DNA of 56,911 nucleotides from IMG/VR virus record IMGVR_UViG_3300023179_000128, positions 1-56,911 of that record. One strand, given 5' to 3'. The number at the start of each line of letters is the position of its first letter. Positions within the stretch are counted from its first letter, which is position 1. Both the position numbers and the translations under genes were made by a program. This document shows positions 1 to 56,911 of the stretch, piece after piece. The notes below the pieces were generated by a model. That model was not told the origin of the DNA. It saw only the letters and a program-made list of their open reading frames with translations, and did no database searches. The DNA is from a virus.

Positions 1-492
1 TTTGATGGTGTTTATAATATTATAAGATGGATGCCTACTATTTACAAAGATAAAGATTGGGATGATTATTATATCACTAAAATACTTCAAAAGAAAATTG
101 AACATCAAAGAAAGTATTTAGTTGAAGCAAATCGTCATACACAAGTAGATCAAGATAATTATTGGATGACAGTTGTACTTAATTTAATTGAACGTGAACA
201 TGAAGAATATTATGGATGTGAATATATGGATTATATTAAACGAGATATGATATTTACACCAATAGAAGGTACAGATTCAAGCTCACTTGATTTTGAAACT
301 AAATGGGAGAATTTAGATGAGTACCTTAACAAATACCCAGGTATAAAATATAGAGTAATTAGAGAAAATAAAGGAATAGATTTTACAGAAAAAGATAGAT
401 TGGCTATGTATATGGCTCAATATAGACAACGTAAATGTAGAAAATTAATATTTGAAATTTTAAAAAATAAATCCATCTATTGGTGGGATTAA
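1..492 (+). CDS. Conserved phage protein of unknown function, 5' partial
   Basis: The reading frame is open to the first base of the window, so the gene probably starts upstream; the first in-frame ATG is at 31. The N-terminal part has the pattern DGV-N-RW-P-KDKDWD-Y-ILQKKI, which resembles a widespread conserved phage family with a W-P-x-W-KDRDWD signature (from memory, not searched). The rest is charged and helical. No catalytic motif or membrane segment is visible. It heads a run of small phage genes on the same strand. Function unknown. Confidence 0.75.
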   Translation, partial: FDGVYNIIRWMPTIYKDKDWDDYYITKILQKKIEHQRKYLVEANRHTQVDQDNYWMTVVLNLIEREHEEYYGCEYMDYIKRDMIFTPIEGTDSSSLDFETKWENLDEYLNKYPGIKYRVIRENKGIDFTEKDRLAMYMAQYRQRKCRKLIFEILKNKSIYWWD

Positions 493-504
493 AACTAAAG
501 AGTT

Positions 505-678
505 ATGACAACAGTTTTTATTACCATGTTTGTACTTGTAGCTATACTTTCATATGCATGGGTGAAAGGAATTAGCAACATGAAAAAAAATCATCCTGAT
601 TATAAAGGAGAAGAATTTCTTAATTGGGATAGAAAAAATGATGATTGGGATAAAACCCATACTGAAGGAGATCTTTAA
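505..678 (+). CDS. Small single-pass membrane protein (57 aa)
   Basis: This short frame starts at an ATG in the recurrent AGTTATG context. Residues 4-20 form one hydrophobic helix, followed by a basic stretch (KKNHP) and an acidic, Trp/Asp-rich tail. That gives an N-out or N-in single-pass topology with a cytoplasmic or periplasmic charged tail. It lies 12 bases after the previous stop and one base before the next ATG, consistent with an operon. No family recognised; small phage membrane proteins of this kind include holins, antiholins and superinfection factors, but nothing here decides. Confidence 0.6.
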   Translation: MTTVFITMFVLVAILSYAWVKGISNMKKNHPDYKGEEFLNWDRKNDDWDKTHTEGDL

Positions 679-679
679 T

Positions 680-904
680 ATGGAATTAAAACCAGTATAT
701 CCAAAAGACGATCCTGAGTATAGAAAACAAGTACTAGAGGAGTTTTATAAGAAAGTTAGGAATACAAGATGGGATGACATTGATGAAGATACTCCTAGAA
801 AACCAAGAGGTAGAAAACCTAAAGTAGTTGAGAAACCAGTTTCAAAAGCTAGAACTAAGAGTGAACAACAAGCAGCAAATAAATTTTTTAATTATAATAA
901 ATAA
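680..904 (+). CDS. Small basic protein with AT-hook-like motif
   Basis: The 74-aa product begins at 680, one base after the preceding stop; an upstream in-frame ATG at 638 lies inside the previous gene and is less likely. The N-terminal half is acidic/helical. The C-terminal half is basic and carries PRGRKPK, which resembles the RGRP core of AT-hooks that insert into the minor groove of AT-rich DNA. Similar RGRP motifs recur in three other proteins of this window. DNA binding is inferred from this motif only. Confidence 0.65.
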   Translation: MELKPVYPKDDPEYRKQVLEEFYKKVRNTRWDDIDEDTPRKPRGRKPKVVEKPVSKARTKSEQQAANKFFNYNK

Positions 905-907
905 AAT

Positions 908-1159
908 ATGGCTAGTATAAGTATTGATGTTGATATAGAAGAGGTGTTATGGGGAATGAGTGATCGTGAGAAACAAAAATTAGTAGATGAACTTTATGAT
1001 GATGGATTTACTCCTAAAGAATTAGAGAAAAAATTAGATCCACCTACACATGCTGCTGAAAGTATATTTAATGAAGCCTTAGATAAAATAAAAGGTAAAT
1101 GGAATATGTTAACAGAGGAAGAAGAACAAATAATTATTAATATATCAAAACGTTTTTAA
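908..1159 (+). CDS. Hypothetical acidic helical protein (83 aa)
   Basis: An 83-aa product with predicted helical, strongly charged sequence (SDREKQKLVDELYDD, LTEEEEQ). There is no membrane segment, cysteine cluster or recognisable domain. It sits 3 bases after the previous stop and 1 base before the next ATG, so it is likely translated from the same polycistronic message. Family not recognised. Confidence 0.7.
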   Translation: MASISIDVDIEEVLWGMSDREKQKLVDELYDDGFTPKELEKKLDPPTHAAESIFNEALDKIKGKWNMLTEEEEQIIINISKRF

Positions 1160-1160
1160 C

Positions 1161-1430
1161 ATGATACAATTTTTTATTAAGCATTCTAAAGAATTAACTA
1201 TAGCGGGTGCATTGTCAGTATTAACTATATGTTATTTTCAACAACGTGAATTAACCAAATTAAGAACCGAGACACAAACTCAAACTCAAATTATTGACTC
1301 ATTAATTGGTGAGAATTTTAATAGTAGAGTTGAAGCTGGTAGGTATGAATTAACTTTAGATCATTTAAAAGAAGTTAATCCTAAAGTAGGAAAAGAAATG
1401 GAAGAGTGGATGTCACACGAAACCGAATAA
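1161..1430 (+). CDS. N-terminally anchored coiled-coil membrane protein, i-spanin-like candidate
   Basis: Residues about 10-27 form one hydrophobic helix after a short basic N-terminus. A Thr/Gln-rich, heptad-like helical region and an acidic C-terminus follow. This topology (N-in, periplasmic coiled coil) is that of inner-membrane spanins (Rz-like). The next gene, one base downstream, encodes an exported NlpC/P60 cell-wall hydrolase, and a short lipoprotein is encoded about 1.3 kb further on, so the neighbourhood fits a lysis cassette. There is no sequence match to a known spanin family that I can recognise, so the role is inference. Confidence 0.6.
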   Translation: MIQFFIKHSKELTIAGALSVLTICYFQQRELTKLRTETQTQTQIIDSLIGENFNSRVEAGRYELTLDHLKEVNPKVGKEMEEWMSHETE

Positions 1431-1431
1431 A

Positions 1432-1857
1432 ATGAAAAAAATATTATTAGTATTATTACTATTAATTAGTAATATCTCATTTAGTCAAAAAGTAGTTACA
1501 TTAGATGAATTTATCATAGAATGGAAAGGTGTTCCTTATCGTTTAGGTGGTCATTCAAAAACAGGTATTGATTGTTCTCAATTCACTAAACGTTTATATA
1601 AAGATGTTTATAATAAACAATTAGAGAATGTAGCTTGGAGACAATGGAACCAAACAAAACGAGTGTCTAAAGCTAGTTTAGAAGTAGGTGATATAGTATT
1701 CTTTGATAGTAAAATTTCACCATCAGGATGGCATTGTGGAATTTATATTGGTAATAACAAATTTGTTCATTCATCTAATAGAAGAGAAGGAGTAAAGATA
1801 AGTGATTTAAGTGAATATCCTTATAACAGAAGTTATAAAGGTGCTGGGAGACTTTAA
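1432..1857 (+). CDS. Exported NlpC/P60 cell-wall endopeptidase
   Basis: The 141-aa protein has a Sec signal peptide (residues 1-19, KK then Leu/Ile run, ending SFSQ). The rest is a compact NlpC/P60 domain: G-V-PYRLGG, then the catalytic Cys48 in GIDCSQF, a VGDIVFF block, His101 in GWHCGIYIG and a third polar residue near His113. The family cleaves peptide stems in peptidoglycan. A signal peptide means periplasmic action, as an endolysin that needs Sec or as an entry/exclusion factor. It directly follows a spanin-like gene. No separate wall-binding domain is present. Confidence 0.88.
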   Translation: MKKILLVLLLLISNISFSQKVVTLDEFIIEWKGVPYRLGGHSKTGIDCSQFTKRLYKDVYNKQLENVAWRQWNQTKRVSKASLEVGDIVFFDSKISPSGWHCGIYIGNNKFVHSSNRREGVKISDLSEYPYNRSYKGAGRL

Positions 1858-1878
1858 TATATTTAAAATAAAAAGGTT

Positions 1879-2730
1879 ATGAATATACATTATGATATTA
1901 ACTCTGAAACAGGGTTAATGAGTTTAAAATTTAAAAAAACTATTCTAGATCCATTAGGTGATAATAAGGAAATATTTGAAAAATATATTCTTCCTATGTT
2001 AGCCATGAATGAGAAATTTGTATTAACAGGTAGTTTATCTCTTAAATTATTAGGTTTTGAACCTATGGATAAAGTAGGTGATTTTGACTTTGGTCTATTA
2101 GATACATTTACTGAAGAAGAGTATGTATCATTAAAGAATTTCTTTAACTTACATGACACAGTTCATGGATATGGTCGTGAAGCGTTTCCTCAAGAAATTA
2201 CTCCTAAACCACAATTTTATCCTAAAGCCCATATGTGGCAGTTTTCTAAACGATGGAGTGAACCAGTTGATGCTGATTTAGCTAAAGAATTATTTTTTAA
2301 AATGGATATCTTTAATGATGAAATGCTTCGTAAAAAAGATATTATTACAATTTATTATGATGAATTTCCAGTTAGATTAGTTCATCCAAGTATTACTTTA
2401 AGTTATAGAATGAGATATGCTTTAGATGTTAGATCAAGTACAACATTTAAATATTGGGAAAAAATGAAAGCATTTATGGATAATGCTAAGTCATATTATA
2501 ATCAAATTAGAGCAATAGCTAAAATGCAAGCTCGTATTCATGAACATAATGCTAATATTGAAGGTGATAAAGGCAAAATAGCGTATCTTAAAAATTTAAT
2601 TAATACAAGAGAAGCAAACGCTGAAAGTTTTTTTGAAAAAGTATTTAATGAAACACTTGATCCATTTACTTTAATAATAGAAAAAGAACAAGAAGAATTT
2701 ACTAAACAACGAAACGCAAATGGTAAATAA
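1879..2730 (+). CDS. Nucleotidyltransferase-like protein (pol-beta fold signature)
   Basis: The 283-aa protein has a TGSLSL block at residues 50-55 followed by GDFDF (Asp68/Asp70) and a later KMDIF Asp, matching the GS / DxD / D layout of DNA polymerase beta-type nucleotidyltransferases (MNT/AbiEii-like). The C-terminal third is a charged coiled coil. Start context is AAGGTTATG. A shorter protein with the same signature is encoded at 38275-38814. Substrate unknown; possibilities are tRNA or protein modification or nucleotide-signal interference. The fold call rests on motif spacing only. Confidence 0.6.
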   Translation: MNIHYDINSETGLMSLKFKKTILDPLGDNKEIFEKYILPMLAMNEKFVLTGSLSLKLLGFEPMDKVGDFDFGLLDTFTEEEYVSLKNFFNLHDTVHGYGREAFPQEITPKPQFYPKAHMWQFSKRWSEPVDADLAKELFFKMDIFNDEMLRKKDIITIYYDEFPVRLVHPSITLSYRMRYALDVRSSTTFKYWEKMKAFMDNAKSYYNQIRAIAKMQARIHEHNANIEGDKGKIAYLKNLINTREANAESFFEKVFNETLDPFTLIIEKEQEEFTKQRNANGK

Positions 2731-2763
2731 CATAGATAAACAATACCATTATCAAACTAGGTT

Positions 2764-3024
2764 ATGAAACAAATACTATTAGTATTAGCAACATGTTTAT
2801 TAACGTCATGTTGGACAGCACACCCATTAAGATGTCATAAAACAACTTCACTCAAAGTTGAAGTAATATGTGTAGCACCTGGTGAAAATGACATGTGTAT
2901 CTATTCACTTAAAGGAATTAAGGGTAGTGGATTAAAAGGACGTTTCTACATAATAGACAACAATAACAAGTATGTATTGGGGACACGGTTTAAATTATTA
3001 TTATTAAAAACAGAACAACTATGA
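2764..3024 (+). CDS. Small lipoprotein (86 aa)
   Basis: The N-terminus is a lipoprotein signal: a Lys, a hydrophobic stretch and the lipobox LTSC, with acylated Cys16 predicted. The mature part of about 70 residues has three further cysteines and a Gly/Ser-rich middle, with no recognised domain. The start has the AGGTTATG context. The gene overlaps the following secreted nuclease by 4 bases, suggesting translational coupling. Outer-membrane attachment is expected for a Gram-negative host. An outer-membrane spanin or an exclusion lipoprotein are both possible. Confidence 0.7.
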   Translation: MKQILLVLATCLLTSCWTAHPLRCHKTTSLKVEVICVAPGENDMCIYSLKGIKGSGLKGRFYIIDNNNKYVLGTRFKLLLLKTEQL

Positions 3025-3605
3025 GAAAATTATTATTTATTTTATTGCTAATACCAGTTTTAGCGACAGCACAATTAAGAGATTCAGTTAAAATAAATGC
3101 TGGGATTTATGAAGCTATTTATAGTGAAAAATTAGAAAGTCCATTATTAGTTAAATATACTGTGTTATGTCCTAATGGAACAGCGTCTAGAGCAGGAATG
3201 GATTTTTATACTAACGACTCAGTTAAGACATCCAGTAATGAAGACTATATTAAAAATGAGTGGGACAAAGGACATATGGCCCCAGCAGCTGATTTTAATT
3301 GTGATAAAGAGATGTTATATAAAACATTTAGTTATTTAAACTGCGCTTTACAAAACCAATATTTGAATAGGGGAGTGTGGCGTATGCTTGAGTTACAAGA
3401 ACGAGAATACGCTAAAAAAGAACCGACCACAGTTATTATAAAAGTTATATTTAGTAAAACTAGTTATAAACTACCAACTGGAGCAACTGTACCGGACGGT
3501 TTTTTTAAAATTATACAATTAGAAAAATCAGGTAAAACAATTAAGTTTTATTTCCCAAACATAACTCCTACAAAAGAAAAATATACAGACTACGAGATTA
3601 AATGA
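3021..3605 (+). CDS. Secreted DNA/RNA non-specific endonuclease (NUC family)
   Basis: The 194-aa protein starts with a Sec signal peptide (residues 1-18, ending ATAQ). The body has the NUC core: DKGHMAPAAD at residues 82-91, equal to the DRGH motif with the general-base His85, then N-x-L-QN-x-NRGVW-x-LE, with the Mg-binding Asn near 116. This family (Serratia nuclease type) cuts single- and double-stranded DNA and RNA. Export points to action in the periplasm or medium. It overlaps the lipoprotein gene. DRGH has become DKGH, a conservative change. The product is short for the family but both core motifs are present. Confidence 0.85.
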   Translation: MRKLLFILLLIPVLATAQLRDSVKINAGIYEAIYSEKLESPLLVKYTVLCPNGTASRAGMDFYTNDSVKTSSNEDYIKNEWDKGHMAPAADFNCDKEMLYKTFSYLNCALQNQYLNRGVWRMLELQEREYAKKEPTTVIIKVIFSKTSYKLPTGATVPDGFFKIIQLEKSGKTIKFYFPNITPTKEKYTDYEIK

Positions 3606-3628
3606 CCCAAGTAGATTACTTATATTTA
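3602..3628 (+). promoter_or_regulatory. Early/middle-type promoter
   Basis: ATGACCC starting at 3602 and TATATTTA at 3621-3628 have the 19-nt box offset shared by the promoter family in this window. The site overlaps the nuclease stop codon and sits just before the phosphoesterase ATG at 3633. Confidence 0.55.
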
Positions 3629-3632
3629 AGTT

Positions 3633-4391
3633 ATGAAAACAGTAGTATTAGGTGACACACATGGTCGCTCATTTTGGAAATTAATAGTTAATATAGAAAA
3701 TCCAGACAGGATTATTTTTATTGGAGATTATTTTGATTCGTTTGATATTAAAGGAGAAGAACAAATAAACAATTTCCTTGATATAATTGAATACAAAAAA
3801 TCAAGTAGTAAGGAAATTATCTTACTGATTGGTAATCATGATTATCACTACATGAGAGGAATTACAGAAGATTACTCAGGTTATAAAGCACATCTAAGAC
3901 CACAAATTGAATTTTTATTAGAAGAAAATAAACAACATCTTCAGATGGCTTACCAAATGGATGAATTTTTATTTAGCCATGCTGGTGTGAGTAGTAAATT
4001 TATGGATTCTGTATTTGGAAAGGATGGATGGAAAGTAGAAAATATAGTTGATTTATTAAATGAACAATTTAAATATAAACCATTAACATTTGGTTTTGGA
4101 TTAGCCGTTGATATAAATAAAGCATTTTATTTAGATCCATATGGTGATAATGAAGAACAGTCTCCAATTTGGATTAGACCTAGATCATTAATGGCAGTCA
4201 ATAAGAAACATGATAAAGGATTAAAGAAAAAATATATTCAAATAGTAGGACATACTCAAGTAAATAAATTAGATTTAGTAGGTGCTCAAAAAGCAGCTGG
4301 TGGAAGATACTATTTAATTGATTGTTTAGGAACAAGTGGTGAATATATGATTATTGAAAATGGTTTTATAAATAAAGGTTCTATTAGATAA
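3633..4391 (+). CDS. Calcineurin-like metallophosphoesterase
   Basis: The 252-aa protein shows the ordered metal-binding motifs of the metallophosphoesterase superfamily: GDTHG (residues 7-11), GDYFDS (31-36), GNHDYHY (67-73), an SHAG block and a late VGHTQ near residue 207. These bind two metal ions and hydrolyse phosphomono- or diesters. Specificity cannot be read; T4-like phages carry related serine/threonine phosphatase-like and polynucleotide phosphatase enzymes. It is preceded by a promoter-like site and is followed by a one-base overlapped small gene. Confidence 0.87.
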   Translation: MKTVVLGDTHGRSFWKLIVNIENPDRIIFIGDYFDSFDIKGEEQINNFLDIIEYKKSSSKEIILLIGNHDYHYMRGITEDYSGYKAHLRPQIEFLLEENKQHLQMAYQMDEFLFSHAGVSSKFMDSVFGKDGWKVENIVDLLNEQFKYKPLTFGFGLAVDINKAFYLDPYGDNEEQSPIWIRPRSLMAVNKKHDKGLKKKYIQIVGHTQVNKLDLVGAQKAAGGRYYLIDCLGTSGEYMIIENGFINKGSIR

Positions 4392-4600
4392 TGGCTAAGA
4401 AAAAGAAAAAAGAAGAAAAACGAGATTGGTTCATTGTTATGAACTCACAATTAGAATATTTTTGTGGGATGGCTTATGGTGGTCAATTAGTATGGTGTAG
4501 TGATTATAATGAAGCGAAACCTTTGGACCACCCAAATAAATTTAATACCTTAAAATATCTCTGTTATAACGAGGAATTAATAATGGATTATATAAAATAA
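4391..4600 (+). CDS. Hypothetical protein (69 aa) with Lys-rich N-terminus
   Basis: A 69-aa product that begins with a run of lysines and glutamates and then an aromatic/cysteine-containing core (W, F, Y, three Cys without CxxC spacing). It overlaps the phosphoesterase stop by one base (TAATG) and ends 3 bases before the clamp-loader gene. No family recognised; cytoplasmic. Confidence 0.65.
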   Translation: MAKKKKKEEKRDWFIVMNSQLEYFCGMAYGGQLVWCSDYNEAKPLDHPNKFNTLKYLCYNEELIMDYIK

Positions 4601-4603
4601 ATT

Positions 4604-5491
4604 ATGAGCAAACAACATACATTATGGGTTGAAAAATTTAGACCCGATACGTTGGAAGGTTATTTAGGTAATGAAGAGTTTATTAATGGTCTACAAGAGT
4701 GGATTGGTAAAAATGATTTTCCTAATTTATTACTTCATGGTCCTGCTGGTACAGGTAAGACAACAGCTGCTAAATTAGTAGTTAAAAATATTAATTGTGA
4801 TTTTATATATTTGAATTGTAGTGATGAGAATGGTATTGATACAATTAGAGATAAAGTAAAACAATTCGCTTCAGGTGCTACATTTAAACCACTTAAAGTT
4901 GTTATATTAGATGAAGCTGATTTCTTAACTATAAACGCTCAAGCAGCACTTAGGAATGTTATTGAATCATTTAGTTTAACTACTAGGTTTATATTCACTT
5001 GTAATTTTACAGAACGTATTATTGATCCATTGCAATCCAGATTAACATCATTCCATTTAATCACACCTGAACCAAAACAAATAGCTAAACATTTAAAAGG
5101 TATATTAGAACAAGAACAAGTAGAATTTGAAGTAAATGATCTAGTCAATATTGTTAAAAAAACTTATCCTGATATTAGACGTGCGTTAAATATATTGCAA
5201 AGCAGCATTAATAAAGGTAAATTAACACCTAAAAATATAACTGACAATAATTATACTGATCAAATTATAGCTGAAGTAAAATCAGGTAAAAAACAGGCAT
5301 TTAATAGTGTTAGACAGATTATAGCTGACAATAACATTTCAGATTTTACAGGTATATATAAAGAATTACATAATGCTTTATCAACACCTGAAGCAACTAT
5401 AGTGATAGAAGAATATTTATTTCATTCAACTACTATTCCAGACAAAGAAATTTGTTTTTGCGGATGTGTAGCTAAACTTTTAAACATATAA
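4604..5491 (+). CDS. 44: Sliding-clamp loader large subunit (gp44-like AAA+ ATPase)
   Basis: The 295-aa AAA+ protein has Walker A GPAGTGKTT (residues 46-54), Walker B VVILDEAD (99-106), a sensor region and an SRC-type arginine finger block (LQSRLTSF, Arg146). This is the layout of RFC small subunits and T4 gp44, which is about 319 aa. It loads the gp45 clamp at primer ends using ATP, with gp62. The gp62-like gene lies two genes downstream, which supports the assignment. All catalytic residues look intact. Confidence 0.93.
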   Translation: MSKQHTLWVEKFRPDTLEGYLGNEEFINGLQEWIGKNDFPNLLLHGPAGTGKTTAAKLVVKNINCDFIYLNCSDENGIDTIRDKVKQFASGATFKPLKVVILDEADFLTINAQAALRNVIESFSLTTRFIFTCNFTERIIDPLQSRLTSFHLITPEPKQIAKHLKGILEQEQVEFEVNDLVNIVKKTYPDIRRALNILQSSINKGKLTPKNITDNNYTDQIIAEVKSGKKQAFNSVRQIIADNNISDFTGIYKELHNALSTPEATIVIEEYLFHSTTIPDKEICFCGCVAKLLNI

Positions 5492-5492
5492 T

Positions 5493-5723
5493 ATGAACCA
5501 AGAACAACCGAGACTAAACATCTCATTAGACAAAACAGCAGAAATTACATGTGATGAATGTGGTCATAATGTATTCCAAGAAGGATTAATGCTTAGAAAA
5601 GCAAGTAAATTTTTAACAGGTACTCCACAAGATGCTCTTATTCCATTACCAGTATTTAGTTGTTCTAAATGTGGTCATGTTAATACAGAGTTTTTACCTG
5701 AACCACTTAAACCAACTGAATAG
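5493..5723 (+). CDS. Small zinc-ribbon protein
   Basis: The 76-aa protein has two CxxC pairs, CDECGH near residue 20 and CSKCGH near residue 60, typical of a zinc ribbon. The spacer contains basic and hydrophobic residues and the ends are disordered (Pro/Glu). It lies between the gp44 and gp62 genes, starting one base after gp44 and overlapping gp62. A replication or transcription accessory role is possible from context. The exact family is not recognised. Confidence 0.75.
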   Translation: MNQEQPRLNISLDKTAEITCDECGHNVFQEGLMLRKASKFLTGTPQDALIPLPVFSCSKCGHVNTEFLPEPLKPTE

Positions 5724-6130
5724 TGACATTATTTGATTGGTTAAATGAAATAACATATAGTAAGCGTCCATGGGATAGCTTTACTGATGAAGATAAAAAT
5801 GAGTTTAATCTATATATGATTAATCGTTTCATCAGTATGGAACCTGCTTATATTAATGTTGTTAATTTAATTCAACGATACCCTAACTGTTCAAACAGAT
5901 GGGTTTATAAATTCTACTGTGATATGTTACCTAAAAAGAAATCATTCTTTAGGTATATTAAATCCAAAATTAAATGGGATAAAGAAACAGTAGATAAAAT
6001 AGCTGATTATTATAAATGTAGTACTAGAGAAGCTAAGGAATATATTAGTGTACTTAGAGATGATCAATTAGAAGATATACTTAACGTGGGGACGTCAAGT
6101 ACAAATAAAAAAAGGAGAAACAAAAAATGA
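5723..6130 (+). CDS. 62: Clamp loader small subunit (gp62-like)
   Basis: This 135-aa product starts at a GTG overlapping the previous stop (TAGTG) with MTLFDWLNEI and a downstream F-x-P-YM-N-R pattern recalling T4-type gp62. It is helical and ends in a basic tail. T4 gp62 is 187 aa, so this one is short. gp62 is a non-ATPase partner of gp44 in a 4:1 clamp loader. The assignment relies on the N-terminal motif, size and position two genes after gp44, because the family diverges fast. Confidence 0.75.
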   Translation: MTLFDWLNEITYSKRPWDSFTDEDKNEFNLYMINRFISMEPAYINVVNLIQRYPNCSNRWVYKFYCDMLPKKKSFFRYIKSKIKWDKETVDKIADYYKCSTREAKEYISVLRDDQLEDILNVGTSSTNKKRRNKK

Positions 6131-6441
6131 GTACATTTATCTTAGGCGTTTCAGCTGCTATAGTGGTTGGGATGTTTGTTTGGTTCACAATTGATACTAT
6201 TAAACAGTTAAAAAGGATCAAGCAATTAGAAACACAAAAAAGTCAGTTATGGAGTGAAATTGAAAACCGTTGCAATTCAATTGAACGTATGTTAGACCAA
6301 ATGATTCGAGATGTAAACAGTCGAGTAGATGAAAATTACAGCTACACTGATTCACGACTTGATAAAATGGTTAACATGATTGAACGTGATTATGTTACAA
6401 AGAAAAACAAATTAGACAATTCAATAGATTATAACAATTAA
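6127..6441 (+). CDS. Membrane-anchored coiled-coil protein (104 aa)
   Basis: Residues 4-23 form one hydrophobic helix, followed by a long charged helix (residues 30-95) with repeated Arg/Asp/Asn and heptad-like spacing. It overlaps gp62 by 4 bases (ATGA). Single-pass topology with a coiled-coil domain is all that can be stated. It could be a scaffold at the membrane or a spanin-like factor; the replication-gene context argues against lysis. Confidence 0.65.
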   Translation: MSTFILGVSAAIVVGMFVWFTIDTIKQLKRIKQLETQKSQLWSEIENRCNSIERMLDQMIRDVNSRVDENYSYTDSRLDKMVNMIERDYVTKKNKLDNSIDYNN

Positions 6442-6449
6442 TAATTAAC

Positions 6450-6480
6450 TTGGCGTCCCCCATTAAGTTACTTATATTTA
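6450..6480 (+). promoter_or_regulatory. Promoter candidate, TTGGC type
   Basis: TTGGCGTCCCC starts at 6450 and TATATTTA lies at 6473-6480, with 23 nt between box starts rather than 19. A sister site with TTGGCCTCCC lies at 37722. It precedes the gene at 6499. Confidence 0.45.
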
Positions 6481-6498
6481 AATTATAAAATTATTCAT

Positions 6499-6858
6499 AT
6501 GGGATCAATAACATCAATGTGTCGTGATTTAGAAGACGACAATAAAGGTTTATCACGATGTGCTGAAGAAGTACCTAAACACAAGTATGCTATGGAAGAT
6601 AAAACTGATGATAAAATAACAGAAGCTGTAGTAGCTGATTTACGTTTACGTAGTAAGGTAGGTATTAAAAAATATAATACAACTTTAGATAAGAATAATA
6701 AAGATGATTATATGATTCATTTATATCAAGAATTACTTGATGCTGCTCAATATGCTAAAAAGGAGATGTCATTTATTCCTATGATAAAACAAATGATTAA
6801 AGATTATCCTAATGACATGGAATTAGGTAAAAAAATAAGAGAAACATTTAATGGCTAA
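6499..6858 (+). CDS. Conserved phage protein, unknown function (119 aa)
   Basis: The central segment (DLRLRSKVGIKKYNTTLD then HLYQELLDAAQYAKK) resembles a domain I know from many phage hypothetical proteins, where it often stands alone. It is helical, without metal or nucleotide motifs. The start at 6499 follows a promoter-like site; residues 1-30 differ in character and a later start at Met31 is possible. It overlaps the next gene by 8 bases, so it probably shares a transcript with the Cas4-like nuclease. Confidence 0.7.
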   Translation: MGSITSMCRDLEDDNKGLSRCAEEVPKHKYAMEDKTDDKITEAVVADLRLRSKVGIKKYNTTLDKNNKDDYMIHLYQELLDAAQYAKKEMSFIPMIKQMIKDYPNDMELGKKIRETFNG

Positions 6859-7792
6859 GCTAAAACTAACTGAGATTGAACTTAAGATAAAAACAACTAC
6901 TCCAAAAGAAGTTGATTACAGATACCAAGGTACAGTATCTTACTCTCAGTACTCAATATGGCGTAAATGTCCTCATCAATGGTATTTAAATTATTTTAAA
7001 GGTTTATCTACCTATTCACAATCAATTCATACTATATTTGGAACTTCAATTCATGAAGCACTTCAACATTATTTAAAAGTAATGTATGCTGAAAGTGGAG
7101 CAGCTGCTGATAGAGAAGATATAATCACTATATTTAAAGATAAATTTAGAATATTATATAAGGAAGAATTTGAGCGAACTAAACAACATTTTTCATCACC
7201 AGATGAGATGAAAGAGTTTCATGATGATGGAGTTACTATATTAGAGTATTTTAAAAAACATCGTAATCAATTTTTCTCAACTCGTAATGTAGTGTTGTTA
7301 GGTATTGAAATGCCTTTAATGGTTGGATTATCTAAAAATTTATTTTTAAAAGGTTATATTGACTTTGTTTTATATGATAAAGATTTAGATAAAGTTTATA
7401 TCTATGATATTAAAACAAGTAGACAGGGTTGGGGTGACAAGGATAAAAAAGATAGTATTAAAATATCTCAATTATTACTTTATAAAGAATACTTCTCTAA
7501 ACAATATAACATTGATGTAGATAAAATTGAAGTTGAGTTCTTTATTGTTAAACGTAAGGTATGGGACAGTCCAGATTTTGTTATACCACGTATTCAATCA
7601 TTTAAACCAGCAGCAGGCAAAATTAAAAGAAAACAAGCAGCTGAAGCATTTAGTGCTTTCTTAAATGAATGTTTTAATACTGAGGGTAAAATGGTAGATA
7701 AAGAATATTCTAAAATAGTAAGTAAATCATCTTGTACTTACTGTCCATTCAATAATGATAAAACACTTTGCGATAAAAATGTCGCTTTATAA
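6851..7792 (+). CDS. Cas4-like PD-(D/E)XK exonuclease with Fe-S cysteines
   Basis: The 313-aa protein has the RecB/Cas4 nuclease signature: a QxxxY-like early block with Cys40 (RKCPHQW), GTSIHEA with a motif-I His, GYID (Asp171), then DIKTS (Asp186, Lys188), then the QLLLYKEYF helix. At the C-terminus Cys295, Cys298 and Cys307 complete a four-cysteine Fe-S set with Cys40, as in Cas4 and AddB. The family degrades or resects DNA ends. In a T4-like context it may process recombination ends or host DNA. No helicase domain is fused. Confidence 0.85.
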   Translation: MAKLKLTEIELKIKTTTPKEVDYRYQGTVSYSQYSIWRKCPHQWYLNYFKGLSTYSQSIHTIFGTSIHEALQHYLKVMYAESGAAADREDIITIFKDKFRILYKEEFERTKQHFSSPDEMKEFHDDGVTILEYFKKHRNQFFSTRNVVLLGIEMPLMVGLSKNLFLKGYIDFVLYDKDLDKVYIYDIKTSRQGWGDKDKKDSIKISQLLLYKEYFSKQYNIDVDKIEVEFFIVKRKVWDSPDFVIPRIQSFKPAAGKIKRKQAAEAFSAFLNECFNTEGKMVDKEYSKIVSKSSCTYCPFNNDKTLCDKNVAL

Positions 7793-7802
7793 TCTCCGTA
7801 TA

Positions 7803-7810
7803 TATTTATA
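7803..7810 (+). promoter_or_regulatory. Late-type promoter motif TATTTATA
   Basis: TATTTATA within an 18-nt AT-only run (7799-7813) lies 22 nt before the next ATG and at the border between the early-type block and the glycan cluster. It matches the motif before the virion genes at 40664, 47708 and 54085. Confidence 0.45.
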
Positions 7811-7832
7811 TATGCAATAAAAGCAATATATT

Positions 7833-8027
7833 ATGGACAAAAACAAATTAACAAGTGTAAAAGTAAAAGATGACTTGTTTGAAGAATTTAAAGTGTTATG
7901 TGTTAGAACAAAGTTCTCACTACAGAAGTTAGTAGATAGAAGTATTCATATGTACTTAACAGAAGAGGATTATAGAAAAACAATACACAATCATACAAAT
8001 TTATCAATATCAGGTAGTCAAAGTTAA
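7833..8027 (+). CDS. Small ribbon-helix-helix-like protein (64 aa)
   Basis: The 64-aa protein has a short beta segment (TSVKVKDDLFEEFK) followed by two helices, in the pattern of ribbon-helix-helix DNA-binding domains (Arc/CopG/ParD). The tail is Ser/Asn/His-rich. It is the first gene after a late-type promoter motif and before the glycan cluster, so autoregulation or control of that cluster is conceivable. The fold is inferred from pattern only. Confidence 0.6.
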   Translation: MDKNKLTSVKVKDDLFEEFKVLCVRTKFSLQKLVDRSIHMYLTEEDYRKTIHNHTNLSISGSQS

Positions 8028-8047
8028 AAAAATTAATTAAAACTGTT

Positions 8048-9478
8048 ATGAAAGAAGGTTACGTTCCAAAGGAACAAAGAAAAAAAATTTTATTATTATG
8101 TGATGATATTAGATTCACATCTGGTATTGCTACAATGGCAAGAGAGATAGTAGTAGGTACATCACATAGATTTAATTGGGTAAATTTAGGAGGCGCTATT
8201 AACCACCCAGAACAGGGACAACGCCTCGATATTAGTCAAGACACAAACACACATAATGGTATAACAGATGCTAGTGTATTTCTTTATCCAGTAAATGGAT
8301 ATGGTGACGCTCAAATAGTTAGACAACTAATTGATGCTGAAAAACCAGACGCATTAATGTTTTTCACTGATCCAAGATATTGGATTTGGTTATTCCAAAT
8401 TGAAAATGAGATCAGAAGAAAAATACCTATGATTTATTTAAACATATGGGATGATTATCCCGCTCCATTGTATAATGAATCATATTATGAGTCATGTGAT
8501 GGATTAATGGCTATATCAAAACAAACACTTAATATTAATAAAATAGCTTTAGCTGATAAAATTGAGAATAAAATATTAAGTTATGTACCACATGGTATTA
8601 ATGAAAATGTGTTCTTCCCAATTGATAAAAATAATCCTAAATTAATTGAAGCTAAAAAAGCAATATTCAAAGATAAAGAATATGACTTTGTATTAATGTT
8701 TAACTCAAGAAACATTAGACGTAAATCAATTCCAGATACATTAGCTGCTTTTAAATTATTCTTAGATAAATTACCTAAAGAGAAAGCAGACAAATGTGCT
8801 ATATTATTACATACTCAACCTGTTGATGAACATGGAACTGATTTATACGCGGTACGTGATATGTTATTTAATGAAGAACAATGTTCTCAAATTTATTTCT
8901 CAGATCAACGATTATCATCACCTGATATTAATTTATTATATAATTTAGCTGATGCTGGTATACTATTAAGTTCTAATGAAGGATGGGGATTATCATTAAC
9001 TGAAGCTATGATGTGTGGTAAAATGATTATAGGTAATGTTAGTGGTGGTATGCAAGACCAAATGAGATTTTCTCATAATGGTAAATGGATTGATTTTGAC
9101 GCTGATTTTTGTTCTAATCATTTTGGTACAGTTAAAGACTGTGGTGATTGGGCGATACCAGTATTTCCAAGTAATATAAGTATTCAAGGTTCAGTACCTA
9201 CACCTTATATCTATGATGATAGAGTTGATTTTAGAGATGCAGCTACTGCTATTATGGAAGTATATGAATTAGGAGCTGAAGAAAGAGAACGTAGAGGTAA
9301 ATTAGCTCGTGAGTGGGTTACATCAGAAGAATCAGGTATGTCTGCTTCAAATATGTGTAAAAATGTTATAAAACATGTTGATGAAGTTTTGGCTATCTGG
9401 GAACCAAAACCTAAATTTGAATTTATTAAAACAGAAAAATTAAAAAGAAAACATTTACGTCATAAATTAACATATTAA
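8048..9478 (+). CDS. GT-B glycosyltransferase (GT4-like)
   Basis: The 476-aa protein starts with a Rossmann-like strand (KILLLCDDIRF-SGIA) and has the C-terminal GT4 donor-binding signature SSNEGWGLSLTEAMMCGK near residues 305-320, an E-x7-E equivalent that contacts the nucleotide sugar. It transfers a sugar from an NDP donor to a glycan or protein acceptor in the cytoplasm. It is the first of about ten sugar-related genes in a tight cluster. Donor and acceptor cannot be deduced. Confidence 0.87.
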   Translation: MKEGYVPKEQRKKILLLCDDIRFTSGIATMAREIVVGTSHRFNWVNLGGAINHPEQGQRLDISQDTNTHNGITDASVFLYPVNGYGDAQIVRQLIDAEKPDALMFFTDPRYWIWLFQIENEIRRKIPMIYLNIWDDYPAPLYNESYYESCDGLMAISKQTLNINKIALADKIENKILSYVPHGINENVFFPIDKNNPKLIEAKKAIFKDKEYDFVLMFNSRNIRRKSIPDTLAAFKLFLDKLPKEKADKCAILLHTQPVDEHGTDLYAVRDMLFNEEQCSQIYFSDQRLSSPDINLLYNLADAGILLSSNEGWGLSLTEAMMCGKMIIGNVSGGMQDQMRFSHNGKWIDFDADFCSNHFGTVKDCGDWAIPVFPSNISIQGSVPTPYIYDDRVDFRDAATAIMEVYELGAEERERRGKLAREWVTSEESGMSASNMCKNVIKHVDEVLAIWEPKPKFEFIKTEKLKRKHLRHKLTY

Positions 9479-9484
9479 TAAGTT

Positions 9485-10762
9485 ATGAAACCATTATTAT
9501 TTATAAGTTGTCCAGTAGAGACAATGTCCGGTTATGGAGCAAGATCAAGAGATATTATTAAAGCTATTTTAAAGTATGATAAATATGATGTTAAAATTAT
9601 TTCACAACGTTGGGGTAATACATCATATAATGCTTTAGATTTAAATAATCCAGAAGATAAACAATTGTATGATTTAATTTGGAGACAACCACAACTGCCT
9701 AAACAACCAGATGTATGGATTCAAATCACTGTACCAAATGAATTTCAACCAGTAGGAAAATATAATATTGGTATTACAGCTGGTATTGAAACAACAGTAT
9801 GTGATCCAAGTTGGTTAGAAGGTATTAATAGAATGAATTTAACATTAGTGTCATCTAATCATGCTAAACAAGTATTTGAACAATCAACATTTGAAAAACG
9901 TAATCAGCAAACTCAACAAGTTGAAGCAGTTATCAAATTAGAGAAACCAGTAGAAGTATTATTTGAAGGAGTTGATTTAAATAAATATTTTCATATATCT
10001 GATTCTGAATTAGAAGAAACTGATTTAGTATTATCATTAGATAAAATTAAAGAAGATTTTTGTTTCTTATTTGTTGGCCACTGGCTACAAGGACAAATAG
10101 GCGAAGATAGAAAGAATGTAGGTTATATGCTTAAAGCGTTCTTAGAAACATTTAAAAATAAAAAAATAGCACCTGCTTTAATTTTAAAAACATCTCAAGT
10201 AACTAATTCTATTATGGATAGAGATGAGATATTAAAGAAAATAGATGCTGTTAAACAAACAGTTAAAGGTGACTTACCTAACATTTACTTAATACATGGT
10301 GATTTAGAAGATAAGGATATAAATGATTTATATAACCACGGTAAAGTAAAAGCAATGGTATCATTAACTAAAGGTGAAGGATTTGGAAGACCATTACTTG
10401 AATTTAGTTTAAGTAAAAAACCAATTATAGCTAGTAATTGGAGTGGTCATTTAGATTTCTTGAATTTAGAATTCACTGTTCTAGTAGGTGGATCATTGAC
10501 TCCAGTTCATCAGTCAGCTCAATCTCAAAATATGATATTAGCTGAGTCACAATGGTTTACCCCAAATGATGCTAGTGTAGCTGATGCTTTTAAAAATGTT
10601 TATAATGATTATAAAAAATATTTTGAACTAGCTAAACGTCAAGCACATCATGCTAAAACAAATTTCTCATTTGATGAAATGGCTAAGGTATTAAATAATA
10701 TATTTGAAACAAAAATACCTAAACAAGTAGAATTAAAATTACCTAAACTTAAAAAATTATAA
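9485..10762 (+). CDS. GT-B glycosyltransferase (group 1)
   Basis: The 425-aa protein begins with PLLFISCPVETMSGYGARSRD, a glycine-rich acceptor loop common in GT4 enzymes. Its C-terminal donor domain has LTKGEGFGRPLLEFSLSKKP, the EGFGxPxxE signature, followed by ASNWSGHLDF. The gene starts 6 bases after the previous glycosyltransferase with an AAGTTATG context. The two proteins have the same fold but clearly different sequences, so they probably add different residues. Cytoplasmic enzyme of the glycan cluster. Confidence 0.87.
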   Translation: MKPLLFISCPVETMSGYGARSRDIIKAILKYDKYDVKIISQRWGNTSYNALDLNNPEDKQLYDLIWRQPQLPKQPDVWIQITVPNEFQPVGKYNIGITAGIETTVCDPSWLEGINRMNLTLVSSNHAKQVFEQSTFEKRNQQTQQVEAVIKLEKPVEVLFEGVDLNKYFHISDSELEETDLVLSLDKIKEDFCFLFVGHWLQGQIGEDRKNVGYMLKAFLETFKNKKIAPALILKTSQVTNSIMDRDEILKKIDAVKQTVKGDLPNIYLIHGDLEDKDINDLYNHGKVKAMVSLTKGEGFGRPLLEFSLSKKPIIASNWSGHLDFLNLEFTVLVGGSLTPVHQSAQSQNMILAESQWFTPNDASVADAFKNVYNDYKKYFELAKRQAHHAKTNFSFDEMAKVLNNIFETKIPKQVELKLPKLKKL

Positions 10763-10763
10763 A

Positions 10764-11192
10764 ATGGAAGATAAATTAACAACATGTTCTAGATGTGAAT
10801 CAGATGCTTGCTATGAACATAACCATCAAGGTATAACAATATGGAGCTGCATGGGTTGTGGTTTTACAACTAATGAATTAATGATTGATGAAAGTGAATT
10901 AGTTAAAGCAACTGAAGAAGTAATGCCTGAGTTATATAAAGATCTTAGATTCATAGATTATAAAAATCAAGTATGGTATCCAACAGTTGTTAATATTGAA
11001 GATAAAGGTACTGTATTTATAAATGGTACTACTAAAGAAAATTGGGGTTGGGCGGGAATTAAAGCAATAGAAACAACAGAAGAAGAAAAAGAAAAATTTA
11101 AAGGAGCTAAGTTTAAATCAGATCCTAAAACATTAAAAATGTTCGATAAAAAATCATTTGATGAAGCTTGTTCTTATATTGGATTAATTTAA
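10764..11192 (+). CDS. Hypothetical protein with zinc-ribbon-like N-terminus
   Basis: The 142-aa protein has CSRCESDAC near residues 8-16 and CMGCGF near residues 29-34, a likely zinc-binding ribbon. An acidic linker and a C-terminal region rich in aromatic residues and lysine follow (NWGWAGIK). It lies one base after a glycosyltransferase and 10 bases before the next, so it is in the cluster, yet nothing links it to sugar chemistry. Conserved phage protein of unknown role. Confidence 0.7.
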   Translation: MEDKLTTCSRCESDACYEHNHQGITIWSCMGCGFTTNELMIDESELVKATEEVMPELYKDLRFIDYKNQVWYPTVVNIEDKGTVFINGTTKENWGWAGIKAIETTEEEKEKFKGAKFKSDPKTLKMFDKKSFDEACSYIGLI

Positions 11193-11202
11193 AAATACAG
11201 TT

Positions 11203-11829
11203 ATGACAACAATTAGTTTTGCAATTACAACTTGTAATGAACATATTGAGTTAGAACGACTATTAAAACAAATAATCTCAATCATCAAACCAGGTGATGA
11301 AATAATAGTTCAACTAGACAATACAGCTACTCCTAAAGTAAAAGAAGTAGCTGAAAAATATAATATTGGTTATAAATTTGAATACCATAGGATATATGCC
11401 TCATTGAATGGTGATTTTGCTACATTTAAAAATAATTTAAAAAAACATTGTACACGTGATTGGATTTTCTTTATTGATGCTGATGAATTTTTAGGAGATG
11501 ATTTAGCTAATAATATTCATGAAATATTAGATGTAAATCATAATATTGTAGATGTAATAGCAGTACCTAGAATTAATACAGTTGAAGGACTAACTCGGAA
11601 TCATATTGATAAATGGAGATGGTTTGTAGATGATAATAATTGGATTAATTACCCAGATTATCAAACTCGCATATGTTCTAACAAACCAGAAATAAATTGG
11701 GTAAATAAAGTACATGAACATTTATCAGGTTGGAAAACAATAGCTAATTTACCTCATGGGTATGACTTAATACATCCTAAAACAATTGATAAACAAGAAA
11801 AACAAAATAATTTTTATGACACATTATAA
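11203..11829 (+). CDS. Family 2 (GT-A) glycosyltransferase
   Basis: The 208-aa protein has the GT2 N-terminus (ISFAITTCNE with a following EIIVQLDN) and the metal-binding DxD in IFFIDADEF. Only the catalytic domain is present, as in the SunS/WaaE-like small GT2 enzymes. Its 3' end overlaps the reductase start by 14 bases, a translational coupling signal. The donor is unknown; rhamnose and galactofuranose are suggested by the neighbours. Confidence 0.87.
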   Translation: MTTISFAITTCNEHIELERLLKQIISIIKPGDEIIVQLDNTATPKVKEVAEKYNIGYKFEYHRIYASLNGDFATFKNNLKKHCTRDWIFFIDADEFLGDDLANNIHEILDVNHNIVDVIAVPRINTVEGLTRNHIDKWRWFVDDNNWINYPDYQTRICSNKPEINWVNKVHEHLSGWKTIANLPHGYDLIHPKTIDKQEKQNNFYDTL

Positions 11830-12709
11830 TAGAATTTTTATAACTGGGGCTAATGGAATGTTAGGTACAACATTAAAAAGTCTTATTGATAATAATAAAC
11901 TTTTTTTAACTGATAAAGAATTATCTGAAAATATAGTTTACTGCGATATCAGAGATTTAAATCATACATCCCAACTAGTCAAAACTTACCAACCAGATAT
12001 TATTTTAAATTTTGCTGCTATAGTAGATTTAGAATATGCTGAACAAGAAAAAGATGATTGTTATTTAACAAATACAATAGCCGCTATTAATTTATTTAAT
12101 TTATCTAAAGAATTAAATATACCATATGTGTTTATTAGTACAGCTGGTATATTTGGAGATGATAAAGAATTTTACACTGAAGAAGATAAACCATATCCAC
12201 TTAGTGCTTATGGTAAAAGTAAATATTATACTGAACAACTAATGCTAAATCAAAACTATGAAAAGTATTGGATATTCAGAGCAGGATGGATGATGGGAGG
12301 TGGACCAGATAAAGATAAAAAATTTGTTAATAAGATAATGAAACAAATTAACTCAGGAGCTAAAGAATTATATGTGGTGGATGATAAATTAGGAGTACCT
12401 ACTTATACTAAAGACTTCGCTCAATCTATTTTGAGACATATAGAAGAAGACTTACCTTATGGTTTATATAATATGGTTAGTCAAGGTGAAGCAAGTAGAT
12501 ATGACACAGCAGTTGCTATTAAAGAACATCTTAATTTAGACATTACAATTCATAAAGTGACAAGTGATCATTTTAAACAAGAATATTTTGCTCATAGACC
12601 ATATTCAGAAAAATTAATTAATAATAAATTAAATAAGCTAAATAAGAATTATATGAGAGAATGGAAGGTGTGTTTGCATGAATATTTAGATGAACATTTT
12701 AAAAAATAA
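11816..12709 (+). CDS. dTDP-4-dehydrorhamnose reductase-like enzyme (RmlD family)
   Basis: I start the gene at 11816 (MTHYNRIFITG) because this puts the Rossmann strand at the N-terminus; upstream codons overlap the GT2 gene. The 297-aa short-chain reductase has GANGMLG (residues 11-17), a STAGIFGD block and the catalytic Tyr132-x3-Lys136 pair (AYGKSK). RmlD-type enzymes use NAD(P)H to make dTDP-L-rhamnose. The sugar-binding loops are not diagnostic, so another 4-keto-reductase is possible. RmlA/B/C are not in the window. Confidence 0.83.
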   Translation: MTHYNRIFITGANGMLGTTLKSLIDNNKLFLTDKELSENIVYCDIRDLNHTSQLVKTYQPDIILNFAAIVDLEYAEQEKDDCYLTNTIAAINLFNLSKELNIPYVFISTAGIFGDDKEFYTEEDKPYPLSAYGKSKYYTEQLMLNQNYEKYWIFRAGWMMGGGPDKDKKFVNKIMKQINSGAKELYVVDDKLGVPTYTKDFAQSILRHIEEDLPYGLYNMVSQGEASRYDTAVAIKEHLNLDITIHKVTSDHFKQEYFAHRPYSEKLINNKLNKLNKNYMREWKVCLHEYLDEHFKK

Positions 12710-12712
12710 ATA

Positions 12713-13813
12713 ATGTACGATTACTTAATAGTTGGAGCTGGGTTGTATGGACTTGTTAATGCTCGTTTATTAACAGATGCTGGTAAGAAATGTTTAGTTA
12801 TAGACAAACGAGATCATATTGGGGGAAATTGTCACACTGAAGATGTAGATGGAATTAAAGTTCATAAATATGGTCCTCATATTTTTCATACTGATATTCC
12901 TGAAGTATGGGAGTTTATTAATAAGTATACTACTATTAATCATTTTTCATGTAGACCTAAATTACGTTATGAGGATAAAATATACTCATTTCCTATTAAC
13001 TTATTAACATTACATCAAGTATATGGAGTACTTACTCCAGATGAAGCTAAAGTTAAAATTGATGAAGTAACTAAACCATATAAAGAATTATACCCTGAGC
13101 CTAAAAATGCTTATGAGTATGGAATGCAATTAGTAGGACCAGAATTATATTCTATATTCTATGAAGGATATCTTAAAAAACAATGGAAAAAAGATCCTAA
13201 AGATATACCAGCAGATATTTTACAAAGACAAATATTCAGATTAAAATTTGAAGATAGTTACTATCATCATTCACATCAAGGTATTCCTAATTATAATTTA
13301 TTGTTTGATAACTTAAGTAAAAATATTGATGTGATTACTGATGTTGATTATTTAAAAGATAAGCAATATTGGGACAGTAAAACTAAAGAAATAATTTATA
13401 CAGGTCCTATAGATAGATATTTTAATTATCAATTTGGTCCTTTAGAATATCGTTCATTAATCTTTAAACATGAACGCTTAGATATACCTGATTACCAAGG
13501 TACATTCATGATGAGTTACCCAGAACCAAAATATGATTTTACTAGAATTATAGAACATAAACATTTTGAATTTGGAACTCAGCCATTCACTGTCATAACA
13601 AAAGAATATCCTGATGATTGGAGTATAGGTAAAGAATCATATTACCCAGTCAATGATGAAAAAAATCAATTAATATATAATAAGTACTTTGAATTAATTA
13701 AAAATGAATCTAATGTTTATTTTGGAGGACGAATGGGAAGTTATAAATATCTAAATATGGATGAAACAATAGATTTAGCTTTAAGATTATCAAGTCAAAT
13801 ATTAAACAAATGA
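12713..13813 (+). CDS. glf: UDP-galactopyranose mutase
   Basis: The 366-aa protein starts with the FAD-binding GAGLYG (residues 8-13) and continues with DKRDHIGGNCHTE and YGPHIFHT, both hallmarks of UDP-galactopyranose mutase, plus the F-x-NL-TLHQVYG and QWKKDPKDIPADI blocks. Length equals the bacterial enzyme (about 367-385 aa). It converts UDP-galactopyranose to UDP-galactofuranose using reduced FAD. With the epimerase at 16318 the cluster could supply galactofuranose to the local glycosyltransferases. Highly confident. Confidence 0.95.
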   Translation: MYDYLIVGAGLYGLVNARLLTDAGKKCLVIDKRDHIGGNCHTEDVDGIKVHKYGPHIFHTDIPEVWEFINKYTTINHFSCRPKLRYEDKIYSFPINLLTLHQVYGVLTPDEAKVKIDEVTKPYKELYPEPKNAYEYGMQLVGPELYSIFYEGYLKKQWKKDPKDIPADILQRQIFRLKFEDSYYHHSHQGIPNYNLLFDNLSKNIDVITDVDYLKDKQYWDSKTKEIIYTGPIDRYFNYQFGPLEYRSLIFKHERLDIPDYQGTFMMSYPEPKYDFTRIIEHKHFEFGTQPFTVITKEYPDDWSIGKESYYPVNDEKNQLIYNKYFELIKNESNVYFGGRMGSYKYLNMDETIDLALRLSSQILNK

Positions 13814-14772
13814 AAAAAATAGTATTCCAATCACAAATGGGTTTTGTAGGTCAAATACCTAGAACTCATACTAATATGAGAGTAGAATTTGCTCAAATGT
13901 GTGCTTTACAAGCAGATCATTATCCATTATTATTTGATACTAGTAAAGTAACTAAAAAATATGATATAGCAGTTCTATTAATACCTAAAACTCCAGCTGA
14001 TAGAGATAGATTATATAATGTAGATGTAGTAGCTGAGGCAAGGAAAATAGCTGATAAAGTGTTGTTTATGCAAGAGGGTCCAAGTTGGATTTATCAAGAC
14101 TTACCTGTACATCAACAAATATGGCATTATAATTTATTAACCAGTGTAGATGGTATTTTGACTGAGAATGAAACTGATATACCTTATTTCAAAGGTATTA
14201 ATTCTAAAGTATCAATTCAAGATATACCTTCATTAATGATTGAGGATAGTGTTTTAAATGCTAGACTAATTGAGAAACAAGATAAGATTATAATTGGAGG
14301 TAATTTTACTAGATGGTATGGTGGATTTGATAGTTATGTTATTGCAACTGAATTTGATTTACCTATATATTGTCCTAGTATGGGACGTAAACAACCAAAT
14401 GAAGAACAATTAGTTACTCATTTACCTTACTTACAATGGAATGAATGGATTAGTGCTTTAGCAGAGTTTAAATATGCTATACATTTAATGCCTACAATAG
14501 CGGCGGGCACATTTGCTATGAACTGTGGTTTCTTAGGCATACCATGTATTGGATATAATGAAACTGATACTCAAAGAAAAATACACCCTAAGTTAAGTGT
14601 TGGTTTAGGTGATTTAGAATCAGCTAGAAAATTAGCTATTGAATTAAAAAATAATGAATCGTTCTATAAAGAATGTTCTATTGATGCTAAAGATAATTAC
14701 AAAAATTTAATTAGTGAAGCTCAATTTTTAAGTAAAATGGAAAATTACTTTAATCAGTTATGCAAAAACTAA
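13810..14772 (+). CDS. GT-B-like protein of the glycan cluster, unassigned
   Basis: The 320-aa protein looks two-domained. The N-terminal half has alternating hydrophobic strands (IAVLLIPKTP, KVLFMQEGPSW), the C-terminal half has a donor-site-like block (HLMPTIAAGTFAMNCGFLGIPCIGYNE) ending in a helical tail. This recalls divergent GT-B transferases but lacks a clear E-x7-E motif. It overlaps glf by 4 bases and the next gene by 13 bases. A glycosyltransferase role is inferred from fold pattern and context. Confidence 0.65.
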   Translation: MKKIVFQSQMGFVGQIPRTHTNMRVEFAQMCALQADHYPLLFDTSKVTKKYDIAVLLIPKTPADRDRLYNVDVVAEARKIADKVLFMQEGPSWIYQDLPVHQQIWHYNLLTSVDGILTENETDIPYFKGINSKVSIQDIPSLMIEDSVLNARLIEKQDKIIIGGNFTRWYGGFDSYVIATEFDLPIYCPSMGRKQPNEEQLVTHLPYLQWNEWISALAEFKYAIHLMPTIAAGTFAMNCGFLGIPCIGYNETDTQRKIHPKLSVGLGDLESARKLAIELKNNESFYKECSIDAKDNYKNLISEAQFLSKMENYFNQLCKN

Positions 14773-15437
14773 ATATAATAGTAGCTATAGATGATACACA
14801 CCCAGAACCAAATTGGGGATGTGAAGGTGATCAATCAGTAGAGTATTTAAAAGAACTAAATAAAGAATTTGGATGTAAATTTGTTTTATTTACTCCATCC
14901 AACTACCATAATAAATTTCCTTTATCACAACATAAAGATTGGGTTGATTATTGGTTACAATATAATTGGATTGAATTAGCAGGACATGGTCATTACCATA
15001 AACGTACTGTTGTAGACCCAGGTTGTCGTGAATGTGAGTTTGTAGAATTAGATTATAATCAAGCTAAAGCTAGGCTACAAGATAGTTTAAATGAATGGAA
15101 ACAAGCAGGATATGTACCAACAGGATGGAGAATGCCAGGTTGGTTAGCTACACAAGGTAGTTTTGACGCTGTTAGTGAATTATTTGGTTACACAGCAATT
15201 CATTCGTATCTTAATGATAATATGAAAGTAAATAATAGAATATTCAAAGGTGAAAGTTCAATCCATAATGATGAATCAGTAACAATAATTGATAATACAA
15301 TTTATTTTCAATCTCATATATGGGGTGAATATAATAAAAATAATTGGACTGAAGAAAATTATTTAAACTTTAGAACCATATTACTCTATTTAAAAGATAA
15401 TTTTAAATTAGAATATAAACTATTTAATGAATTATGA
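14760..15437 (+). CDS. Polysaccharide deacetylase-like protein (NodB homology type)
   Basis: The 225-aa protein has IDDTHP at residues 10-14 (Asp11/Asp12, the base and metal Asp), HGHYH at 76-80 (metal His pair) and a GWRMPGW block, matching motifs 1-3 of carbohydrate esterase family 4 deacetylases. Such enzymes remove N-acetyl groups from glycans using a divalent metal. No signal peptide is present, so it would act on cytoplasmic sugar intermediates. It overlaps both neighbours. Family-level call is good, substrate unknown. Confidence 0.82.
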   Translation: MQKLNIIVAIDDTHPEPNWGCEGDQSVEYLKELNKEFGCKFVLFTPSNYHNKFPLSQHKDWVDYWLQYNWIELAGHGHYHKRTVVDPGCRECEFVELDYNQAKARLQDSLNEWKQAGYVPTGWRMPGWLATQGSFDAVSELFGYTAIHSYLNDNMKVNNRIFKGESSIHNDESVTIIDNTIYFQSHIWGEYNKNNWTEENYLNFRTILLYLKDNFKLEYKLFNEL

Positions 15438-16321
15438 GAAATATAATTTTTGTAGGGCATAGTACATCTGGTGCTTGTAAAATGAGAGGTGTACAGACTG
15501 TACAAGCATTAGAAAAATATAGTAGTTTAAAACCATCTTATATATTAGGAAATATATTTGTAAAAGAAATTAACACAATCAAAAATTCAGTAATTATTTT
15601 TGTTGGTGAGCCATTACATATAGTTGATATACAAATGTTACAAACATTACATAAAAATAATAATATTCTAATATATGATGTGATTGATAATTTTTGTTTT
15701 GAACATACTAATTTATTTTATAATAATGACTTAATAGATCATTATCAGAATTTAGATGTTATTATACATACTAATTTATATTCTAAAAATAAATTTGAAG
15801 AGTATTTACGTGATGTTAAACATACTGTTATTCCTCATCAGTGGGATATAGATAATGAAAACTTATTAGTACCTAATATTACTAACACTAATATTGCTTC
15901 TTATATAGGAGGTTTAAGTGGTTTTCAATTAGATAAAAATAAATTAATAGGTTATGTTGATGTTTTTGATAATCCATTAGATGGAAATAACCAACAATCA
16001 AAATATAATATACATAGTAGTTTTAGATCAAATTTATCATTAGATTATTTTTTTAAACCATGTACTAAATTAGCTATATCATCTTGTTTTGGAGCATTAT
16101 TAATAACTAGTAGAGAAGAATCAGTGGTTGATATTGTAGGTGAATCTTATGAGTTTTATGTTAATAATGAAGATGATTTTAAAAATAAAATAGATAAAAT
16201 TAGAGGAATGAGTATGAATCAAATTCATCATTATAGAGATAATATGTTGAATATTAAAGAATATTTAAGTCCTAAATCTACAGTTAATAGATATAATAAA
16301 TTAATAAAAAAATATATATGA
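15434..16321 (+). CDS. Glycosyltransferase-like protein of the glycan cluster, unassigned
   Basis: The 295-aa protein has a short N-terminal Rossmann-like strand with KMRGVQTVQAL and a C-terminal half ending KLAISSCFGALLITSREES, then a Val-Gly-Glu-rich strand and a helix, like the donor domain of GT-B enzymes. No strict signature is visible. It overlaps the deacetylase and epimerase genes by 4 bases each, so it is translated as part of the cluster. It is more AT-rich than its neighbours (Asn/Ile/Lys-rich). Confidence 0.65.
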   Translation: MRNIIFVGHSTSGACKMRGVQTVQALEKYSSLKPSYILGNIFVKEINTIKNSVIIFVGEPLHIVDIQMLQTLHKNNNILIYDVIDNFCFEHTNLFYNNDLIDHYQNLDVIIHTNLYSKNKFEEYLRDVKHTVIPHQWDIDNENLLVPNITNTNIASYIGGLSGFQLDKNKLIGYVDVFDNPLDGNNQQSKYNIHSSFRSNLSLDYFFKPCTKLAISSCFGALLITSREESVVDIVGESYEFYVNNEDDFKNKIDKIRGMSMNQIHHYRDNMLNIKEYLSPKSTVNRYNKLIKKYI

Positions 16322-17238
16322 AAGTATTAGTAACAGGTGGTGCAGGTTTTATAGGCTCCAATTTAGTAGATGCCTTAATAGATAAAGGGTATGAGGTAGG
16401 AATTATAGATGATTTTTCTACTGGTAAACGAAGTAATGTTAATCCAAAAGCAACATTATATGAAGTTAGTTTACATAAAGCATCAACAGATGAGTTAGTA
16501 AGTATATTATCAGGTTATGAAAAAGTATTTCACACTGCAGCATTTGCTCGTGTACAACCAAGTATTACAGACCCAATCTCATTTAATGATGTAAATGTGA
16601 ATGGTACTCTTAATTTATTATTTGCTTGTTATAAAGCAGGAGTGAAAAAAGTAATTTACAGCGCTTCAAGTTCAGCGTATGGTGATACTAAAATATTCCC
16701 AACTCCAGAAACAGCAGGTACTGATCCAATGTCACCTTATGGCTTACAAAAATATATTGGAGAACAATATTGTAGAATGTTTAGTTTAGTATATGGTTTA
16801 GACACTGTTAACTTAAGATATTTTAATATATATGGTCCTAGAATGAATTTTGAAGGTGCATATAAAACAGTTATCGGAGTATTTGGACAACAAAAATCAT
16901 TAGGTAAACCACTTACAATAACTAATGATGGTGAACAAAGTAGAGATTTTACTCATGTTTATGATGTTGTAGATGCTAATATTAAAGCGGCTGAATATGA
17001 GACTAAATTAAATGGAGAAGTATTTAATATTGGAAATGGTAGAGATATTACTATTAATAAAATAGCTGATTTAATTAGTGATCAAAAAATATACACTGGT
17101 GATGTTTTAGAACCTAGAAAAAATAATGCTGACAATACTAAAGCAAAACAAATATTAGGTTGGGAACCAAAATATAATGTTGAAGATTTTATATTAAATG
17201 GGTTAGATGAAGAAGTAAAAAAACTAAATATAGTATAA
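16318..17238 (+). CDS. NAD-dependent UDP-sugar epimerase/dehydratase
   Basis: The 306-aa extended short-chain dehydrogenase has GGAGFIGSNL (residues 7-16), DDFSTG after the second strand, SASSSAYGD and the catalytic Tyr141-x3-Lys145 pair. Later blocks NLRYFNIYGPR and RDFTHVYDV are typical of UDP-glucose 4-epimerase and related enzymes. A GalE-like activity would provide UDP-galactose for the mutase at 12713. Other UDP-hexose epimerases share these motifs. Overlaps neighbours at both ends. Confidence 0.88.
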   Translation: MKVLVTGGAGFIGSNLVDALIDKGYEVGIIDDFSTGKRSNVNPKATLYEVSLHKASTDELVSILSGYEKVFHTAAFARVQPSITDPISFNDVNVNGTLNLLFACYKAGVKKVIYSASSSAYGDTKIFPTPETAGTDPMSPYGLQKYIGEQYCRMFSLVYGLDTVNLRYFNIYGPRMNFEGAYKTVIGVFGQQKSLGKPLTITNDGEQSRDFTHVYDVVDANIKAAEYETKLNGEVFNIGNGRDITINKIADLISDQKIYTGDVLEPRKNNADNTKAKQILGWEPKYNVEDFILNGLDEEVKKLNIV

Positions 17239-18413
17239 TGAATAAAATAACATTTGTATTACCAAGTAGAAATAATTTAGAGTTTTTACAACTAGCTTAT
17301 AAATCAATACGTGACTTAGAAACTAAACATGAAGTATTAGTTTTAGATGATGCTAGTACGGACGGTACTCAAGAATGGATTAAATCACTTAATGATGAGG
17401 ATTTAATTACTTATTACAACCCAGGACCAGAACGTATTGGTATTGTAGGTATGTTTGATAAAGGTATTGAAATGGCTAGAACAGAAATTATATTTGCATT
17501 TCACGCTGATATGGTCGCGTGTAAGGATCTAGATAAAAATATTTTAAAACATCTTAAACCATGTACAGTAGTAAGTGCGACTAGGATAGAACCACCATTA
17601 CATCCAGCGGGACTAGAAAAAATAACTGTTGATTTTGGAGTTGAAGCTGATCAATTTGATTTTAGTAAGTGGTATAATGAAAGTGAATCATTAAAACAAG
17701 ATAAGACAACAGAAGGTATATTTGCTCCTTGGTGTATGTACAAATCAGATTATTTAGCTGTAGGCGGACATGATGAATTATTTGCTCCACAATCAAAAGA
17801 AGATAGTGATTTATTTAATCGTTTTGTTTTAAATGGTTATCAAATACTTCAATCATGGGATGCTTTAGTTTATCACTTTACTAGTCGTGGTAGTCGATTT
17901 AATAAACATGCTGGTGGAGCAGCTGGTAAGAATAGTGAGGAATGGCTTTACACAACAAATAAAAACGCTAGAAACTTTATTCGTAAATGGGGACATTTTG
18001 TTAAACATGATGCTTTTATGAAACCAATTATACCTCACAAGTATAATATTGGATTTGTAGTTCACACTTGTAATTTAGAAAAATTAGCTGTTTTAGAACC
18101 ATGGTGTAGTACAATTTATATTGAAGATACAGATGTATTAACATCACACTATTTAGATTTAGAACAACAACATACAACAATAAACTTAGCTGATAAAATT
18201 AAAGTAATAGGATATAGTGCTCCTGACAATGATATAGTAGTTGAGTTTGAAACTACCAAATTAAACCAAGAATCATTTAATATATTAATGCAACTACCAG
18301 AAATAATTGCTGAATCAGGTGAGATAGGAACATTTGAATTAGATATATTTAAAATTACTATTAACAATATGACTACTTATGAACATGATCTTATCCATAT
18401 TTATAACAAATAA
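17238..18413 (+). CDS. Family 2 glycosyltransferase with C-terminal extension
   Basis: The 391-aa protein has the GT-A core: FVLPSRNNLEFL, LVLDDASTDGTQEW, a FHADMV metal site and GGHDELFAPQSKEDSDLF with the catalytic Asp/Glu. Residues about 270-391 are a separate acidic domain without known motif. This is the last sugar gene of the cluster and overlaps the epimerase stop by one base. It would transfer one sugar in the cytoplasm. Function of the extension unknown. Confidence 0.87.
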   Translation: MNKITFVLPSRNNLEFLQLAYKSIRDLETKHEVLVLDDASTDGTQEWIKSLNDEDLITYYNPGPERIGIVGMFDKGIEMARTEIIFAFHADMVACKDLDKNILKHLKPCTVVSATRIEPPLHPAGLEKITVDFGVEADQFDFSKWYNESESLKQDKTTEGIFAPWCMYKSDYLAVGGHDELFAPQSKEDSDLFNRFVLNGYQILQSWDALVYHFTSRGSRFNKHAGGAAGKNSEEWLYTTNKNARNFIRKWGHFVKHDAFMKPIIPHKYNIGFVVHTCNLEKLAVLEPWCSTIYIEDTDVLTSHYLDLEQQHTTINLADKIKVIGYSAPDNDIVVEFETTKLNQESFNILMQLPEIIAESGEIGTFELDIFKITINNMTTYEHDLIHIYNK

Positions 18414-18419
18414 AATATT

Positions 18420-18737
18420 ATGGCTAAGAAAACAAGAACTATCCCTACAGTTATGTTTAATATAAATGGTGAAGGGATCATTGATATTGAAGCACTTTGC
18501 AATAATGAATCCTTTACTAGAGCAGTTTATAAAGAAACAGTAGCTGGAATTAAAGATGCTATTGATAATAAAAGAAAAATAGCTGTATTATTTGAATTAG
18601 ATAAAAGTGATTATTTTGTTGAAATAAATAAAACACAATGGAAAACAGCTTTACAATCATGTATTGATAAACTTATAGAAAGTGAAGCATATGAAGCTTG
18701 TAGTGAAATAAAAGTGCTAATGGATAAAATAAAATAA
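18420..18737 (+). CDS. Hypothetical protein (105 aa), paralogue of the 23340 gene
   Basis: The C-terminal half (INKTQWKTALQSC, then YEACSEIKVLMDKI) aligns by eye with the product of 23340-23633 (LGRDQWKQSLTTC, then FEECIEIQKILKEL), with the same spacing. The two are therefore likely paralogues of an alpha/beta protein ending in a QW-x5-C-helix unit. No catalytic signature. It follows the glycan cluster by 6 bases and precedes the next gene by no gap. Confidence 0.7.
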   Translation: MAKKTRTIPTVMFNINGEGIIDIEALCNNESFTRAVYKETVAGIKDAIDNKRKIAVLFELDKSDYFVEINKTQWKTALQSCIDKLIESEAYEACSEIKVLMDKIK

Positions 18738-19151
18738 ATGAACTCAAATAATAGTTACGATGATATAAAAAAAGCAATAGATGCTTTACTTAAAATAAAC
18801 TCAACAGTCAAGAGAAAGAAAAAAGCATATGTTGATAAACAAAAGGATTTATTTACAGGTATTATAATGGCTTTACAGGCAGTTCAAACTAGGACTATCT
18901 TGACCCAAACTGAATTAAAACTTGATTTTAGTAGTTATGATGAGATGTTTTTACAAGTGATAGATTCACTTATACTTTTACATTTCGGAAAAGAGGGTTA
19001 TGAAGTAATTAGTTTCTACTTATGGGAGAAATTTAACCCAGATGGTTCAATTAATGATTTATATGATGAGGATGAAAATATAATTCCATCTGAGACAATT
19101 GAAGACATTTGGAATATATTACTTAAAATAAAATTGAACAATGAAAAATAA
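18738..19151 (+). CDS. Hypothetical helical protein (137 aa)
   Basis: The 137-aa protein has a basic region (KRKKKAYVDKQKD) followed by long hydrophobic helices and an acidic tail. No cysteine, nucleotide or membrane motif is visible. It starts directly after the stop of the upstream gene and ends 3 bases before the HNH-like gene. Family not recognised; a small cytoplasmic phage protein, possibly a subunit of a complex with the neighbours. Confidence 0.65.
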   Translation: MNSNNSYDDIKKAIDALLKINSTVKRKKKAYVDKQKDLFTGIIMALQAVQTRTILTQTELKLDFSSYDEMFLQVIDSLILLHFGKEGYEVISFYLWEKFNPDGSINDLYDEDENIIPSETIEDIWNILLKIKLNNEK

Positions 19152-19154
19152 GTT

Positions 19155-19784
19155 ATGTTACCTAAACCATTACTCAAAAGTGATATAGAAAGAGCAATGG
19201 CGATGACTAAGTCAAATCGCTCAGCTGCTAGATATTTACATGTCAGTTATATTCATTATAAAAAATATGCTAAGAATTTCACTGATGATAGTGGAGTAAC
19301 ATTGTTTGATAAACATAAAAATCAATCAGGTAAAGGTATATCTAAGTTCTTATCTAATAAAGGTAAGGAGCCAGCATTAATGGATATAATAGAAGGTAGA
19401 GTACCTATTGATTCATACACACCTGAGAAATTAAAGAATAGATTAATACAAGAAAGTTACTTACAAGAATGTTGTTCCAAATGTCAATTTAATGAACGTA
19501 GAGTACTTGATTATAAGGTACCACTTATACTTAATTTTAAAGATGGTAATAAGAAAAATTGGACATTAGAAAATTTAGAGTTATTATGTTACAATCATTA
19601 CTTCTTATATGTTGGAAATATATTTACAACTAAACAAATACAACACTTAGAAGATTATAATCCATCAACATTTCAAGGTAAAACAGATTGGGAATTAGAT
19701 GATTACTATAAAGAACATCTACAAAACTTAGGAGTAATTGACCAGGATGAGGATCCAGGTAGCGAATTTATCTCTAAAGTCTGA
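19155..19784 (+). CDS. HNH-endonuclease-like protein with degenerate active site
   Basis: The 209-aa protein begins with a helix-turn-helix-like segment (KSNRSAARYLHVS, residues 19-31), and near residues 107-148 has the HNH zinc scaffold: C-x2-C (107, 110) and LLCYNH (145-148). The catalytic block between them reads LNFKDGNKKN, where the usual His-His-x-Asp is replaced by Leu-Asn-Phe-Lys-Asp, so the general-base His appears missing. It may bind DNA without cutting, or use another residue. Start context AAGTTATG. Confidence 0.7.
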   Translation: MLPKPLLKSDIERAMAMTKSNRSAARYLHVSYIHYKKYAKNFTDDSGVTLFDKHKNQSGKGISKFLSNKGKEPALMDIIEGRVPIDSYTPEKLKNRLIQESYLQECCSKCQFNERRVLDYKVPLILNFKDGNKKNWTLENLELLCYNHYFLYVGNIFTTKQIQHLEDYNPSTFQGKTDWELDDYYKEHLQNLGVIDQDEDPGSEFISKV

Positions 19785-19807
19785 CCGCAGCTCCCTACTT
19801 ATATTTA
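19781..19807 (+). promoter_or_regulatory. Early/middle-type promoter
   Basis: CTGACC at 19781 and TATATTTA at 19800-19807 have the 19-nt offset, followed by ATTATAAATAAA and AAAGGTTATG. It overlaps the previous stop and drives the ligase gene. Confidence 0.65.
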
Positions 19808-19829
19808 ATTATAAATAAAAATAAAGGTT

Positions 19830-20909
19830 ATGAAATTAAGCACGTTATATAAACGAACCGTGAATGGTAAGGTATCTGAGTATACTATTGAAGTCAAGAA
19901 CAATTGTTTTAGAACAATAACTGGTTATATAGATGGTATCAAAACAACATCCGAATGGACATGTTGTGAAGCTAAAAATGTAGGTAAGAAAAACTCAACC
20001 ACATCTGAAGAACAAGCCACATCTGAAGCTAAAGCAATGCATCGTAAACGTATTGAGTTAGGTTCATTTGAAAATATTAAAGACATAGACAAGCCAGTTC
20101 ATTTTAAACCAATGCTTGCTCATGACTACAATGATTATAAGGATAAAATTGCATATCCAATTTACTCACAACCAAAATTAGATGGAGTCAGATGTATAAT
20201 AAGATCAGATGGTATGTGGTCTAGAAATGGTAAACAAATCATTTCAGCACCCCATATATTTGAATCACTAAAACCACTATTTGAACATGATCCACATTTA
20301 GTATTAGATGGAGAGTTATATGCTAATGGTGATGTAGCTGATTTTAACACAATTATATCTTGTGTTCGGAAAACAAAACCAACTAAAGCGGATTTAGAAA
20401 CATCTAAGAAGATACAATATTGGATTTATGATATACCAAGTGACAATAATGTGTTTACTAAACGCTTTAAGACGTTAAATAAACTAAAATTACCTGAATG
20501 TTGTATTGTGGTACAGACAGATCAAGTTGATAATAGTAATGATATAGCGGCTTACTATTCTGATTATATGAGTAGTGGGTTTGAAGGACAAATGTTAAGA
20601 ACTGATTCATATTATGAAAATAAACGCTCTAAAGGTTTATTAAAACATAAAACATTTGAGGACGCTGAATTTGAAATATTAGGTATTGAAGAAGGTAAAG
20701 GTAAATTAGCTGGTAAAGTAGGTAAACTACAATTTGAAATTAATGGCAAACCATTTGATTCAGCTGTTAATGGTGATCATGAATATTTAGAACAATTATT
20801 CACAACAGGTAATTTAATTGGTAAGAAAGCAACTGTTAAGTATTTTGAATTAACTGAAGATGGATTGCCTCGTTTTCCTAAAGTGATAGCAATTAGAGAT
20901 TTTGAATAA
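19830..20909 (+). CDS. ATP-dependent DNA ligase
   Basis: The 359-aa protein has the nucleotidyltransferase motif I KLDGVR with adenylated Lys116, then a RNG block (SRNGK), the motif III LDGELYA, EGQML (IV) and LLKHK (V), followed by an OB-fold region. Residues 1-75 look like a small WGR-like domain. It joins nicks in DNA with ATP; T4 gp30 is 487 aa, so this is a compact ligase. It has its own promoter and lies next to a SWIM-type zinc protein. Confidence 0.93.
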   Translation: MKLSTLYKRTVNGKVSEYTIEVKNNCFRTITGYIDGIKTTSEWTCCEAKNVGKKNSTTSEEQATSEAKAMHRKRIELGSFENIKDIDKPVHFKPMLAHDYNDYKDKIAYPIYSQPKLDGVRCIIRSDGMWSRNGKQIISAPHIFESLKPLFEHDPHLVLDGELYANGDVADFNTIISCVRKTKPTKADLETSKKIQYWIYDIPSDNNVFTKRFKTLNKLKLPECCIVVQTDQVDNSNDIAAYYSDYMSSGFEGQMLRTDSYYENKRSKGLLKHKTFEDAEFEILGIEEGKGKLAGKVGKLQFEINGKPFDSAVNGDHEYLEQLFTTGNLIGKKATVKYFELTEDGLPRFPKVIAIRDFE

Positions 20910-20935
20910 TGACCTTAATTAGGTTATTATATTTA
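20909..20935 (+). promoter_or_regulatory. Early/middle-type promoter
   Basis: ATGACC at 20909 and TATATTTA at 20928-20935, offset 19 nt, followed by AATTAAATAAA and AAAGGTTATG before the 20956 gene. It overlaps the ligase stop region. Confidence 0.65.
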
Positions 20936-20955
20936 ATTAAATAAAAATAAAGGTT

Positions 20956-21387
20956 ATGCTGTGGCAAGTAGATATTGTATATGATGATGGTCGTTCAACA
21001 AGTGAATTAGTTCATTCAACAGAACCAATTACATTATTTCCTAAACGTGATGGTATTAAATCATCTATGGTTAGTAGATTTTCTTATGAAGTAGAATATC
21101 ATATAGCACCAACATTATTTAACGCTAATGGTAAACGATATATTATTCCAATGTGGCAGGAAGTTCATCCTGATACTGGATTTGAAGATCTAAAATGGAT
21201 TAGGCCAGTTATTAAAGAAAAGAAAATAACTGAAAAAATACAAGGTAGTATGGGTGAATATAAAACCACATATGATCCAAGTAAGAAAACTTATAAGTGT
21301 ACATGTATGGGATTTTGGAGAAGTAAAGGTAATTGTAAACATGTTAAAGCACTTAGAGAAAAGAATTTGGCTACTAAAGTTAAATAA
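20956..21387 (+). CDS. Small SWIM-type zinc-finger protein
   Basis: The 143-aa protein has a beta-rich N-terminal region and a C-terminal CxCxnCxH motif: Cys115, Cys117, Cys127, His129 (KCTCMGFWRSKGNCKH). This is the SWIM finger pattern, found in helicase- and recombination-associated proteins (Shu2, SWI2/SNF2 partners). It probably binds DNA or a protein partner through zinc. It lies 46 bases after the ligase, each with its own promoter. Role in repair is inferred. Confidence 0.75.
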   Translation: MLWQVDIVYDDGRSTSELVHSTEPITLFPKRDGIKSSMVSRFSYEVEYHIAPTLFNANGKRYIIPMWQEVHPDTGFEDLKWIRPVIKEKKITEKIQGSMGEYKTTYDPSKKTYKCTCMGFWRSKGNCKHVKALREKNLATKVK

Positions 21388-21401
21388 CTTAAATTTAATA
21401 T

Positions 21402-21686
21402 ATGAGTGAAATATTTTTAGGTAACGGAAGTAATCTTACAATTCAAACATCTAAGAATGTTGAATTAAGAGAAACATTAGAATTAAAGGTATGGGGTGAA
21501 GAGCATGGTTCTTACTCTTTAGATGTAAAAATTATAGCTGACTTTGACTCAATACCAGAAAAGTATCATGAGATATTTCTTAATATGATGACTTCAAAGT
21601 ATTATGGTAGAACATCATTTGGTGATAATCCATTTAGTAAGTGTGTTCCTCCTAAAATAAAAAAATGGTATCAATTTTGGAAGTAA
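21402..21686 (+). CDS. Hypothetical protein (94 aa)
   Basis: The 94-aa product is mixed alpha/beta, acidic in the middle and ends in a basic aromatic tail (KKWYQFWK). No known motif or membrane segment. It begins 14 bases after the SWIM gene, following an AT-rich stretch without a clear promoter box. Family not recognised. Confidence 0.6.
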   Translation: MSEIFLGNGSNLTIQTSKNVELRETLELKVWGEEHGSYSLDVKIIADFDSIPEKYHEIFLNMMTSKYYGRTSFGDNPFSKCVPPKIKKWYQFWK

Positions 21687-21699
21687 AATAAATATTTAT

Positions 21700-21912
21700 A
21701 TGAAATTAGAAGAAACAGTTATTAAATTATTAATTGAAACATTCGCAGATGAATGTCTTGAAGAAATTAATAAAATGAAACATCCAGAAGTGACTGATGT
21801 TTTTAATTTTGGGTTAGGCTCAGCAGACGCGGCTGTTAGAAGAGTAAAAACAAAATGGATTGAAAAATTAAAAAAACAAAACGAAGAAAATGTTAACAAT
21901 AAAATATTTTAG
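21700..21912 (+). CDS. Hypothetical helical protein (70 aa)
   Basis: A 70-aa, mostly helical product with mixed charges and a Lys/Asn-rich end. The ATG directly follows an AATATTTAT run that resembles the late motif but is too close to serve as its promoter. The 3' end overlaps the thioredoxin gene by 23 bases, suggesting coupled translation. No recognised domain. Confidence 0.65.
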   Translation: MKLEETVIKLLIETFADECLEEINKMKHPEVTDVFNFGLGSADAAVRRVKTKWIEKLKKQNEENVNNKIF

Positions 21913-22144
21913 TGCCCCATGGTGTGGTCCTTGCAAAATGTTTGGACCAACAGTAGATAAAGTATCAATGGAAACCGGAGTAATGGTTAGTAAAATTGAT
22001 GTTGATATTAGTAGAGATTTAGCTATACAACATAGTGTATCAAGTGTTCCAACATTAATATTTGAGCGTGATGGAGTAGTTGTACATAGACATACAGGAG
22101 TAATGTCATTTAATCAATTAAAAGACGCCGTTAACAGGTATTAA
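21890..22144 (+). CDS. Thioredoxin
   Basis: The 84-aa protein is a minimal thioredoxin fold: KYFSAPWCGPC at residues 5-15 with redox cysteines 12 and 15, and the cis-Pro block SSVPTLIF. It lacks the first beta-alpha unit of full-length (about 105 aa) thioredoxin, as in T4-like phage redoxins. It reduces disulfides in the cytoplasm, for example in ribonucleotide reductase. A glutaredoxin-like protein is encoded at 37783. Confidence 0.93.
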   Translation: MLTIKYFSAPWCGPCKMFGPTVDKVSMETGVMVSKIDVDISRDLAIQHSVSSVPTLIFERDGVVVHRHTGVMSFNQLKDAVNRY

Positions 22145-22148
22145 TTGG

Positions 22149-22175
22149 TTGACCCGGGTTCTCATGCTATCTTTA
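22149..22175 (+). promoter_or_regulatory. Early/middle-type promoter
   Basis: TTGACCCGGG at 22149 and TATCTTTA at 22168-22175, offset 19 nt, then ATTATAAATAAA. It lies in the gap before the 22199 gene. Confidence 0.7.
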
Positions 22176-22198
22176 ATTATAAATAAAAATTAAAAAAT

Positions 22199-22441
22199 AT
22201 GGGAAGACATGTAAATTACGCAGACGAGCAAGATCGTTGGTTGAACAAAGCGGATAAAATTAACCGCAACAACAGACAAAGAGAAATACCTTTGGAGGAC
22301 CGAGACCCAGGTACATTAAGTTTACTTGAACAGATGGAGTTAGTTAAACGACGTCATGTAATTGAGAAACAAAAAGCCGAAATCGAAGCCCAAAAAGCTA
22401 AAACCAAACAAACTTATTTTAGTCATTACAGACCTAAATAA
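22199..22441 (+). CDS. Hypothetical highly charged protein (80 aa)
   Basis: An 80-aa hydrophilic protein with many Arg/Lys/Asp/Gln and a long charged helix (EKQKAEIEAQKAK). No fold or motif recognised; DNA or RNA binding is possible from charge alone. It is a single-gene unit with its own promoter upstream and another promoter directly after its stop. Confidence 0.65.
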   Translation: MGRHVNYADEQDRWLNKADKINRNNRQREIPLEDRDPGTLSLLEQMELVKRRHVIEKQKAEIEAQKAKTKQTYFSHYRPK

Positions 22442-22443
22442 GG

Positions 22444-22470
22444 TTGACCCGGATTTGGTTACTATATTTA
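22444..22470 (+). promoter_or_regulatory. Early/middle-type promoter
   Basis: TTGACCCGGA at 22444 and TATATTTA at 22463-22470, offset 19 nt, followed by ATTATAAATAAA and AAAGGTTATG. This is one of the best matches of the family. Confidence 0.75.
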
Positions 22471-22499
22471 ATTATAAATAAAAAATAAAAATAAAGGTT

Positions 22500-23291
22500 A
22501 TGAAAAACGTATTTACAGAAATGTCAATGGAGGACATTAAAAACTCAGCTCCATCAATTTTTCAGAAAAACCAAAAATCAGGTTTGAGTGAACATTATGT
22601 TCATATTCCAACTGATATGGTTATTAAAGACATGATTCAACTAGGTTGGAAACCATGTCAAGCGGTTGAAATTAAAGCCCGTAAGAAAAATACAATGGGT
22701 TATCAACGTCACATGATTAAGTTTTTTAATCCAGACATTACTATTGAAGGTGATAATGGTGATAATGTGTTTCCACAAATCCTATTAACAAATAGTCATG
22801 ATGGTTTAAGTTCATTTAAATTTCAAATTGGTTTGTTCCGTTTAGTATGTTCAAATGGAATGGTTGTTTGTGATACCAATTATGGTGACTTTAAATTACG
22901 TCACATGGGTTACACATTTAGTGAACTACAAACAAAAATTAATGAAGCAGTTGAATCGTTCCCAGGTCTGGTAAAAAAGATTAATGAGTTTCAAAATATT
23001 GAGTTGAGTGATATTCAAATAACTGAATTTGCTGGTAAAGCAGCTATGATTCGTTTTGGTGAAAATGTAGCCGTTGATTTAGATGAATTGTTACATGTTG
23101 AGCGTAATGAAGATGCTGGTAATAACTTATGGGTTGTATTCAACCGAGTTCAAGAAAAATTGATTACTGGTGGTTGTAGCTACCGAATGGGAGCTAAGAT
23201 GCGTAAAGCTAGAGCCGTTAAGAATTTTAGCCAAGATCTAAAGATCAATGAGGCGTTATGGGAATTAGCTGAAGAGTATGTTAGCTGTTAA
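22500..23291 (+). CDS. DUF932-like protein
   Basis: The 263-aa protein resembles the DUF932 (phage/plasmid TIGR03299-like) family: an N-terminal region with H-IPT-MV--M--LGW-P, central blocks LTNSHDG-SSFKFQIGLFRLVCSNGMVV, and a helical C-terminus. Biochemical function of the family is not established. It is a strong single-gene unit between a near-consensus promoter and a GC hairpin terminator, suggesting high or timed expression. Its codon use includes more non-AT third positions than its neighbours. Confidence 0.75.
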   Translation: MKNVFTEMSMEDIKNSAPSIFQKNQKSGLSEHYVHIPTDMVIKDMIQLGWKPCQAVEIKARKKNTMGYQRHMIKFFNPDITIEGDNGDNVFPQILLTNSHDGLSSFKFQIGLFRLVCSNGMVVCDTNYGDFKLRHMGYTFSELQTKINEAVESFPGLVKKINEFQNIELSDIQITEFAGKAAMIRFGENVAVDLDELLHVERNEDAGNNLWVVFNRVQEKLITGGCSYRMGAKMRKARAVKNFSQDLKINEALWELAEEYVSC

Positions 23292-23298
23292 TTAAATT

Positions 23299-23323
23299 GG
23301 GGGGTAATATCCCCCCGTTATTT
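23299..23323 (+). terminator. Intrinsic terminator candidate
   Basis: A perfect 6-bp G6/C6 stem (23299-23304 with 23311-23316) with loop TAATAT, followed by GTTATTT. It starts 8 bases after the DUF932-like stop. Confidence 0.8.
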
Positions 23324-23339
23324 AAAATATTTATAGGAA

Positions 23340-23633
23340 ATGAACGCTATGGTATTTAAATTTGACTCTCTTAACAATGTTAAGTCGGCGGTGGAGAATA
23401 AAGATATAAATATATCCATTGAGGTATATAAGCAGATAAAAAAAGCGTTCTACAGTAAGGTAAAGCGTAATAAAGTAATAGCATTTTCTATCCAGTTGAA
23501 AGACAATATAGTTGACTTTGAACTAGGTAGGGACCAGTGGAAACAATCACTTACAACATGTATGGATGTATTTGCTGTAAATGATATGTTTGAGGAGTGT
23601 ATTGAAATACAAAAAATATTAAAAGAATTATAA
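23340..23633 (+). CDS. Hypothetical protein (97 aa), paralogue of the 18420 gene
   Basis: Its C-terminal half (DQWKQSLTTC, FEECIEIQKIL) mirrors the 18420-18737 product, so both belong to one small family. The N-terminal half is shorter and more basic. The start could be 23340 or the next Met at 23349; a weak AGGA lies 5 bases before the first. It follows the terminator of the DUF932-like gene and leads directly into the metallopeptidase gene. Confidence 0.65.
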   Translation: MNAMVFKFDSLNNVKSAVENKDINISIEVYKQIKKAFYSKVKRNKVIAFSIQLKDNIVDFELGRDQWKQSLTTCMDVFAVNDMFEECIEIQKILKEL

Positions 23634-23634
23634 T

Positions 23635-24024
23635 ATGAACAAGATAGAGATAAGTAGACAAAACGCGGTTAGAGTATTTGAATGGTGTAAAAAAACATTC
23701 GGTGTTAGTACTATAAATGGAGCTTATCCTAAATTAGTGTTTCATAGAGTAGGTAATAATGTAGCTGGATATTATGATCCATGGAAAAATGAGATACATG
23801 TATTTAAAGCTAAACACAGAACGTTTATGGGGTTCATAGGAACTATTATTCATGAGTTTACCCATTATCATCAAAGTGTAAAACGACAATATCAAAAATT
23901 AAATAAAATATATAGTTATAAAAATCATCCACTAGAACGTGAAGCTAATAAAATGGAAAGAAAATATAAGTGGATGTGTTATTATGAAGTTTTTAGCCCT
24001 AATGAGGCAATGCAAGATATTTAA
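23635..24024 (+). CDS. Zincin-type metallopeptidase (HExxH)
   Basis: The 129-aa protein has HEFTHYHQ at residues 73-80, the HExxH zinc motif, and a downstream EREANKMERKY helix whose Glu could be the third ligand. A compact SprT/ImmA-like fold is plausible. Such proteins cleave DNA-crosslinked proteins or regulators, or act in host takeover. No signal peptide, so cytoplasmic. The gene ends before a strong terminator. Confidence 0.78.
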   Translation: MNKIEISRQNAVRVFEWCKKTFGVSTINGAYPKLVFHRVGNNVAGYYDPWKNEIHVFKAKHRTFMGFIGTIIHEFTHYHQSVKRQYQKLNKIYSYKNHPLEREANKMERKYKWMCYYEVFSPNEAMQDI

Positions 24025-24052
24025 GATTTCATACTTTTAATTTTTATTTACC

Positions 24053-24080
24053 GCCCAGGTGTGTCTACACCAGGGCTTTT
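24053..24080 (+). terminator. Intrinsic terminator
   Basis: GCCC-A-GGTGT stem (24053-24062) pairs with ACACC-A-GGGC (24067-24076) with a single A/A mismatch and a GTCT loop, followed by TTTT. It closes the unit ending with the metallopeptidase. Confidence 0.85.
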
Positions 24081-24088
24081 CTTATCTA

Positions 24089-24096
24089 TATTTATA
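24089..24096 (+). promoter_or_regulatory. Late-type promoter motif TATTTATA
   Basis: CTATATTTATATAAAA surrounds TATTTATA 14 nt before the ATG at 24111, directly after a terminator, so a promoter is needed here. Confidence 0.5.
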
Positions 24097-24110
24097 TAAA
24101 ACTTTATCTA

Positions 24111-24464
24111 ATGAAAAAGAATCCATTTGAAAAATTCGCTGATAGATTACTTAATACAAAAGATAAAGGTGAAGCACTTAAAAAATATAATATTGATTTA
24201 AATGGAGTGTTAGGTGGAGGAATTGATAATGAAGAAATACAACATAATGAAAATAGAAAACTAGTTGGCTTAACTAAAACATGTTTATTAAACCAATTAC
24301 ATTTCTGGATAAATAAATCAGGTGACCATTCATCTCGTATCGCTTACATGGAACGAGATATTAAAACAGCTAGTAATATATGTGAACGTATTAATAAGAA
24401 AACATATGTGAAATCTGATATAGATACGTTAAAATCAATACTTCGTAAACATAGTTGTATTTGA
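24111..24464 (+). CDS. Hypothetical protein (117 aa)
   Basis: The 117-aa product has a charged N-terminal third, a Gly-rich loop (GVLGGGID) and a helical C-terminus. It has two separated cysteines and no known motif. It is a monocistronic unit with a late-type motif before it and an early/middle-type promoter overlapping its stop. Function unknown. Confidence 0.65.
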   Translation: MKKNPFEKFADRLLNTKDKGEALKKYNIDLNGVLGGGIDNEEIQHNENRKLVGLTKTCLLNQLHFWINKSGDHSSRIAYMERDIKTASNICERINKKTYVKSDIDTLKSILRKHSCI

Positions 24465-24491
24465 TTGACCCGGGCTCCCTTACTATCTTTA
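24465..24491 (+). promoter_or_regulatory. Early/middle-type promoter (TATCTTTA subtype)
   Basis: TTGACCCGGGCTCCC starts at 24465, TATCTTTA is at 24484-24491 (offset 19 nt), followed by TTATATAAGAA. Nearly the same sequence recurs at 31768. Confidence 0.75.
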
Positions 24492-24515
24492 TTATATAAG
24501 AAAATAAAGAAAGTC

Positions 24516-24785
24516 ATGAATAGCAAAAACATAAATAGAGCAATTAAATTACAAACCACAATTAATAACCAAATTGAAAGTAAAGGAATTGCTGATATTG
24601 AGTTGGTTGATGATTTAAACAATTTACTTGAGTCACTTAATTCTCATGAATGTGAATTATTATGTGAATGGTATAATAAACAACCTAAACATAATGAAGA
24701 AGATGAATATGTTCAGATGGAGATTGACCATTTGAGAGAACAAGAAGCTCAAGAAGCAATATTGGCTCAATGGGACATGGCTTAA
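24516..24785 (+). CDS. Hypothetical acidic protein (89 aa)
   Basis: The start is set at 24516 because codons upstream run through the promoter. The 89-aa product is helical and acidic in its second half (NEEDEYVQMEIDHLREQEAQE). It has no recognised domain. It is a single-gene unit flanked by promoters at 24465 and 24786. Confidence 0.65.
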   Translation: MNSKNINRAIKLQTTINNQIESKGIADIELVDDLNNLLESLNSHECELLCEWYNKQPKHNEEDEYVQMEIDHLREQEAQEAILAQWDMA

Positions 24786-24812
24786 TTGACCTGAACTCAA
24801 TTACTATATTTA
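24786..24812 (+). promoter_or_regulatory. Early/middle-type promoter
   Basis: TTGACCTGAA at 24786, TATATTTA at 24805-24812 (offset 19 nt), followed by ATTATAATAAAA and AAAGGTTATG. Confidence 0.7.
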
Positions 24813-24835
24813 ATTATAATAAAAAATAAAAGGTT

Positions 24836-25705
24836 ATGAACACAAAACAGGTTTTGTATAATGCAATCGCAGCTCAGTTAGAAGCTAAAAAAATCGAAGC
24901 AGAAAAATATAGTACTGAAGTATATGAAACTGCTTTAACAGATCTAAAGAGTGAAGTATTAAACTATTTCACAGACAAAGTAAAGAATTTTGAAACATTT
25001 AATTTTAATGGAAGTAGTATTCGTTTAGAAATGGGTTCTAGTTGGCATAATAAAGTTGAAATATTAGTAAGTAATTCTTGGGATGATGGTGCTAAAGCAA
25101 TTAGGGATATTAAAATGGAATGGAATAGTGGTAATATTTCTAATAAAAATAATAAAGGATATGATTATTTAAATCTAATACAAGCTGTTTATACTAATTT
25201 TAAAGAAATCACAGATAATTATCTAAATAATTGGTATCCAACTTATAAAGATATTGAAAAAAATAATAACGACGCTTGGAGTGAGCATAATGATTTAAAA
25301 CAAGCACTAGATAATCTAAGTAAAGAAATTAAACAAGATAGTACTGATGCTATGAAAAAGATTGGTTTTGAAGTTAAGAAATTTAAAGATGATACTCATC
25401 TTGATTGGAACTATAAAGATAGTGATCGTGTTTATACTATTATAACTAGTTCAAAAAGTATTAAATTACAACACGGTCGTTCACAATATGATACAACATA
25501 TGTTGAGGGTTTTAAAGTATTAGGTAAAAAGGGAAATAAATATAGTGTTGAGATTTATAGAGAAGGAACACCAGCTAGAACGTATGATATATTAGAAAAG
25601 AAATTTGAATCGTTTATTGAAGATGCTAGTAGATGGGAATATGAAGAAGCAGATAGACGTAGTAAAAAAGTTAAACATGACTTTGAAGAACGTGCTAAAA
25701 AATAA
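24836..25705 (+). CDS. Hypothetical protein (289 aa)
   Basis: A 289-aa charged protein with long helices at both ends and a beta-rich centre and C-terminal part (Trp/Tyr-rich strands). No nucleotide, metal or membrane motif seen. It has its own near-consensus promoter and a AAGGTTATG start context, so it is likely expressed early. Family not recognised. Confidence 0.7.
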   Translation: MNTKQVLYNAIAAQLEAKKIEAEKYSTEVYETALTDLKSEVLNYFTDKVKNFETFNFNGSSIRLEMGSSWHNKVEILVSNSWDDGAKAIRDIKMEWNSGNISNKNNKGYDYLNLIQAVYTNFKEITDNYLNNWYPTYKDIEKNNNDAWSEHNDLKQALDNLSKEIKQDSTDAMKKIGFEVKKFKDDTHLDWNYKDSDRVYTIITSSKSIKLQHGRSQYDTTYVEGFKVLGKKGNKYSVEIYREGTPARTYDILEKKFESFIEDASRWEYEEADRRSKKVKHDFEERAKK

Positions 25706-25709
25706 TTTG

Positions 25710-25736
25710 TTAACCTAAACTAAAATCACTATATTA
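25710..25736 (+). promoter_or_regulatory. Weak early/middle-type promoter candidate
   Basis: TTAACC at 25710 and TATATTAA at 25730, offset 20 nt and with mismatches in both boxes. It sits in the only gap before the 25742 gene. Confidence 0.3.
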
Positions 25737-25741
25737 ATCAT

Positions 25742-26026
25742 ATGGCTAAAAGATCAACACCAGAAATAATAGTGAGAACAATAATAGATAAAATGTTCGA
25801 AATAGCAGGTCATAATGTTGTTTATGATGATATAGTAGGTAGACAAGACGCTTGGTATCAAGAATGGACAATGACTGAAGCACAGAATAAAGAATGGATG
25901 GATTGGATGGAGAAATATTTTAAAAAAGAATGTAAATATTATGTTAAAGTAGCAAAAACAGAAGCAGCAATGTGTTCGTTAATGTGGGGTTTAAAAATTA
26001 GTGATTTAAAACAAAAAGATAAATAA
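25742..26026 (+). CDS. Hypothetical protein (94 aa)
   Basis: The 94-aa protein has a Trp-rich centre (WYQEWTMTEAQNKEWMDWMEKYF), a basic Lys/Tyr helix and two cysteines. It may be a small cytoplasmic protein of a phage-only family. It heads a run of very small genes that overlap or nearly overlap. No function can be assigned. Confidence 0.65.
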   Translation: MAKRSTPEIIVRTIIDKMFEIAGHNVVYDDIVGRQDAWYQEWTMTEAQNKEWMDWMEKYFKKECKYYVKVAKTEAAMCSLMWGLKISDLKQKDK

Positions 26027-26027
26027 T

Positions 26028-26183
26028 ATGATAAAGAATATATTAAAACAAATGTGGGAACACAAATTAGGAACGTTTGTATTGTTAGCAGGATGTTTTA
26101 TGATGGTAGCGGGTGATTTAATTATTGGTTGCGTACTTCTAAGTATTAGCTTACCATTATTTGATAACGATGACAAAAATTAA
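26028..26183 (+). CDS. Small membrane protein (51 aa)
   Basis: The product is 51 aa with two close hydrophobic segments (residues about 13-27 and 29-43) separated by Gly-Asp, and an acidic C-terminus (DNDDK). It begins 1 base after the previous stop. Two-pass hairpin topology recalls small holin-type proteins, but no lysis gene is adjacent. Not recognised. Confidence 0.6.
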   Translation: MIKNILKQMWEHKLGTFVLLAGCFMMVAGDLIIGCVLLSISLPLFDNDDKN

Positions 26184-26188
26184 TTATT

Positions 26189-26320
26189 ATGAATAACGAA
26201 AATCAAGGTAGAAATAATAAAAGAATAGAACGTAATACTAAAGTAGCCGTGTGGGCTGTTTGGGGATTGTTTATTACATTTATTATTTTAATGACATTAA
26301 GCGCATTTAATATTCTATAA
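26189..26320 (+). CDS. Small single-pass membrane protein (43 aa)
   Basis: A basic, Asn-rich N-terminus of about 17 residues precedes a single hydrophobic helix (VWAVWGLFITFIILMTL). Its last base overlaps the next ATG (TAATG). The positive N-terminus predicts N-in topology. Too short for family assignment; retained because of tight spacing and a convincing membrane helix. Confidence 0.55.
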   Translation: MNNENQGRNNKRIERNTKVAVWAVWGLFITFIILMTLSAFNIL

Positions 26321-26580
26321 TGAGAGGTAGACCAAAAGAAATAATACAAGAACCTAAACCAACAAAATTCATCCGTATATACGAAGATGATGAAATGGTT
26401 GAGACTTGGAAATTTGACTTGAAAAAGTTTGATAAGGGACCTATAGAAGTAGATATAAAGTATAAGGCGGGAGCGGAAAAAGCAATTAAACAACGAGCTA
26501 AAGACGCTAAACAGCAAAAGCGAACCGCTCGTCAAATGAAAAAAATTAATGAGGTACAAGCAAATAAACGTAAAAAATAA
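26320..26580 (+). CDS. Small basic protein with N-terminal RGRP motif
   Basis: The 86-aa protein begins MRGRPKE, with the AT-hook core RGRP at its N-terminus, and is strongly basic at its C-terminus (KQQKRTARQMKK). It overlaps the previous gene by one base. Binding to AT-rich DNA is plausible from the motif. Similar RGRP motifs occur at 680, 29020 and 31883. Confidence 0.65.
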   Translation: MRGRPKEIIQEPKPTKFIRIYEDDEMVETWKFDLKKFDKGPIEVDIKYKAGAEKAIKQRAKDAKQQKRTARQMKKINEVQANKRKK

Positions 26581-26586
26581 ATAGTT

Positions 26587-26964
26587 ATGATACCAAGTTT
26601 TCAATCACCAGAGGAGTATTTACATTTATTGATAAAAATATTACTTGAAAGTGAAAAAACAATACCAGAAGATCAACAAATGCCAATTAATTTGCTAACT
26701 TACTTAACAGAACATATTGAAACATTAGTTGAAACAAAATGGAACGGTTATTTAGTTGGTAAAGAAGAAACGTTCATGTTAAGTGAAGGTGAAATGGAAA
26801 TGTGCTTTAATAAAGCAGGCGAACAATACACCAGTGATGTAGTTGATGATTTAGTTGATAAGGATATGTTAGATACGTTTGTAGGTGAGGATGGTGAAAT
26901 ATTATATGGACTAAGCGAATTAGGTAAAAAGATATCAAGCAAATTAAAAGACAATGATAAGTAA
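26587..26964 (+). CDS. Hypothetical acidic protein (125 aa)
   Basis: A 125-aa acidic protein, helical with conserved-looking Leu spacing, ending in a Lys/Asp tail. The start uses the TAGTTATG context. No motif recognised. It overlaps a 22-codon frame and sits in the small-gene run. Confidence 0.65.
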   Translation: MIPSFQSPEEYLHLLIKILLESEKTIPEDQQMPINLLTYLTEHIETLVETKWNGYLVGKEETFMLSEGEMEMCFNKAGEQYTSDVVDDLVDKDMLDTFVGEDGEILYGLSELGKKISSKLKDNDK

Positions 26965-27022
26965 TTGGCAAGAGTATATAGAATACTATTATAAATTAAT
27001 GAGACAATCAGGACATCAATGA
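26954..27022 (+). CDS. Possible very small gene (22 aa)
   Basis: A 22-codon frame bridges the end of the 26587 gene (11-base overlap) and the start of the 27019 gene (ATGA overlap). Its content is Tyr/Trp-rich (NWQEYIEYYYKLM). The tight overlaps on both sides and the otherwise empty gap favour a real mini-gene or a coupling leader. Weak evidence only. Confidence 0.3.
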   Translation: MISNWQEYIEYYYKLMRQSGHQ

Positions 27023-27324
27023 GTAAGTCAAAGAATACAATAACAGGAACGGTAAGCAATACAATAACAACAACAGGTACTCCAATTTATAATACAACAT
27101 CGGGTACAACAACAAATACAACTATAGTATCTAATCCATACTTGTATTCATCACCAATAATTGAACCAACACCATTTATGATAACGTTTGCTTGGGATGA
27201 TAAAGATGTTACAGTGAGTTTAAAAAACGGTAAAGATATATTTAAATTGGCTAGAATATTTACAGAAATATTAGATGCAAATAATGTAGAGTATAATATT
27301 AAAACAAATAAAAAACGTAAATAA
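27019..27324 (+). CDS. Hypothetical Thr-rich protein (101 aa)
   Basis: The first 45 residues are low-complexity Thr/Ser/Asn (TTTGT, SGTTTNTT), followed by a folded-looking segment (FMITFAWDDKDVTVSLKN) and a basic end. The layout resembles a disordered linker attached to a small beta domain. No signal peptide. Function not recognised. Confidence 0.55.
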   Translation: MSKSKNTITGTVSNTITTTGTPIYNTTSGTTTNTTIVSNPYLYSSPIIEPTPFMITFAWDDKDVTVSLKNGKDIFKLARIFTEILDANNVEYNIKTNKKRK

Positions 27325-27329
27325 CGTAT

Positions 27330-27530
27330 ATGACAAGTCAAACTAAAAACAAAATCAAAGCAGCAGCAATTATAGCTACGATTGGTGTAGCTTTATATGC
27401 CGTGATTGGCATTATTAAATTTTTAGGTATCAAAGGTTTATTTGTACTAGGTGGACTATGGGGCGGACATAAGGTATGGAAATGGGTATACGAGGAACTA
27501 GAAAGAAAAGATAATAAAACGAATAAATAA
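27330..27530 (+). CDS. Small membrane protein (66 aa)
   Basis: A basic N-terminus is followed by two hydrophobic helices (residues about 10-29 and 33-46), the second Gly-rich, with a charged end (YEELERKDNK). It may be a two-pass inner-membrane protein. It starts 5 bases after the previous stop. No family known. Confidence 0.6.
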   Translation: MTSQTKNKIKAAAIIATIGVALYAVIGIIKFLGIKGLFVLGGLWGGHKVWKWVYEELERKDNKTNK

Positions 27531-27545
27531 TAATCCAGGAACAAT

Positions 27546-27785
27546 ATGACAAAACTAACCAAACAACCATACGGCGAGACGATCATGATCAACCCACAGT
27601 ATGTGACGGTGATCGAGGAGATGGCTGACGGAACAAACATAAACATGATGATGGGCGGGACATGTTTGGTTAAGGAGTCGATAGATAAGGTATCAAAGTT
27701 AGTTAGTAACAGCGGGTGGATCACAACATACAATGTAAGTGACACGCAAACAAACGCGCGACAAACGCAAGATAATGCGTTATAA
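27546..27785 (+). CDS. Hypothetical protein (79 aa), atypical composition
   Basis: The 79-aa product has normal amino-acid content with a Met-rich centre (NINMMMGGTC). Its codons use noticeably more G and C (ggc, gcg, gac, atc) than surrounding genes, marking the start of a GC-richer patch. A weak AGGA lies 7 bases upstream. Possibly recently acquired. No recognised family. Confidence 0.55.
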   Translation: MTKLTKQPYGETIMINPQYVTVIEEMADGTNINMMMGGTCLVKESIDKVSKLVSNSGWITTYNVSDTQTNARQTQDNAL

Positions 27786-27800
27786 CAAACGATTAAACGG

Positions 27801-27992
27801 ATGACAAACAGGTGGCGTATGGGAACAGTAATCGAGTTAAACGCGGGTATGGAGTGTATAGGACAAGTCAAATGCGCTATGGTAGGTGACAAGTTGAGGA
27901 GTGTGGGTGGCGTGGCACATGTCACATGTATGCCCCTTTTGTGGGTTAAACAAGCCTTCCCCAACACGGGACCTATATACTTATATATTTAA
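27801..27992 (+). CDS. Possible small protein (63 aa) in GC-richer patch
   Basis: A 63-codon frame with a plausible fold pattern (strands at VIELNAGM, ACxVKCAMVGD) and three cysteines. Its last six codons run into the AT-rich promoter-like motif before 28070, so the true stop or even coding status is uncertain. The start could also be Met at 27819. It is retained for its length and position in the gene run. Confidence 0.45.
   Translation: MTNRWRMGTVIELNAGMECIGQVKCAMVGDKLRSVGGVAHVTCMPLLWVKQAFPNTGPIYLYI
27972..27990 (+). promoter_or_regulatory. Late-type promoter variant
   Basis: TATATACTTATATATTT closely resembles motifs at 29732, 29818 and 31303 and precedes the HTH gene at 28070 by about 80 nt. 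Confidence 0.35.
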
Positions 27993-28069
27993 AGGTTTGG
28001 ATGCCTAAAAAAAAGATGTTATATTATATTATATAAAAAGTTTTAAAAACAAAACAAAAACAATTAGTT

Positions 28070-28303
28070 ATGAGTTACCAAACGAAGGTACGTGCGAATT
28101 ACCTTAACCGCACAGCAAAATTATCATTCTTTAACAACCGCAAACGCAATGGCGATGTAACCCGCATTGCAGATGAGACTGGATATTCAGTGTCTCACAT
28201 TTCAAATATGATCAGCGGTGTGCGTAGAGTAACTGATGTAGCAGCAAATGCTATGTACAATTTGACTCGCCGTCGTGTTAAGAACAGCGAATACTTCGCT
28301 TAA
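28070..28303 (+). CDS. Helix-turn-helix (XRE-like) DNA-binding protein
   Basis: The 77-aa protein is basic and has a helix-turn-helix pattern at residues 29-55 (DVTRIADETGYSVSHISNMISG), in which the second helix SVSHISNMI is a typical recognition helix. Positive C-terminus (RRRVKNSE). This resembles phage transcription regulators. It is surrounded by a promoter motif upstream and a hairpin downstream, so it is probably a self-contained transcription unit. Confidence 0.75.
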   Translation: MSYQTKVRANYLNRTAKLSFFNNRKRNGDVTRIADETGYSVSHISNMISGVRRVTDVAANAMYNLTRRRVKNSEYFA

Positions 28304-28330
28304 TCAGGTTACGTTAGACTGCCATGGGTT

Positions 28331-28358
28331 AGCGGCGCTCCGTTACGGAGTGGCCGCT
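28331..28358 (+). terminator. GC-rich hairpin, terminator candidate
   Basis: AGCGGC pairs with GCCGCT and CTCCG pairs with CGGAG around loop TTA, with a small internal bulge. This is the strongest hairpin in the region. It is followed by TTCCC rather than a T-run, so an RNA-stability or anti-termination role is possible instead. Confidence 0.55.
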
Positions 28359-28386
28359 TCCCTACTATGGTATGTGACCCGTTTGA

Positions 28387-28413
28387 TTGACCGGGACATG
28401 TTCAGTATCTTTA
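28387..28413 (+). promoter_or_regulatory. Upstream promoter of tandem pair (TATCTTTA subtype)
   Basis: TTGACCGGGA at 28387 and TATCTTTA at 28406-28413 (offset 19 nt), followed by TTATATAAGAAGAAACGGGA. The second promoter of the pair is at 28463; the whole arrangement is repeated at 31768 and 31844. Confidence 0.7.
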
Positions 28414-28462
28414 TTATATAAGAAGAAACGGGAAACAGGTGATGAGGGGATAAAAGGATTGA

Positions 28463-28489
28463 ATGACCGCGACTCACTTAGTATATTTA
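28463..28489 (+). promoter_or_regulatory. Downstream promoter of tandem pair
   Basis: ATGACCGCGACTC at 28463 and TATATTTA at 28482-28489, offset 19 nt, then AATATAAATAAA directly before the ATG at 28502. Confidence 0.7.
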
Positions 28490-28501
28490 AATATAAATAA
28501 A

Positions 28502-28948
28502 ATGACAGAAAATATGAACATGATTAAGAAAAACGAAAGTAAATTAGGTGGTGATGTGTTTTATGGTAACATCACAATTAACAATAACAACGTGATGGTG
28601 TCAGACCTTATTAAAAATGAGGAACACAACTTCCGTATGACAACTAAATGTAAAGCCGGGTTTCAGGTGATACGTGATTATAAGGGTACTGTTGAGGGAT
28701 TGATCGATTGTATGGGTAAACACACAACCGTAGTAGAATTAGAACGTAAACATGATAACGGTACATCAAGTTGGTTTCATGTATTCGCTACTAAGGGTAG
28801 TAAATGGTATACGATTGATAAAGCGATATTAGAAGCATTAACCGTAGGTGACATGCACCAGTCGTTCAGTAAAATGGTTGATTGGGCTATGTGGAAACAA
28901 TTGAACACTAAGACATGGGCGTCAATGGCATTTGTAATGAATAAATAA
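28502..28948 (+). CDS. Hypothetical protein (148 aa)
   Basis: The gene starts at ATG 28502, because the reading frame extends artificially upstream through the promoter. An alternative start at 28514 (AATATGAAC) is preferred by the A-rich context. The product has a beta-rich centre, a Thr/Lys-rich loop and a Trp-rich end (WAMWKQLNTKTWASM). No motif known. The tandem promoters make it a strongly regulated gene. N-terminal MTENMN matches MTKNMN of the 31883 gene. Confidence 0.7.
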   Translation: MTENMNMIKKNESKLGGDVFYGNITINNNNVMVSDLIKNEEHNFRMTTKCKAGFQVIRDYKGTVEGLIDCMGKHTTVVELERKHDNGTSSWFHVFATKGSKWYTIDKAILEALTVGDMHQSFSKMVDWAMWKQLNTKTWASMAFVMNK

Positions 28949-28953
28949 TTTGA

Positions 28954-28980
28954 CTGACCGAACTAAACATAGTATATTTA
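28954..28980 (+). promoter_or_regulatory. Early/middle-type promoter
   Basis: CTGACCGAAC at 28954 and TATATTTA at 28973-28980, offset 19 nt, then ATTATAAATAAA and CAAGGTTATG at the 29020 start. Confidence 0.7.
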
Positions 28981-29019
28981 ATTATAAATAAATAATAACA
29001 AAAAACAAAAATCAAGGTT

Positions 29020-29250
29020 ATGAGTAACAAAAACAACACTCCAACAACACAGACAGCTAAACGTGGACGTCCAATCGTAGCAGGTTCTAAACGCCAAGCA
29101 GTAATGGCAATGCGTGACGCAAAACGCAACTCAGGTATTGAGATCAAACGTGGTCGTCCTAAAAATCCAATTACGGTTCAAGTAGACGTTAAAGCTAAAA
29201 CACGTAAAGTAACTAACAGCGTAGCTGTAGTTGACGTTAACGAGGCTTAA
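29020..29250 (+). CDS. Small AT-hook-type DNA-binding protein
   Basis: The 76-aa basic protein has two RGRP cores, KRGRPIV near residue 15 and KRGRPKN near residue 43, separated by an Ala/Arg-rich helix. Two AT-hooks in one short chain are characteristic of minor-groove binding proteins, here suited to an AT-rich genome. It may be a nucleoid-like or transcription-modulating factor. Its promoter is one of the best in the window; a hairpin terminator follows. Confidence 0.72.
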   Translation: MSNKNNTPTTQTAKRGRPIVAGSKRQAVMAMRDAKRNSGIEIKRGRPKNPITVQVDVKAKTRKVTNSVAVVDVNEA

Positions 29251-29270
29251 TTAATACATTTAAGGGTTAA

Positions 29271-29296
29271 GAAACGCTCCTAATAGGGGGCGTTTC
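29271..29296 (+). terminator. Intrinsic terminator
   Basis: GAAACGCTCC pairs with GGGGCGTTTC (10 bp with one G-T) around TAATAG. It ends in ATTATAAA rather than a clean T-run, but the TTTC arm helps. It follows the AT-hook gene by 20 bases. Confidence 0.75.
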
Positions 29297-29335
29297 ATTA
29301 TAAAGCACAATACGTATTAGAAAAAATAATAGACG

Positions 29336-29584
29336 ATGAATAACTTAACACAGTACCTAACTGAGATTAAAACCGAGTTACAAGAACTATATGAGGATCT
29401 AGACCATGAACTAATGAATAGTGATAATCAGGATCTAATAGACGACTCATATCATAACGTAACATCTAAGCTCGAATCAGCACTATCCGAATTAGAAACA
29501 CTAATTAACGATGTTGATAGCGGTATATATGATAGTGACATAAACAGGTTTGAAGACGACGAGTCGTTAGAGGTCGACGAATAA
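29336..29584 (+). CDS. Hypothetical very acidic protein (82 aa)
   Basis: The 82-aa product is strongly acidic, with a coiled-coil-like helical first half and a Asp/Glu-rich disordered tail (FEDDESLEVDE). Such acidic proteins can be DNA mimics, but there is no further support. It follows a terminator without a clear promoter. Not recognised. Confidence 0.6.
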   Translation: MNNLTQYLTEIKTELQELYEDLDHELMNSDNQDLIDDSYHNVTSKLESALSELETLINDVDSGIYDSDINRFEDDESLEVDE

Positions 29585-29731
29585 TAAAGGTGTGTTAGAG
29601 GTCCTCTCGCGGATGTTAGAGGATCTGTCTTGTCAAAGGACCCCCGGTAATTGAGGTCCATCGACGGGAGAGGTTGACCGCGAAAAGAAGGGCATGTGTT
29701 CTTCGATCGTACACACCTCTTCACATCGACG

Positions 29732-29748
29732 CATATATACTTATATAT
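29732..29748 (+). promoter_or_regulatory. Late-type promoter variant
   Basis: ATATATACTTATATATAA lies in the non-coding region, just after a TCGACGCA direct repeat; the same repeat and a similar AT run occur at 29808. Confidence 0.35.
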
Positions 29749-29817
29749 AACCATTTCGACATACATTCCATGGATTGTAAAGAAGAGATTTTTATAGTCT
29801 TTTTAGTCGACGCAAGG

Positions 29818-29834
29818 TATATACATATATTTTA
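29818..29834 (+). promoter_or_regulatory. Late-type promoter variant
   Basis: TATATACATATATTTTA after TCGACGCAAGG, about 30 nt before the pseudoknot-like helices. It could drive the structured RNA. Confidence 0.35.
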
Positions 29835-29846
29835 AGATCCGGACAT

Positions 29847-29941
29847 TAATAGACTAAGATCAACCAATTGCTTCTTCGGTAGGTCTATTAGTGGAAACAA
29901 CCAGTCACTGTATATCCTAAGGGAAGGTGTGATCGAAGAAG
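29847..29941 (+). ncRNA. Interleaved helices, possible H-type pseudoknot
   Basis: TAATAGAC (29847-29854) is a perfect 8-bp complement of GTCTATTA (29883-29890). CTTCTTCGGT (29871-29880) pairs with ATCGAAGAAG (29932-29941), with one G-T. The order 1-2-1'-2' is that of a pseudoknot with a 16-nt, a 2-nt and a 41-nt loop. It immediately precedes the tRNA-like element. Both helices are longer than expected by chance in such a short stretch, but no homologue was checked. Confidence 0.5.
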
Positions 29942-29945
29942 ATAT

Positions 29946-30044
29946 AGTCAAGTAGCGGAATGGTAAACGCAGGTCGTAGGTAGCACCACTCACATCCAGC
30001 CTTAAACGTGGTGAGTAATACAGGTTCGAATCCTGTCTTGACTA
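29946..30044 (+). tRNA. tRNA-like gene, Leu-like but atypical
   Basis: AGTCAAG (29946-29952) and CTTGACT (30037-30043) form a perfect 7-bp acceptor stem. The D-arm GCGGAATGGTAAACGC and T-arm ACAGG-TTCGAAT-CCTGT (5-bp, 7-nt loop) are canonical, and discriminator A is present. The D-arm resembles tRNA-Leu. The total of 99 nt is long, and the 48 nt between the arms give no clean 5-bp anticodon stem with U33. CTTAAAC would offer anticodon UAA but with a poor stem. It may be a degenerate or interrupted tRNA, or a tRNA mimic. Confidence 0.6.
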
Positions 30045-30085
30045 CTATAGTGTATTGATTATTAACGCACTATAAAAATGAGCGG

Positions 30086-30112
30086 CTGACCGCGACTTTT
30101 ATGTTATCTTTA
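30086..30112 (+). promoter_or_regulatory. Early/middle-type promoter (TATCTTTA subtype)
   Basis: CTGACCGCGAC at 30086 and TATCTTTA at 30105-30112 (offset 19 nt), followed by TTATATAATAAA and the ATG at 30125. Confidence 0.7.
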
Positions 30113-30124
30113 TTATATAATAAA

Positions 30125-30367
30125 ATGACAAAAGATATGAATAACACGAAAGAAAATTTAAAGACATTAATACAGTTACCTATACACCAGTATAATGCAA
30201 TTATTAAGTTAATTAACCCAAAATTAACAAATGAAGATCTACAACCAATGTTTCCAGAAGGTTGGGATGATAATAATAAATGGCCTAAGTTTACAAACAA
30301 TTATGAATCGTTTCGTAAATATCAAATTCAAATTGATGAAGAATTAGAACGCCAAATGGGTTGTTAA
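30125..30367 (+). CDS. Hypothetical protein (80 aa)
   Basis: The start is at 30125 or 30137; upstream codons lie inside the promoter. The N-terminus MTKDMNN echoes those of the 28502 and 31883 genes. The 80-aa product has helices and a central Pro/Trp-rich segment (QPMFPEGWDDNNKWPKF). No domain recognised. It ends at a further promoter. Confidence 0.65.
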   Translation: MTKDMNNTKENLKTLIQLPIHQYNAIIKLINPKLTNEDLQPMFPEGWDDNNKWPKFTNNYESFRKYQIQIDEELERQMGC

Positions 30368-30394
30368 TTGACCCGGATTCGCTCACTATATTTA
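30368..30394 (+). promoter_or_regulatory. Early/middle-type promoter
   Basis: TTGACCCGGA at 30368, TATATTTA at 30387-30394 (offset 19 nt), followed by ATTATAAATAAA. Near-consensus. Confidence 0.75.
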
Positions 30395-30412
30395 ATTATA
30401 AATAAAGAAAAT

Positions 30413-30574
30413 ATGAACATAGAATTTACAGGAGCAGAAAAAGTATTATTTAAAGCAACTTATGAGTTTGCAGTTAATATTGAAAAATTAAGTCATGAAG
30501 ACGCAACAGAAAAAGCGATGAATAAAGTGATTATGAAACGTGCATTTTCAAACAAATTAAAATATAGACACTAA
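30413..30574 (+). CDS. Hypothetical protein (53 aa)
   Basis: Begins at ATG 30413 after the promoter, as the upstream in-frame codons are non-coding. The 53-aa protein is a helical, basic product (EKAMNKVIMKRAFSNKLKYRH). No motif. It heads a group of five small genes spaced 3 to 27 bases apart. Confidence 0.6.
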   Translation: MNIEFTGAEKVLFKATYEFAVNIEKLSHEDATEKAMNKVIMKRAFSNKLKYRH

Positions 30575-30585
30575 ACTAAAAAACT

Positions 30586-30813
30586 ATGGATATGAAAAAT
30601 TTAATGACAAGATTGAGACCAGAAATGGTTGAAGTATTTAACAAACGTAAGGAGTTATATCCACACACAGCAAAATGTTTAGAGAAAGAGTTGGAAACTA
30701 ATTATGTGGTTTCAGATATTAAGTATTCTAGTTTTGTTGAGTTGGAAAGTATAGCTTATGAAGCTAAAGTTGATTACAACAACGGTTGGGATTTTTTTAA
30801 CAATATAATATAA
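30586..30813 (+). CDS. Hypothetical protein (75 aa)
   Basis: A 75-aa alpha/beta protein with an early basic part and an aromatic end (NNGWDFFNNII). It sits 11 bases after its neighbour. No family recognised; likely co-transcribed with the genes around it. Confidence 0.6.
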   Translation: MDMKNLMTRLRPEMVEVFNKRKELYPHTAKCLEKELETNYVVSDIKYSSFVELESIAYEAKVDYNNGWDFFNNII

Positions 30814-30817
30814 TTTT

Positions 30818-31045
30818 ATGCGAGTAGATTTATGCCAGAGTGAGTTAAATGAGCTTATATACGCCTTAGGTGTAGCTCAACGTGAAGGTAAATTGTTAGA
30901 TAAAAGAATTGCTGACCGAGTAGATATTCAATTACGTAAGGCCCTTGATGCTGAAAATGAACGCCTGGAAAAGGTATTAGAGAAAGATCAGCTTGATCAT
31001 GATATGAATTTTAAATATGCGTTCGCTAAACTTGGTAATTATTAA
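30818..31045 (+). CDS. Hypothetical helical protein (75 aa)
   Basis: A 75-aa charged helical protein with a Leu-rich heptad pattern (ADRVDIQLRKALDAENERLEKVLEKDQ), suggesting a short coiled coil. Not recognised. Starts 4 bases after the previous stop. Confidence 0.62.
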   Translation: MRVDLCQSELNELIYALGVAQREGKLLDKRIADRVDIQLRKALDAENERLEKVLEKDQLDHDMNFKYAFAKLGNY

Positions 31046-31048
31046 TTT

Positions 31049-31300
31049 ATGAATTTTTATCATCTACAAGCATTCATTAACAAAATAAAAAATAAAAAAA
31101 TGGTATTTGAAATTACCGACAAACAAATTTATCGTACAATTCATTGGACGGTTGAAACTGGAGAAGATACTTATTTCGTTCAATGTCAAGAAGATGAAAT
31201 AATGGATTTTTGGCATATTATAAGTGATAATGATGGTATAATTGATCGTGAATCTGAACTTGGTAAACAACTAATTGAGTTGTGTCAAGATGACCTATAA
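31049..31300 (+). CDS. Hypothetical protein (83 aa)
   Basis: An 83-aa product with a basic N-terminus (NKIKNKKMVFEI), a beta-rich middle and an acidic end. No motif. It is the last of the small-gene run before an AT-rich late-type motif at 31303. Confidence 0.6.
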   Translation: MNFYHLQAFINKIKNKKMVFEITDKQIYRTIHWTVETGEDTYFVQCQEDEIMDFWHIISDNDGIIDRESELGKQLIELCQDDL

Positions 31301-31302
31301 TT

Positions 31303-31320
31303 GTATATACATATATCTAT
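31303..31320 (+). promoter_or_regulatory. Late-type promoter variant
   Basis: TATATACATATATCTAT directly precedes the 31327 ATG by 7 nt and matches motifs at 27972 and 29818. Confidence 0.35.
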
Positions 31321-31326
31321 AAGAGA

Positions 31327-31452
31327 ATGGCAAAGAGAAAGTCGAAAGCAGAACCTAAAATAACCGTTATCAAGCGAGTAGGCAAACCATCTAAATATCA
31401 TCGCTCAAGATTAAAATTAAATAAAGACGGTTCAATAACAGTTTATGAATAA
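31327..31452 (+). CDS. Very small basic protein (41 aa)
   Basis: A 41-aa product, very basic (MAKRKSKAEP; RVGKPSKYHRSRLKL). It overlaps the next small gene by 8 bases. Nucleic-acid binding is plausible from charge. Too short for family assignment. Confidence 0.5.
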   Translation: MAKRKSKAEPKITVIKRVGKPSKYHRSRLKLNKDGSITVYE

Positions 31453-31555
31453 GAGAAAAATTGAAGATTTTTTATATTTCCTAACACTTTGGTTTTCCAC
31501 ATCGGTAATTGTGTTATGGTTAATTGGATTTATTTTTACACTAACAACTAAATAA
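31445..31555 (+). CDS. Very small membrane protein (36 aa)
   Basis: A 36-aa product with one hydrophobic helix of about 22 residues (FLTLWFSTSVIVLWLIGFIF) after a basic start. It overlaps the preceding gene and ends 5 bases before the next ATG. Supported by the clear membrane segment and the spacing only. Confidence 0.5.
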   Translation: MNKRKIEDFLYFLTLWFSTSVIVLWLIGFIFTLTTK

Positions 31556-31560
31556 AGTTT

Positions 31561-31722
31561 ATGACTTACATCAAACAACTATTGGGTATTAAAACCCATG
31601 TACAAACCAAAATCCAAACTACATTTAGAACTGTAGGTACACATCAACTGCCATATGAAGAGTGGTGTAAAGAGTTGAGAGTTAGTATGTTACACGGAAG
31701 AAGTGTTGTTTACATGGACTAG
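31561..31722 (+). CDS. Hypothetical small protein (53 aa)
   Basis: A 53-aa frame with a mixed, slightly basic product (QLLGIKTHVQTKIQT, then PYEEWCKELRVSM). Starts in the TTATG context 5 bases after the preceding gene. No motif. It is followed by the second tandem promoter cassette. Confidence 0.5.
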   Translation: MTYIKQLLGIKTHVQTKIQTTFRTVGTHQLPYEEWCKELRVSMLHGRSVVYMD

Positions 31723-31767
31723 AACGTTAATAATTAATTGTCTATAGCAGGGATGTCCGGGACTTGA

Positions 31768-31794
31768 TTGACCCGGGCTACCTTGCTATCTTTA
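31768..31794 (+). promoter_or_regulatory. Upstream promoter of second tandem pair
   Basis: TTGACCCGGGCTACC at 31768 and TATCTTTA at 31787-31794 (offset 19 nt), then TTATATAAGAAGAAACGGGA. The 28-nt block from TATCTTTA onward is identical to that at 28406-28433. Confidence 0.75.
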
Positions 31795-31843
31795 TTATAT
31801 AAGAAGAAACGGGAGAAAAGCGGAACAGGAATAATAGAATTGA

Positions 31844-31870
31844 TTGACCGCAACTGTTTTGATAAATTTA
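31844..31870 (+). promoter_or_regulatory. Downstream promoter of second tandem pair
   Basis: TTGACCGCAAC at 31844, TAAATTTA at 31863-31870 (offset 19 nt), then AATATAAATAAA before the 31883 ATG. Confidence 0.7.
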
Positions 31871-31882
31871 AATATAAATAAA

Positions 31883-32722
31883 ATGACAAAAAATATGAAC
31901 ACAAGTATGAAAAAACGTGGTAGACCAAGTAAAAAACAAGTAACTGAGTATCAAGTATCAGTTCCAACATTAATTGATTTTGATATTGTTAAGTTGAACA
32001 ACTTAGATATTGATCCACGAATGATGGAAACAATGAAAAGTGGTATGTCAATTGATGATTTGATTTCACACGAAGGTGGTATACCATGTGCAACTAATAT
32101 TATGTGTATAGGTGATCCAGGAGTTGGTAAAACAACTGTGTTATTGGATTTGTTAGCTGGTGTTCAGAATCGTGGTAGAAAATGTTTGTTCATTTCAGGT
32201 GAAATGGGTAAAAAACAAATGTTCAAATACACACAACGTTTTCCACAATTCGGTAACATTCAAACATTGTTTATGTCTGATTATTTAGAACATAATACTA
32301 AAGATGTAATTGAACAAGTTATGAATATGGGTTGGGATTTGATTTTGATTGATAGTATAGCTGAGATTATTGAAGGTGTTCGTGATGACAATAAATGGGA
32401 TCGTAAGCAAGCTGAATCATGGTTAGTTGATTTGTGTGTTAAGAATAATAAAGGTGAAAATAAACAAGATAAGTTCACATCGTATTTATTGATTCAACAA
32501 GTTACTAAACAAGGTGATTTTGTAGGTTCAAATAAATTAAAACACATGACAGATGCAATGATGGAAATGCGTAGAAGAAGTGATCGTGATGGTGGTGGAA
32601 CATATATGAATTTTATGAAGAATAGAAATGGTAATGTGGATATGCATTTTAGTTATGAACTACAAAACGATTACATTTACTACGGTACAATATCAAAATC
32701 TGAAGTTGGGGAAGATGAATAA
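31883..32722 (+). CDS. RecA/RadA-like ATPase with N-terminal RGRP motif
   Basis: The 279-aa P-loop protein has Walker A GDPGVGKTT (residues 77-85), a switch region with FISGEMGKKQM and Walker B WDLILIDS (Asp157), matching the RecA/RadA/DnaB-like ATPase core; the GEMG and the QVTKQGDFVGSNKLKHM block are close to RadA/Sms. An extra N-terminal KKRGRPSKK motif may add AT-hook DNA binding. It could be a recombinase or branch-migration helper. Start is 31883 since upstream codons are promoter. It is under tandem promoters. Confidence 0.83.
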   Translation: MTKNMNTSMKKRGRPSKKQVTEYQVSVPTLIDFDIVKLNNLDIDPRMMETMKSGMSIDDLISHEGGIPCATNIMCIGDPGVGKTTVLLDLLAGVQNRGRKCLFISGEMGKKQMFKYTQRFPQFGNIQTLFMSDYLEHNTKDVIEQVMNMGWDLILIDSIAEIIEGVRDDNKWDRKQAESWLVDLCVKNNKGENKQDKFTSYLLIQQVTKQGDFVGSNKLKHMTDAMMEMRRRSDRDGGGTYMNFMKNRNGNVDMHFSYELQNDYIYYGTISKSEVGEDE

Positions 32723-32724
32723 TC

Positions 32725-32751
32725 TTCACCTCAGCTCTTTAATTAAATTTA
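32725..32751 (+). promoter_or_regulatory. Early/middle-type promoter (divergent)
   Basis: TTCACCTCAG at 32725 and TAAATTTA at 32744-32751, offset 19 nt, then TTATATAAATAAA. The G of TTGAC is replaced by C. Confidence 0.5.
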
Positions 32752-32775
32752 TTATATAAATAAAAATAAAAAAAT

Positions 32776-32937
32776 ATGCAAGTAAAAGAATCAAAAACAA
32801 ATTGGCACTTCAGGATTAGTTTATTTAAATCATGTCTTCGAATTATGGCTGGAGTGACAATGATTAGGGGTGAATTAGTAATATCAGGAGTATTGTTTAT
32901 ATTAGCTGAATTATTAGGTATTATTGAAGAACTTTAA
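32776..32937 (+). CDS. Small hydrophobic protein (53 aa)
   Basis: A 53-aa product with an aliphatic C-terminal segment (ELVISGVLFILAELLGII) preceded by a basic stretch (FKSCLRIM). Possibly membrane-associated. It starts 8 codons after a promoter-like site and is followed by the 32950 gene. Not recognised. Confidence 0.5.
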   Translation: MQVKESKTNWHFRISLFKSCLRIMAGVTMIRGELVISGVLFILAELLGIIEEL

Positions 32938-32949
32938 AAAATAGAAATT

Positions 32950-33174
32950 ATGTATACGAAAAAAGATTTTAAATGTGTTGATGGATTTTATTACATAGGA
33001 AATGTAATTGATGTGGATGGTAATCCGTGGGTTGAAGAAGAACAACTTGAATTGATTATAATGGAACTAAATAATGGTTCTGAAATTGAAGAAATGAAAT
33101 TAGAAAAAAGTGTTGCTTTTGTTCAGTTTACAAACAACATAAACGATTCATTAAATTATATACACTTAAATTAA
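32950..33174 (+). CDS. Hypothetical acidic protein (74 aa)
   Basis: A 74-aa mostly beta then acidic helical protein (VDGNPWVEEEQLELIIMEL). No recognisable motif. Starts 12 bases after the preceding stop and ends 8 before the next gene. Confidence 0.55.
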   Translation: MYTKKDFKCVDGFYYIGNVIDVDGNPWVEEEQLELIIMELNNGSEIEEMKLEKSVAFVQFTNNINDSLNYIHLN

Positions 33175-33182
33175 TTACAACT

Positions 33183-34301
33183 ATGAATATAAAAATGAAC
33201 AAGGTATTGCCTGTTATTATTGAACAGCCTTACACTAAAAACACTCCAGAATGGAGAGTTCAAAACTGGTGGAGTTGGGAAAAGTATTTTATTGAAGAAG
33301 TAGAGGCTAATAAAATCTATACTTTGATTGACTTGATTAAGTCACAACCTAAAATAACACCTAAAAAAGGAGATATTATCTATGCTTCTAAAGCAAGTGA
33401 AATACCACGTTTTAAACTTAAAGAGTTTATCAAGGATAATAACTTAAAAAAGACATCTAGAGTTGGAATGGCTAGTGTAGTTATAATTAATAAAGGATAT
33501 TTTAATGAGTTAATTAGTAAATTAAAACGTGATGAATGTAATTTTATTAAAGAAGATTTCATGGATGTTATTATAAAAAAGAGTAAAAATAATTTAAGTG
33601 AAGGTGTTTATAACATTTATAAAAATGCTATTGATAAAAATAAAGTTGGATTTGTTAGACAGGATACCAATCAGTTAAAAGATCTTTTAAAGAAATACCC
33701 AAACCTACTTAATGAGTATACTAATAATACTTTTAAATTAAAAGGAATATCAGTTGATCTTTATCGTGAAAATAGATTGTTAGAGTTATTAAACACTATT
33801 GTTGATAATGAGGTACTTATACAAAGCGGAAAAATGAAATTTGTATTTGATGAAGAGTTATTTGTTGAGTTGAATAAAGAAGGAATTGAACTGGATGATG
33901 ATTATTTAAAAACACTCCGTGATATGCTATTCAGTTCTGATAAATCAAATGTTAAGTTAGGTTTTGAAATGATGTCTAATCTAGTAATTGACCAACCAAC
34001 ACTTTTATCAATGTCATTTTTGTTGAATGAACTATATCATACAACTAATTTTAGACCAAGTTATTATGTATCGTCTAATTCAAATTTAAAGAGTTTATTG
34101 AAGGTATTTAAGACAAAAGGTATACGTTGGGAAAGTGATTGGAAGACATTTGGTACTGGATTGAGAATAAATTTTAAAGATGGTAAGGAAGGAGAAATTG
34201 TTAAGAAGTTTTTGTTAGACAATATTAACCGTGAATTTAAATTAAGTAATTCAGCCGCTGAGAGTTTAGTTGATATTGTTTTTACGACCGAGGCTCAATA
34301 A
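33183..34301 (+). CDS. Unknown protein (372 aa), upstream of the VWA/MoxR pair
   Basis: A 372-aa soluble protein with no recognised domain. It contains an N-terminal Trp-rich segment (WRVQNWWSWEKYF), an RVGMASVVIINKG strand, central long helices and a C-terminal alpha/beta region (FRPSYYVSSNSN; LLDNINREFKLS). No Walker, metal or membrane motif seen. It is immediately upstream of the zincin-VWA gene, in the same strand and with a small gap, so it may be the third partner of the MoxR-VWA system. The sequence is rapidly diverging. Confidence 0.7.
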   Translation: MNIKMNKVLPVIIEQPYTKNTPEWRVQNWWSWEKYFIEEVEANKIYTLIDLIKSQPKITPKKGDIIYASKASEIPRFKLKEFIKDNNLKKTSRVGMASVVIINKGYFNELISKLKRDECNFIKEDFMDVIIKKSKNNLSEGVYNIYKNAIDKNKVGFVRQDTNQLKDLLKKYPNLLNEYTNNTFKLKGISVDLYRENRLLELLNTIVDNEVLIQSGKMKFVFDEELFVELNKEGIELDDDYLKTLRDMLFSSDKSNVKLGFEMMSNLVIDQPTLLSMSFLLNELYHTTNFRPSYYVSSNSNLKSLLKVFKTKGIRWESDWKTFGTGLRINFKDGKEGEIVKKFLLDNINREFKLSNSAAESLVDIVFTTEAQ

Positions 34302-34309
34302 TTAAATTT
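34283..34309 (+). promoter_or_regulatory. Early/middle-type promoter (divergent)
   Basis: ACGACCGAGG at 34283 and TAAATTTA at 34302-34309, offset 19 nt, then TATAAATAAAA. It overlaps the end of the 33183 gene and precedes the zincin-VWA gene. Confidence 0.45.
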
Positions 34310-34325
34310 ATATAAATAAAAAGAT

Positions 34326-35567
34326 ATGATAAATGATATGCACGGCGACATCGCCAAACACGCCAAAACGTTAATGTTCAAGGAACCGTTTTATGGATTG
34401 TTCCTGATTAGTTTGAATAAAGAAATTAGTGATACTGTTTCAACTGCTTGTGTTGCTAAAGATGGTATTAACACTAAATTAGTTATTAGTCCTAAATTTT
34501 GGGAGACAATATCTGATAGTTGTAAAGTAGCTGTTTTGAAACATGAATTGTTGCATATAGCGTTTAAACACTTACAAATGTTTGATGAGTTTACAGAAAA
34601 AGAATTGTTGAATGTAGCGGCTGATTTAGAAATTAATCAGTATATTGAAGACACTTATAAAGACGAAACTTGGGAGGGCTTAGAAATTGATAAAGCACCT
34701 TGGGCTGCTCTTAATTTACCTATTAAAGCGGGTACTAGAAAATATTATGAGTTGATTTTACAAGAATGTAAAAATAATCCGAATGGAGATGTTTGTAAGT
34801 TTTTAGACGCTATGAAAGATGCAAATGGTGATGGTGAGTCAAGAAAAATTACATTAGGTGATGGTACTGAAGTTGAAGTAAAAGCATCTCATGAGTTTTG
34901 GAAACAGTTTGAGAACATGGATGAGGCAGAAAAAAAATTGATGGAAAAACAAATTGAACATCAACTTAAAGACACTGCTGACCAAGTACAAAGACAAAGA
35001 GGACATATACCCGGTGAATTGAAAGAATTGATTGATAGTTTATATGTGAGTGAAGAGCCAGTACTTGATTGGAGAGCTTATTTGAGACGTTTTAATGGTA
35101 TGGCTAGTAAAGTTTATACTAAGAAAACAAGACGTAAACCAAATAAACGTTTTTATGGTAATCCAGCTCTTAAAATCAAACAAAAGAAAAACACATTAGT
35201 TGCTATTGATACATCAGGTTCAGTTAGTAAAGATGATTTGAAAGAATTTTTAAGTGAAATTCATCATATCTGGAAGACAGGAACTCAAATGACTGTAGTT
35301 GAGTGTGATGCTGCAATTGGTCGTGTTTATGAATATAAAGGTAAAACACAAGAAGCATTAGAAGTAACAGGACGTGGTGGAACAAGTTATGAACAAGTAA
35401 TAAGATATCTTAAAGATCATAAAGACAAATATCAGAATTTGATTTACTTAACTGATGGTGAATGTGAGGTTGATACACAACCATGTAAACCAACTTTATG
35501 GGTTCATTGTTCAGGAAGAAAAATTAATGAGTCATTACCAGGTGCTAAGGTACAAATTAATTCATAA
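34326..35567 (+). CDS. Zincin plus VWA domain protein (DUF2201-type)
   Basis: The 413-aa protein has an N-terminal metallopeptidase-like domain with HELLH (residues 73-77) and a downstream AADLE (candidate third ligand), and a C-terminal von Willebrand A-like domain with MIDAS residues Asp295-x-Ser-x-Ser299 (DTSGS), Thr353 (GGTSYE) and Asp377 (LTDGE). This N-terminal zincin + VWA architecture is known as DUF2201. Such proteins pair with MoxR-type AAA+ ATPases, which are encoded next here. Likely an ATP-dependent protein remodelling or quality-control module; no target known. Confidence 0.85.
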   Translation: MINDMHGDIAKHAKTLMFKEPFYGLFLISLNKEISDTVSTACVAKDGINTKLVISPKFWETISDSCKVAVLKHELLHIAFKHLQMFDEFTEKELLNVAADLEINQYIEDTYKDETWEGLEIDKAPWAALNLPIKAGTRKYYELILQECKNNPNGDVCKFLDAMKDANGDGESRKITLGDGTEVEVKASHEFWKQFENMDEAEKKLMEKQIEHQLKDTADQVQRQRGHIPGELKELIDSLYVSEEPVLDWRAYLRRFNGMASKVYTKKTRRKPNKRFYGNPALKIKQKKNTLVAIDTSGSVSKDDLKEFLSEIHHIWKTGTQMTVVECDAAIGRVYEYKGKTQEALEVTGRGGTSYEQVIRYLKDHKDKYQNLIYLTDGECEVDTQPCKPTLWVHCSGRKINESLPGAKVQINS

Positions 35568-35593
35568 TGACCTCGATTCTTAACTTAAATTTA
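35567..35593 (+). promoter_or_regulatory. Early/middle-type promoter
   Basis: ATGACCTCGA at 35567 and TAAATTTA at 35586-35593, offset 19 nt, then ATTATAAATTAA. It overlaps the VWA stop and precedes the MoxR gene. Confidence 0.6.
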
Positions 35594-35629
35594 ATTATAA
35601 ATTAATAACGCAAAAAAATAATAAAGGCT

Positions 35630-36820
35630 ATGGCAAAAACGTCGAAAAAAACAAACGCAAGTGTTTCATTAAATGTTAATGAACTAAAAGATTTCTTGAA
35701 ACACATTATTGACAACAACCGTTACTTACAAGAAAATAGTAAGCCAATGGTTAGTACAGAAGTAATTGGTGATTCAGGTATTGGTAAAACATCAGCTATT
35801 GTTCAGTTAGCAGATGAGTTAGGATTGAATTTCGTTAAATTGAACCTTGCACAAATTGAGGAAATTGGTGACTTGGTTGGTTTTCCAATTAGACAATTCC
35901 AAATGAATGAAGGTAAAAAAACTGAATGGGTAGATGAGAATAGTGTTGAAGATTATAGAAAGAAAGGTTTTGAATCAACTGGTCTAAACCGTATGAGTTA
36001 TTGTCCACCAGAATGGATTAGTGGAAAATCTAATGGGGGTATTTTATTACTGGATGACTGGAATAGAGCTGATATGAGGTTTATTCAAGCTGTAATGGAG
36101 CTAATTGATAGACAACAATATATAAGTTGGAAATTGCCTAAAGATTGGCATATTATTTTAACCGCCAATCCTGATAATGGAGATTATTTAGTTAACAGTA
36201 TTGACAACGCTCAAAAAACGAGGTTTATTAGTGTTAATTTGAAATTTGATCTTAAATGTTGGGGTAAATGGGCTGAACAGTCTAAACTAGATGGCCGTTG
36301 TATTAACTTTATGTTGATGCATCCGGAACTAGTAACTAAAGAAGTTAACAGTAGAAGTGTTAGTATGTTCTTTAATAGTATTAGTTCACTTAAATCGTTT
36401 GAGGAGTCATTACCACTAATTCAAATGATTGGAGAAGGTTCAGTTGGTAGTGAGTTTAGTACTTTGTTTACAATGTTCATTAATAATAAATTGGATAAGA
36501 TGATTTCACCAGAAAACATCATAACACAAGATGAACAATATGTTATGAATACACTTAAAGGATTAGTTGGTAAAGATAAAGCTTATAGAGCAGATATTGC
36601 CTCAACATTAGGTACAAGGGTTGCTAACTATTTAGAGTTCTATGCTAAAGAAAATGCGGTTGAAAAACCACTTATTGAACGTATAAGTAAAATTGTTACC
36701 GAGAAAATATTTGCTACGGATGTAAGTTATAATATGGTTAAATCAATTTATAATAGTAATCCAGGTAAATTTAAATTGATGATGTTGAATAAAGAATTAG
36801 TAAAATATATAACTAAATAA
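35630..36820 (+). CDS. MoxR-type AAA+ ATPase
   Basis: The 396-aa protein has Walker A GDSGIGKTS (residues 47-55), a MoxR-like Walker B GILLLDDWNRAD (Asp142-Asp143), sensor 1 LTANP (Asn180) and an arginine near residue 199 in AQKTRF. MoxR-family ATPases normally end Walker B with LDE-NRA; here Glu is replaced by Asp. These enzymes remodel partner proteins through the VWA protein. It follows the zincin-VWA gene and has its own promoter. Confidence 0.88.
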   Translation: MAKTSKKTNASVSLNVNELKDFLKHIIDNNRYLQENSKPMVSTEVIGDSGIGKTSAIVQLADELGLNFVKLNLAQIEEIGDLVGFPIRQFQMNEGKKTEWVDENSVEDYRKKGFESTGLNRMSYCPPEWISGKSNGGILLLDDWNRADMRFIQAVMELIDRQQYISWKLPKDWHIILTANPDNGDYLVNSIDNAQKTRFISVNLKFDLKCWGKWAEQSKLDGRCINFMLMHPELVTKEVNSRSVSMFFNSISSLKSFEESLPLIQMIGEGSVGSEFSTLFTMFINNKLDKMISPENIITQDEQYVMNTLKGLVGKDKAYRADIASTLGTRVANYLEFYAKENAVEKPLIERISKIVTEKIFATDVSYNMVKSIYNSNPGKFKLMMLNKELVKYITK

Positions 36821-36822
36821 TT

Positions 36823-37125
36823 ATGAAATTACAACTAACAAAAACAACAGAATTAGAATTAAACCGTCTTAATAATATATATGGAGATGAAAAGTCACCA
36901 GAATATGATTATTGGGATAAAATGTCTGAATTAGAAAGACTAATTACAGACGCAGGAATGTATGTTGAAGGAGCGTATGAAGAAAATATATTTAATGACT
37001 TAAATGAATGGTGTAGGATTGTAGGTCCTATGGAATATCAACAAACATATCTTAACACACATCCTAATGTTGTTAGAGAGAAAATTGATAGAATGCTAAG
37101 AGAAAATATAATTCAAATAGTATGA
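36823..37125 (+). CDS. Hypothetical protein (100 aa)
   Basis: A 100-aa product with charged helices and an early TELELNRLN pattern, ending in a basic hydrophobic segment. It overlaps the GIY-YIG-like gene by 4 bases, and lies 2 bases after the MoxR gene. No known domain. Confidence 0.62.
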   Translation: MKLQLTKTTELELNRLNNIYGDEKSPEYDYWDKMSELERLITDAGMYVEGAYEENIFNDLNEWCRIVGPMEYQQTYLNTHPNVVREKIDRMLRENIIQIV

Positions 37126-37616
37126 AACCGTTAAAGAAAATAACACATGAAGATGCTCACTTCTATAAAGTGTTAGACAGTAATAAATTATCACCAGAAC
37201 AAGTTTGCGACAAAGCCACAGCGTTCACTTTGACTCCTGACCCGGTTAATCCGGGTTGGGACTTAGTGACTTACTATCAAGATAGTCCCTTAGATAGAGA
37301 TGGCAATTTAGTTCCTACCGAGTATGTTTATGTTCTAGTAAACAAATCAATGCCAGACATGGTTAAAATAGGAATGACAGTACGTGAAGTAGAAGAACGA
37401 GCAAAAGAAATTTCAGGAGCAACAGGTGTACCTACTCCATGGATACCAATTTATTCATTTAAATGTTTTAGCTCTTATAAACTAGAACAAGAAATTCATG
37501 AACATTTAGATGCAGTTCGTGTATCAGGTAATCGTGAAATGTTTTATATGCATTCAAAAGATGCTATTAGTATCGTTAATCAGTTGGGCGTTAAATACAC
37601 TATATCCCCGCTTTAA
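37122..37616 (+). CDS. GIY-YIG-like nuclease domain protein (T5orf172/MUG113 type)
   Basis: The 164-aa protein has YVYVLVNKSMPDMVKIGMT (about residues 67-85), where the usual GIY and YIG motifs appear as YVYVL and KIGMT, followed by RAKEISGATGVPTPW and EQEIHEHL with a conserved Arg and Glu. This is the T5orf172/MUG113 variant of the GIY-YIG nuclease superfamily, common in phages. No intron or homing target is seen around it, so it is probably a free-standing nuclease or inactive binding domain. Confidence 0.78.
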   Translation: MKPLKKITHEDAHFYKVLDSNKLSPEQVCDKATAFTLTPDPVNPGWDLVTYYQDSPLDRDGNLVPTEYVYVLVNKSMPDMVKIGMTVREVEERAKEISGATGVPTPWIPIYSFKCFSSYKLEQEIHEHLDAVRVSGNREMFYMHSKDAISIVNQLGVKYTISPL

Positions 37617-37641
37617 ACGGTTAAAAAATGATGTTCGTATA

Positions 37642-37649
37642 TATTTATA
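37642..37649 (+). promoter_or_regulatory. Late-type promoter motif TATTTATA
   Basis: GTATATATTTATATAG surrounds TATTTATA in the 166-base non-coding gap after the GIY-YIG gene; no gene starts directly after it, so the transcript would have a leader of about 130 nt. Confidence 0.4.
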
Positions 37650-37721
37650 TAGAATCGCTTATCCACGTTAAATCCCGGGTAAAGGCCGTTGGAAATATTT
37701 GGTTGACCTCAATAAGTAAGT

Positions 37722-37752
37722 TTGGCCTCCCAGGATATTTTCCATATTTTTT
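37722..37752 (+). promoter_or_regulatory. Promoter candidate, TTGGC type
   Basis: TTGGCCTCCC at 37722 with TATTTTTTA starting at 37745; box offset is 23 nt, the same as at 6450. A TTGACC at 37703 has no -7-like box at the proper distance. Confidence 0.4.
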
Positions 37753-37782
37753 ATAAAATAGTAAATAAATTAATAATTACTT

Positions 37783-38118
37783 ATGAGTACTAAAGAGATG
37801 AAGGAAGTAAGAAATGGGAAGAGAGAGATAGGAGTTAGATTGTTAACATTAAGTAACTGTGATTACTGTACATGGCTGAAGAGTGAACTAGATGCAAAAG
37901 GGATATTCTACACTAACATTGACGCTGACCAATTTTCCGAATTCGCTGATGCAATCGAAGAAGAATATCAAACTGAAGTTTACCCAATTGTATTCCTTGA
38001 CTTAGGAAATGATGAAATAACTATTGTATCTGAAACGAGTTTGGAGACATCAAAAACATTACGTACATTTGACACAATACCACATTTAGTAGGTATTATA
38101 AAATCATATATAAAATGA
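37783..38118 (+). CDS. Glutaredoxin-like protein
   Basis: The 111-aa protein has a C26-D-Y-C29 redox motif after a short beta strand (RLLTLSNCDYCTWLK) and a cis-Pro-like YPIVFLD strand. The layout is glutaredoxin/thioredoxin-like, with N- and C-terminal additions. It could reduce ribonucleotide reductase or other targets, parallel to the thioredoxin at 21890. It is the first gene after the gap and overlaps the next by 4 bases. Confidence 0.82.
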   Translation: MSTKEMKEVRNGKREIGVRLLTLSNCDYCTWLKSELDAKGIFYTNIDADQFSEFADAIEEEYQTEVYPIVFLDLGNDEITIVSETSLETSKTLRTFDTIPHLVGIIKSYIK

Positions 38119-38291
38119 GATATAAACAACCAGTCCAATATAAATTGGATCAATTAGAAAATATGTTAAACGGTTTTGGCTCTCGCTTCTCAGATCCTAA
38201 ATTTAATATTATGGAAGCTAAAGAAATGCTTTCAGTTATGAAAGATAAAATTGAAGAAATTAGATCATTGATCAATGGCGAAACTGAATAG
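38115..38291 (+). CDS. Hypothetical helical protein (58 aa)
   Basis: A 58-aa helical product with Leu/Met-rich pattern (QLENMLNGFG, MEAKEMLSVMKDKIEEIRSL). It overlaps the glutaredoxin by 4 bases (ATGA) and the nucleotidyltransferase-like gene by 17 bases. The tight overlaps on both sides support a real gene. Confidence 0.6.
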   Translation: MRYKQPVQYKLDQLENMLNGFGSRFSDPKFNIMEAKEMLSVMKDKIEEIRSLINGETE

Positions 38292-38814
38292 TAAATATAG
38301 AGATATAATTCAAACTATCCAGCTTAATCCTAAATTTATTTTAGGCGGCAGTTGTGCTTTACGTCTTTTAGATTTACTTGATCGTGAAACTGAAGATATA
38401 GATATTAACGTTACCCAGGCTTTAACTTTAGAAGATGTAAATATATTAGTTGAACAACATGGTTTCATTACTCCTAAAATAGAAGTAATAAATCAATCAA
38501 CTAATGAACTTGAAATACAACCACAACCACTTTCTCTATTGCCTAATTATCATCATATTAAATTAGAGAAAGATGGTGTTGTGATTGATATTTTTAATCA
38601 TGTAGAACTTGATAATAAAATATTAGGTGTTGAACCTAAAGACCAAATTATGGTTATTGATGGTATTAAAGTATTACACCCATTACTAGTCATTTTCTTT
38701 AAAACAAGATCTGTGTTATTAAAAACACCAGATAATATTACATATAAAGGAATAGAAGACCTAAAAACAATATTCACTAACCCAGATCAATTATTAAAAT
38801 ATAAGTTATGTTAA
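38275..38814 (+). CDS. Nucleotidyltransferase-like protein (short)
   Basis: The 179-aa protein has GGSCAL (residues 24-29) followed by EDIDIN (Asp41/Asp43) and a later IDIFN Asp near 104, the pol-beta nucleotidyltransferase pattern as in the 1879 product. It is shorter and lacks the coiled coil. It overlaps the HD-domain gene by 7 bases. Possible role in nucleotide signalling or RNA modification; not proven. Confidence 0.65.
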   Translation: MAKLNSKYRDIIQTIQLNPKFILGGSCALRLLDLLDRETEDIDINVTQALTLEDVNILVEQHGFITPKIEVINQSTNELEIQPQPLSLLPNYHHIKLEKDGVVIDIFNHVELDNKILGVEPKDQIMVIDGIKVLHPLLVIFFKTRSVLLKTPDNITYKGIEDLKTIFTNPDQLLKYKLC

Positions 38815-39584
38815 CACCAGAACAAATTCAAAAGAATTGGCAACAGTTTGAGTTTTATATTAAACATTATATCAGTCAAGAACGAGCTGATAAATTATGG
38901 GCGTTCTATAAGAAATATGAAGACCGCTTTGTAATGATGCCCGCGTCTCATAAGTCACAATACCACAACTGTTTTCCAGGTGGATATATTGATCACGTAA
39001 ATCGTGTTGTTGAAGCAGCTCTTAAAATAGATAATGTATGGAGAGAAATGGGTATGGTTGATACTTATACAACCGAAGAACTAGTATTTTCAGCTATTAA
39101 TCATGACTTAGGTAAGTTTGGAGATGAGCAAAACGAGTCATATATTGAACAGACAGATCAATGGAGACGAGATAAACTAAACGAAACTTATATGTTTAAC
39201 GATCGTTTAGAATATATGACAGTACCTGATCGTGGTTTATTCTTATTAATGACTAATGGTATTGAATATAATAAAAATGAATTCTTAGCAATTAGAACTC
39301 ATGATGGTTTATATGAAGATGCTAATAAAGCTTATTTGATGGGTTTCACACCTGAAACTAAACCACGAACTTCAATTATGTTTGTTCTACATCAGGCTGA
39401 CTTATTGGCTGCTCGTATTGAATTTGAAAAAGAATGGTTACCTAAATTATTAGGACCACGTGTTGAAAAACCTACTAAAGAAACTAATTTTAAACTAAAT
39501 AAAAACGCTAACCCATTAATCAAACAAAAGGCATTAAAGAAATTGTCTAACCCAGGTTTAGCGGATTTAATGAAAAACATATAA
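38808..39584 (+). CDS. HD-domain phosphohydrolase
   Basis: The 258-aa protein has an HD metal-binding set: His63 (GGYIDHV), His99-Asp100 (AINHDLGKFG), a later His (HDGLY) and HQADLLAARIE near residue 196. Such proteins hydrolyse nucleotide phosphates or cyclic nucleotides. It overlaps the nucleotidyltransferase-like gene, forming a potential paired unit, and is followed 1 base later by a membrane protein. Confidence 0.85.
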   Translation: MLTPEQIQKNWQQFEFYIKHYISQERADKLWAFYKKYEDRFVMMPASHKSQYHNCFPGGYIDHVNRVVEAALKIDNVWREMGMVDTYTTEELVFSAINHDLGKFGDEQNESYIEQTDQWRRDKLNETYMFNDRLEYMTVPDRGLFLLMTNGIEYNKNEFLAIRTHDGLYEDANKAYLMGFTPETKPRTSIMFVLHQADLLAARIEFEKEWLPKLLGPRVEKPTKETNFKLNKNANPLIKQKALKKLSNPGLADLMKNI

Positions 39585-39585
39585 T

Positions 39586-39858
39586 ATGATATTAGGAATT
39601 ATTTCAATTATTTTATGGGTAGCAACAGTTGTAGGCTATATTATTTGGAATTTAAATCAAAAAGTAGCTAAACTAGAAGCAATTGCTACTAAACAACAAA
39701 TTATTATTGACAGTGTAGCCGCTATAGTTGAAGAATCAAACAAACAATTAACCCAAGCTGACTTAACTGAGGCATTTAAAGCGGATGACCAGATTGGTTT
39801 CTTCTTCCGTAACCTTCAGAATATACAAGATTCATTAACTCACTATCTTAAAAATTAA
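39586..39858 (+). CDS. Membrane-anchored protein (90 aa)
   Basis: A hydrophobic N-terminal helix (residues 2-22) precedes a charged helical part (ATKQQIIIDSVAAIVEES). Single-pass topology. It is 1 base after the HD gene and 1 before the sigma gene, so co-translated. No family recognised. Confidence 0.62.
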   Translation: MILGIISIILWVATVVGYIIWNLNQKVAKLEAIATKQQIIIDSVAAIVEESNKQLTQADLTEAFKADDQIGFFFRNLQNIQDSLTHYLKN

Positions 39859-39859
39859 T

Positions 39860-40618
39860 ATGGCTGAAGAAGAAGTATTACTTACTAAGAAAGGGACTGT
39901 CCGTAAACGAAAACCAAAAAAAGCAAATGTCTATTTTACCCAAGACACTGAAGATGCTATCTTAGAGTATTTAAAATCAAAAAATACTAAGAAACGAAAT
40001 CAAATATTTAACGAAAGAATTAACTATGCGTTTCATAAACTGGCTGAGAATATCATTCATACTTTTAAGTTTTACTATACAGAGGTGGATACAATTCCTG
40101 AGTTACAACATGAAGTAGTAGCATTTTTATTAGAGAAATTACACTTATATAAACAAGAAAAAGGTAAAGCATTTTCTTATTTTGGCACAATTACTAAGCG
40201 TTATTTAATATTATACAACAACGCTAATTATAAGAAACTAAAAGATAGAGCGCCTGTAGAGGCAGCAGATGAAGATAAGACAATATTAGTAGATCTAGTT
40301 AAAAATAGTGAAGCAGATGGTGATCAAGTTTATGAGACATCTTCATTCCTGAAACAGTTTACCAAATATGTTGACGCTAAGTTATTTGATTTATTTCCAA
40401 AACAACGTGATGCTCAAATAGCAGATGCTATAATGGAATTATTTAGAAAAAATGAAAATATTGATATCTTTAATAAAAAGGCATTATACATCTATATTAA
40501 AGAAATAACAGATGCATCAACCCCTCAAATAACTAAGATTATTAAGCGTTTAAAAGTAGTATACGTTAAAAAATATAATGAATATTATGAACATGGTCAT
40601 GTAACTATGGCTAATTAA
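39860..40618 (+). CDS. 55: Late sigma factor (T4 gp55-like)
   Basis: The 252-aa protein contains VYFTQDTEDAILEYL, FHKLAENIIHTFKFYYTE and FSYFGTITKRYLILYNN, which match the conserved blocks of T4-type gp55 (sigma region 2-like). T4 gp55 is 185 aa, so this version is longer, mainly at both ends. gp55 recruits host RNA polymerase to late promoters. The virion genes begin directly after it, preceded by a TATTTATA motif. Confidence 0.9.
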   Translation: MAEEEVLLTKKGTVRKRKPKKANVYFTQDTEDAILEYLKSKNTKKRNQIFNERINYAFHKLAENIIHTFKFYYTEVDTIPELQHEVVAFLLEKLHLYKQEKGKAFSYFGTITKRYLILYNNANYKKLKDRAPVEAADEDKTILVDLVKNSEADGDQVYETSSFLKQFTKYVDAKLFDLFPKQRDAQIADAIMELFRKNENIDIFNKKALYIYIKEITDASTPQITKIIKRLKVVYVKKYNEYYEHGHVTMAN

Positions 40619-40634
40619 CTCTTTCTACTCTCCA

Positions 40635-40642
40635 TATTTATA
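40635..40642 (+). promoter_or_regulatory. Late-type promoter motif TATTTATA
   Basis: CATATTTATATATAA surrounds TATTTATA at 40635-40642, 21 nt before the ATG at 40664 and at the start of the virion block. Confidence 0.6.
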
Positions 40643-40663
40643 TATAACATTATATAACATAAT

Positions 40664-41023
40664 ATGGATTTTAATCAAGTTTTATTTAAAGACAAGACTT
40701 TCGCTAGTTTACTTGAAGACATATACAAGAACGCTGGACGTAAAGAAAAAGAAATTAAAGCATTAATCGATCAACTGAAGCCTATGATACAGGAACCAGG
40801 TGACGCGATGATGCTTGTTCCTTTGTTAAAGGAATATATGGAATTAGCAATTAAGAATGATGATGCCTTAATTAAAATGGCAGGTATTGTTCAACGTGCT
40901 ATGTCCAACTCAAGTGAAGGTAGTGATAGTGGAATGTTAAGTGATCGTGATAAAGAATTGTTATTCCAAGAAATTAACAATACTGGTCAAAACATTGAAG
41001 TAAAACAAATAGGAAATGGGTAA
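40664..41023 (+). CDS. Hypothetical helical protein (119 aa), first of the virion block
   Basis: A 119-aa, entirely helical product with an acidic C-terminus (MLSDRDKELLFQEI). No signature. It overlaps the next gene by 8 bases, directly after the late motif, and may be a structural, chaperone or packaging factor. Not recognised. Confidence 0.68.
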   Translation: MDFNQVLFKDKTFASLLEDIYKNAGRKEKEIKALIDQLKPMIQEPGDAMMLVPLLKEYMELAIKNDDALIKMAGIVQRAMSNSSEGSDSGMLSDRDKELLFQEINNTGQNIEVKQIGNG

Positions 41024-41480
41024 AGAAAACAGTATAACAACAGGTACAACTAGAGCTCGTAGAGTAGCAGGATTATCTAATTCATCTACTTTATCTTCTA
41101 TATTACCTACATCATCACAGAACTATGGTATTGTTCAAGCTGTTAACCCCACAACTAGAGAAATTAGATACACCCCTATTATAAACAACTTAGCTTCAAA
41201 CAAAACAGGAGCAGCTATTCCTAAATCAACAAATATGGTTCATTTACCTAAACCAGGATATGTAGTTCGTCTTGAAGTAGGACCTAATACAGATATAACA
41301 GTTCCTGGTTCATCAGGTGCAAATGTTGTTTATTATGATCCTAATCCTGTTGGTATATGGGGCTCAATAGATGATAATAAGGTTGAAGTAGCTCCTTCAA
41401 AATCTCCAGCCACTCCAGTATCAGATTTAAGTTTAAAAAATATTAATCAAGCTCAAATAGGTATTCCTAATGGTGGATAA
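41016..41480 (+). CDS. Probable baseplate-associated protein (154 aa)
   Basis: The 154-aa protein is Thr/Ser/Pro/Asn-rich with beta-like segments (YGIVQAVNPTTREIRYTPI; LPKPGYVVRLEVGP) resembling a compact OB-fold or gp5/gpV-type beta domain. It ends inside the next gene (11-base overlap). Structural role is inferred from its position before the hub and wedge genes. No direct family recognition. Confidence 0.55.
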   Translation: MGKENSITTGTTRARRVAGLSNSSTLSSILPTSSQNYGIVQAVNPTTREIRYTPIINNLASNKTGAAIPKSTNMVHLPKPGYVVRLEVGPNTDITVPGSSGANVVYYDPNPVGIWGSIDDNKVEVAPSKSPATPVSDLSLKNINQAQIGIPNGG

Positions 41481-42696
41481 AATATATCCTTTTAATATTA
41501 ACCCAACAGATATTCTTATTCAAAATGAGAATGGAGGAGGTATGCTAATGAATGATCAATTTGTTAGTATTGTAAGTAATATGTTATCTGATGAGAAAAA
41601 ATTATTAGATGGACAAAATAATACTGATGCGGTTAATGTTCAAACAAATAAATTTTCAAGTGGAATTTTTATAACCAATGGAAATAATGAAAACCCAACA
41701 TCAGTAAATGATTTAGCAAGTAATAACTTTGACTCATTATCACCAGCTAATGATAATGTAGTTCTTCCTAATCAAAATATAATACCTACTCCATCAATTA
41801 GTATATTAACTACCCCAACCCCCCAACCAACACCTCAAACAACACCACAACCAAGTCCATCACCATTAACTTCTGAAGAAATAGAAGAAGGACTTTATGA
41901 AGCTAATTTTTTACCTGCTCAAGAAGCACCAGGATTTACAATATATGAGTTCATTGATGTAACAAATAATGATAATGATATTATTACTTTTAATGATTTA
42001 ACTGAAATTAATAAAATTGAAAATCAAATCAGAGTAAAAAATGGACAACCACCCGTACCTCCAGTTAAAAAAACAGGAACTGTAGTATCACTTATTTCAA
42101 ATAATGATCCTACATATGGTAATTTAGGTGATTTATATTATTATCCAACATCATTGTATAATCAAAATGATTCAAGTTGGGGTAGTTTAAATAGTGGACT
42201 AAAAATGAGTAGTCATGGATGTGCTTATAACACAACATGTATGTTATTAGGTAATGCTACTAAAGATCCTAATAAATGTACTCCATTAAATATATGGAAT
42301 AATGGAAACAAATCTGTAATGGTATATTGGGATAAAATGGCAGCTACTGTTAACAAAAAAATAACTTTAACTCAAGGTAGTATGGCTCAAATTGATAAAA
42401 TATTACAAACTAAACCAGTTGGTTTTGAATGGTATGGTGGTATAATATATAAAAATAAAGGATGGGATAAAGGATATAATTTGTATAAAGGAAATGTAAA
42501 AGTTAGCCCTAGTGGAAAAAAAGTAACTACTAAAGGTATAAGTTATACATCTTCAAAACAACACTGGATGGTAATAACTGGTAAAAATTCAGATGGAACA
42601 TATACAATATTTGATCCTGCTGGTGGTGTGATTAGAAAAAATCAAACAACTGAACATATAGAAGCTGGATTAAATAGAATTATTTATATCAATTAA
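41470..42696 (+). CDS. Virion protein with C39-like cysteine peptidase domain
   Basis: The 408-aa protein has a disordered N-terminal half with a Thr/Pro/Gln linker (TPTPQPTPQTTPQ) and a C-terminal peptidase C39_2-like domain: QNDSSWG (oxyanion Gln region), catalytic Cys251 in SHGCAYN, His365 in QHWMVITG and an Asp in IFDPAG. It lies in the baseplate cluster, so it is probably a tail-tip lysin that opens peptidoglycan or cleaves surface proteins at entry. Its exact cleavage target is unknown. Confidence 0.78.
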   Translation: MVDKIYPFNINPTDILIQNENGGGMLMNDQFVSIVSNMLSDEKKLLDGQNNTDAVNVQTNKFSSGIFITNGNNENPTSVNDLASNNFDSLSPANDNVVLPNQNIIPTPSISILTTPTPQPTPQTTPQPSPSPLTSEEIEEGLYEANFLPAQEAPGFTIYEFIDVTNNDNDIITFNDLTEINKIENQIRVKNGQPPVPPVKKTGTVVSLISNNDPTYGNLGDLYYYPTSLYNQNDSSWGSLNSGLKMSSHGCAYNTTCMLLGNATKDPNKCTPLNIWNNGNKSVMVYWDKMAATVNKKITLTQGSMAQIDKILQTKPVGFEWYGGIIYKNKGWDKGYNLYKGNVKVSPSGKKVTTKGISYTSSKQHWMVITGKNSDGTYTIFDPAGGVIRKNQTTEHIEAGLNRIIYIN

Positions 42697-42706
42697 AAAT
42701 TAACAA

Positions 42707-43159
42707 ATGGCAGCTAATGACATAAAACAACATACTGGAGAACAAATAATTTTATCATCAGGACGTTTAGTTCTTAATTCACGCTCTAATGATGTTTATT
42801 TAAATTCTAAACGCTATATTAACTTATCAGCGGGTGATAAAGTAACAATTGATGTTGGTGCTATAGATAGTGATAATGAGGAAAATATGTTTTTAGTTAA
42901 TGCTCCTAGAGTACAATTTGGATTAGATAAAAATGGAGTTGCTGAACCTATAGTTAAAGGTGAACAATTAGATCAAATAATAACTCAATTAATGGAAGCA
43001 ATTTCTACTTATACTGATATGGTCCAATCAGCAGCTCTAACACCAGGACCAATTATGTCCGCTATGTTAGGACCTGCTAACTCATTTTTGAAAAGTAGAT
43101 TTCAACAGATAAAATATAATTTAGATAATTTTAAATCAACTAATTCCTTTACAATATAA
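42707..43159 (+). CDS. Possible baseplate spike protein (gp5 C-terminal-like)
   Basis: The 150-aa product has a repeated beta pattern (ILSSGRLVLNSRSNDVYLNS; INLSAGDKVTIDVG) that resembles the beta-helical needle of gp5/gpV proteins, followed by a helical segment. It lies between the peptidase and coiled-coil genes in the hub region. Spike identity is inferred from repeat pattern and context, not from a catalytic lysozyme domain, which is absent. Confidence 0.5.
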   Translation: MAANDIKQHTGEQIILSSGRLVLNSRSNDVYLNSKRYINLSAGDKVTIDVGAIDSDNEENMFLVNAPRVQFGLDKNGVAEPIVKGEQLDQIITQLMEAISTYTDMVQSAALTPGPIMSAMLGPANSFLKSRFQQIKYNLDNFKSTNSFTI

Positions 43160-44271
43160 TGGCTGTAGGAGATAACATATCAAATATAAATTCCCAAGCT
43201 ACTGAAGCAGCTAATAAAGCTAAAGAAAAAGCAGCTCAAGCGGCGGCCGCAGCGGCTACAGTAGCCGCTACAGCACGCGCTGCTCAAAAGAAAGCTAAAG
43301 AATTAGCTGATAAAGCTAAAAAAGTAAAAGAAGTAGCTGAAAAACAAAAAGAAAAAGCAGCACAATTAAAAAAATCATTATCTGATAAAAAGAATTTTTT
43401 AAAGGATCAAACAAAAATAAGTCCTGCTGACGCTAAAGCAGCGGTTATGTCTGCTGTTTTACCAATATTAATGAAATTTATTGACGCTGAAAAAGCAGCT
43501 AACTTATTAATAAATTCACTCATTAATGATACAAAAACTAAATTAAAAAATAAAGGACGTGTTGTGGTTGTAGATGGTGCTATTACTTTTATTCCAAAAG
43601 ATAAAGCTAATTATGATCAGTTTAAAGCAGATTTTGAACGTAAAGTTAACCGATTAAAAGCAACAATAAAAATTCTTAAAGACGCTATTAATCTTTTAAT
43701 GACAATACTTAAAGTAGTTAAAGCAGCTGTTGTTGCTTTTAAAGTATATGCTAAAATATTACAAATAAAATTAAAGATTCAAGCGGCAGCTTCAGCGGCG
43801 GAATTAGCATCACCATCTCCATCTAAACCTATAACAATTAAATATCTTATATCTAAACAAACATATGATGATGTTATAGTTCCTTTAAATGAAAAGATAA
43901 CTAATTATGGTTTAATTGCTTTATCAATCTCTTCAATATTAAAAGTATATCAAAGAATAATTAATAATATTAAAGTAAAATTAGATACTTTAAAATTAAC
44001 TATTGTAACTTCATCAAGTAATGATAACGCGTTAGCAGTAGCTAGTGGGTTAACTAATATAATTGATCAAACAACTAATGATGAATTAACAGATACTGAA
44101 TATAGTAATGGAGAACAAACATATATTATTAGAGTAATAACAACACCATCAGGTGCTTTACAAGCTGTAGCATATGATTCATTTACTAACCTAAAAATAA
44201 CTCAAACAGCTCCAAGTAAATTTCGCAAAGCTGATGAATTAATTGACGAACTTAAACAAATACTAGGATAA
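43159..44271 (+). CDS. Ala/Lys-rich coiled-coil structural protein (370 aa)
   Basis: Residues 1-90 are Ala/Lys-rich with heptad repeats (AAQAAAAAATVAATAR; KKVKEVAEKQKEKAAQL), a clear coiled coil. The middle has long hydrophobic helices (INLLMTILKVVKAAVVAFKVYAK), and the C-terminus is beta/Thr-rich. It overlaps the previous stop by one base and might be a baseplate or tail-tube associated protein. The local DNA is GC-rich (gcggcggccgc), a base-use oddity. Confidence 0.65.
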   Translation: MAVGDNISNINSQATEAANKAKEKAAQAAAAAATVAATARAAQKKAKELADKAKKVKEVAEKQKEKAAQLKKSLSDKKNFLKDQTKISPADAKAAVMSAVLPILMKFIDAEKAANLLINSLINDTKTKLKNKGRVVVVDGAITFIPKDKANYDQFKADFERKVNRLKATIKILKDAINLLMTILKVVKAAVVAFKVYAKILQIKLKIQAAASAAELASPSPSKPITIKYLISKQTYDDVIVPLNEKITNYGLIALSISSILKVYQRIINNIKVKLDTLKLTIVTSSSNDNALAVASGLTNIIDQTTNDELTDTEYSNGEQTYIIRVITTPSGALQAVAYDSFTNLKITQTAPSKFRKADELIDELKQILG

Positions 44272-44276
44272 TAAAA

Positions 44277-44284
44277 TATTTATA
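44277..44284 (+). promoter_or_regulatory. Possible late-type motif TATTTATA
   Basis: AATATTTATAAACATG places TATTTATA only 3 nt before the ATG at 44288, too close for a usual promoter-start distance. It may be a promoter for an inner start or chance. Confidence 0.25.
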
Positions 44285-44287
44285 AAC

Positions 44288-44764
44288 ATGAAAGCCGATA
44301 CTTTTATAAAATTATTACGAAAAGTTGTACGTGAAGAAGTACAACAAGTTGTGCGTGAAGAATTAGGTCTTATATTAGAAACACCTAAATCTGAAAAAAC
44401 TATAGCAGAAACAATAAAACCTGCTGTAAAAAATTCAATGGTTGAATCAATCAAACCAGTGAAACCAATACAACCAACTAAATCAATGGGATTTACTAAT
44501 AACAACGTTTTAAATGACATTTTAAATGAGACAGCTAACGGTAGTGAATGGCGCTCAGTAGTTGATGCAACGTCTCAAATAGCGCCTAATTTTGGTCCTA
44601 TGAACGGAGCTTATAGTGGGATAACAGAAACAACTGTAGTAAACAGTGTAGACCAAATGTTATCGTCAGCTAGACCCGCTGGAGATGTTACACATGTTAA
44701 AATAGATGCGGTCCCTGATTTTAGTGCGTTAATGAGTAAAATGAAAGAAAAAGGACAAATATAA
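44288..44764 (+). CDS. Hypothetical structural-region protein (158 aa)
   Basis: A 158-aa product with an N-terminal charged helix (VVREEVQQVVREELG), a Pro/Lys-rich linker, and a Ser/Asn/Thr-rich end. Its stop overlaps the gp25-like start. It may be a tail or assembly factor; no motif. Confidence 0.6.
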   Translation: MKADTFIKLLRKVVREEVQQVVREELGLILETPKSEKTIAETIKPAVKNSMVESIKPVKPIQPTKSMGFTNNNVLNDILNETANGSEWRSVVDATSQIAPNFGPMNGAYSGITETTVVNSVDQMLSSARPAGDVTHVKIDAVPDFSALMSKMKEKGQI

Positions 44765-45183
44765 TGTTAAAAAGACCTACATATACTTTAAATCCTATAG
44801 ATATCGGACAAAAACGAGGTATTGGAATTAATGTACTTTTTAATAATGATACTAGTGTATTTAATCAAACATTTACTACTAAAGAACAAGTTAAAGCTAA
44901 TTTGATTAATTATATATTAACAAATAAAGGTGAACGTTTCTTTGATCCAACATTTGGTGGTGATTTAAGAGCATCTTTATTTGAACCAGATTCATCATTT
45001 GATTCTGTAGCAGCTAGATTAGAAAATGAGATATATGCTTATGTACCTAATATTATAATTAGAAATATTATAATTACACCATACTCAGATAGTAATTTAG
45101 TGAGTATAACTTTAGATTACTCTATTAATAACCAACAAGATAATTTAGTAATAAATTTATCTACAACTGATTTAACTCAATAA
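44764..45183 (+). CDS. 25: Baseplate wedge subunit gp25-like
   Basis: The 139-aa protein follows the gp25/GPW family: an N-terminal beta region, LINYILTNKGERFFDPTFGG at residues about 48-67, and the R-E block RLENEIYAYVPN, ending with beta strands. gp25 joins the baseplate wedge to the sheath and nucleates sheath assembly. T4 gp25 is 132 aa. It lies directly before the gp6-like gene, as in T4-like cyanophage gene order. Confidence 0.92.
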   Translation: MLKRPTYTLNPIDIGQKRGIGINVLFNNDTSVFNQTFTTKEQVKANLINYILTNKGERFFDPTFGGDLRASLFEPDSSFDSVAARLENEIYAYVPNIIIRNIIITPYSDSNLVSITLDYSINNQQDNLVINLSTTDLTQ

Positions 45184-45185
45184 GA

Positions 45186-47060
45186 ATGGCAAATGTACCT
45201 GATATAAAATACTTTGATAAAGATTTTAATTCCTTAAAACAGGATTTAATCAATTATGCTAGAACATATTTCCAAAACAGTTATATGGACTTTAGTCCAT
45301 CTGCTCCTGGTAATATGTTTATAGAAATGGCTGCTTATGTAGGTGATGTTTTATCATTTTATACAGATACTCAGTTACAAGAAACATTATTATTATACGC
45401 TCAAGAACGTAAAAATATCATTGCTTTAGCTTACGCATTAGGTTACAGACCTAAAGTAACAACAGCTGCATCTGTAATATTAGATATATTTCAATTGATA
45501 CCTTCAGATGGAGCTCCTAATTATAATCCAAATTATAGTTATGCTTTAAAAGTAAATAAAAATTCTACTATTAAATCAATATCAAATCCTGATATTACAT
45601 TCTTAACCCAAGATTCAGTTGATTTTAAATTTTCATCATCATTTGATCCAACTGATGTTACAGTTTATCAATATTATACAAGTACAACCAATCCACAATA
45701 TTATTTACTTAAAAAACAAGTAGAAGCAATATCAGGACAAATTAAAACAACAACGTTCACATTTGGTAATCCTGAACAATTTCCTACAGTTACTATTAGT
45801 GATTCAAATATTATTGAAGTATTACAAATAACAGATAGTAGTAATAATACATGGTATGAAGTACCTTATTTAGCTCAAGATACTATATTTGATGAATCAC
45901 TTAACTTACCAGTGAACGAACCTAATTATTACAATCAAGATAATGCTGCTCGTTTCTTATTACGTTTAAAAAAAGTAGATAGACGTTTCACAACACGTTT
46001 TGATGATGATAATAATTTAATATTAGAATTTGGTAGTGGAGTTACTTCATCACCAGATGAAGTTATTATTCCTAATCCTGACAATGTAGGTATAGGATTA
46101 GTAGATGGAATTAGTAAGTTAAATATGGCTTATGATCCATCTAACTTTCAATATACAAATGAATATGGTGTTGCCCCTTCAAACACTACTTTAACAGTAT
46201 CTTATTTAGTAGGTGGAGGCTCAACATCAAATTTACCTTCAGACGATATTGGATTAAATGATAATGTCTCTACTGTTATTAATAATTATAATTTAGATCC
46301 TACTATTGTTAATATAGTTCAAGGTTCAGTTAGATTTAATAATCCAACCCCTTCATCAGGTGGAGGACCAGGTGAGACAACAGAACAAATTCGTTTACAA
46401 GCATTAGCTAATTTCCCAACTCAAAATAGAAATGTTACTAAAGCTGATTATTTAGTTCGTGCTTTATCTATGCCCGCTAAATTTGGTTATATAAGTAAAG
46501 CTTATGTGGCACAAGATTATTTAGTGTCAAATGATATTGATAAACAAAATTTTATAAATAGTAATCCATTAGCAATCTCAGTATATGTTTTATCAAATAA
46601 TATTGATGGTAATATAACTCAAGCGTCTAATGTTGTTAAACAAAACTTAAAAACATACTTATCATATAATAAAATGATGAGTGATGCTGTTAATATTAAA
46701 GACGCATATTATATTAATATAAAAGTTAATTTTGACATATCTATATTACCAGCTTATAACTCACAAGATGTATTATCTAGTTGTATCAATGTTTTAAAAG
46801 ACTATTTTAATATAGTTAAATGGCAAATTAATCAACCAATTATTTATTCAGATGTATATAACTTAATAGGCGCTGTTAAAGGTGTTCAATCGGTTATTAA
46901 AGTAGATCTAACTAACTTATCAGGTGGTAATTATTCAACTTATAGCTATGACTTAAAATCAGCAACAAAACAAGGTGTTATTTATCCATCATTAGATCCA
47001 ATGATCTTTGAAGTAAGATTCCCTGATGATGATATTTATGGTAAAATTGTAACTTATTAA
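45186..47060 (+). CDS. 6: Baseplate wedge subunit gp6-like (baseplate J family)
   Basis: The 624-aa protein has the gp6/baseplate-J N-terminus (SYMDFSPSAPGNMFIEMAAYVGDVLSFYTDTQLQET split around residues 37-72) and a central beta-rich region with GPGETTEQIRLQA near residue 400. T4 gp6 is about 660 aa. gp6 dimers form the inner ring of the baseplate wedge. It follows gp25 by 2 bases. Strong assignment by motif and order. Confidence 0.9.
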   Translation: MANVPDIKYFDKDFNSLKQDLINYARTYFQNSYMDFSPSAPGNMFIEMAAYVGDVLSFYTDTQLQETLLLYAQERKNIIALAYALGYRPKVTTAASVILDIFQLIPSDGAPNYNPNYSYALKVNKNSTIKSISNPDITFLTQDSVDFKFSSSFDPTDVTVYQYYTSTTNPQYYLLKKQVEAISGQIKTTTFTFGNPEQFPTVTISDSNIIEVLQITDSSNNTWYEVPYLAQDTIFDESLNLPVNEPNYYNQDNAARFLLRLKKVDRRFTTRFDDDNNLILEFGSGVTSSPDEVIIPNPDNVGIGLVDGISKLNMAYDPSNFQYTNEYGVAPSNTTLTVSYLVGGGSTSNLPSDDIGLNDNVSTVINNYNLDPTIVNIVQGSVRFNNPTPSSGGGPGETTEQIRLQALANFPTQNRNVTKADYLVRALSMPAKFGYISKAYVAQDYLVSNDIDKQNFINSNPLAISVYVLSNNIDGNITQASNVVKQNLKTYLSYNKMMSDAVNIKDAYYINIKVNFDISILPAYNSQDVLSSCINVLKDYFNIVKWQINQPIIYSDVYNLIGAVKGVQSVIKVDLTNLSGGNYSTYSYDLKSATKQGVIYPSLDPMIFEVRFPDDDIYGKIVTY

Positions 47061-47069
47061 AATTAAAAT

Positions 47070-47663
47070 ATGAAATTAGATAAATTAAAAGGACACGTTC
47101 CAGACTCAGTTATTAGCCAGATTCCTGAAGTAATGCAAAAATTTGGCATTGATACACCAGTTGAATTAGCTCACTTTTTAGCTCAATGTGGTCACGAATC
47201 AGGTGGTTTTAAAGTAGTTAATGAAAACTTAAATTACAGTACTAAAGGATTAAACGGAATATTTAAAAAATATTTTCCAACAGCTCAATTAGCTGAAGCA
47301 TATCAAAGACAACCACAAAAAATTGCTAACAAAGTTTACGCAAATAGAATGGGTAATGGTAATGAGGCATCAGGTGAAGGATACAAATTCCGTGGTCGTG
47401 GTTATATCCAATTAACAGGTAAAGATAACTACACAGCATTTGGTAAAGCTATCAATGAAGATATAGCTGCTAATCCTGACTTAGTTGCCACAAAATATCC
47501 ATTATTATCAGCTGCTTGGTTCTTTAGTAAGAACTGCTTAGGCAAATGTAAAGATGCTTCTGACGCTTCTGTATTAGCTGTTACTAAATGCGTTAATGGT
47601 GGTACAATTGGTTTACCTGATCGTCAAAAACACTTTAAAGAATATCACGCATTGTTAGCTTAA
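47070..47663 (+). CDS. GH19 chitinase-like lysozyme (endolysin)
   Basis: The 197-aa protein is a family 19 glycoside hydrolase: HESGG (catalytic Glu43), a YANRMGNG block, then GEGYKFRGRGYIQLTGKDNY and WFF near the C-terminus. Such phage enzymes cut peptidoglycan glycan chains. No signal peptide, so it needs a holin or acts as virion component. It is inserted between gp6 and tail genes and has a different GC pattern from its neighbours. A separate NlpC/P60 enzyme exists at 1432. Confidence 0.9.
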   Translation: MKLDKLKGHVPDSVISQIPEVMQKFGIDTPVELAHFLAQCGHESGGFKVVNENLNYSTKGLNGIFKKYFPTAQLAEAYQRQPQKIANKVYANRMGNGNEASGEGYKFRGRGYIQLTGKDNYTAFGKAINEDIAANPDLVATKYPLLSAAWFFSKNCLGKCKDASDASVLAVTKCVNGGTIGLPDRQKHFKEYHALLA

Positions 47664-47680
47664 ATTTTATATTTAGCCCA

Positions 47681-47688
47681 TATTTATA
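47681..47688 (+). promoter_or_regulatory. Late-type promoter motif TATTTATA
   Basis: CATATTTATACTAG at 47680-47693, 19 nt before the ATG at 47708. Likely late promoter for the tail genes. Confidence 0.55.
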
Positions 47689-47707
47689 CTAGAATAATAC
47701 TAATATA

Positions 47708-48829
47708 ATGGGCGTATACAAAATATTTCCTTCACAGGATACAACAATTTATACTGACTATAACACGTTGAATACGGGGTTAGATTCTATTCTAGACTTG
47801 TCTAAGAATATGTCTAACCTTTATCCTTCGTCATCTACTAGCCGTGTATTGATACAATTTAGTAATACTGATATTACTGATGCTATTTCTAAAATAACAG
47901 GTGGTTATACTGCATCTTTAAAATTATACAACGCTAACGTTGAAGGTATTCCAACCAACTTCAATATTAATGTCAATCCAGTATATGAAAGTTGGGACAT
48001 GGGAACCGGACGTTATGGTGAACAACCAGAACCTAATAATGGATGTAGTTGGAAGTATAGAAGTGCTAATCAAACAAACGCTTGGACTATAACTGGTTTA
48101 CCAGGTGGTGTAGCTTCTAATTATTTTTTAGCAAATGGTGGTGGTGCTAATTGGTATACTACTTATGGTGTTACTCAATCATTTAATTTCTTTTCAAATA
48201 AAGACATTGATATAAATGTAACATCAACTGTTAACGCTTGGGCTAGCAGCTCTATTGTTAACAATGGTTTCATTATAATGAATAGTACTTCATCTTCACC
48301 AACTGGTACTGGTTCATTTGAATTTGATCCTAGTTATGAATACACATTTAACTTTTTCTCAAGAGATACTAACACAATTTATCCACCTTGTTTGGAGTTT
48401 AAATGGAATGATAGTACCATTACCACGTCATCAGCCGCTGTAACAGTATCTAATGAAGAAATAAACATAGCAATTGCTAATAACAAAAATATATTCTACG
48501 ATAATGAATATGTAAGATTTAGAGTTTATGCTAGAGAAAAATATCCACAACGTGTTTATTCTTCTCAATCTCTTTATAAGTATAATAAAATATTACCTGT
48601 AGCTAGTACTTATTATTCACTCATTGATTTAACTACAAATAATATTGTAATTGATTTTGATAATATAGCAACTAAATTAAGTGCTGATGATACAAGTAGT
48701 TACTTTAGATTATATATGAATGGATTAGAACCAGATCGTTATTATAAAATACAAATTAAGTCTATCATTGATGGTGGTACTTACATTTATGATGATGATT
48801 ATTATTTTAAAGTAGAACAAACTGTTTAA
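47708..48829 (+). CDS. Virion structural protein, DNRLRE-like N-terminus
   Basis: The 373-aa protein starts with a pattern (FPSQDTTIYT, then RVLIQF) resembling DNRLRE/CBM96-type domains, and continues with beta-rich, Ser/Thr/Asn-rich sequence. Gly-rich loop at GGVASNYFLANGGGANW. The C-terminal half looks like fibronectin or carbohydrate-related folds. It lies between gp6 and the giant structural gene. Receptor or fibre-base role inferred. Confidence 0.6.
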   Translation: MGVYKIFPSQDTTIYTDYNTLNTGLDSILDLSKNMSNLYPSSSTSRVLIQFSNTDITDAISKITGGYTASLKLYNANVEGIPTNFNINVNPVYESWDMGTGRYGEQPEPNNGCSWKYRSANQTNAWTITGLPGGVASNYFLANGGGANWYTTYGVTQSFNFFSNKDIDINVTSTVNAWASSSIVNNGFIIMNSTSSSPTGTGSFEFDPSYEYTFNFFSRDTNTIYPPCLEFKWNDSTITTSSAAVTVSNEEINIAIANNKNIFYDNEYVRFRVYAREKYPQRVYSSQSLYKYNKILPVASTYYSLIDLTTNNIVIDFDNIATKLSADDTSSYFRLYMNGLEPDRYYKIQIKSIIDGGTYIYDDDYYFKVEQTV

Positions 48830-48831
48830 TA

Positions 48832-49179
48832 ATGCCTGAACAAGTACAAATACAAAAAACTATTTATAGTTTACAAAGTTTTAATAATGTTATAGATACT
48901 AATTTCTCACAATTAGTTAATGTAGCCCCAACTAGTAAACCTATTACTCCAGATAAATCTGTAGCTGAGTTTTTTAATGATTATAATACATTATTTTATG
49001 ATATTCCTTTATCAGGTTCAGATGAATCTCATTTAGGTTTAGCTACAAGAAGTTTAGATTATTTAGGTATATCTTTAGAAGATTTACAAACAGAAATAAG
49101 TAATTTACGTGAAGATAATATTGACTTAAAAAATCAAATTTTAATATCTTCTCAAATTAATATAGGAACACAAATATAA
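48832..49179 (+). CDS. Small structural-region protein (115 aa)
   Basis: A 115-aa protein, mostly polar with a helical C-terminus (DLQTEISNLREDNIDLKNQI) suitable for trimeric coiled-coil. It lies 2 bases after the preceding gene and 1 base before the giant gene. gp53-like or another small wedge factor is possible. No direct recognition. Confidence 0.6.
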   Translation: MPEQVQIQKTIYSLQSFNNVIDTNFSQLVNVAPTSKPITPDKSVAEFFNDYNTLFYDIPLSGSDESHLGLATRSLDYLGISLEDLQTEISNLREDNIDLKNQILISSQINIGTQI

Positions 49180-49180
49180 T

Positions 49181-52100
49181 ATGGCTACAACAGTTTCAAA
49201 AATATTAAACAATAATAATATCCTATCAGGATCATCTTCTCAGTTAGTTGTAACTAGAAATATGGTTCGTAATTTTGGTTCTCCTGAAGACTATGTTGAA
49301 TTACATATAGCTGATCCCTCTGGAAAGACTATTTACTCAGTAGTTCCTTTTACTAATTATCAAATACCTGGTAATTTTCAGACAATAACTGAGATACAAG
49401 ATTTAGTATTTGATCCTGCTACTGATATAAAGAATTTAGGTATCCAATATGGTGATTATAATTTAACTTATAATATTTTAAGACCTAAAATTGATATATC
49501 ATTTAATCCAAGTTTATTTGTTAAAGAAATATCTGGTGATAGAACTGAGCTTAGATTAAGTACTAATAATATATCTAATAATGATGTTATAAATAATACC
49601 ACAACATTTATAAATGAATTCCAATCAACAGCTTATTTTAAAGAATTCTATTTAAATTTTGGTAAAAATATACTAATACCCGCAATTAATATTGCTTTAG
49701 ATTTAGGACCATCAACATTAAATGTTGTTGATAATTCTGTTGTATCTAATCCATCACAAGCAGCTACTATATTAATAAAATTATTAAATCCATTACCTTT
49801 AAATTATAAAGTTAATGACTTATTAAATATTGTTGATGAAATTTCTAATCCACAAGTATTTGATGTCAATGTAACAATTGACCCAGTTCCTGTAGTTTAT
49901 CCTACTTTACGTAATCCTAACTTTGATTTAGATTTAGATAATTTAAGAGTAGGACCTACTCCTTATTATAACTTTAATCAAATAACTACTTTTAGTGGTG
50001 CTTTTGCTCCTCAATTACAACAATTATTAGGACAATTAAGTGCTTCTAATTTTGCTATTAATGTTGATTATACTGATTATGAAAACTTTGTTCATTTCTC
50101 ATCTGCAGCTCGTAGAGTAGAAGGATTTAAATATAAGTTAAGTAATATTGAAACGTACGCTTCAGCATCTTCTTCAGCTGCGACAAGTACATCTCCAACT
50201 GCTCAACTTGACGCCCAATCATATCAAGCTAAAATAAATACAACAATTCAAAGTTTTGATGGTTGGGAACAATATTTGTATTATGAAACAGGCTCATATT
50301 CTTGGCCTAAACAAAATTCAACTAAACCATATATTATCCAATCAATAACCTCATCTGCTTCTCAGATTTGGTATAGTGGTAATTATAATTCAGCTTCATT
50401 ATACGATGATAATAATCAAAATTATATGTTATATACCTTACCAGGTTATATAGCTGAAAATGGAGATAATGAATTAGCATTTAAGTTTGTTGCTTCTGTA
50501 GGTCAAATGTTTGATGATGTTTGGATTCATATTAAAGCGATATCTGAATTATATCAAGCTAAAAACTCATTAACTGAAGGTATATCTAAGGATTTAGTGT
50601 ACTTTGCTTTACAGTCAATGGGTATTAATACTTATACTGATCAAGATGGTGATAATCAATTCCAATACTTGTATGGTGTAAATGAGAATGGTACTTATAA
50701 ACCCATAACAGGCTCTTATGAAACACTAATTAGTGCTTCTAATTATCAATTATCAGGACAAGATCAACAAAAAGGAATTTATAAACGTTTATACTCAAAC
50801 TTACCTTTATTACTTAAATCAAAAGGTACAACACGTTTTATTCAATATTTAAACACTATATTTGGTATTCCTGATACAGTGATGAGTTATACTGAATATG
50901 GTGGGGTAGATAAATTAACATCTTCATTTGAATATTCATATGATAGATTCACTTATGCTTTACAATCATCAGGATCAAATCGTATAACTATTCCTTGGAA
51001 TTATACTTCACAAAGTTTAACTAGGACAGGATATAATGACATTGTACCTAATGGTATTGAGTTTAGATTTAAAGCATACCCAACCGCATCAAATATATTA
51101 GCTACTACTTTTGCTACTCAATCTTTATTTTATAGTGGTTCAGTAATACAATTTAATTTATTATATAGAAATACAGGATCATCTGATTCTATATATTCAG
51201 GTAGTGTAGGAAATTTTGGATATTTCCAATTTAAATTAGGTGGATTATCAGTGACATCTTCTACTGTACCTATTTATAATACAGGTTCAAATAGTGATTC
51301 TGATAATGATACTGATTGGTATTCTGTATTAGTACAAAGAACAAAACCAGATTTAAGAATAGGAGATGTTAGTACTTCTCAAACATATACTTTTTATGTT
51401 AAGAATAATGTTTGGGGAGAAGTAGGACATGTAGCAAGTGCTAGTTTAACTACAGCTACAGCTGCTACTAACTCATTATGGTACCGTCAAGGAGCTATGA
51501 CTTTTTTAAGTGGTAGCAATCCATTTTCTGGTTCAATCCAAGAAATAAGATTATGGTCTAATTATATATCTGAATCAGCATTTGATTCACATGTATTAAA
51601 TCCTGAATCAATTGAAGGTAATTATACTTCATCCGCGTTTAATGATTTAGCAACTAGATTTACTTTAGGTAATAATCTATACACTTATAATCATAGTCTA
51701 ACAAGTAGTGTAGCATCAACACATCCAGATCAAAAAACTCAAATATTAAACGCTACATTTGCTAATTTTCCTAACAGAAATAACTATTCATCATTTACTG
51801 AAATATATTACGCTGATGTAGCTAATTCAGGATTTGCAAATCCAGTGACTGATAAAATTAGAATTATAAGTGGAAGTACTTATGGTACTCAATTATTACC
51901 TAATAAGAGTATTGAAATAACACCAATAACCCCATTAACTAAAGATATACATTTCCTTGACGCGAGTTTATCTCCACAAGATGAAATTGATAAAGATATT
52001 ATAGCACAGTTAGGTTCAACTTATGATATTGATCAAATAATAGGTGATCCAACTGGTAATGGATATCTTGAATTAGAAAAATTAAGAGAATCATATTTTA

Positions 52101-54058
52101 AAAAATATACAAAAAGAAACAATTATAAAGATTATATTCGTTTAATTGATTTCTTCCACAACTCATTATTTAGAACATTAGGTGATTTTACTCCGGCTAG
52201 AACAAATTTAGCAACAGGTATTATCATCAGACCTAACTTACTTGAAAGATCAAAATATGAAATTGAAGATCCACAAGTAGATTCTAACAATAACTTAACT
52301 GGTTCTATTGACTTACTTTCTATTACAGGAAGTAATGGTGGTGACTATACACAACCTACTTATAGTTATGATGTTAATACAAATGTAGGTCGTATATCAT
52401 TAACATCAGATGGTAGAGATTTCTTTTATGGAGAATTACCTAGCGCATCTATTAATGCTCATTTTACATCATCTAACCCATTTATTTATTTTAACTCAGA
52501 TAATACAAGTTCATTTTCATCATCAATATGGAATGTAAATTATAATCCATTATTAAATAATGTTGAATTAAATCAAACTTCAAGTATTAGACGTAAATTA
52601 ACTCTTATAGGCGGTAATGCTGGATTTGTTTCTGGTAGTCAATATATAAGTGAAAGTATTCAATTACAAGATTTCACTTACAAATACACACGTCATATAA
52701 ATGGAAGATATGAAGGATCTAAAACAACCAGTCAAACATATAACGCTTATTCAAGCGGTGACTTAACATTTGGTAAATCAGCAGCTATTGATACTAATAC
52801 TATACGTTTTGCTTTCTTCTCAGAAGCATACGCTACAGGATCTGATTTAATAGCGATGCCTGAACGTACTAATTTATATATTCGTTATTTAATTGATGTT
52901 AGTGGCTCATTAACTGAATTAACTAAACGTAATTATGATACATTAAAAGAAAATCAAAAAACTAATTTATACGAAGTACAAAGAATATTCAAATCAGGAG
53001 AAGTAGTGAATGTTGGTTTATTTGATAATCAAAATCCAACTAAACAAGTTGATTTAGATGGTAATAAACTTATATACCAAGGTGGATTTAAATATGAACC
53101 TGTTTTATGGAAACAATATGATAGTGCGTCTTTAACATATACTGTTAGTCCTTCTATTATTGCTACACAATCAAACGGGTATAATATTCAGGTAACAAAT
53201 GTTAATTATCAAAACTATAATAACCCTAATAACTATGGAGGTGGAGGTCCTTATGGAGTTGTTACTTTTGATATTTCAAACGCTGCCTCTTTAACTCTAA
53301 CAGGTAACGCTATTGTTACACTCCAATTTATTGTTGATATATATGGACAAGGTCCTCAAATTTATAATGTTAGTGTTACTATACCTCAAGGACAAACTTT
53401 TAGTAATCAATTTCTAATAACAGCAGAAGTAAACACTATCAACTCAGTTGGGGTAACTAATATAACACCTCCATCAGGTGGTTCTCCTTCACAGTTTATT
53501 TCTTCAATGCTTAATAGAACAGATTATACTCCAAATTTAAAACAACATTCTGCTACAGTAATATCATGTTCATACTCACAATCTATGTTTTTTGGTAATC
53601 TTAATTATCACTCATACGAATTTCAAGGTTCAACAACATTTGTGACAAGTTCTATTGATTATGGATTTGATTTAAATCCTGGAGACGTTGTTAGATTTGC
53701 CACACCAGGTACTATACCTATAGTATTTTTATATCCACAATTTGAATATACTATTATGAGTGTAAATAAACCAGTAGCATTTCCTAACGCTGGCTCTAAT
53801 TTTAAACATGTAACATTCACTATTGATAGACCTTTAGATTCAACCTTAGCTCTTCAAAATGGAGAAATTCCGCTTTATATATTTTCTCGTAAAATAGCCA
53901 ATGAAACAAATATAGTAATTGAACATACTAAACTTCCAGGTAGCACATCTGGTGGTATTGCTAAAAATACTAATCTAGCTGTTGACATTGATAATCAAGT
54001 AGCTAATATCACAAGTGAACTTAAGAGTAAAATATTTAGTACAGTTCTCATTCCATAA
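49181..54058 (+). CDS. Giant baseplate/tail structural protein (1625 aa)
   Basis: The 1625-aa product has a beta-rich N-terminus, several Ser/Asn/Thr-rich repeats and a LamG/concanavalin-like module around residues 610-820 (GIEFRFKAYP, then WYSVLVQRTKPDLRI, SGSIQEIRLWSNY). Position after gp6 matches gp7 (about 1032 aa in T4), but I do not see clear gp7 signatures, so it is called structural only. The LamG fold suggests carbohydrate binding. It is the longest gene in the window. Confidence 0.7.
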   Translation: MATTVSKILNNNNILSGSSSQLVVTRNMVRNFGSPEDYVELHIADPSGKTIYSVVPFTNYQIPGNFQTITEIQDLVFDPATDIKNLGIQYGDYNLTYNILRPKIDISFNPSLFVKEISGDRTELRLSTNNISNNDVINNTTTFINEFQSTAYFKEFYLNFGKNILIPAINIALDLGPSTLNVVDNSVVSNPSQAATILIKLLNPLPLNYKVNDLLNIVDEISNPQVFDVNVTIDPVPVVYPTLRNPNFDLDLDNLRVGPTPYYNFNQITTFSGAFAPQLQQLLGQLSASNFAINVDYTDYENFVHFSSAARRVEGFKYKLSNIETYASASSSAATSTSPTAQLDAQSYQAKINTTIQSFDGWEQYLYYETGSYSWPKQNSTKPYIIQSITSSASQIWYSGNYNSASLYDDNNQNYMLYTLPGYIAENGDNELAFKFVASVGQMFDDVWIHIKAISELYQAKNSLTEGISKDLVYFALQSMGINTYTDQDGDNQFQYLYGVNENGTYKPITGSYETLISASNYQLSGQDQQKGIYKRLYSNLPLLLKSKGTTRFIQYLNTIFGIPDTVMSYTEYGGVDKLTSSFEYSYDRFTYALQSSGSNRITIPWNYTSQSLTRTGYNDIVPNGIEFRFKAYPTASNILATTFATQSLFYSGSVIQFNLLYRNTGSSDSIYSGSVGNFGYFQFKLGGLSVTSSTVPIYNTGSNSDSDNDTDWYSVLVQRTKPDLRIGDVSTSQTYTFYVKNNVWGEVGHVASASLTTATAATNSLWYRQGAMTFLSGSNPFSGSIQEIRLWSNYISESAFDSHVLNPESIEGNYTSSAFNDLATRFTLGNNLYTYNHSLTSSVASTHPDQKTQILNATFANFPNRNNYSSFTEIYYADVANSGFANPVTDKIRIISGSTYGTQLLPNKSIEITPITPLTKDIHFLDASLSPQDEIDKDIIAQLGSTYDIDQIIGDPTGNGYLELEKLRESYFKKYTKRNNYKDYIRLIDFFHNSLFRTLGDFTPARTNLATGIIIRPNLLERSKYEIEDPQVDSNNNLTGSIDLLSITGSNGGDYTQPTYSYDVNTNVGRISLTSDGRDFFYGELPSASINAHFTSSNPFIYFNSDNTSSFSSSIWNVNYNPLLNNVELNQTSSIRRKLTLIGGNAGFVSGSQYISESIQLQDFTYKYTRHINGRYEGSKTTSQTYNAYSSGDLTFGKSAAIDTNTIRFAFFSEAYATGSDLIAMPERTNLYIRYLIDVSGSLTELTKRNYDTLKENQKTNLYEVQRIFKSGEVVNVGLFDNQNPTKQVDLDGNKLIYQGGFKYEPVLWKQYDSASLTYTVSPSIIATQSNGYNIQVTNVNYQNYNNPNNYGGGGPYGVVTFDISNAASLTLTGNAIVTLQFIVDIYGQGPQIYNVSVTIPQGQTFSNQFLITAEVNTINSVGVTNITPPSGGSPSQFISSMLNRTDYTPNLKQHSATVISCSYSQSMFFGNLNYHSYEFQGSTTFVTSSIDYGFDLNPGDVVRFATPGTIPIVFLYPQFEYTIMSVNKPVAFPNAGSNFKHVTFTIDRPLDSTLALQNGEIPLYIFSRKIANETNIVIEHTKLPGSTSGGIAKNTNLAVDIDNQVANITSELKSKIFSTVLIP

Positions 54059-54060
54059 CA

Positions 54061-54068
54061 TATTTATA
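54061..54068 (+). promoter_or_regulatory. Late-type promoter motif TATTTATA
   Basis: CATATTTATATAAAA surrounds TATTTATA, 16 nt before the ATG at 54085. It is the clearest late motif in the structural block. Confidence 0.6.
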
Positions 54069-54084
54069 TAAAACATATACACAG

Positions 54085-54753
54085 ATGTCATTTTTAAACA
54101 ACCAATTAGTAACAATTGACGCGGTTCTTACAAAGAAAGGCCGTGAGTTAATGGCTCGTAATGATGGTTCATTTCAAGTAACACAATTTGCATTAGCAGA
54201 TGATGAAATTGATTATACTCTATATAATCCAACACACCCATCTGGTTCAGCATTTTTTGGTGAAGCTATTGAACAAATGCCTTTATTACAAGCATTTACA
54301 GACGAGACTCAAAACTTAAAATATAAACTTGTAACACTTACTCGTGGAACAAGTAAACTACCAGTATTAAATGTTGGATACGCAGCTATTTCATTACGTC
54401 AAGCTGCTTCTATCAATATCACACCTCAAACATTAAATTATTTAGGTGCTGTTTCAACATTTGAACCTTCTGGTTATCAAATGACTGTGGGAGATTCAAG
54501 ATTCCTTAGTACATTCACAGGTACAGGTATTGATACAACTGGATTAAACATAACAAGCCCAATTCCAAACTCAGCTGGTTCTAGTTTATCAGCAAGTCAA
54601 ATTGGTACATCATTTAGTTTAATTGCAACAACAATTAATACTTTATTTGGTACAAATGCTTTACCTGGTGCTTCAATATCAACAACTATAACAGTAATTG
54701 GTAGAGACAGTGGTGCTAGAATTACTATACCTTTAACAATTATTAAAACCTAA
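54085..54753 (+). CDS. Conserved phage structural protein (222 aa)
   Basis: The 222-aa protein begins with a conserved segment (VDAVLTKKGRELMARNDGSF equivalent, then FALADDEIDYTLYN) that I recognise from many large phages as a structural protein of unknown role. The rest is beta-rich with Ser/Thr. A late promoter motif precedes it. It could be a tail fibre connector. Confidence 0.7.
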   Translation: MSFLNNQLVTIDAVLTKKGRELMARNDGSFQVTQFALADDEIDYTLYNPTHPSGSAFFGEAIEQMPLLQAFTDETQNLKYKLVTLTRGTSKLPVLNVGYAAISLRQAASINITPQTLNYLGAVSTFEPSGYQMTVGDSRFLSTFTGTGIDTTGLNITSPIPNSAGSSLSASQIGTSFSLIATTINTLFGTNALPGASISTTITVIGRDSGARITIPLTIIKT

Positions 54754-54760
54754 TTAATAT

Positions 54761-55807
54761 ATGTCTTTTACAGCTTTCAACCCTGAAGACTCAGTAATAA
54801 GTTCAGATGCTACCATTGCCCCTATGTGGACAGGTGATGTGACTACGTTAACTACTTTTTTTACTAGTTCAACCCAAGAATCAGCAGCTCCTGGAAAATT
54901 CTATTTAGATGTTTACCAAACTGCTTCTGCTTTAAGTAGCGCTGAAGTTCAATTTTCAGTAGCGTATGGTCATATAAGTGGTTCAGGTTCAGCTTATTTT
55001 AATGCTTCTATACCATCTAAAACTCCTACAAGAGATATATATGGTCAATTTAGATCATTGATATACGGTGATGAAAATACTTCATTCACTTTTGGAACAT
55101 CAAATAATCCATCTAAAGATATTATTATAGTATCAATTAATAGAGCTCGTTTTAAAGAATCATTTAATCCTGGTTCATTAACACTTAGAATTACTAGTGG
55201 TAGTAACTCAATTACTTTAACTGACGATTCTACAGTAACAACTACTTCAACTTATATTGGTACATCTCGTGTTTATCAATTATTAAGCGGTTCATCTAAT
55301 AATGTGTCTTCTTCTAACTATACAGTTAGTGGATCTTATGGTTTAATGATTCCTGATGAAGGATTAATTATCTTAAACCCAAGAGCATTAGCTTTAGCAC
55401 CAGGTGCTTTAGGTGGTGTTAGTGCAGTATTCAATGAATTTAGTTCATCTCAAGTTTCAGATGCTAATTTAACTTATAATATTAACAATAGAATGATATA
55501 TACTATGATATCATCATCTGCTGTTACAACACCTACTTTTAGTTTACAAAACTATGAAACAATTTCTTCACGCTACTTCTTTGTTAGAGTAAAAAATGGT
55601 GATTATAATTATACAACTAACCCAACTATAATTGATTCAAACGGTAATTTATTATATACTCAATTAGTTTATAATCCACAAACTTATATCACATCTGTTG
55701 GTTTATATAACAGTGGTGGTGACTTAGTCGCTGTGGCTAAATTAAATAAACCATTAGTTAAAGATTTTACTAAAGAATTATTATTAAGAGTTAAATTAGA
55801 CTTCTAA
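54761..55807 (+). CDS. Structural protein (348 aa), fibre/appendage candidate
   Basis: A 348-aa Ser/Thr/Asn-rich beta-type protein with aromatic segments (YFFVRVKNGDYNYTTN) and no cysteine. Starts 7 bases after its neighbour. Like its flanking genes it is probably a tail appendage component. No specific family recognised. Confidence 0.62.
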   Translation: MSFTAFNPEDSVISSDATIAPMWTGDVTTLTTFFTSSTQESAAPGKFYLDVYQTASALSSAEVQFSVAYGHISGSGSAYFNASIPSKTPTRDIYGQFRSLIYGDENTSFTFGTSNNPSKDIIIVSINRARFKESFNPGSLTLRITSGSNSITLTDDSTVTTTSTYIGTSRVYQLLSGSSNNVSSSNYTVSGSYGLMIPDEGLIILNPRALALAPGALGGVSAVFNEFSSSQVSDANLTYNINNRMIYTMISSSAVTTPTFSLQNYETISSRYFFVRVKNGDYNYTTNPTIIDSNGNLLYTQLVYNPQTYITSVGLYNSGGDLVAVAKLNKPLVKDFTKELLLRVKLDF

Positions 55808-55817
55808 TGTTACGCCC

Positions 55818-56911
55818 ATGTCATCTTTTAAAAGAATTAATGTATCTGACTCGTTTGTAGTTCCTTATGTAGCAAATAAGAACTGGGACATTTTATCTAG
55901 TTCTTTTGCTGAGAAACAAATAACAGTCAATGTAGGCGTTAACATAACCAGTTCAGTATTTGATCCAATTGATGAGAATAATACTAATGGAAGTTATGAT
56001 CGTTTAATATACGATGTTGTTAACTCCACTTATTATCCTAACTTTTTACCATCAGGATCTGTAGTAACAGCTTCAAGACAAAGTACTATCTTAAATGATG
56101 GTACCTTATCAACATCATCATATTATAATGGATTTGTTGAATTAGGAAACTTAGATACTATAAAGTATTTTCCTACACAATCAAACTCAGTCATTTACAC
56201 TATAAACATCCCTCGTCAGTTAACTGGTGAAGGAGTTTTACCTACTACATTTGAAATATATTTTAATAAACAAGCTACTTGTGAAAATTTTAGTATTACA
56301 AATACTGGATTTGGACCCGCGGATGTAGAGTATGTTTTATGTGGTGAAACAGGTTATACATCAGAAACAATATTAACATCAACTACAGTTTATAGATGTA
56401 TTGATAGTAGTGTTCCTATTAATGTTATTAATGGAACTGTAACTACATCTTCTTTAGGTTCTTGTACATCATCTCTATCAACATATAGTAAAATATATGA
56501 TGATGGAAATTATAACTTATTATATAGTGGAAGTAATGTGAGTTCATCTATCAATACATTATTATCTCAAAGTTCATATGTAGGTAATGTATTTTATGAA
56601 CAAAATATTGCTATTTTAACTATTATACCTAACAATATTAGATTAACAGGATGGAGAGGAATTAATCCTTATTGTGTCCAAACATCACCATCACCTACAC
56701 CAACAGTAACACCAACTAAAACACCAACACCAACTGTAACACCAACAATAACAATAACACCAACTAAAACACCAACACCAACTGTAACACCAACAATAAC
56801 AGTAACACCAACAATAAGTGTCACACCTAATGTCACATCTACTCCAACACCAACTATAACACCTACTGTAACACCAACAATAACTGTAACACCAACACCA
56901 ACTGTAACACC
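55818..56911 (+). CDS. Adhesin/fibre-like protein, 3' partial, with Thr-Pro repeats
   Basis: The frame opens at 55818 ([13 protein letters not shown]) 10 bases after the previous stop, and has no stop before the window end, so at least 364 codons. The first 290 residues are beta-rich, Ser/Thr/Asn-rich with a C..C pattern. The last 72 residues are low-complexity TPTPTVTPT repeats, a probably extended linker between the base and a distal domain outside the window. Similar linkers occur at 41470. Likely a tail-fibre or adhesin. Confidence 0.68.
56690..56911 (+). repeat. Tandem Thr-Pro coding repeats
   Basis: Degenerate 12- and 18-base units (ACACCAACACCAACTGTA type) repeat to the right edge, encoding TPTPTV. 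The DNA repeats are close to identical, so replication slippage could change linker length. Confidence 0.8.

Follow-up and report, generated by a model that had tools for sequence, protein, structure and literature searches.

MoxR-VWA pairs in viruses and bacteria

In N4-like phages, the core genes gp24 and gp25 encode a MoxR ATPase and a metallopeptidase-VWA protein (PMC4193335, PMC7650795). Both are middle transcripts in N4 (PMC4193335). The same kind of pair was noted in jumbo phages, where a function in virion assembly was proposed (Iyer et al. 2021, PMC7824862). For p618/p892 of ATV, the assigned role is in the development of tails outside the cell (PMC4124505), and bacterial conflict systems include MoxR-vWA systems (PMC7159879). 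In phages, the pair is a core element of the N4-like group and is widespread in many unrelated large phages. Here we analyzed a locus that combines such a pair with a third gene. It is located in a viral record of 56,911 nucleotides (nt) (IMGVR_UViG_3300023179_000128), which was used at full length and is referred to as the window.

A conserved triad of genes

An ORF check of the window confirmed three adjacent, codirectional, and intact genes on the plus strand. The first (33183 to 34301) encodes a 372-amino-acid (aa) protein named U372, the third component and proposed adaptor, with a variable N-terminal half and a conserved C-terminal half (residues 216 to 372). It is followed after 24 nt by the gene of a protein with zincin (HELLH) and VWA (MIDAS) domains (34326 to 35567; DUF2201_N/DUF2201, phrog_1314) and, after a further 62 nt, by the gene of a MoxR-type AAA+ ATPase (35630 to 36820; phrog_1297).

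Upstream on the same strand, the sequence-only reading had placed a RadA-like ATPase, and the gene at 31883 to 32722 indeed encodes a RecA/RadA-like protein (NCBIfam RadA, E = 3e-13), with the rest of RadA missing. We upheld the start at 31883 over the mechanical start at 31844, because a promoter-like repeat (see below) occupies positions 31831 to 31882. Between this gene and U372 are 460 nt that include a 74-aa ORF. The ATPase is a neighbor of the triad and at most a candidate part of the machine. Its PADLOC match to mad8 was judged generic.

Directly 3' of the MoxR gene is a 100-aa ORF (36823 to 37125, plus strand), which is found in some relatives only. It precedes the GIY-YIG-like gene that had been noticed after the triad (37122 to 37616, plus strand). 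The latter is a T5orf172 relative (E = 3e-16), but it is patchy and switches sides of the triad; it was therefore not counted as core and is probably a passenger. The 100-aa ORF and a glutaredoxin gene were also rejected as triad members, all three candidates being patchy or at shifting positions. Farther downstream, a short protein with a nucleotidyltransferase fold (GGS..DIDI) is encoded (38275 to 38814, plus strand). Of the 19 other divergent loci that were examined, 11 have longer homologues of it next to the triad.

When co-occurrence was checked in related phages, U372, VWA, and MoxR were found together and on one strand in every one of the 44 distinct phage loci whose flanks were long enough, a count that is partly built in because the loci were gathered by similarity to MoxR or U372. 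The genes occur in four different orders, showing that the linkage outlives shuffling, and it holds down to a U372 identity of <20%. Locus L070 harbors MoxR and VWA (47% identical) without detectable U372.

Deposited phages present a different picture. A VWA match is carried by 353 deposited records, and U372 was detected in none of 17 deposited-phage loci that were searched again. Searches of deposited phages by tblastn with four different U372 members as queries gave no match, U372 was found in none of the whole records of N4-like, PBS1, Moorella, Vibrio, cyanophage, and crAss001 phages, and the gene 3' of VWA in the Moorella phage and PBS1 has no detectable kinship to U372. In jumbo phages and cyanophages, virion genes are found next to the pair. 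The occurrence of the pair without U372 in other phages would suit a chance neighborhood, in which an unrelated gene happens to lie beside a common MoxR-VWA pair. This is extremely improbable given that the linkage is kept through four gene orders and at U372 identities below 20%. Since the triad is conserved in dozens of independent contigs, it is not a product of chance; it is a real conserved unit and, judging from its sequence, presumably an active one.

The MoxR ATPase and the zincin-VWA protein

The VWA protein matched the Pfam families DUF2201_N (E = 9e-17) and DUF2201 (VWA-like, E = 4e-16), both above the gathering score, and the match of the VWA domain extends to residue 399 of 413. 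The label HNH endonuclease, given to phrog_1314 and to many records, was rejected: no HNH Pfam match was obtained at E ≤ 0.1, and the protein has zincin and VWA domains instead. For MoxR, the AAA_5 match (PF07728) reached 26.2 bits (cut-off, 22) and phrog_1297 was matched with E = 3e-35, whereas the AAA_3 match fell under the AAA_3 cut-off.

The view that the catalytic motifs are intact was borne out. In 75 members of the VWA family, HELLH (H73/E74/H77) and the MIDAS residues D295, S297, S299, T353, and D377 are at least 95% conserved. The same level applies in 91 MoxR members to Walker A (G47..GK53), Walker B (D142), sensor 1 (N180), R198 (the presumed arginine finger), and sensor 2 (R242). 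Among PDB sequence relatives of MoxR, Midasin (Rea1) was the best, with a match confined to the Walker A region (E = 2e-7). A PADLOC match of MoxR to DolB (E = 9e-5) was judged generic, and no relatives of VWA or MoxR were found in bacterial genome scans.

U372 is bipartite

U372 had no match in Pfam, NCBIfam, or PADLOC. Its AlphaFold model is confident. When the full-length fold was compared with the PDB, the best match had E = 0.03 and none reached E ≤ 0.001. A BRCT-like domain may be located at residues 56 to 140 (33348 to 33602, plus strand), or at about residues 58 to 135 in a narrower delimitation. The BRCT profile matched 1 of 44 U372 members (E = 0.0043), PARP1 BRCT domains were the top matches in a profile search with U372 (E = 0.06 and 0.1), and BRCT domains (MCPH1, PARP1) made up 7 of the top 8 PDB matches of the isolated-domain model (E = 0.4 to 1.1). 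Each single test stayed below significance, and the domain is assigned to the N-terminal half tentatively.

In 24 close relatives, median identity was 55% for U372, 82% for VWA, and 91% for MoxR, and U372 was the fastest-evolving of seven genes compared. The change is unevenly distributed: dN was 0.66 at residues 1 to 57 and 0.79 at residues 136 to 215, values that relaxed constraint or alignment error could also explain, vs 0.13 at residues 216 to 372. At residues 136 to 215, dN/dS was near-neutral. U372 is thus bipartite: its N-terminal half evolves close to neutrality, and its C-terminal half is under constraint. It represents a previously unrecognized protein family that could aim the machine at targets.

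A helical hairpin is common to U372 and small proteins encoded at the triad

The conserved half of U372 contains a helical hairpin of ~50 aa (residues 233 to 284; 33879 to 34034, plus strand), which is also present in small cluster proteins of other phages. We found it in 42 distinct small ORFs, 40 of which are located ≤0.75 kb from the triad. Genome-wide, 12 of 18 hairpin copies outside U372 are at the triad, and up to five small hairpin proteins are encoded there in a single locus (L096). Scans of Pfam and PHROGs assigned these small proteins to no credible family.

Being always adjacent and variable, U372 could instead serve MoxR-VWA solely as its own substrate or inhibitor, in the manner of a cognate target or an antidote, with the hairpin copies acting as competing inhibitors. 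However, its conserved C-terminal half points to a fixed partner and its variable N-terminal half to changing partners. We therefore prefer an adaptor role, which fits better, and regard a substrate or inhibitor as improbable.

Promoter-like repeats suggest the replication phase

Upstream of VWA is a promoter-like repeat with a TTGACC-like box and TAnnTTTA (34271 to 34322, plus strand; TATAAATAA). The same repeat precedes MoxR (35554 to 35605, plus strand) and the RecA/RadA-like ATPase (31831 to 31882, plus strand). The window contains 17 copies of this motif, with none on the minus strand and none beyond 36 kb. Across 18 close loci, the motif was detected before VWA in 14, before MoxR in 15, and before the RadA-like gene in 12 of 14; in none did it precede the HD gene or ORF 39860. 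The label gp55 for this ORF lacks PHROGs support, and the ORF was therefore not taken as evidence of late transcription.

These data bear on the published proposal for jumbo phages, according to which MoxR-VWA would be a chaperone-protease remodeling or processing tail, baseplate, or head proteins, with U372 as scaffold or adaptor. The role assigned to ATV p618/p892 points the same way, as do the virion structural genes that adjoin the pair in phages CBB, S-TIM5, and S-TIM54 and the baseplate genes of the window, which start ~8 kb downstream. On the other hand, in the window and its 18 close relatives the motif of VWA and MoxR is of the type that also serves the RecA-like ATPase and ligase, and it is absent from the baseplate/tail region. 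Moreover, the neighbors are replication genes in N4-like phages (Dda helicase and DNA polymerase) and in the L098/L099/L175/L176 group (PD-(D/E)XK exonuclease and DNA polymerase), and N4 gp24/25 are transcribed as middle genes. Early synthesis is compatible with a later assembly role, and we consider virion assembly possible but rather unlikely. The promoter evidence leads to the prediction of a replication-phase role, which is at odds with the published guess of virion assembly.

An early/middle promoter class would also suit counter-defense or host takeover, with the variable half of U372 recognizing a host or defense protein that MoxR-VWA dismantles or cleaves. The fast evolution of U372, near-neutral at residues 136 to 215, the exchangeable small hairpin proteins, and the MoxR-vWA systems of bacterial conflict are in line with this. 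Anti-defense genes, however, are usually less conserved and less universal than the MoxR-VWA engine, whose presence in 44 of 44 loci fits a core function. In addition, the triad has no clear PADLOC match. Counter-defense is therefore an unlikely explanation.

Proposed role of the triad

We favor, with a probability of roughly 40%, a MoxR-VWA engine that works with exchangeable adaptors in the replication phase. As its family suggests, MoxR would form an ATP-driven ring, on which VWA, given its intact motifs, would dock via the MIDAS domain, carrying the zincin active site. The whole would be a phage-encoded machine for protein remodeling and probably also for proteolysis. U372 would be the substrate adaptor, docking on the engine by its conserved half and binding the target by its fast-evolving half with the BRCT-like module; the small proteins with the docking hairpin would be alternative adaptors or regulators. 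Made in the early/middle phase alongside recombination and repair genes, the machine would act on complexes of DNA replication, recombination, or transcription; it would not be a late factor reserved for assembly. The contacts, the proteolysis, the adaptor role of U372, the timing, and the target are what we infer. A more specific version, a ternary system in which interchangeable adaptors dock by the hairpin and the BRCT arm of U372 picks out proteins of replication, of recombination, or of the host, which are then taken apart with ATP and cleaved, is put forward more tentatively still.

Host-complex dismantling, capsid assembly, and replication had all been offered as roles at the outset. 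The promoter class and several neighborhoods favor the replication phase; the others keep the lower probabilities given above. Almost invariably linked and bipartite, U372 provides a handle on MoxR-VWA function: the target may be traced through its variable half, and the docking site through its conserved half. With the shared hairpin, the idea that a phage AAA+ system uses modular adaptors becomes easy to test.

Comparison with known systems

N4 gp24/gp25 and the jumbo-phage pair resemble the window in having homologous MoxR and zincin-VWA proteins encoded by adjacent genes. The loci of N4-like, PBS1, jumbo, cyanophage, Moorella, and Thermus phages differ in their varying gene order and have no detectable U372 or hairpin protein. 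Because the pair was reported before in N4-like and jumbo phages, the sequence-only reading, which saw in the triad a candidate for an undescribed system, does not hold for the pair; the novelty is the third gene, U372, and the hairpin only.

Compared by description, ATV p618/p892 is, like the pair of the window, a virus-borne MoxR ATPase with a VWA partner, and the two interact in ATV (PMC4124505), but it belongs to an archaeal virus, no peptidase domain is reported (PMC7824862), and p618 is virion-associated. Midasin (Rea1), unlike the MoxR of the window, is a single giant eukaryotic ribosome-assembly protein. RavA-ViaA, CbbQ-CbbO, and relatives, compared via family models, remodel protein complexes with an AAA+ MoxR ring and a MIDAS VWA cofactor, as is predicted for the triad; they are not known to have a zincin domain or a third adaptor gene.

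The MoxR-vWA ternary conflict systems (VMAP, iSTAND; Kaur et al. 2020, PMC7159879) likewise combine MoxR and vWA with a distinctive third protein. The VWA protein of the window differs by its N-terminal zincin and by having no C-terminal effector, and the 25 Pfam families listed for 44 members of the U372 family included no VMAP or iSTAND type. A parallel to the hairpin in these systems is their EADs, which are shared small adaptor domains (PMC7159879).

Conservation of the triad genes

The analyzed record is a 56.9-kb contig of an uncultured virus, partly T4-like in appearance, which encodes a clamp loader of T4 type as well as baseplate wedge proteins. The ORFs of the 372-residue protein U372 (33183-34301), the zincin-VWA protein (34326-35567), and the MoxR ATPase (35630-36820) lie where the sequence-only reading had placed them, all co-directional and separated by 24 and 62 nt. 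In the VWA protein, DUF2201_N and DUF2201 (putative metallopeptidase, VWA-like domain) each score above the curated cutoff, and MoxR matches Pfam AAA_5; the PHROGs families of the two proteins are 1314 and 1297, respectively. The key motifs, among them those described as intact, are conserved at 95% or more: HELLH and five MIDAS residues among 75 VWA members, and Walker A/B, the presumed arginine finger, and sensors among 91 MoxR members. U372 had no matches in Pfam, NCBIfam, or PADLOC. The label "HNH endonuclease", which phrog_1314 and many records carry, finds no support, as the VWA protein shows no HNH domain match. Zincin-VWA proteins are widely mislabeled in this way, also in RefSeq phage records (e.g., NC_027381 gp34).

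The MoxR-VWA engine itself is already known. It corresponds to N4 gp24/gp25, which are N4-like core genes of unknown function and middle transcripts in N4 (PMC4193335, PMC7650795). Iyer and colleagues described the pair in group 2.2 jumbo phages, proposing virion assembly and structural-protein processing (PMC7824862). The VWA protein has tblastn matches in 353 records of deposited phages; when 17 loci of deposited phages from unrelated groups were searched with profiles of the two proteins, 15 held the pair. Thus, the idea of an undescribed system does not hold for the pair, and it survives for the third component and its hairpin (see below). U372, its family-wide triad linkage, and the shared hairpin are undescribed as far as the searches go, subscription literature aside.

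Linkage of U372 to the pair

U372 was detected solely in contigs from IMG/VR: one query sequence yielded 23 loci, and the family alignment 108 matching stretches. Four different family members used as queries gave no match in deposited phages, nor did seven other phages, scanned over their entire records, hold one at E ≤ 0.01. The suspected co-occurrence in related phages was found in 44 of 44 distinct loci (at least 3.5 kb on both sides of MoxR; retrieved by MoxR or U372 similarity), which hold all three genes together on the same strand. Four gene orders occur: U372-VWA-MoxR (20), MoxR-U372-VWA (12), VWA-MoxR-U372 (11), and VWA-U372-MoxR (1). That linkage persists through this shuffling argues for a shared function, and the triad is very probably a functional three-part unit. 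Two caveats apply: retrieving loci by similarity to MoxR or U372 builds in part of the co-occurrence, and one locus departs from it.

One locus, L070 (1199-4656), was left out of this count because its flank is too short on one side. It resembles a natural swap experiment: its MoxR is 83% identical to that of the window, its VWA protein just 47%, and no U372 is detectable. This single case, in which VWA was exchanged and U372 lost together, hints that U372 works with VWA. Tandem U372 paralogues were seen twice (L098, 3874-6103; L099, 11266-13555), the first copy being more divergent; one podovirus likewise has two U372-like proteins (BFVD).

A promoter-like repeat and gene neighborhoods

A strongly conserved 52-nt repeat consists of a TTGACC-like box, then TAnnTTTA and TATAAATAA immediately 5' of the start codon. 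The window contains 17 copies, on the + strand only (0.2 expected in shuffled sequence), the first at 3589 and most at 19768-35605. In shape, it resembles Bacteroidota host promoters. Downstream genes include DNA ligase, the RecA/RadA-like ATPase (31883-32722), VWA, and MoxR. Among 18 close relatives, the repeat precedes VWA in 14, MoxR in 15, U372 in 3, and the RecA-like gene in 12 of 14; none was found before the HD-like gene, T5orf172, or ORF 39860. The marked gene set ends at MoxR, and the repeat is useful for delimiting the early/middle regulon of the phage.

This common repeat groups VWA and MoxR with replication/repair genes. Our main reading, with a probability of about 0.42, is that a putative machine would perform adaptor-guided remodeling and proteolysis in the replication phase. 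Neighborhoods elsewhere include a Dda-type helicase and DNA polymerase in N4-like phages, a PD-(D/E)XK exonuclease and DNA polymerase after the triad (loci L098, L099, L175, and L176), and a DNA helicase in a Moorella phage. In phage CBB and cyanophages S-TIM5 and S-TIM54, however, virion genes adjoin the pair, which counts against the replication reading and favors virion assembly. We regard virion assembly as rather unlikely, the repeat being absent from the baseplate/tail region of the window. Counter-defense as the role of the machine seems unlikely as well. The pair may act on different targets depending on the phage, which adaptors would explain.

Two nucleotidyltransferase-fold proteins (AbiEii-like, GxS..DxD) are encoded in the window at 1879-2730 and 38275-38814. 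Of 19 other divergent loci, 11 have homologues adjacent to the triad; in Vibrio phage phiKT1024, an NTase-like gene follows MoxR. The T5orf172 (GIY-YIG-like) gene (37122-37616) occupies either triad flank depending on the relative (window, L003, L052, L055, L058, L066), as would a mobile gene. Elsewhere in the window, a 99-nt tRNA (29946-30044; Rfam, 46 bits; missed by ARAGORN) possibly has a long variable arm or insertion. Genes for glycosyltransferases and sugar-nucleotide enzymes form a large cluster (8048-18413; UDP-galactopyranose mutase-like, epimerases; translations inspected by eye), which makes surface or DNA glycosylation possible.

Structure and divergence of U372

The AlphaFold2 model of U372 (44 relatives) has a mean pLDDT of 91. 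It gave no PDB fold match at E ≤ 0.001; at the same threshold, a viral structure library returned only four uncharacterized phage proteins, of which one is crAss-like and two belong to the same podovirus. Residues 58-135 gave recurrent BRCT signals, each insignificant alone: PARP1 BRCT topped the profile search (E 0.06), one family member matched Pfam BRCT (E 0.0043), and BRCT made up 7 of the 8 best fold matches of the isolated domain (E 0.4-1.1). This segment is probably BRCT-like.

Among 24 close relatives, median identity is 55% for U372, 91% for MoxR, 82% for VWA, and ~80% for two nearby genes. The divergence of U372 is concentrated in its N-terminal half, with dN of 0.66 (residues 1-57), 0.41 (58-135), 0.79 (136-215), and 0.13 (216-372); dS is 0.7-0.9 in segments where computable. 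This dN pattern is that of a putative fixed docking half with a changing recognition half, although relaxed constraint or alignment error may likewise elevate dN. That U372 is a substrate or inhibitor we consider improbable.

A hairpin shared with small proteins

A U372-only model retrieved small ORFs that share a roughly 50-residue helical hairpin (U372 233-284; consensus L..M..S.D..N..LA..IL.N.D). It occurs in 42 distinct small ORFs, many of them mutual orthologues, and for 40 of these a triad gene is no more than 0.75 kb away; their usual site is between VWA and MoxR or immediately upstream of MoxR. Across 18 records, 12 of 18 hairpin copies outside U372 were at the triad, as found with a refined model partly trained on such copies. 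One triad (L096) has five such ORFs; the window phage has no copy other than that of U372. We read the small hairpin proteins as candidate alternative adaptors or regulators on a common dock. In parallel, partners in bacterial ternary systems share effector-associated domains (PMC7159879), much as the phage proteins share the hairpin.
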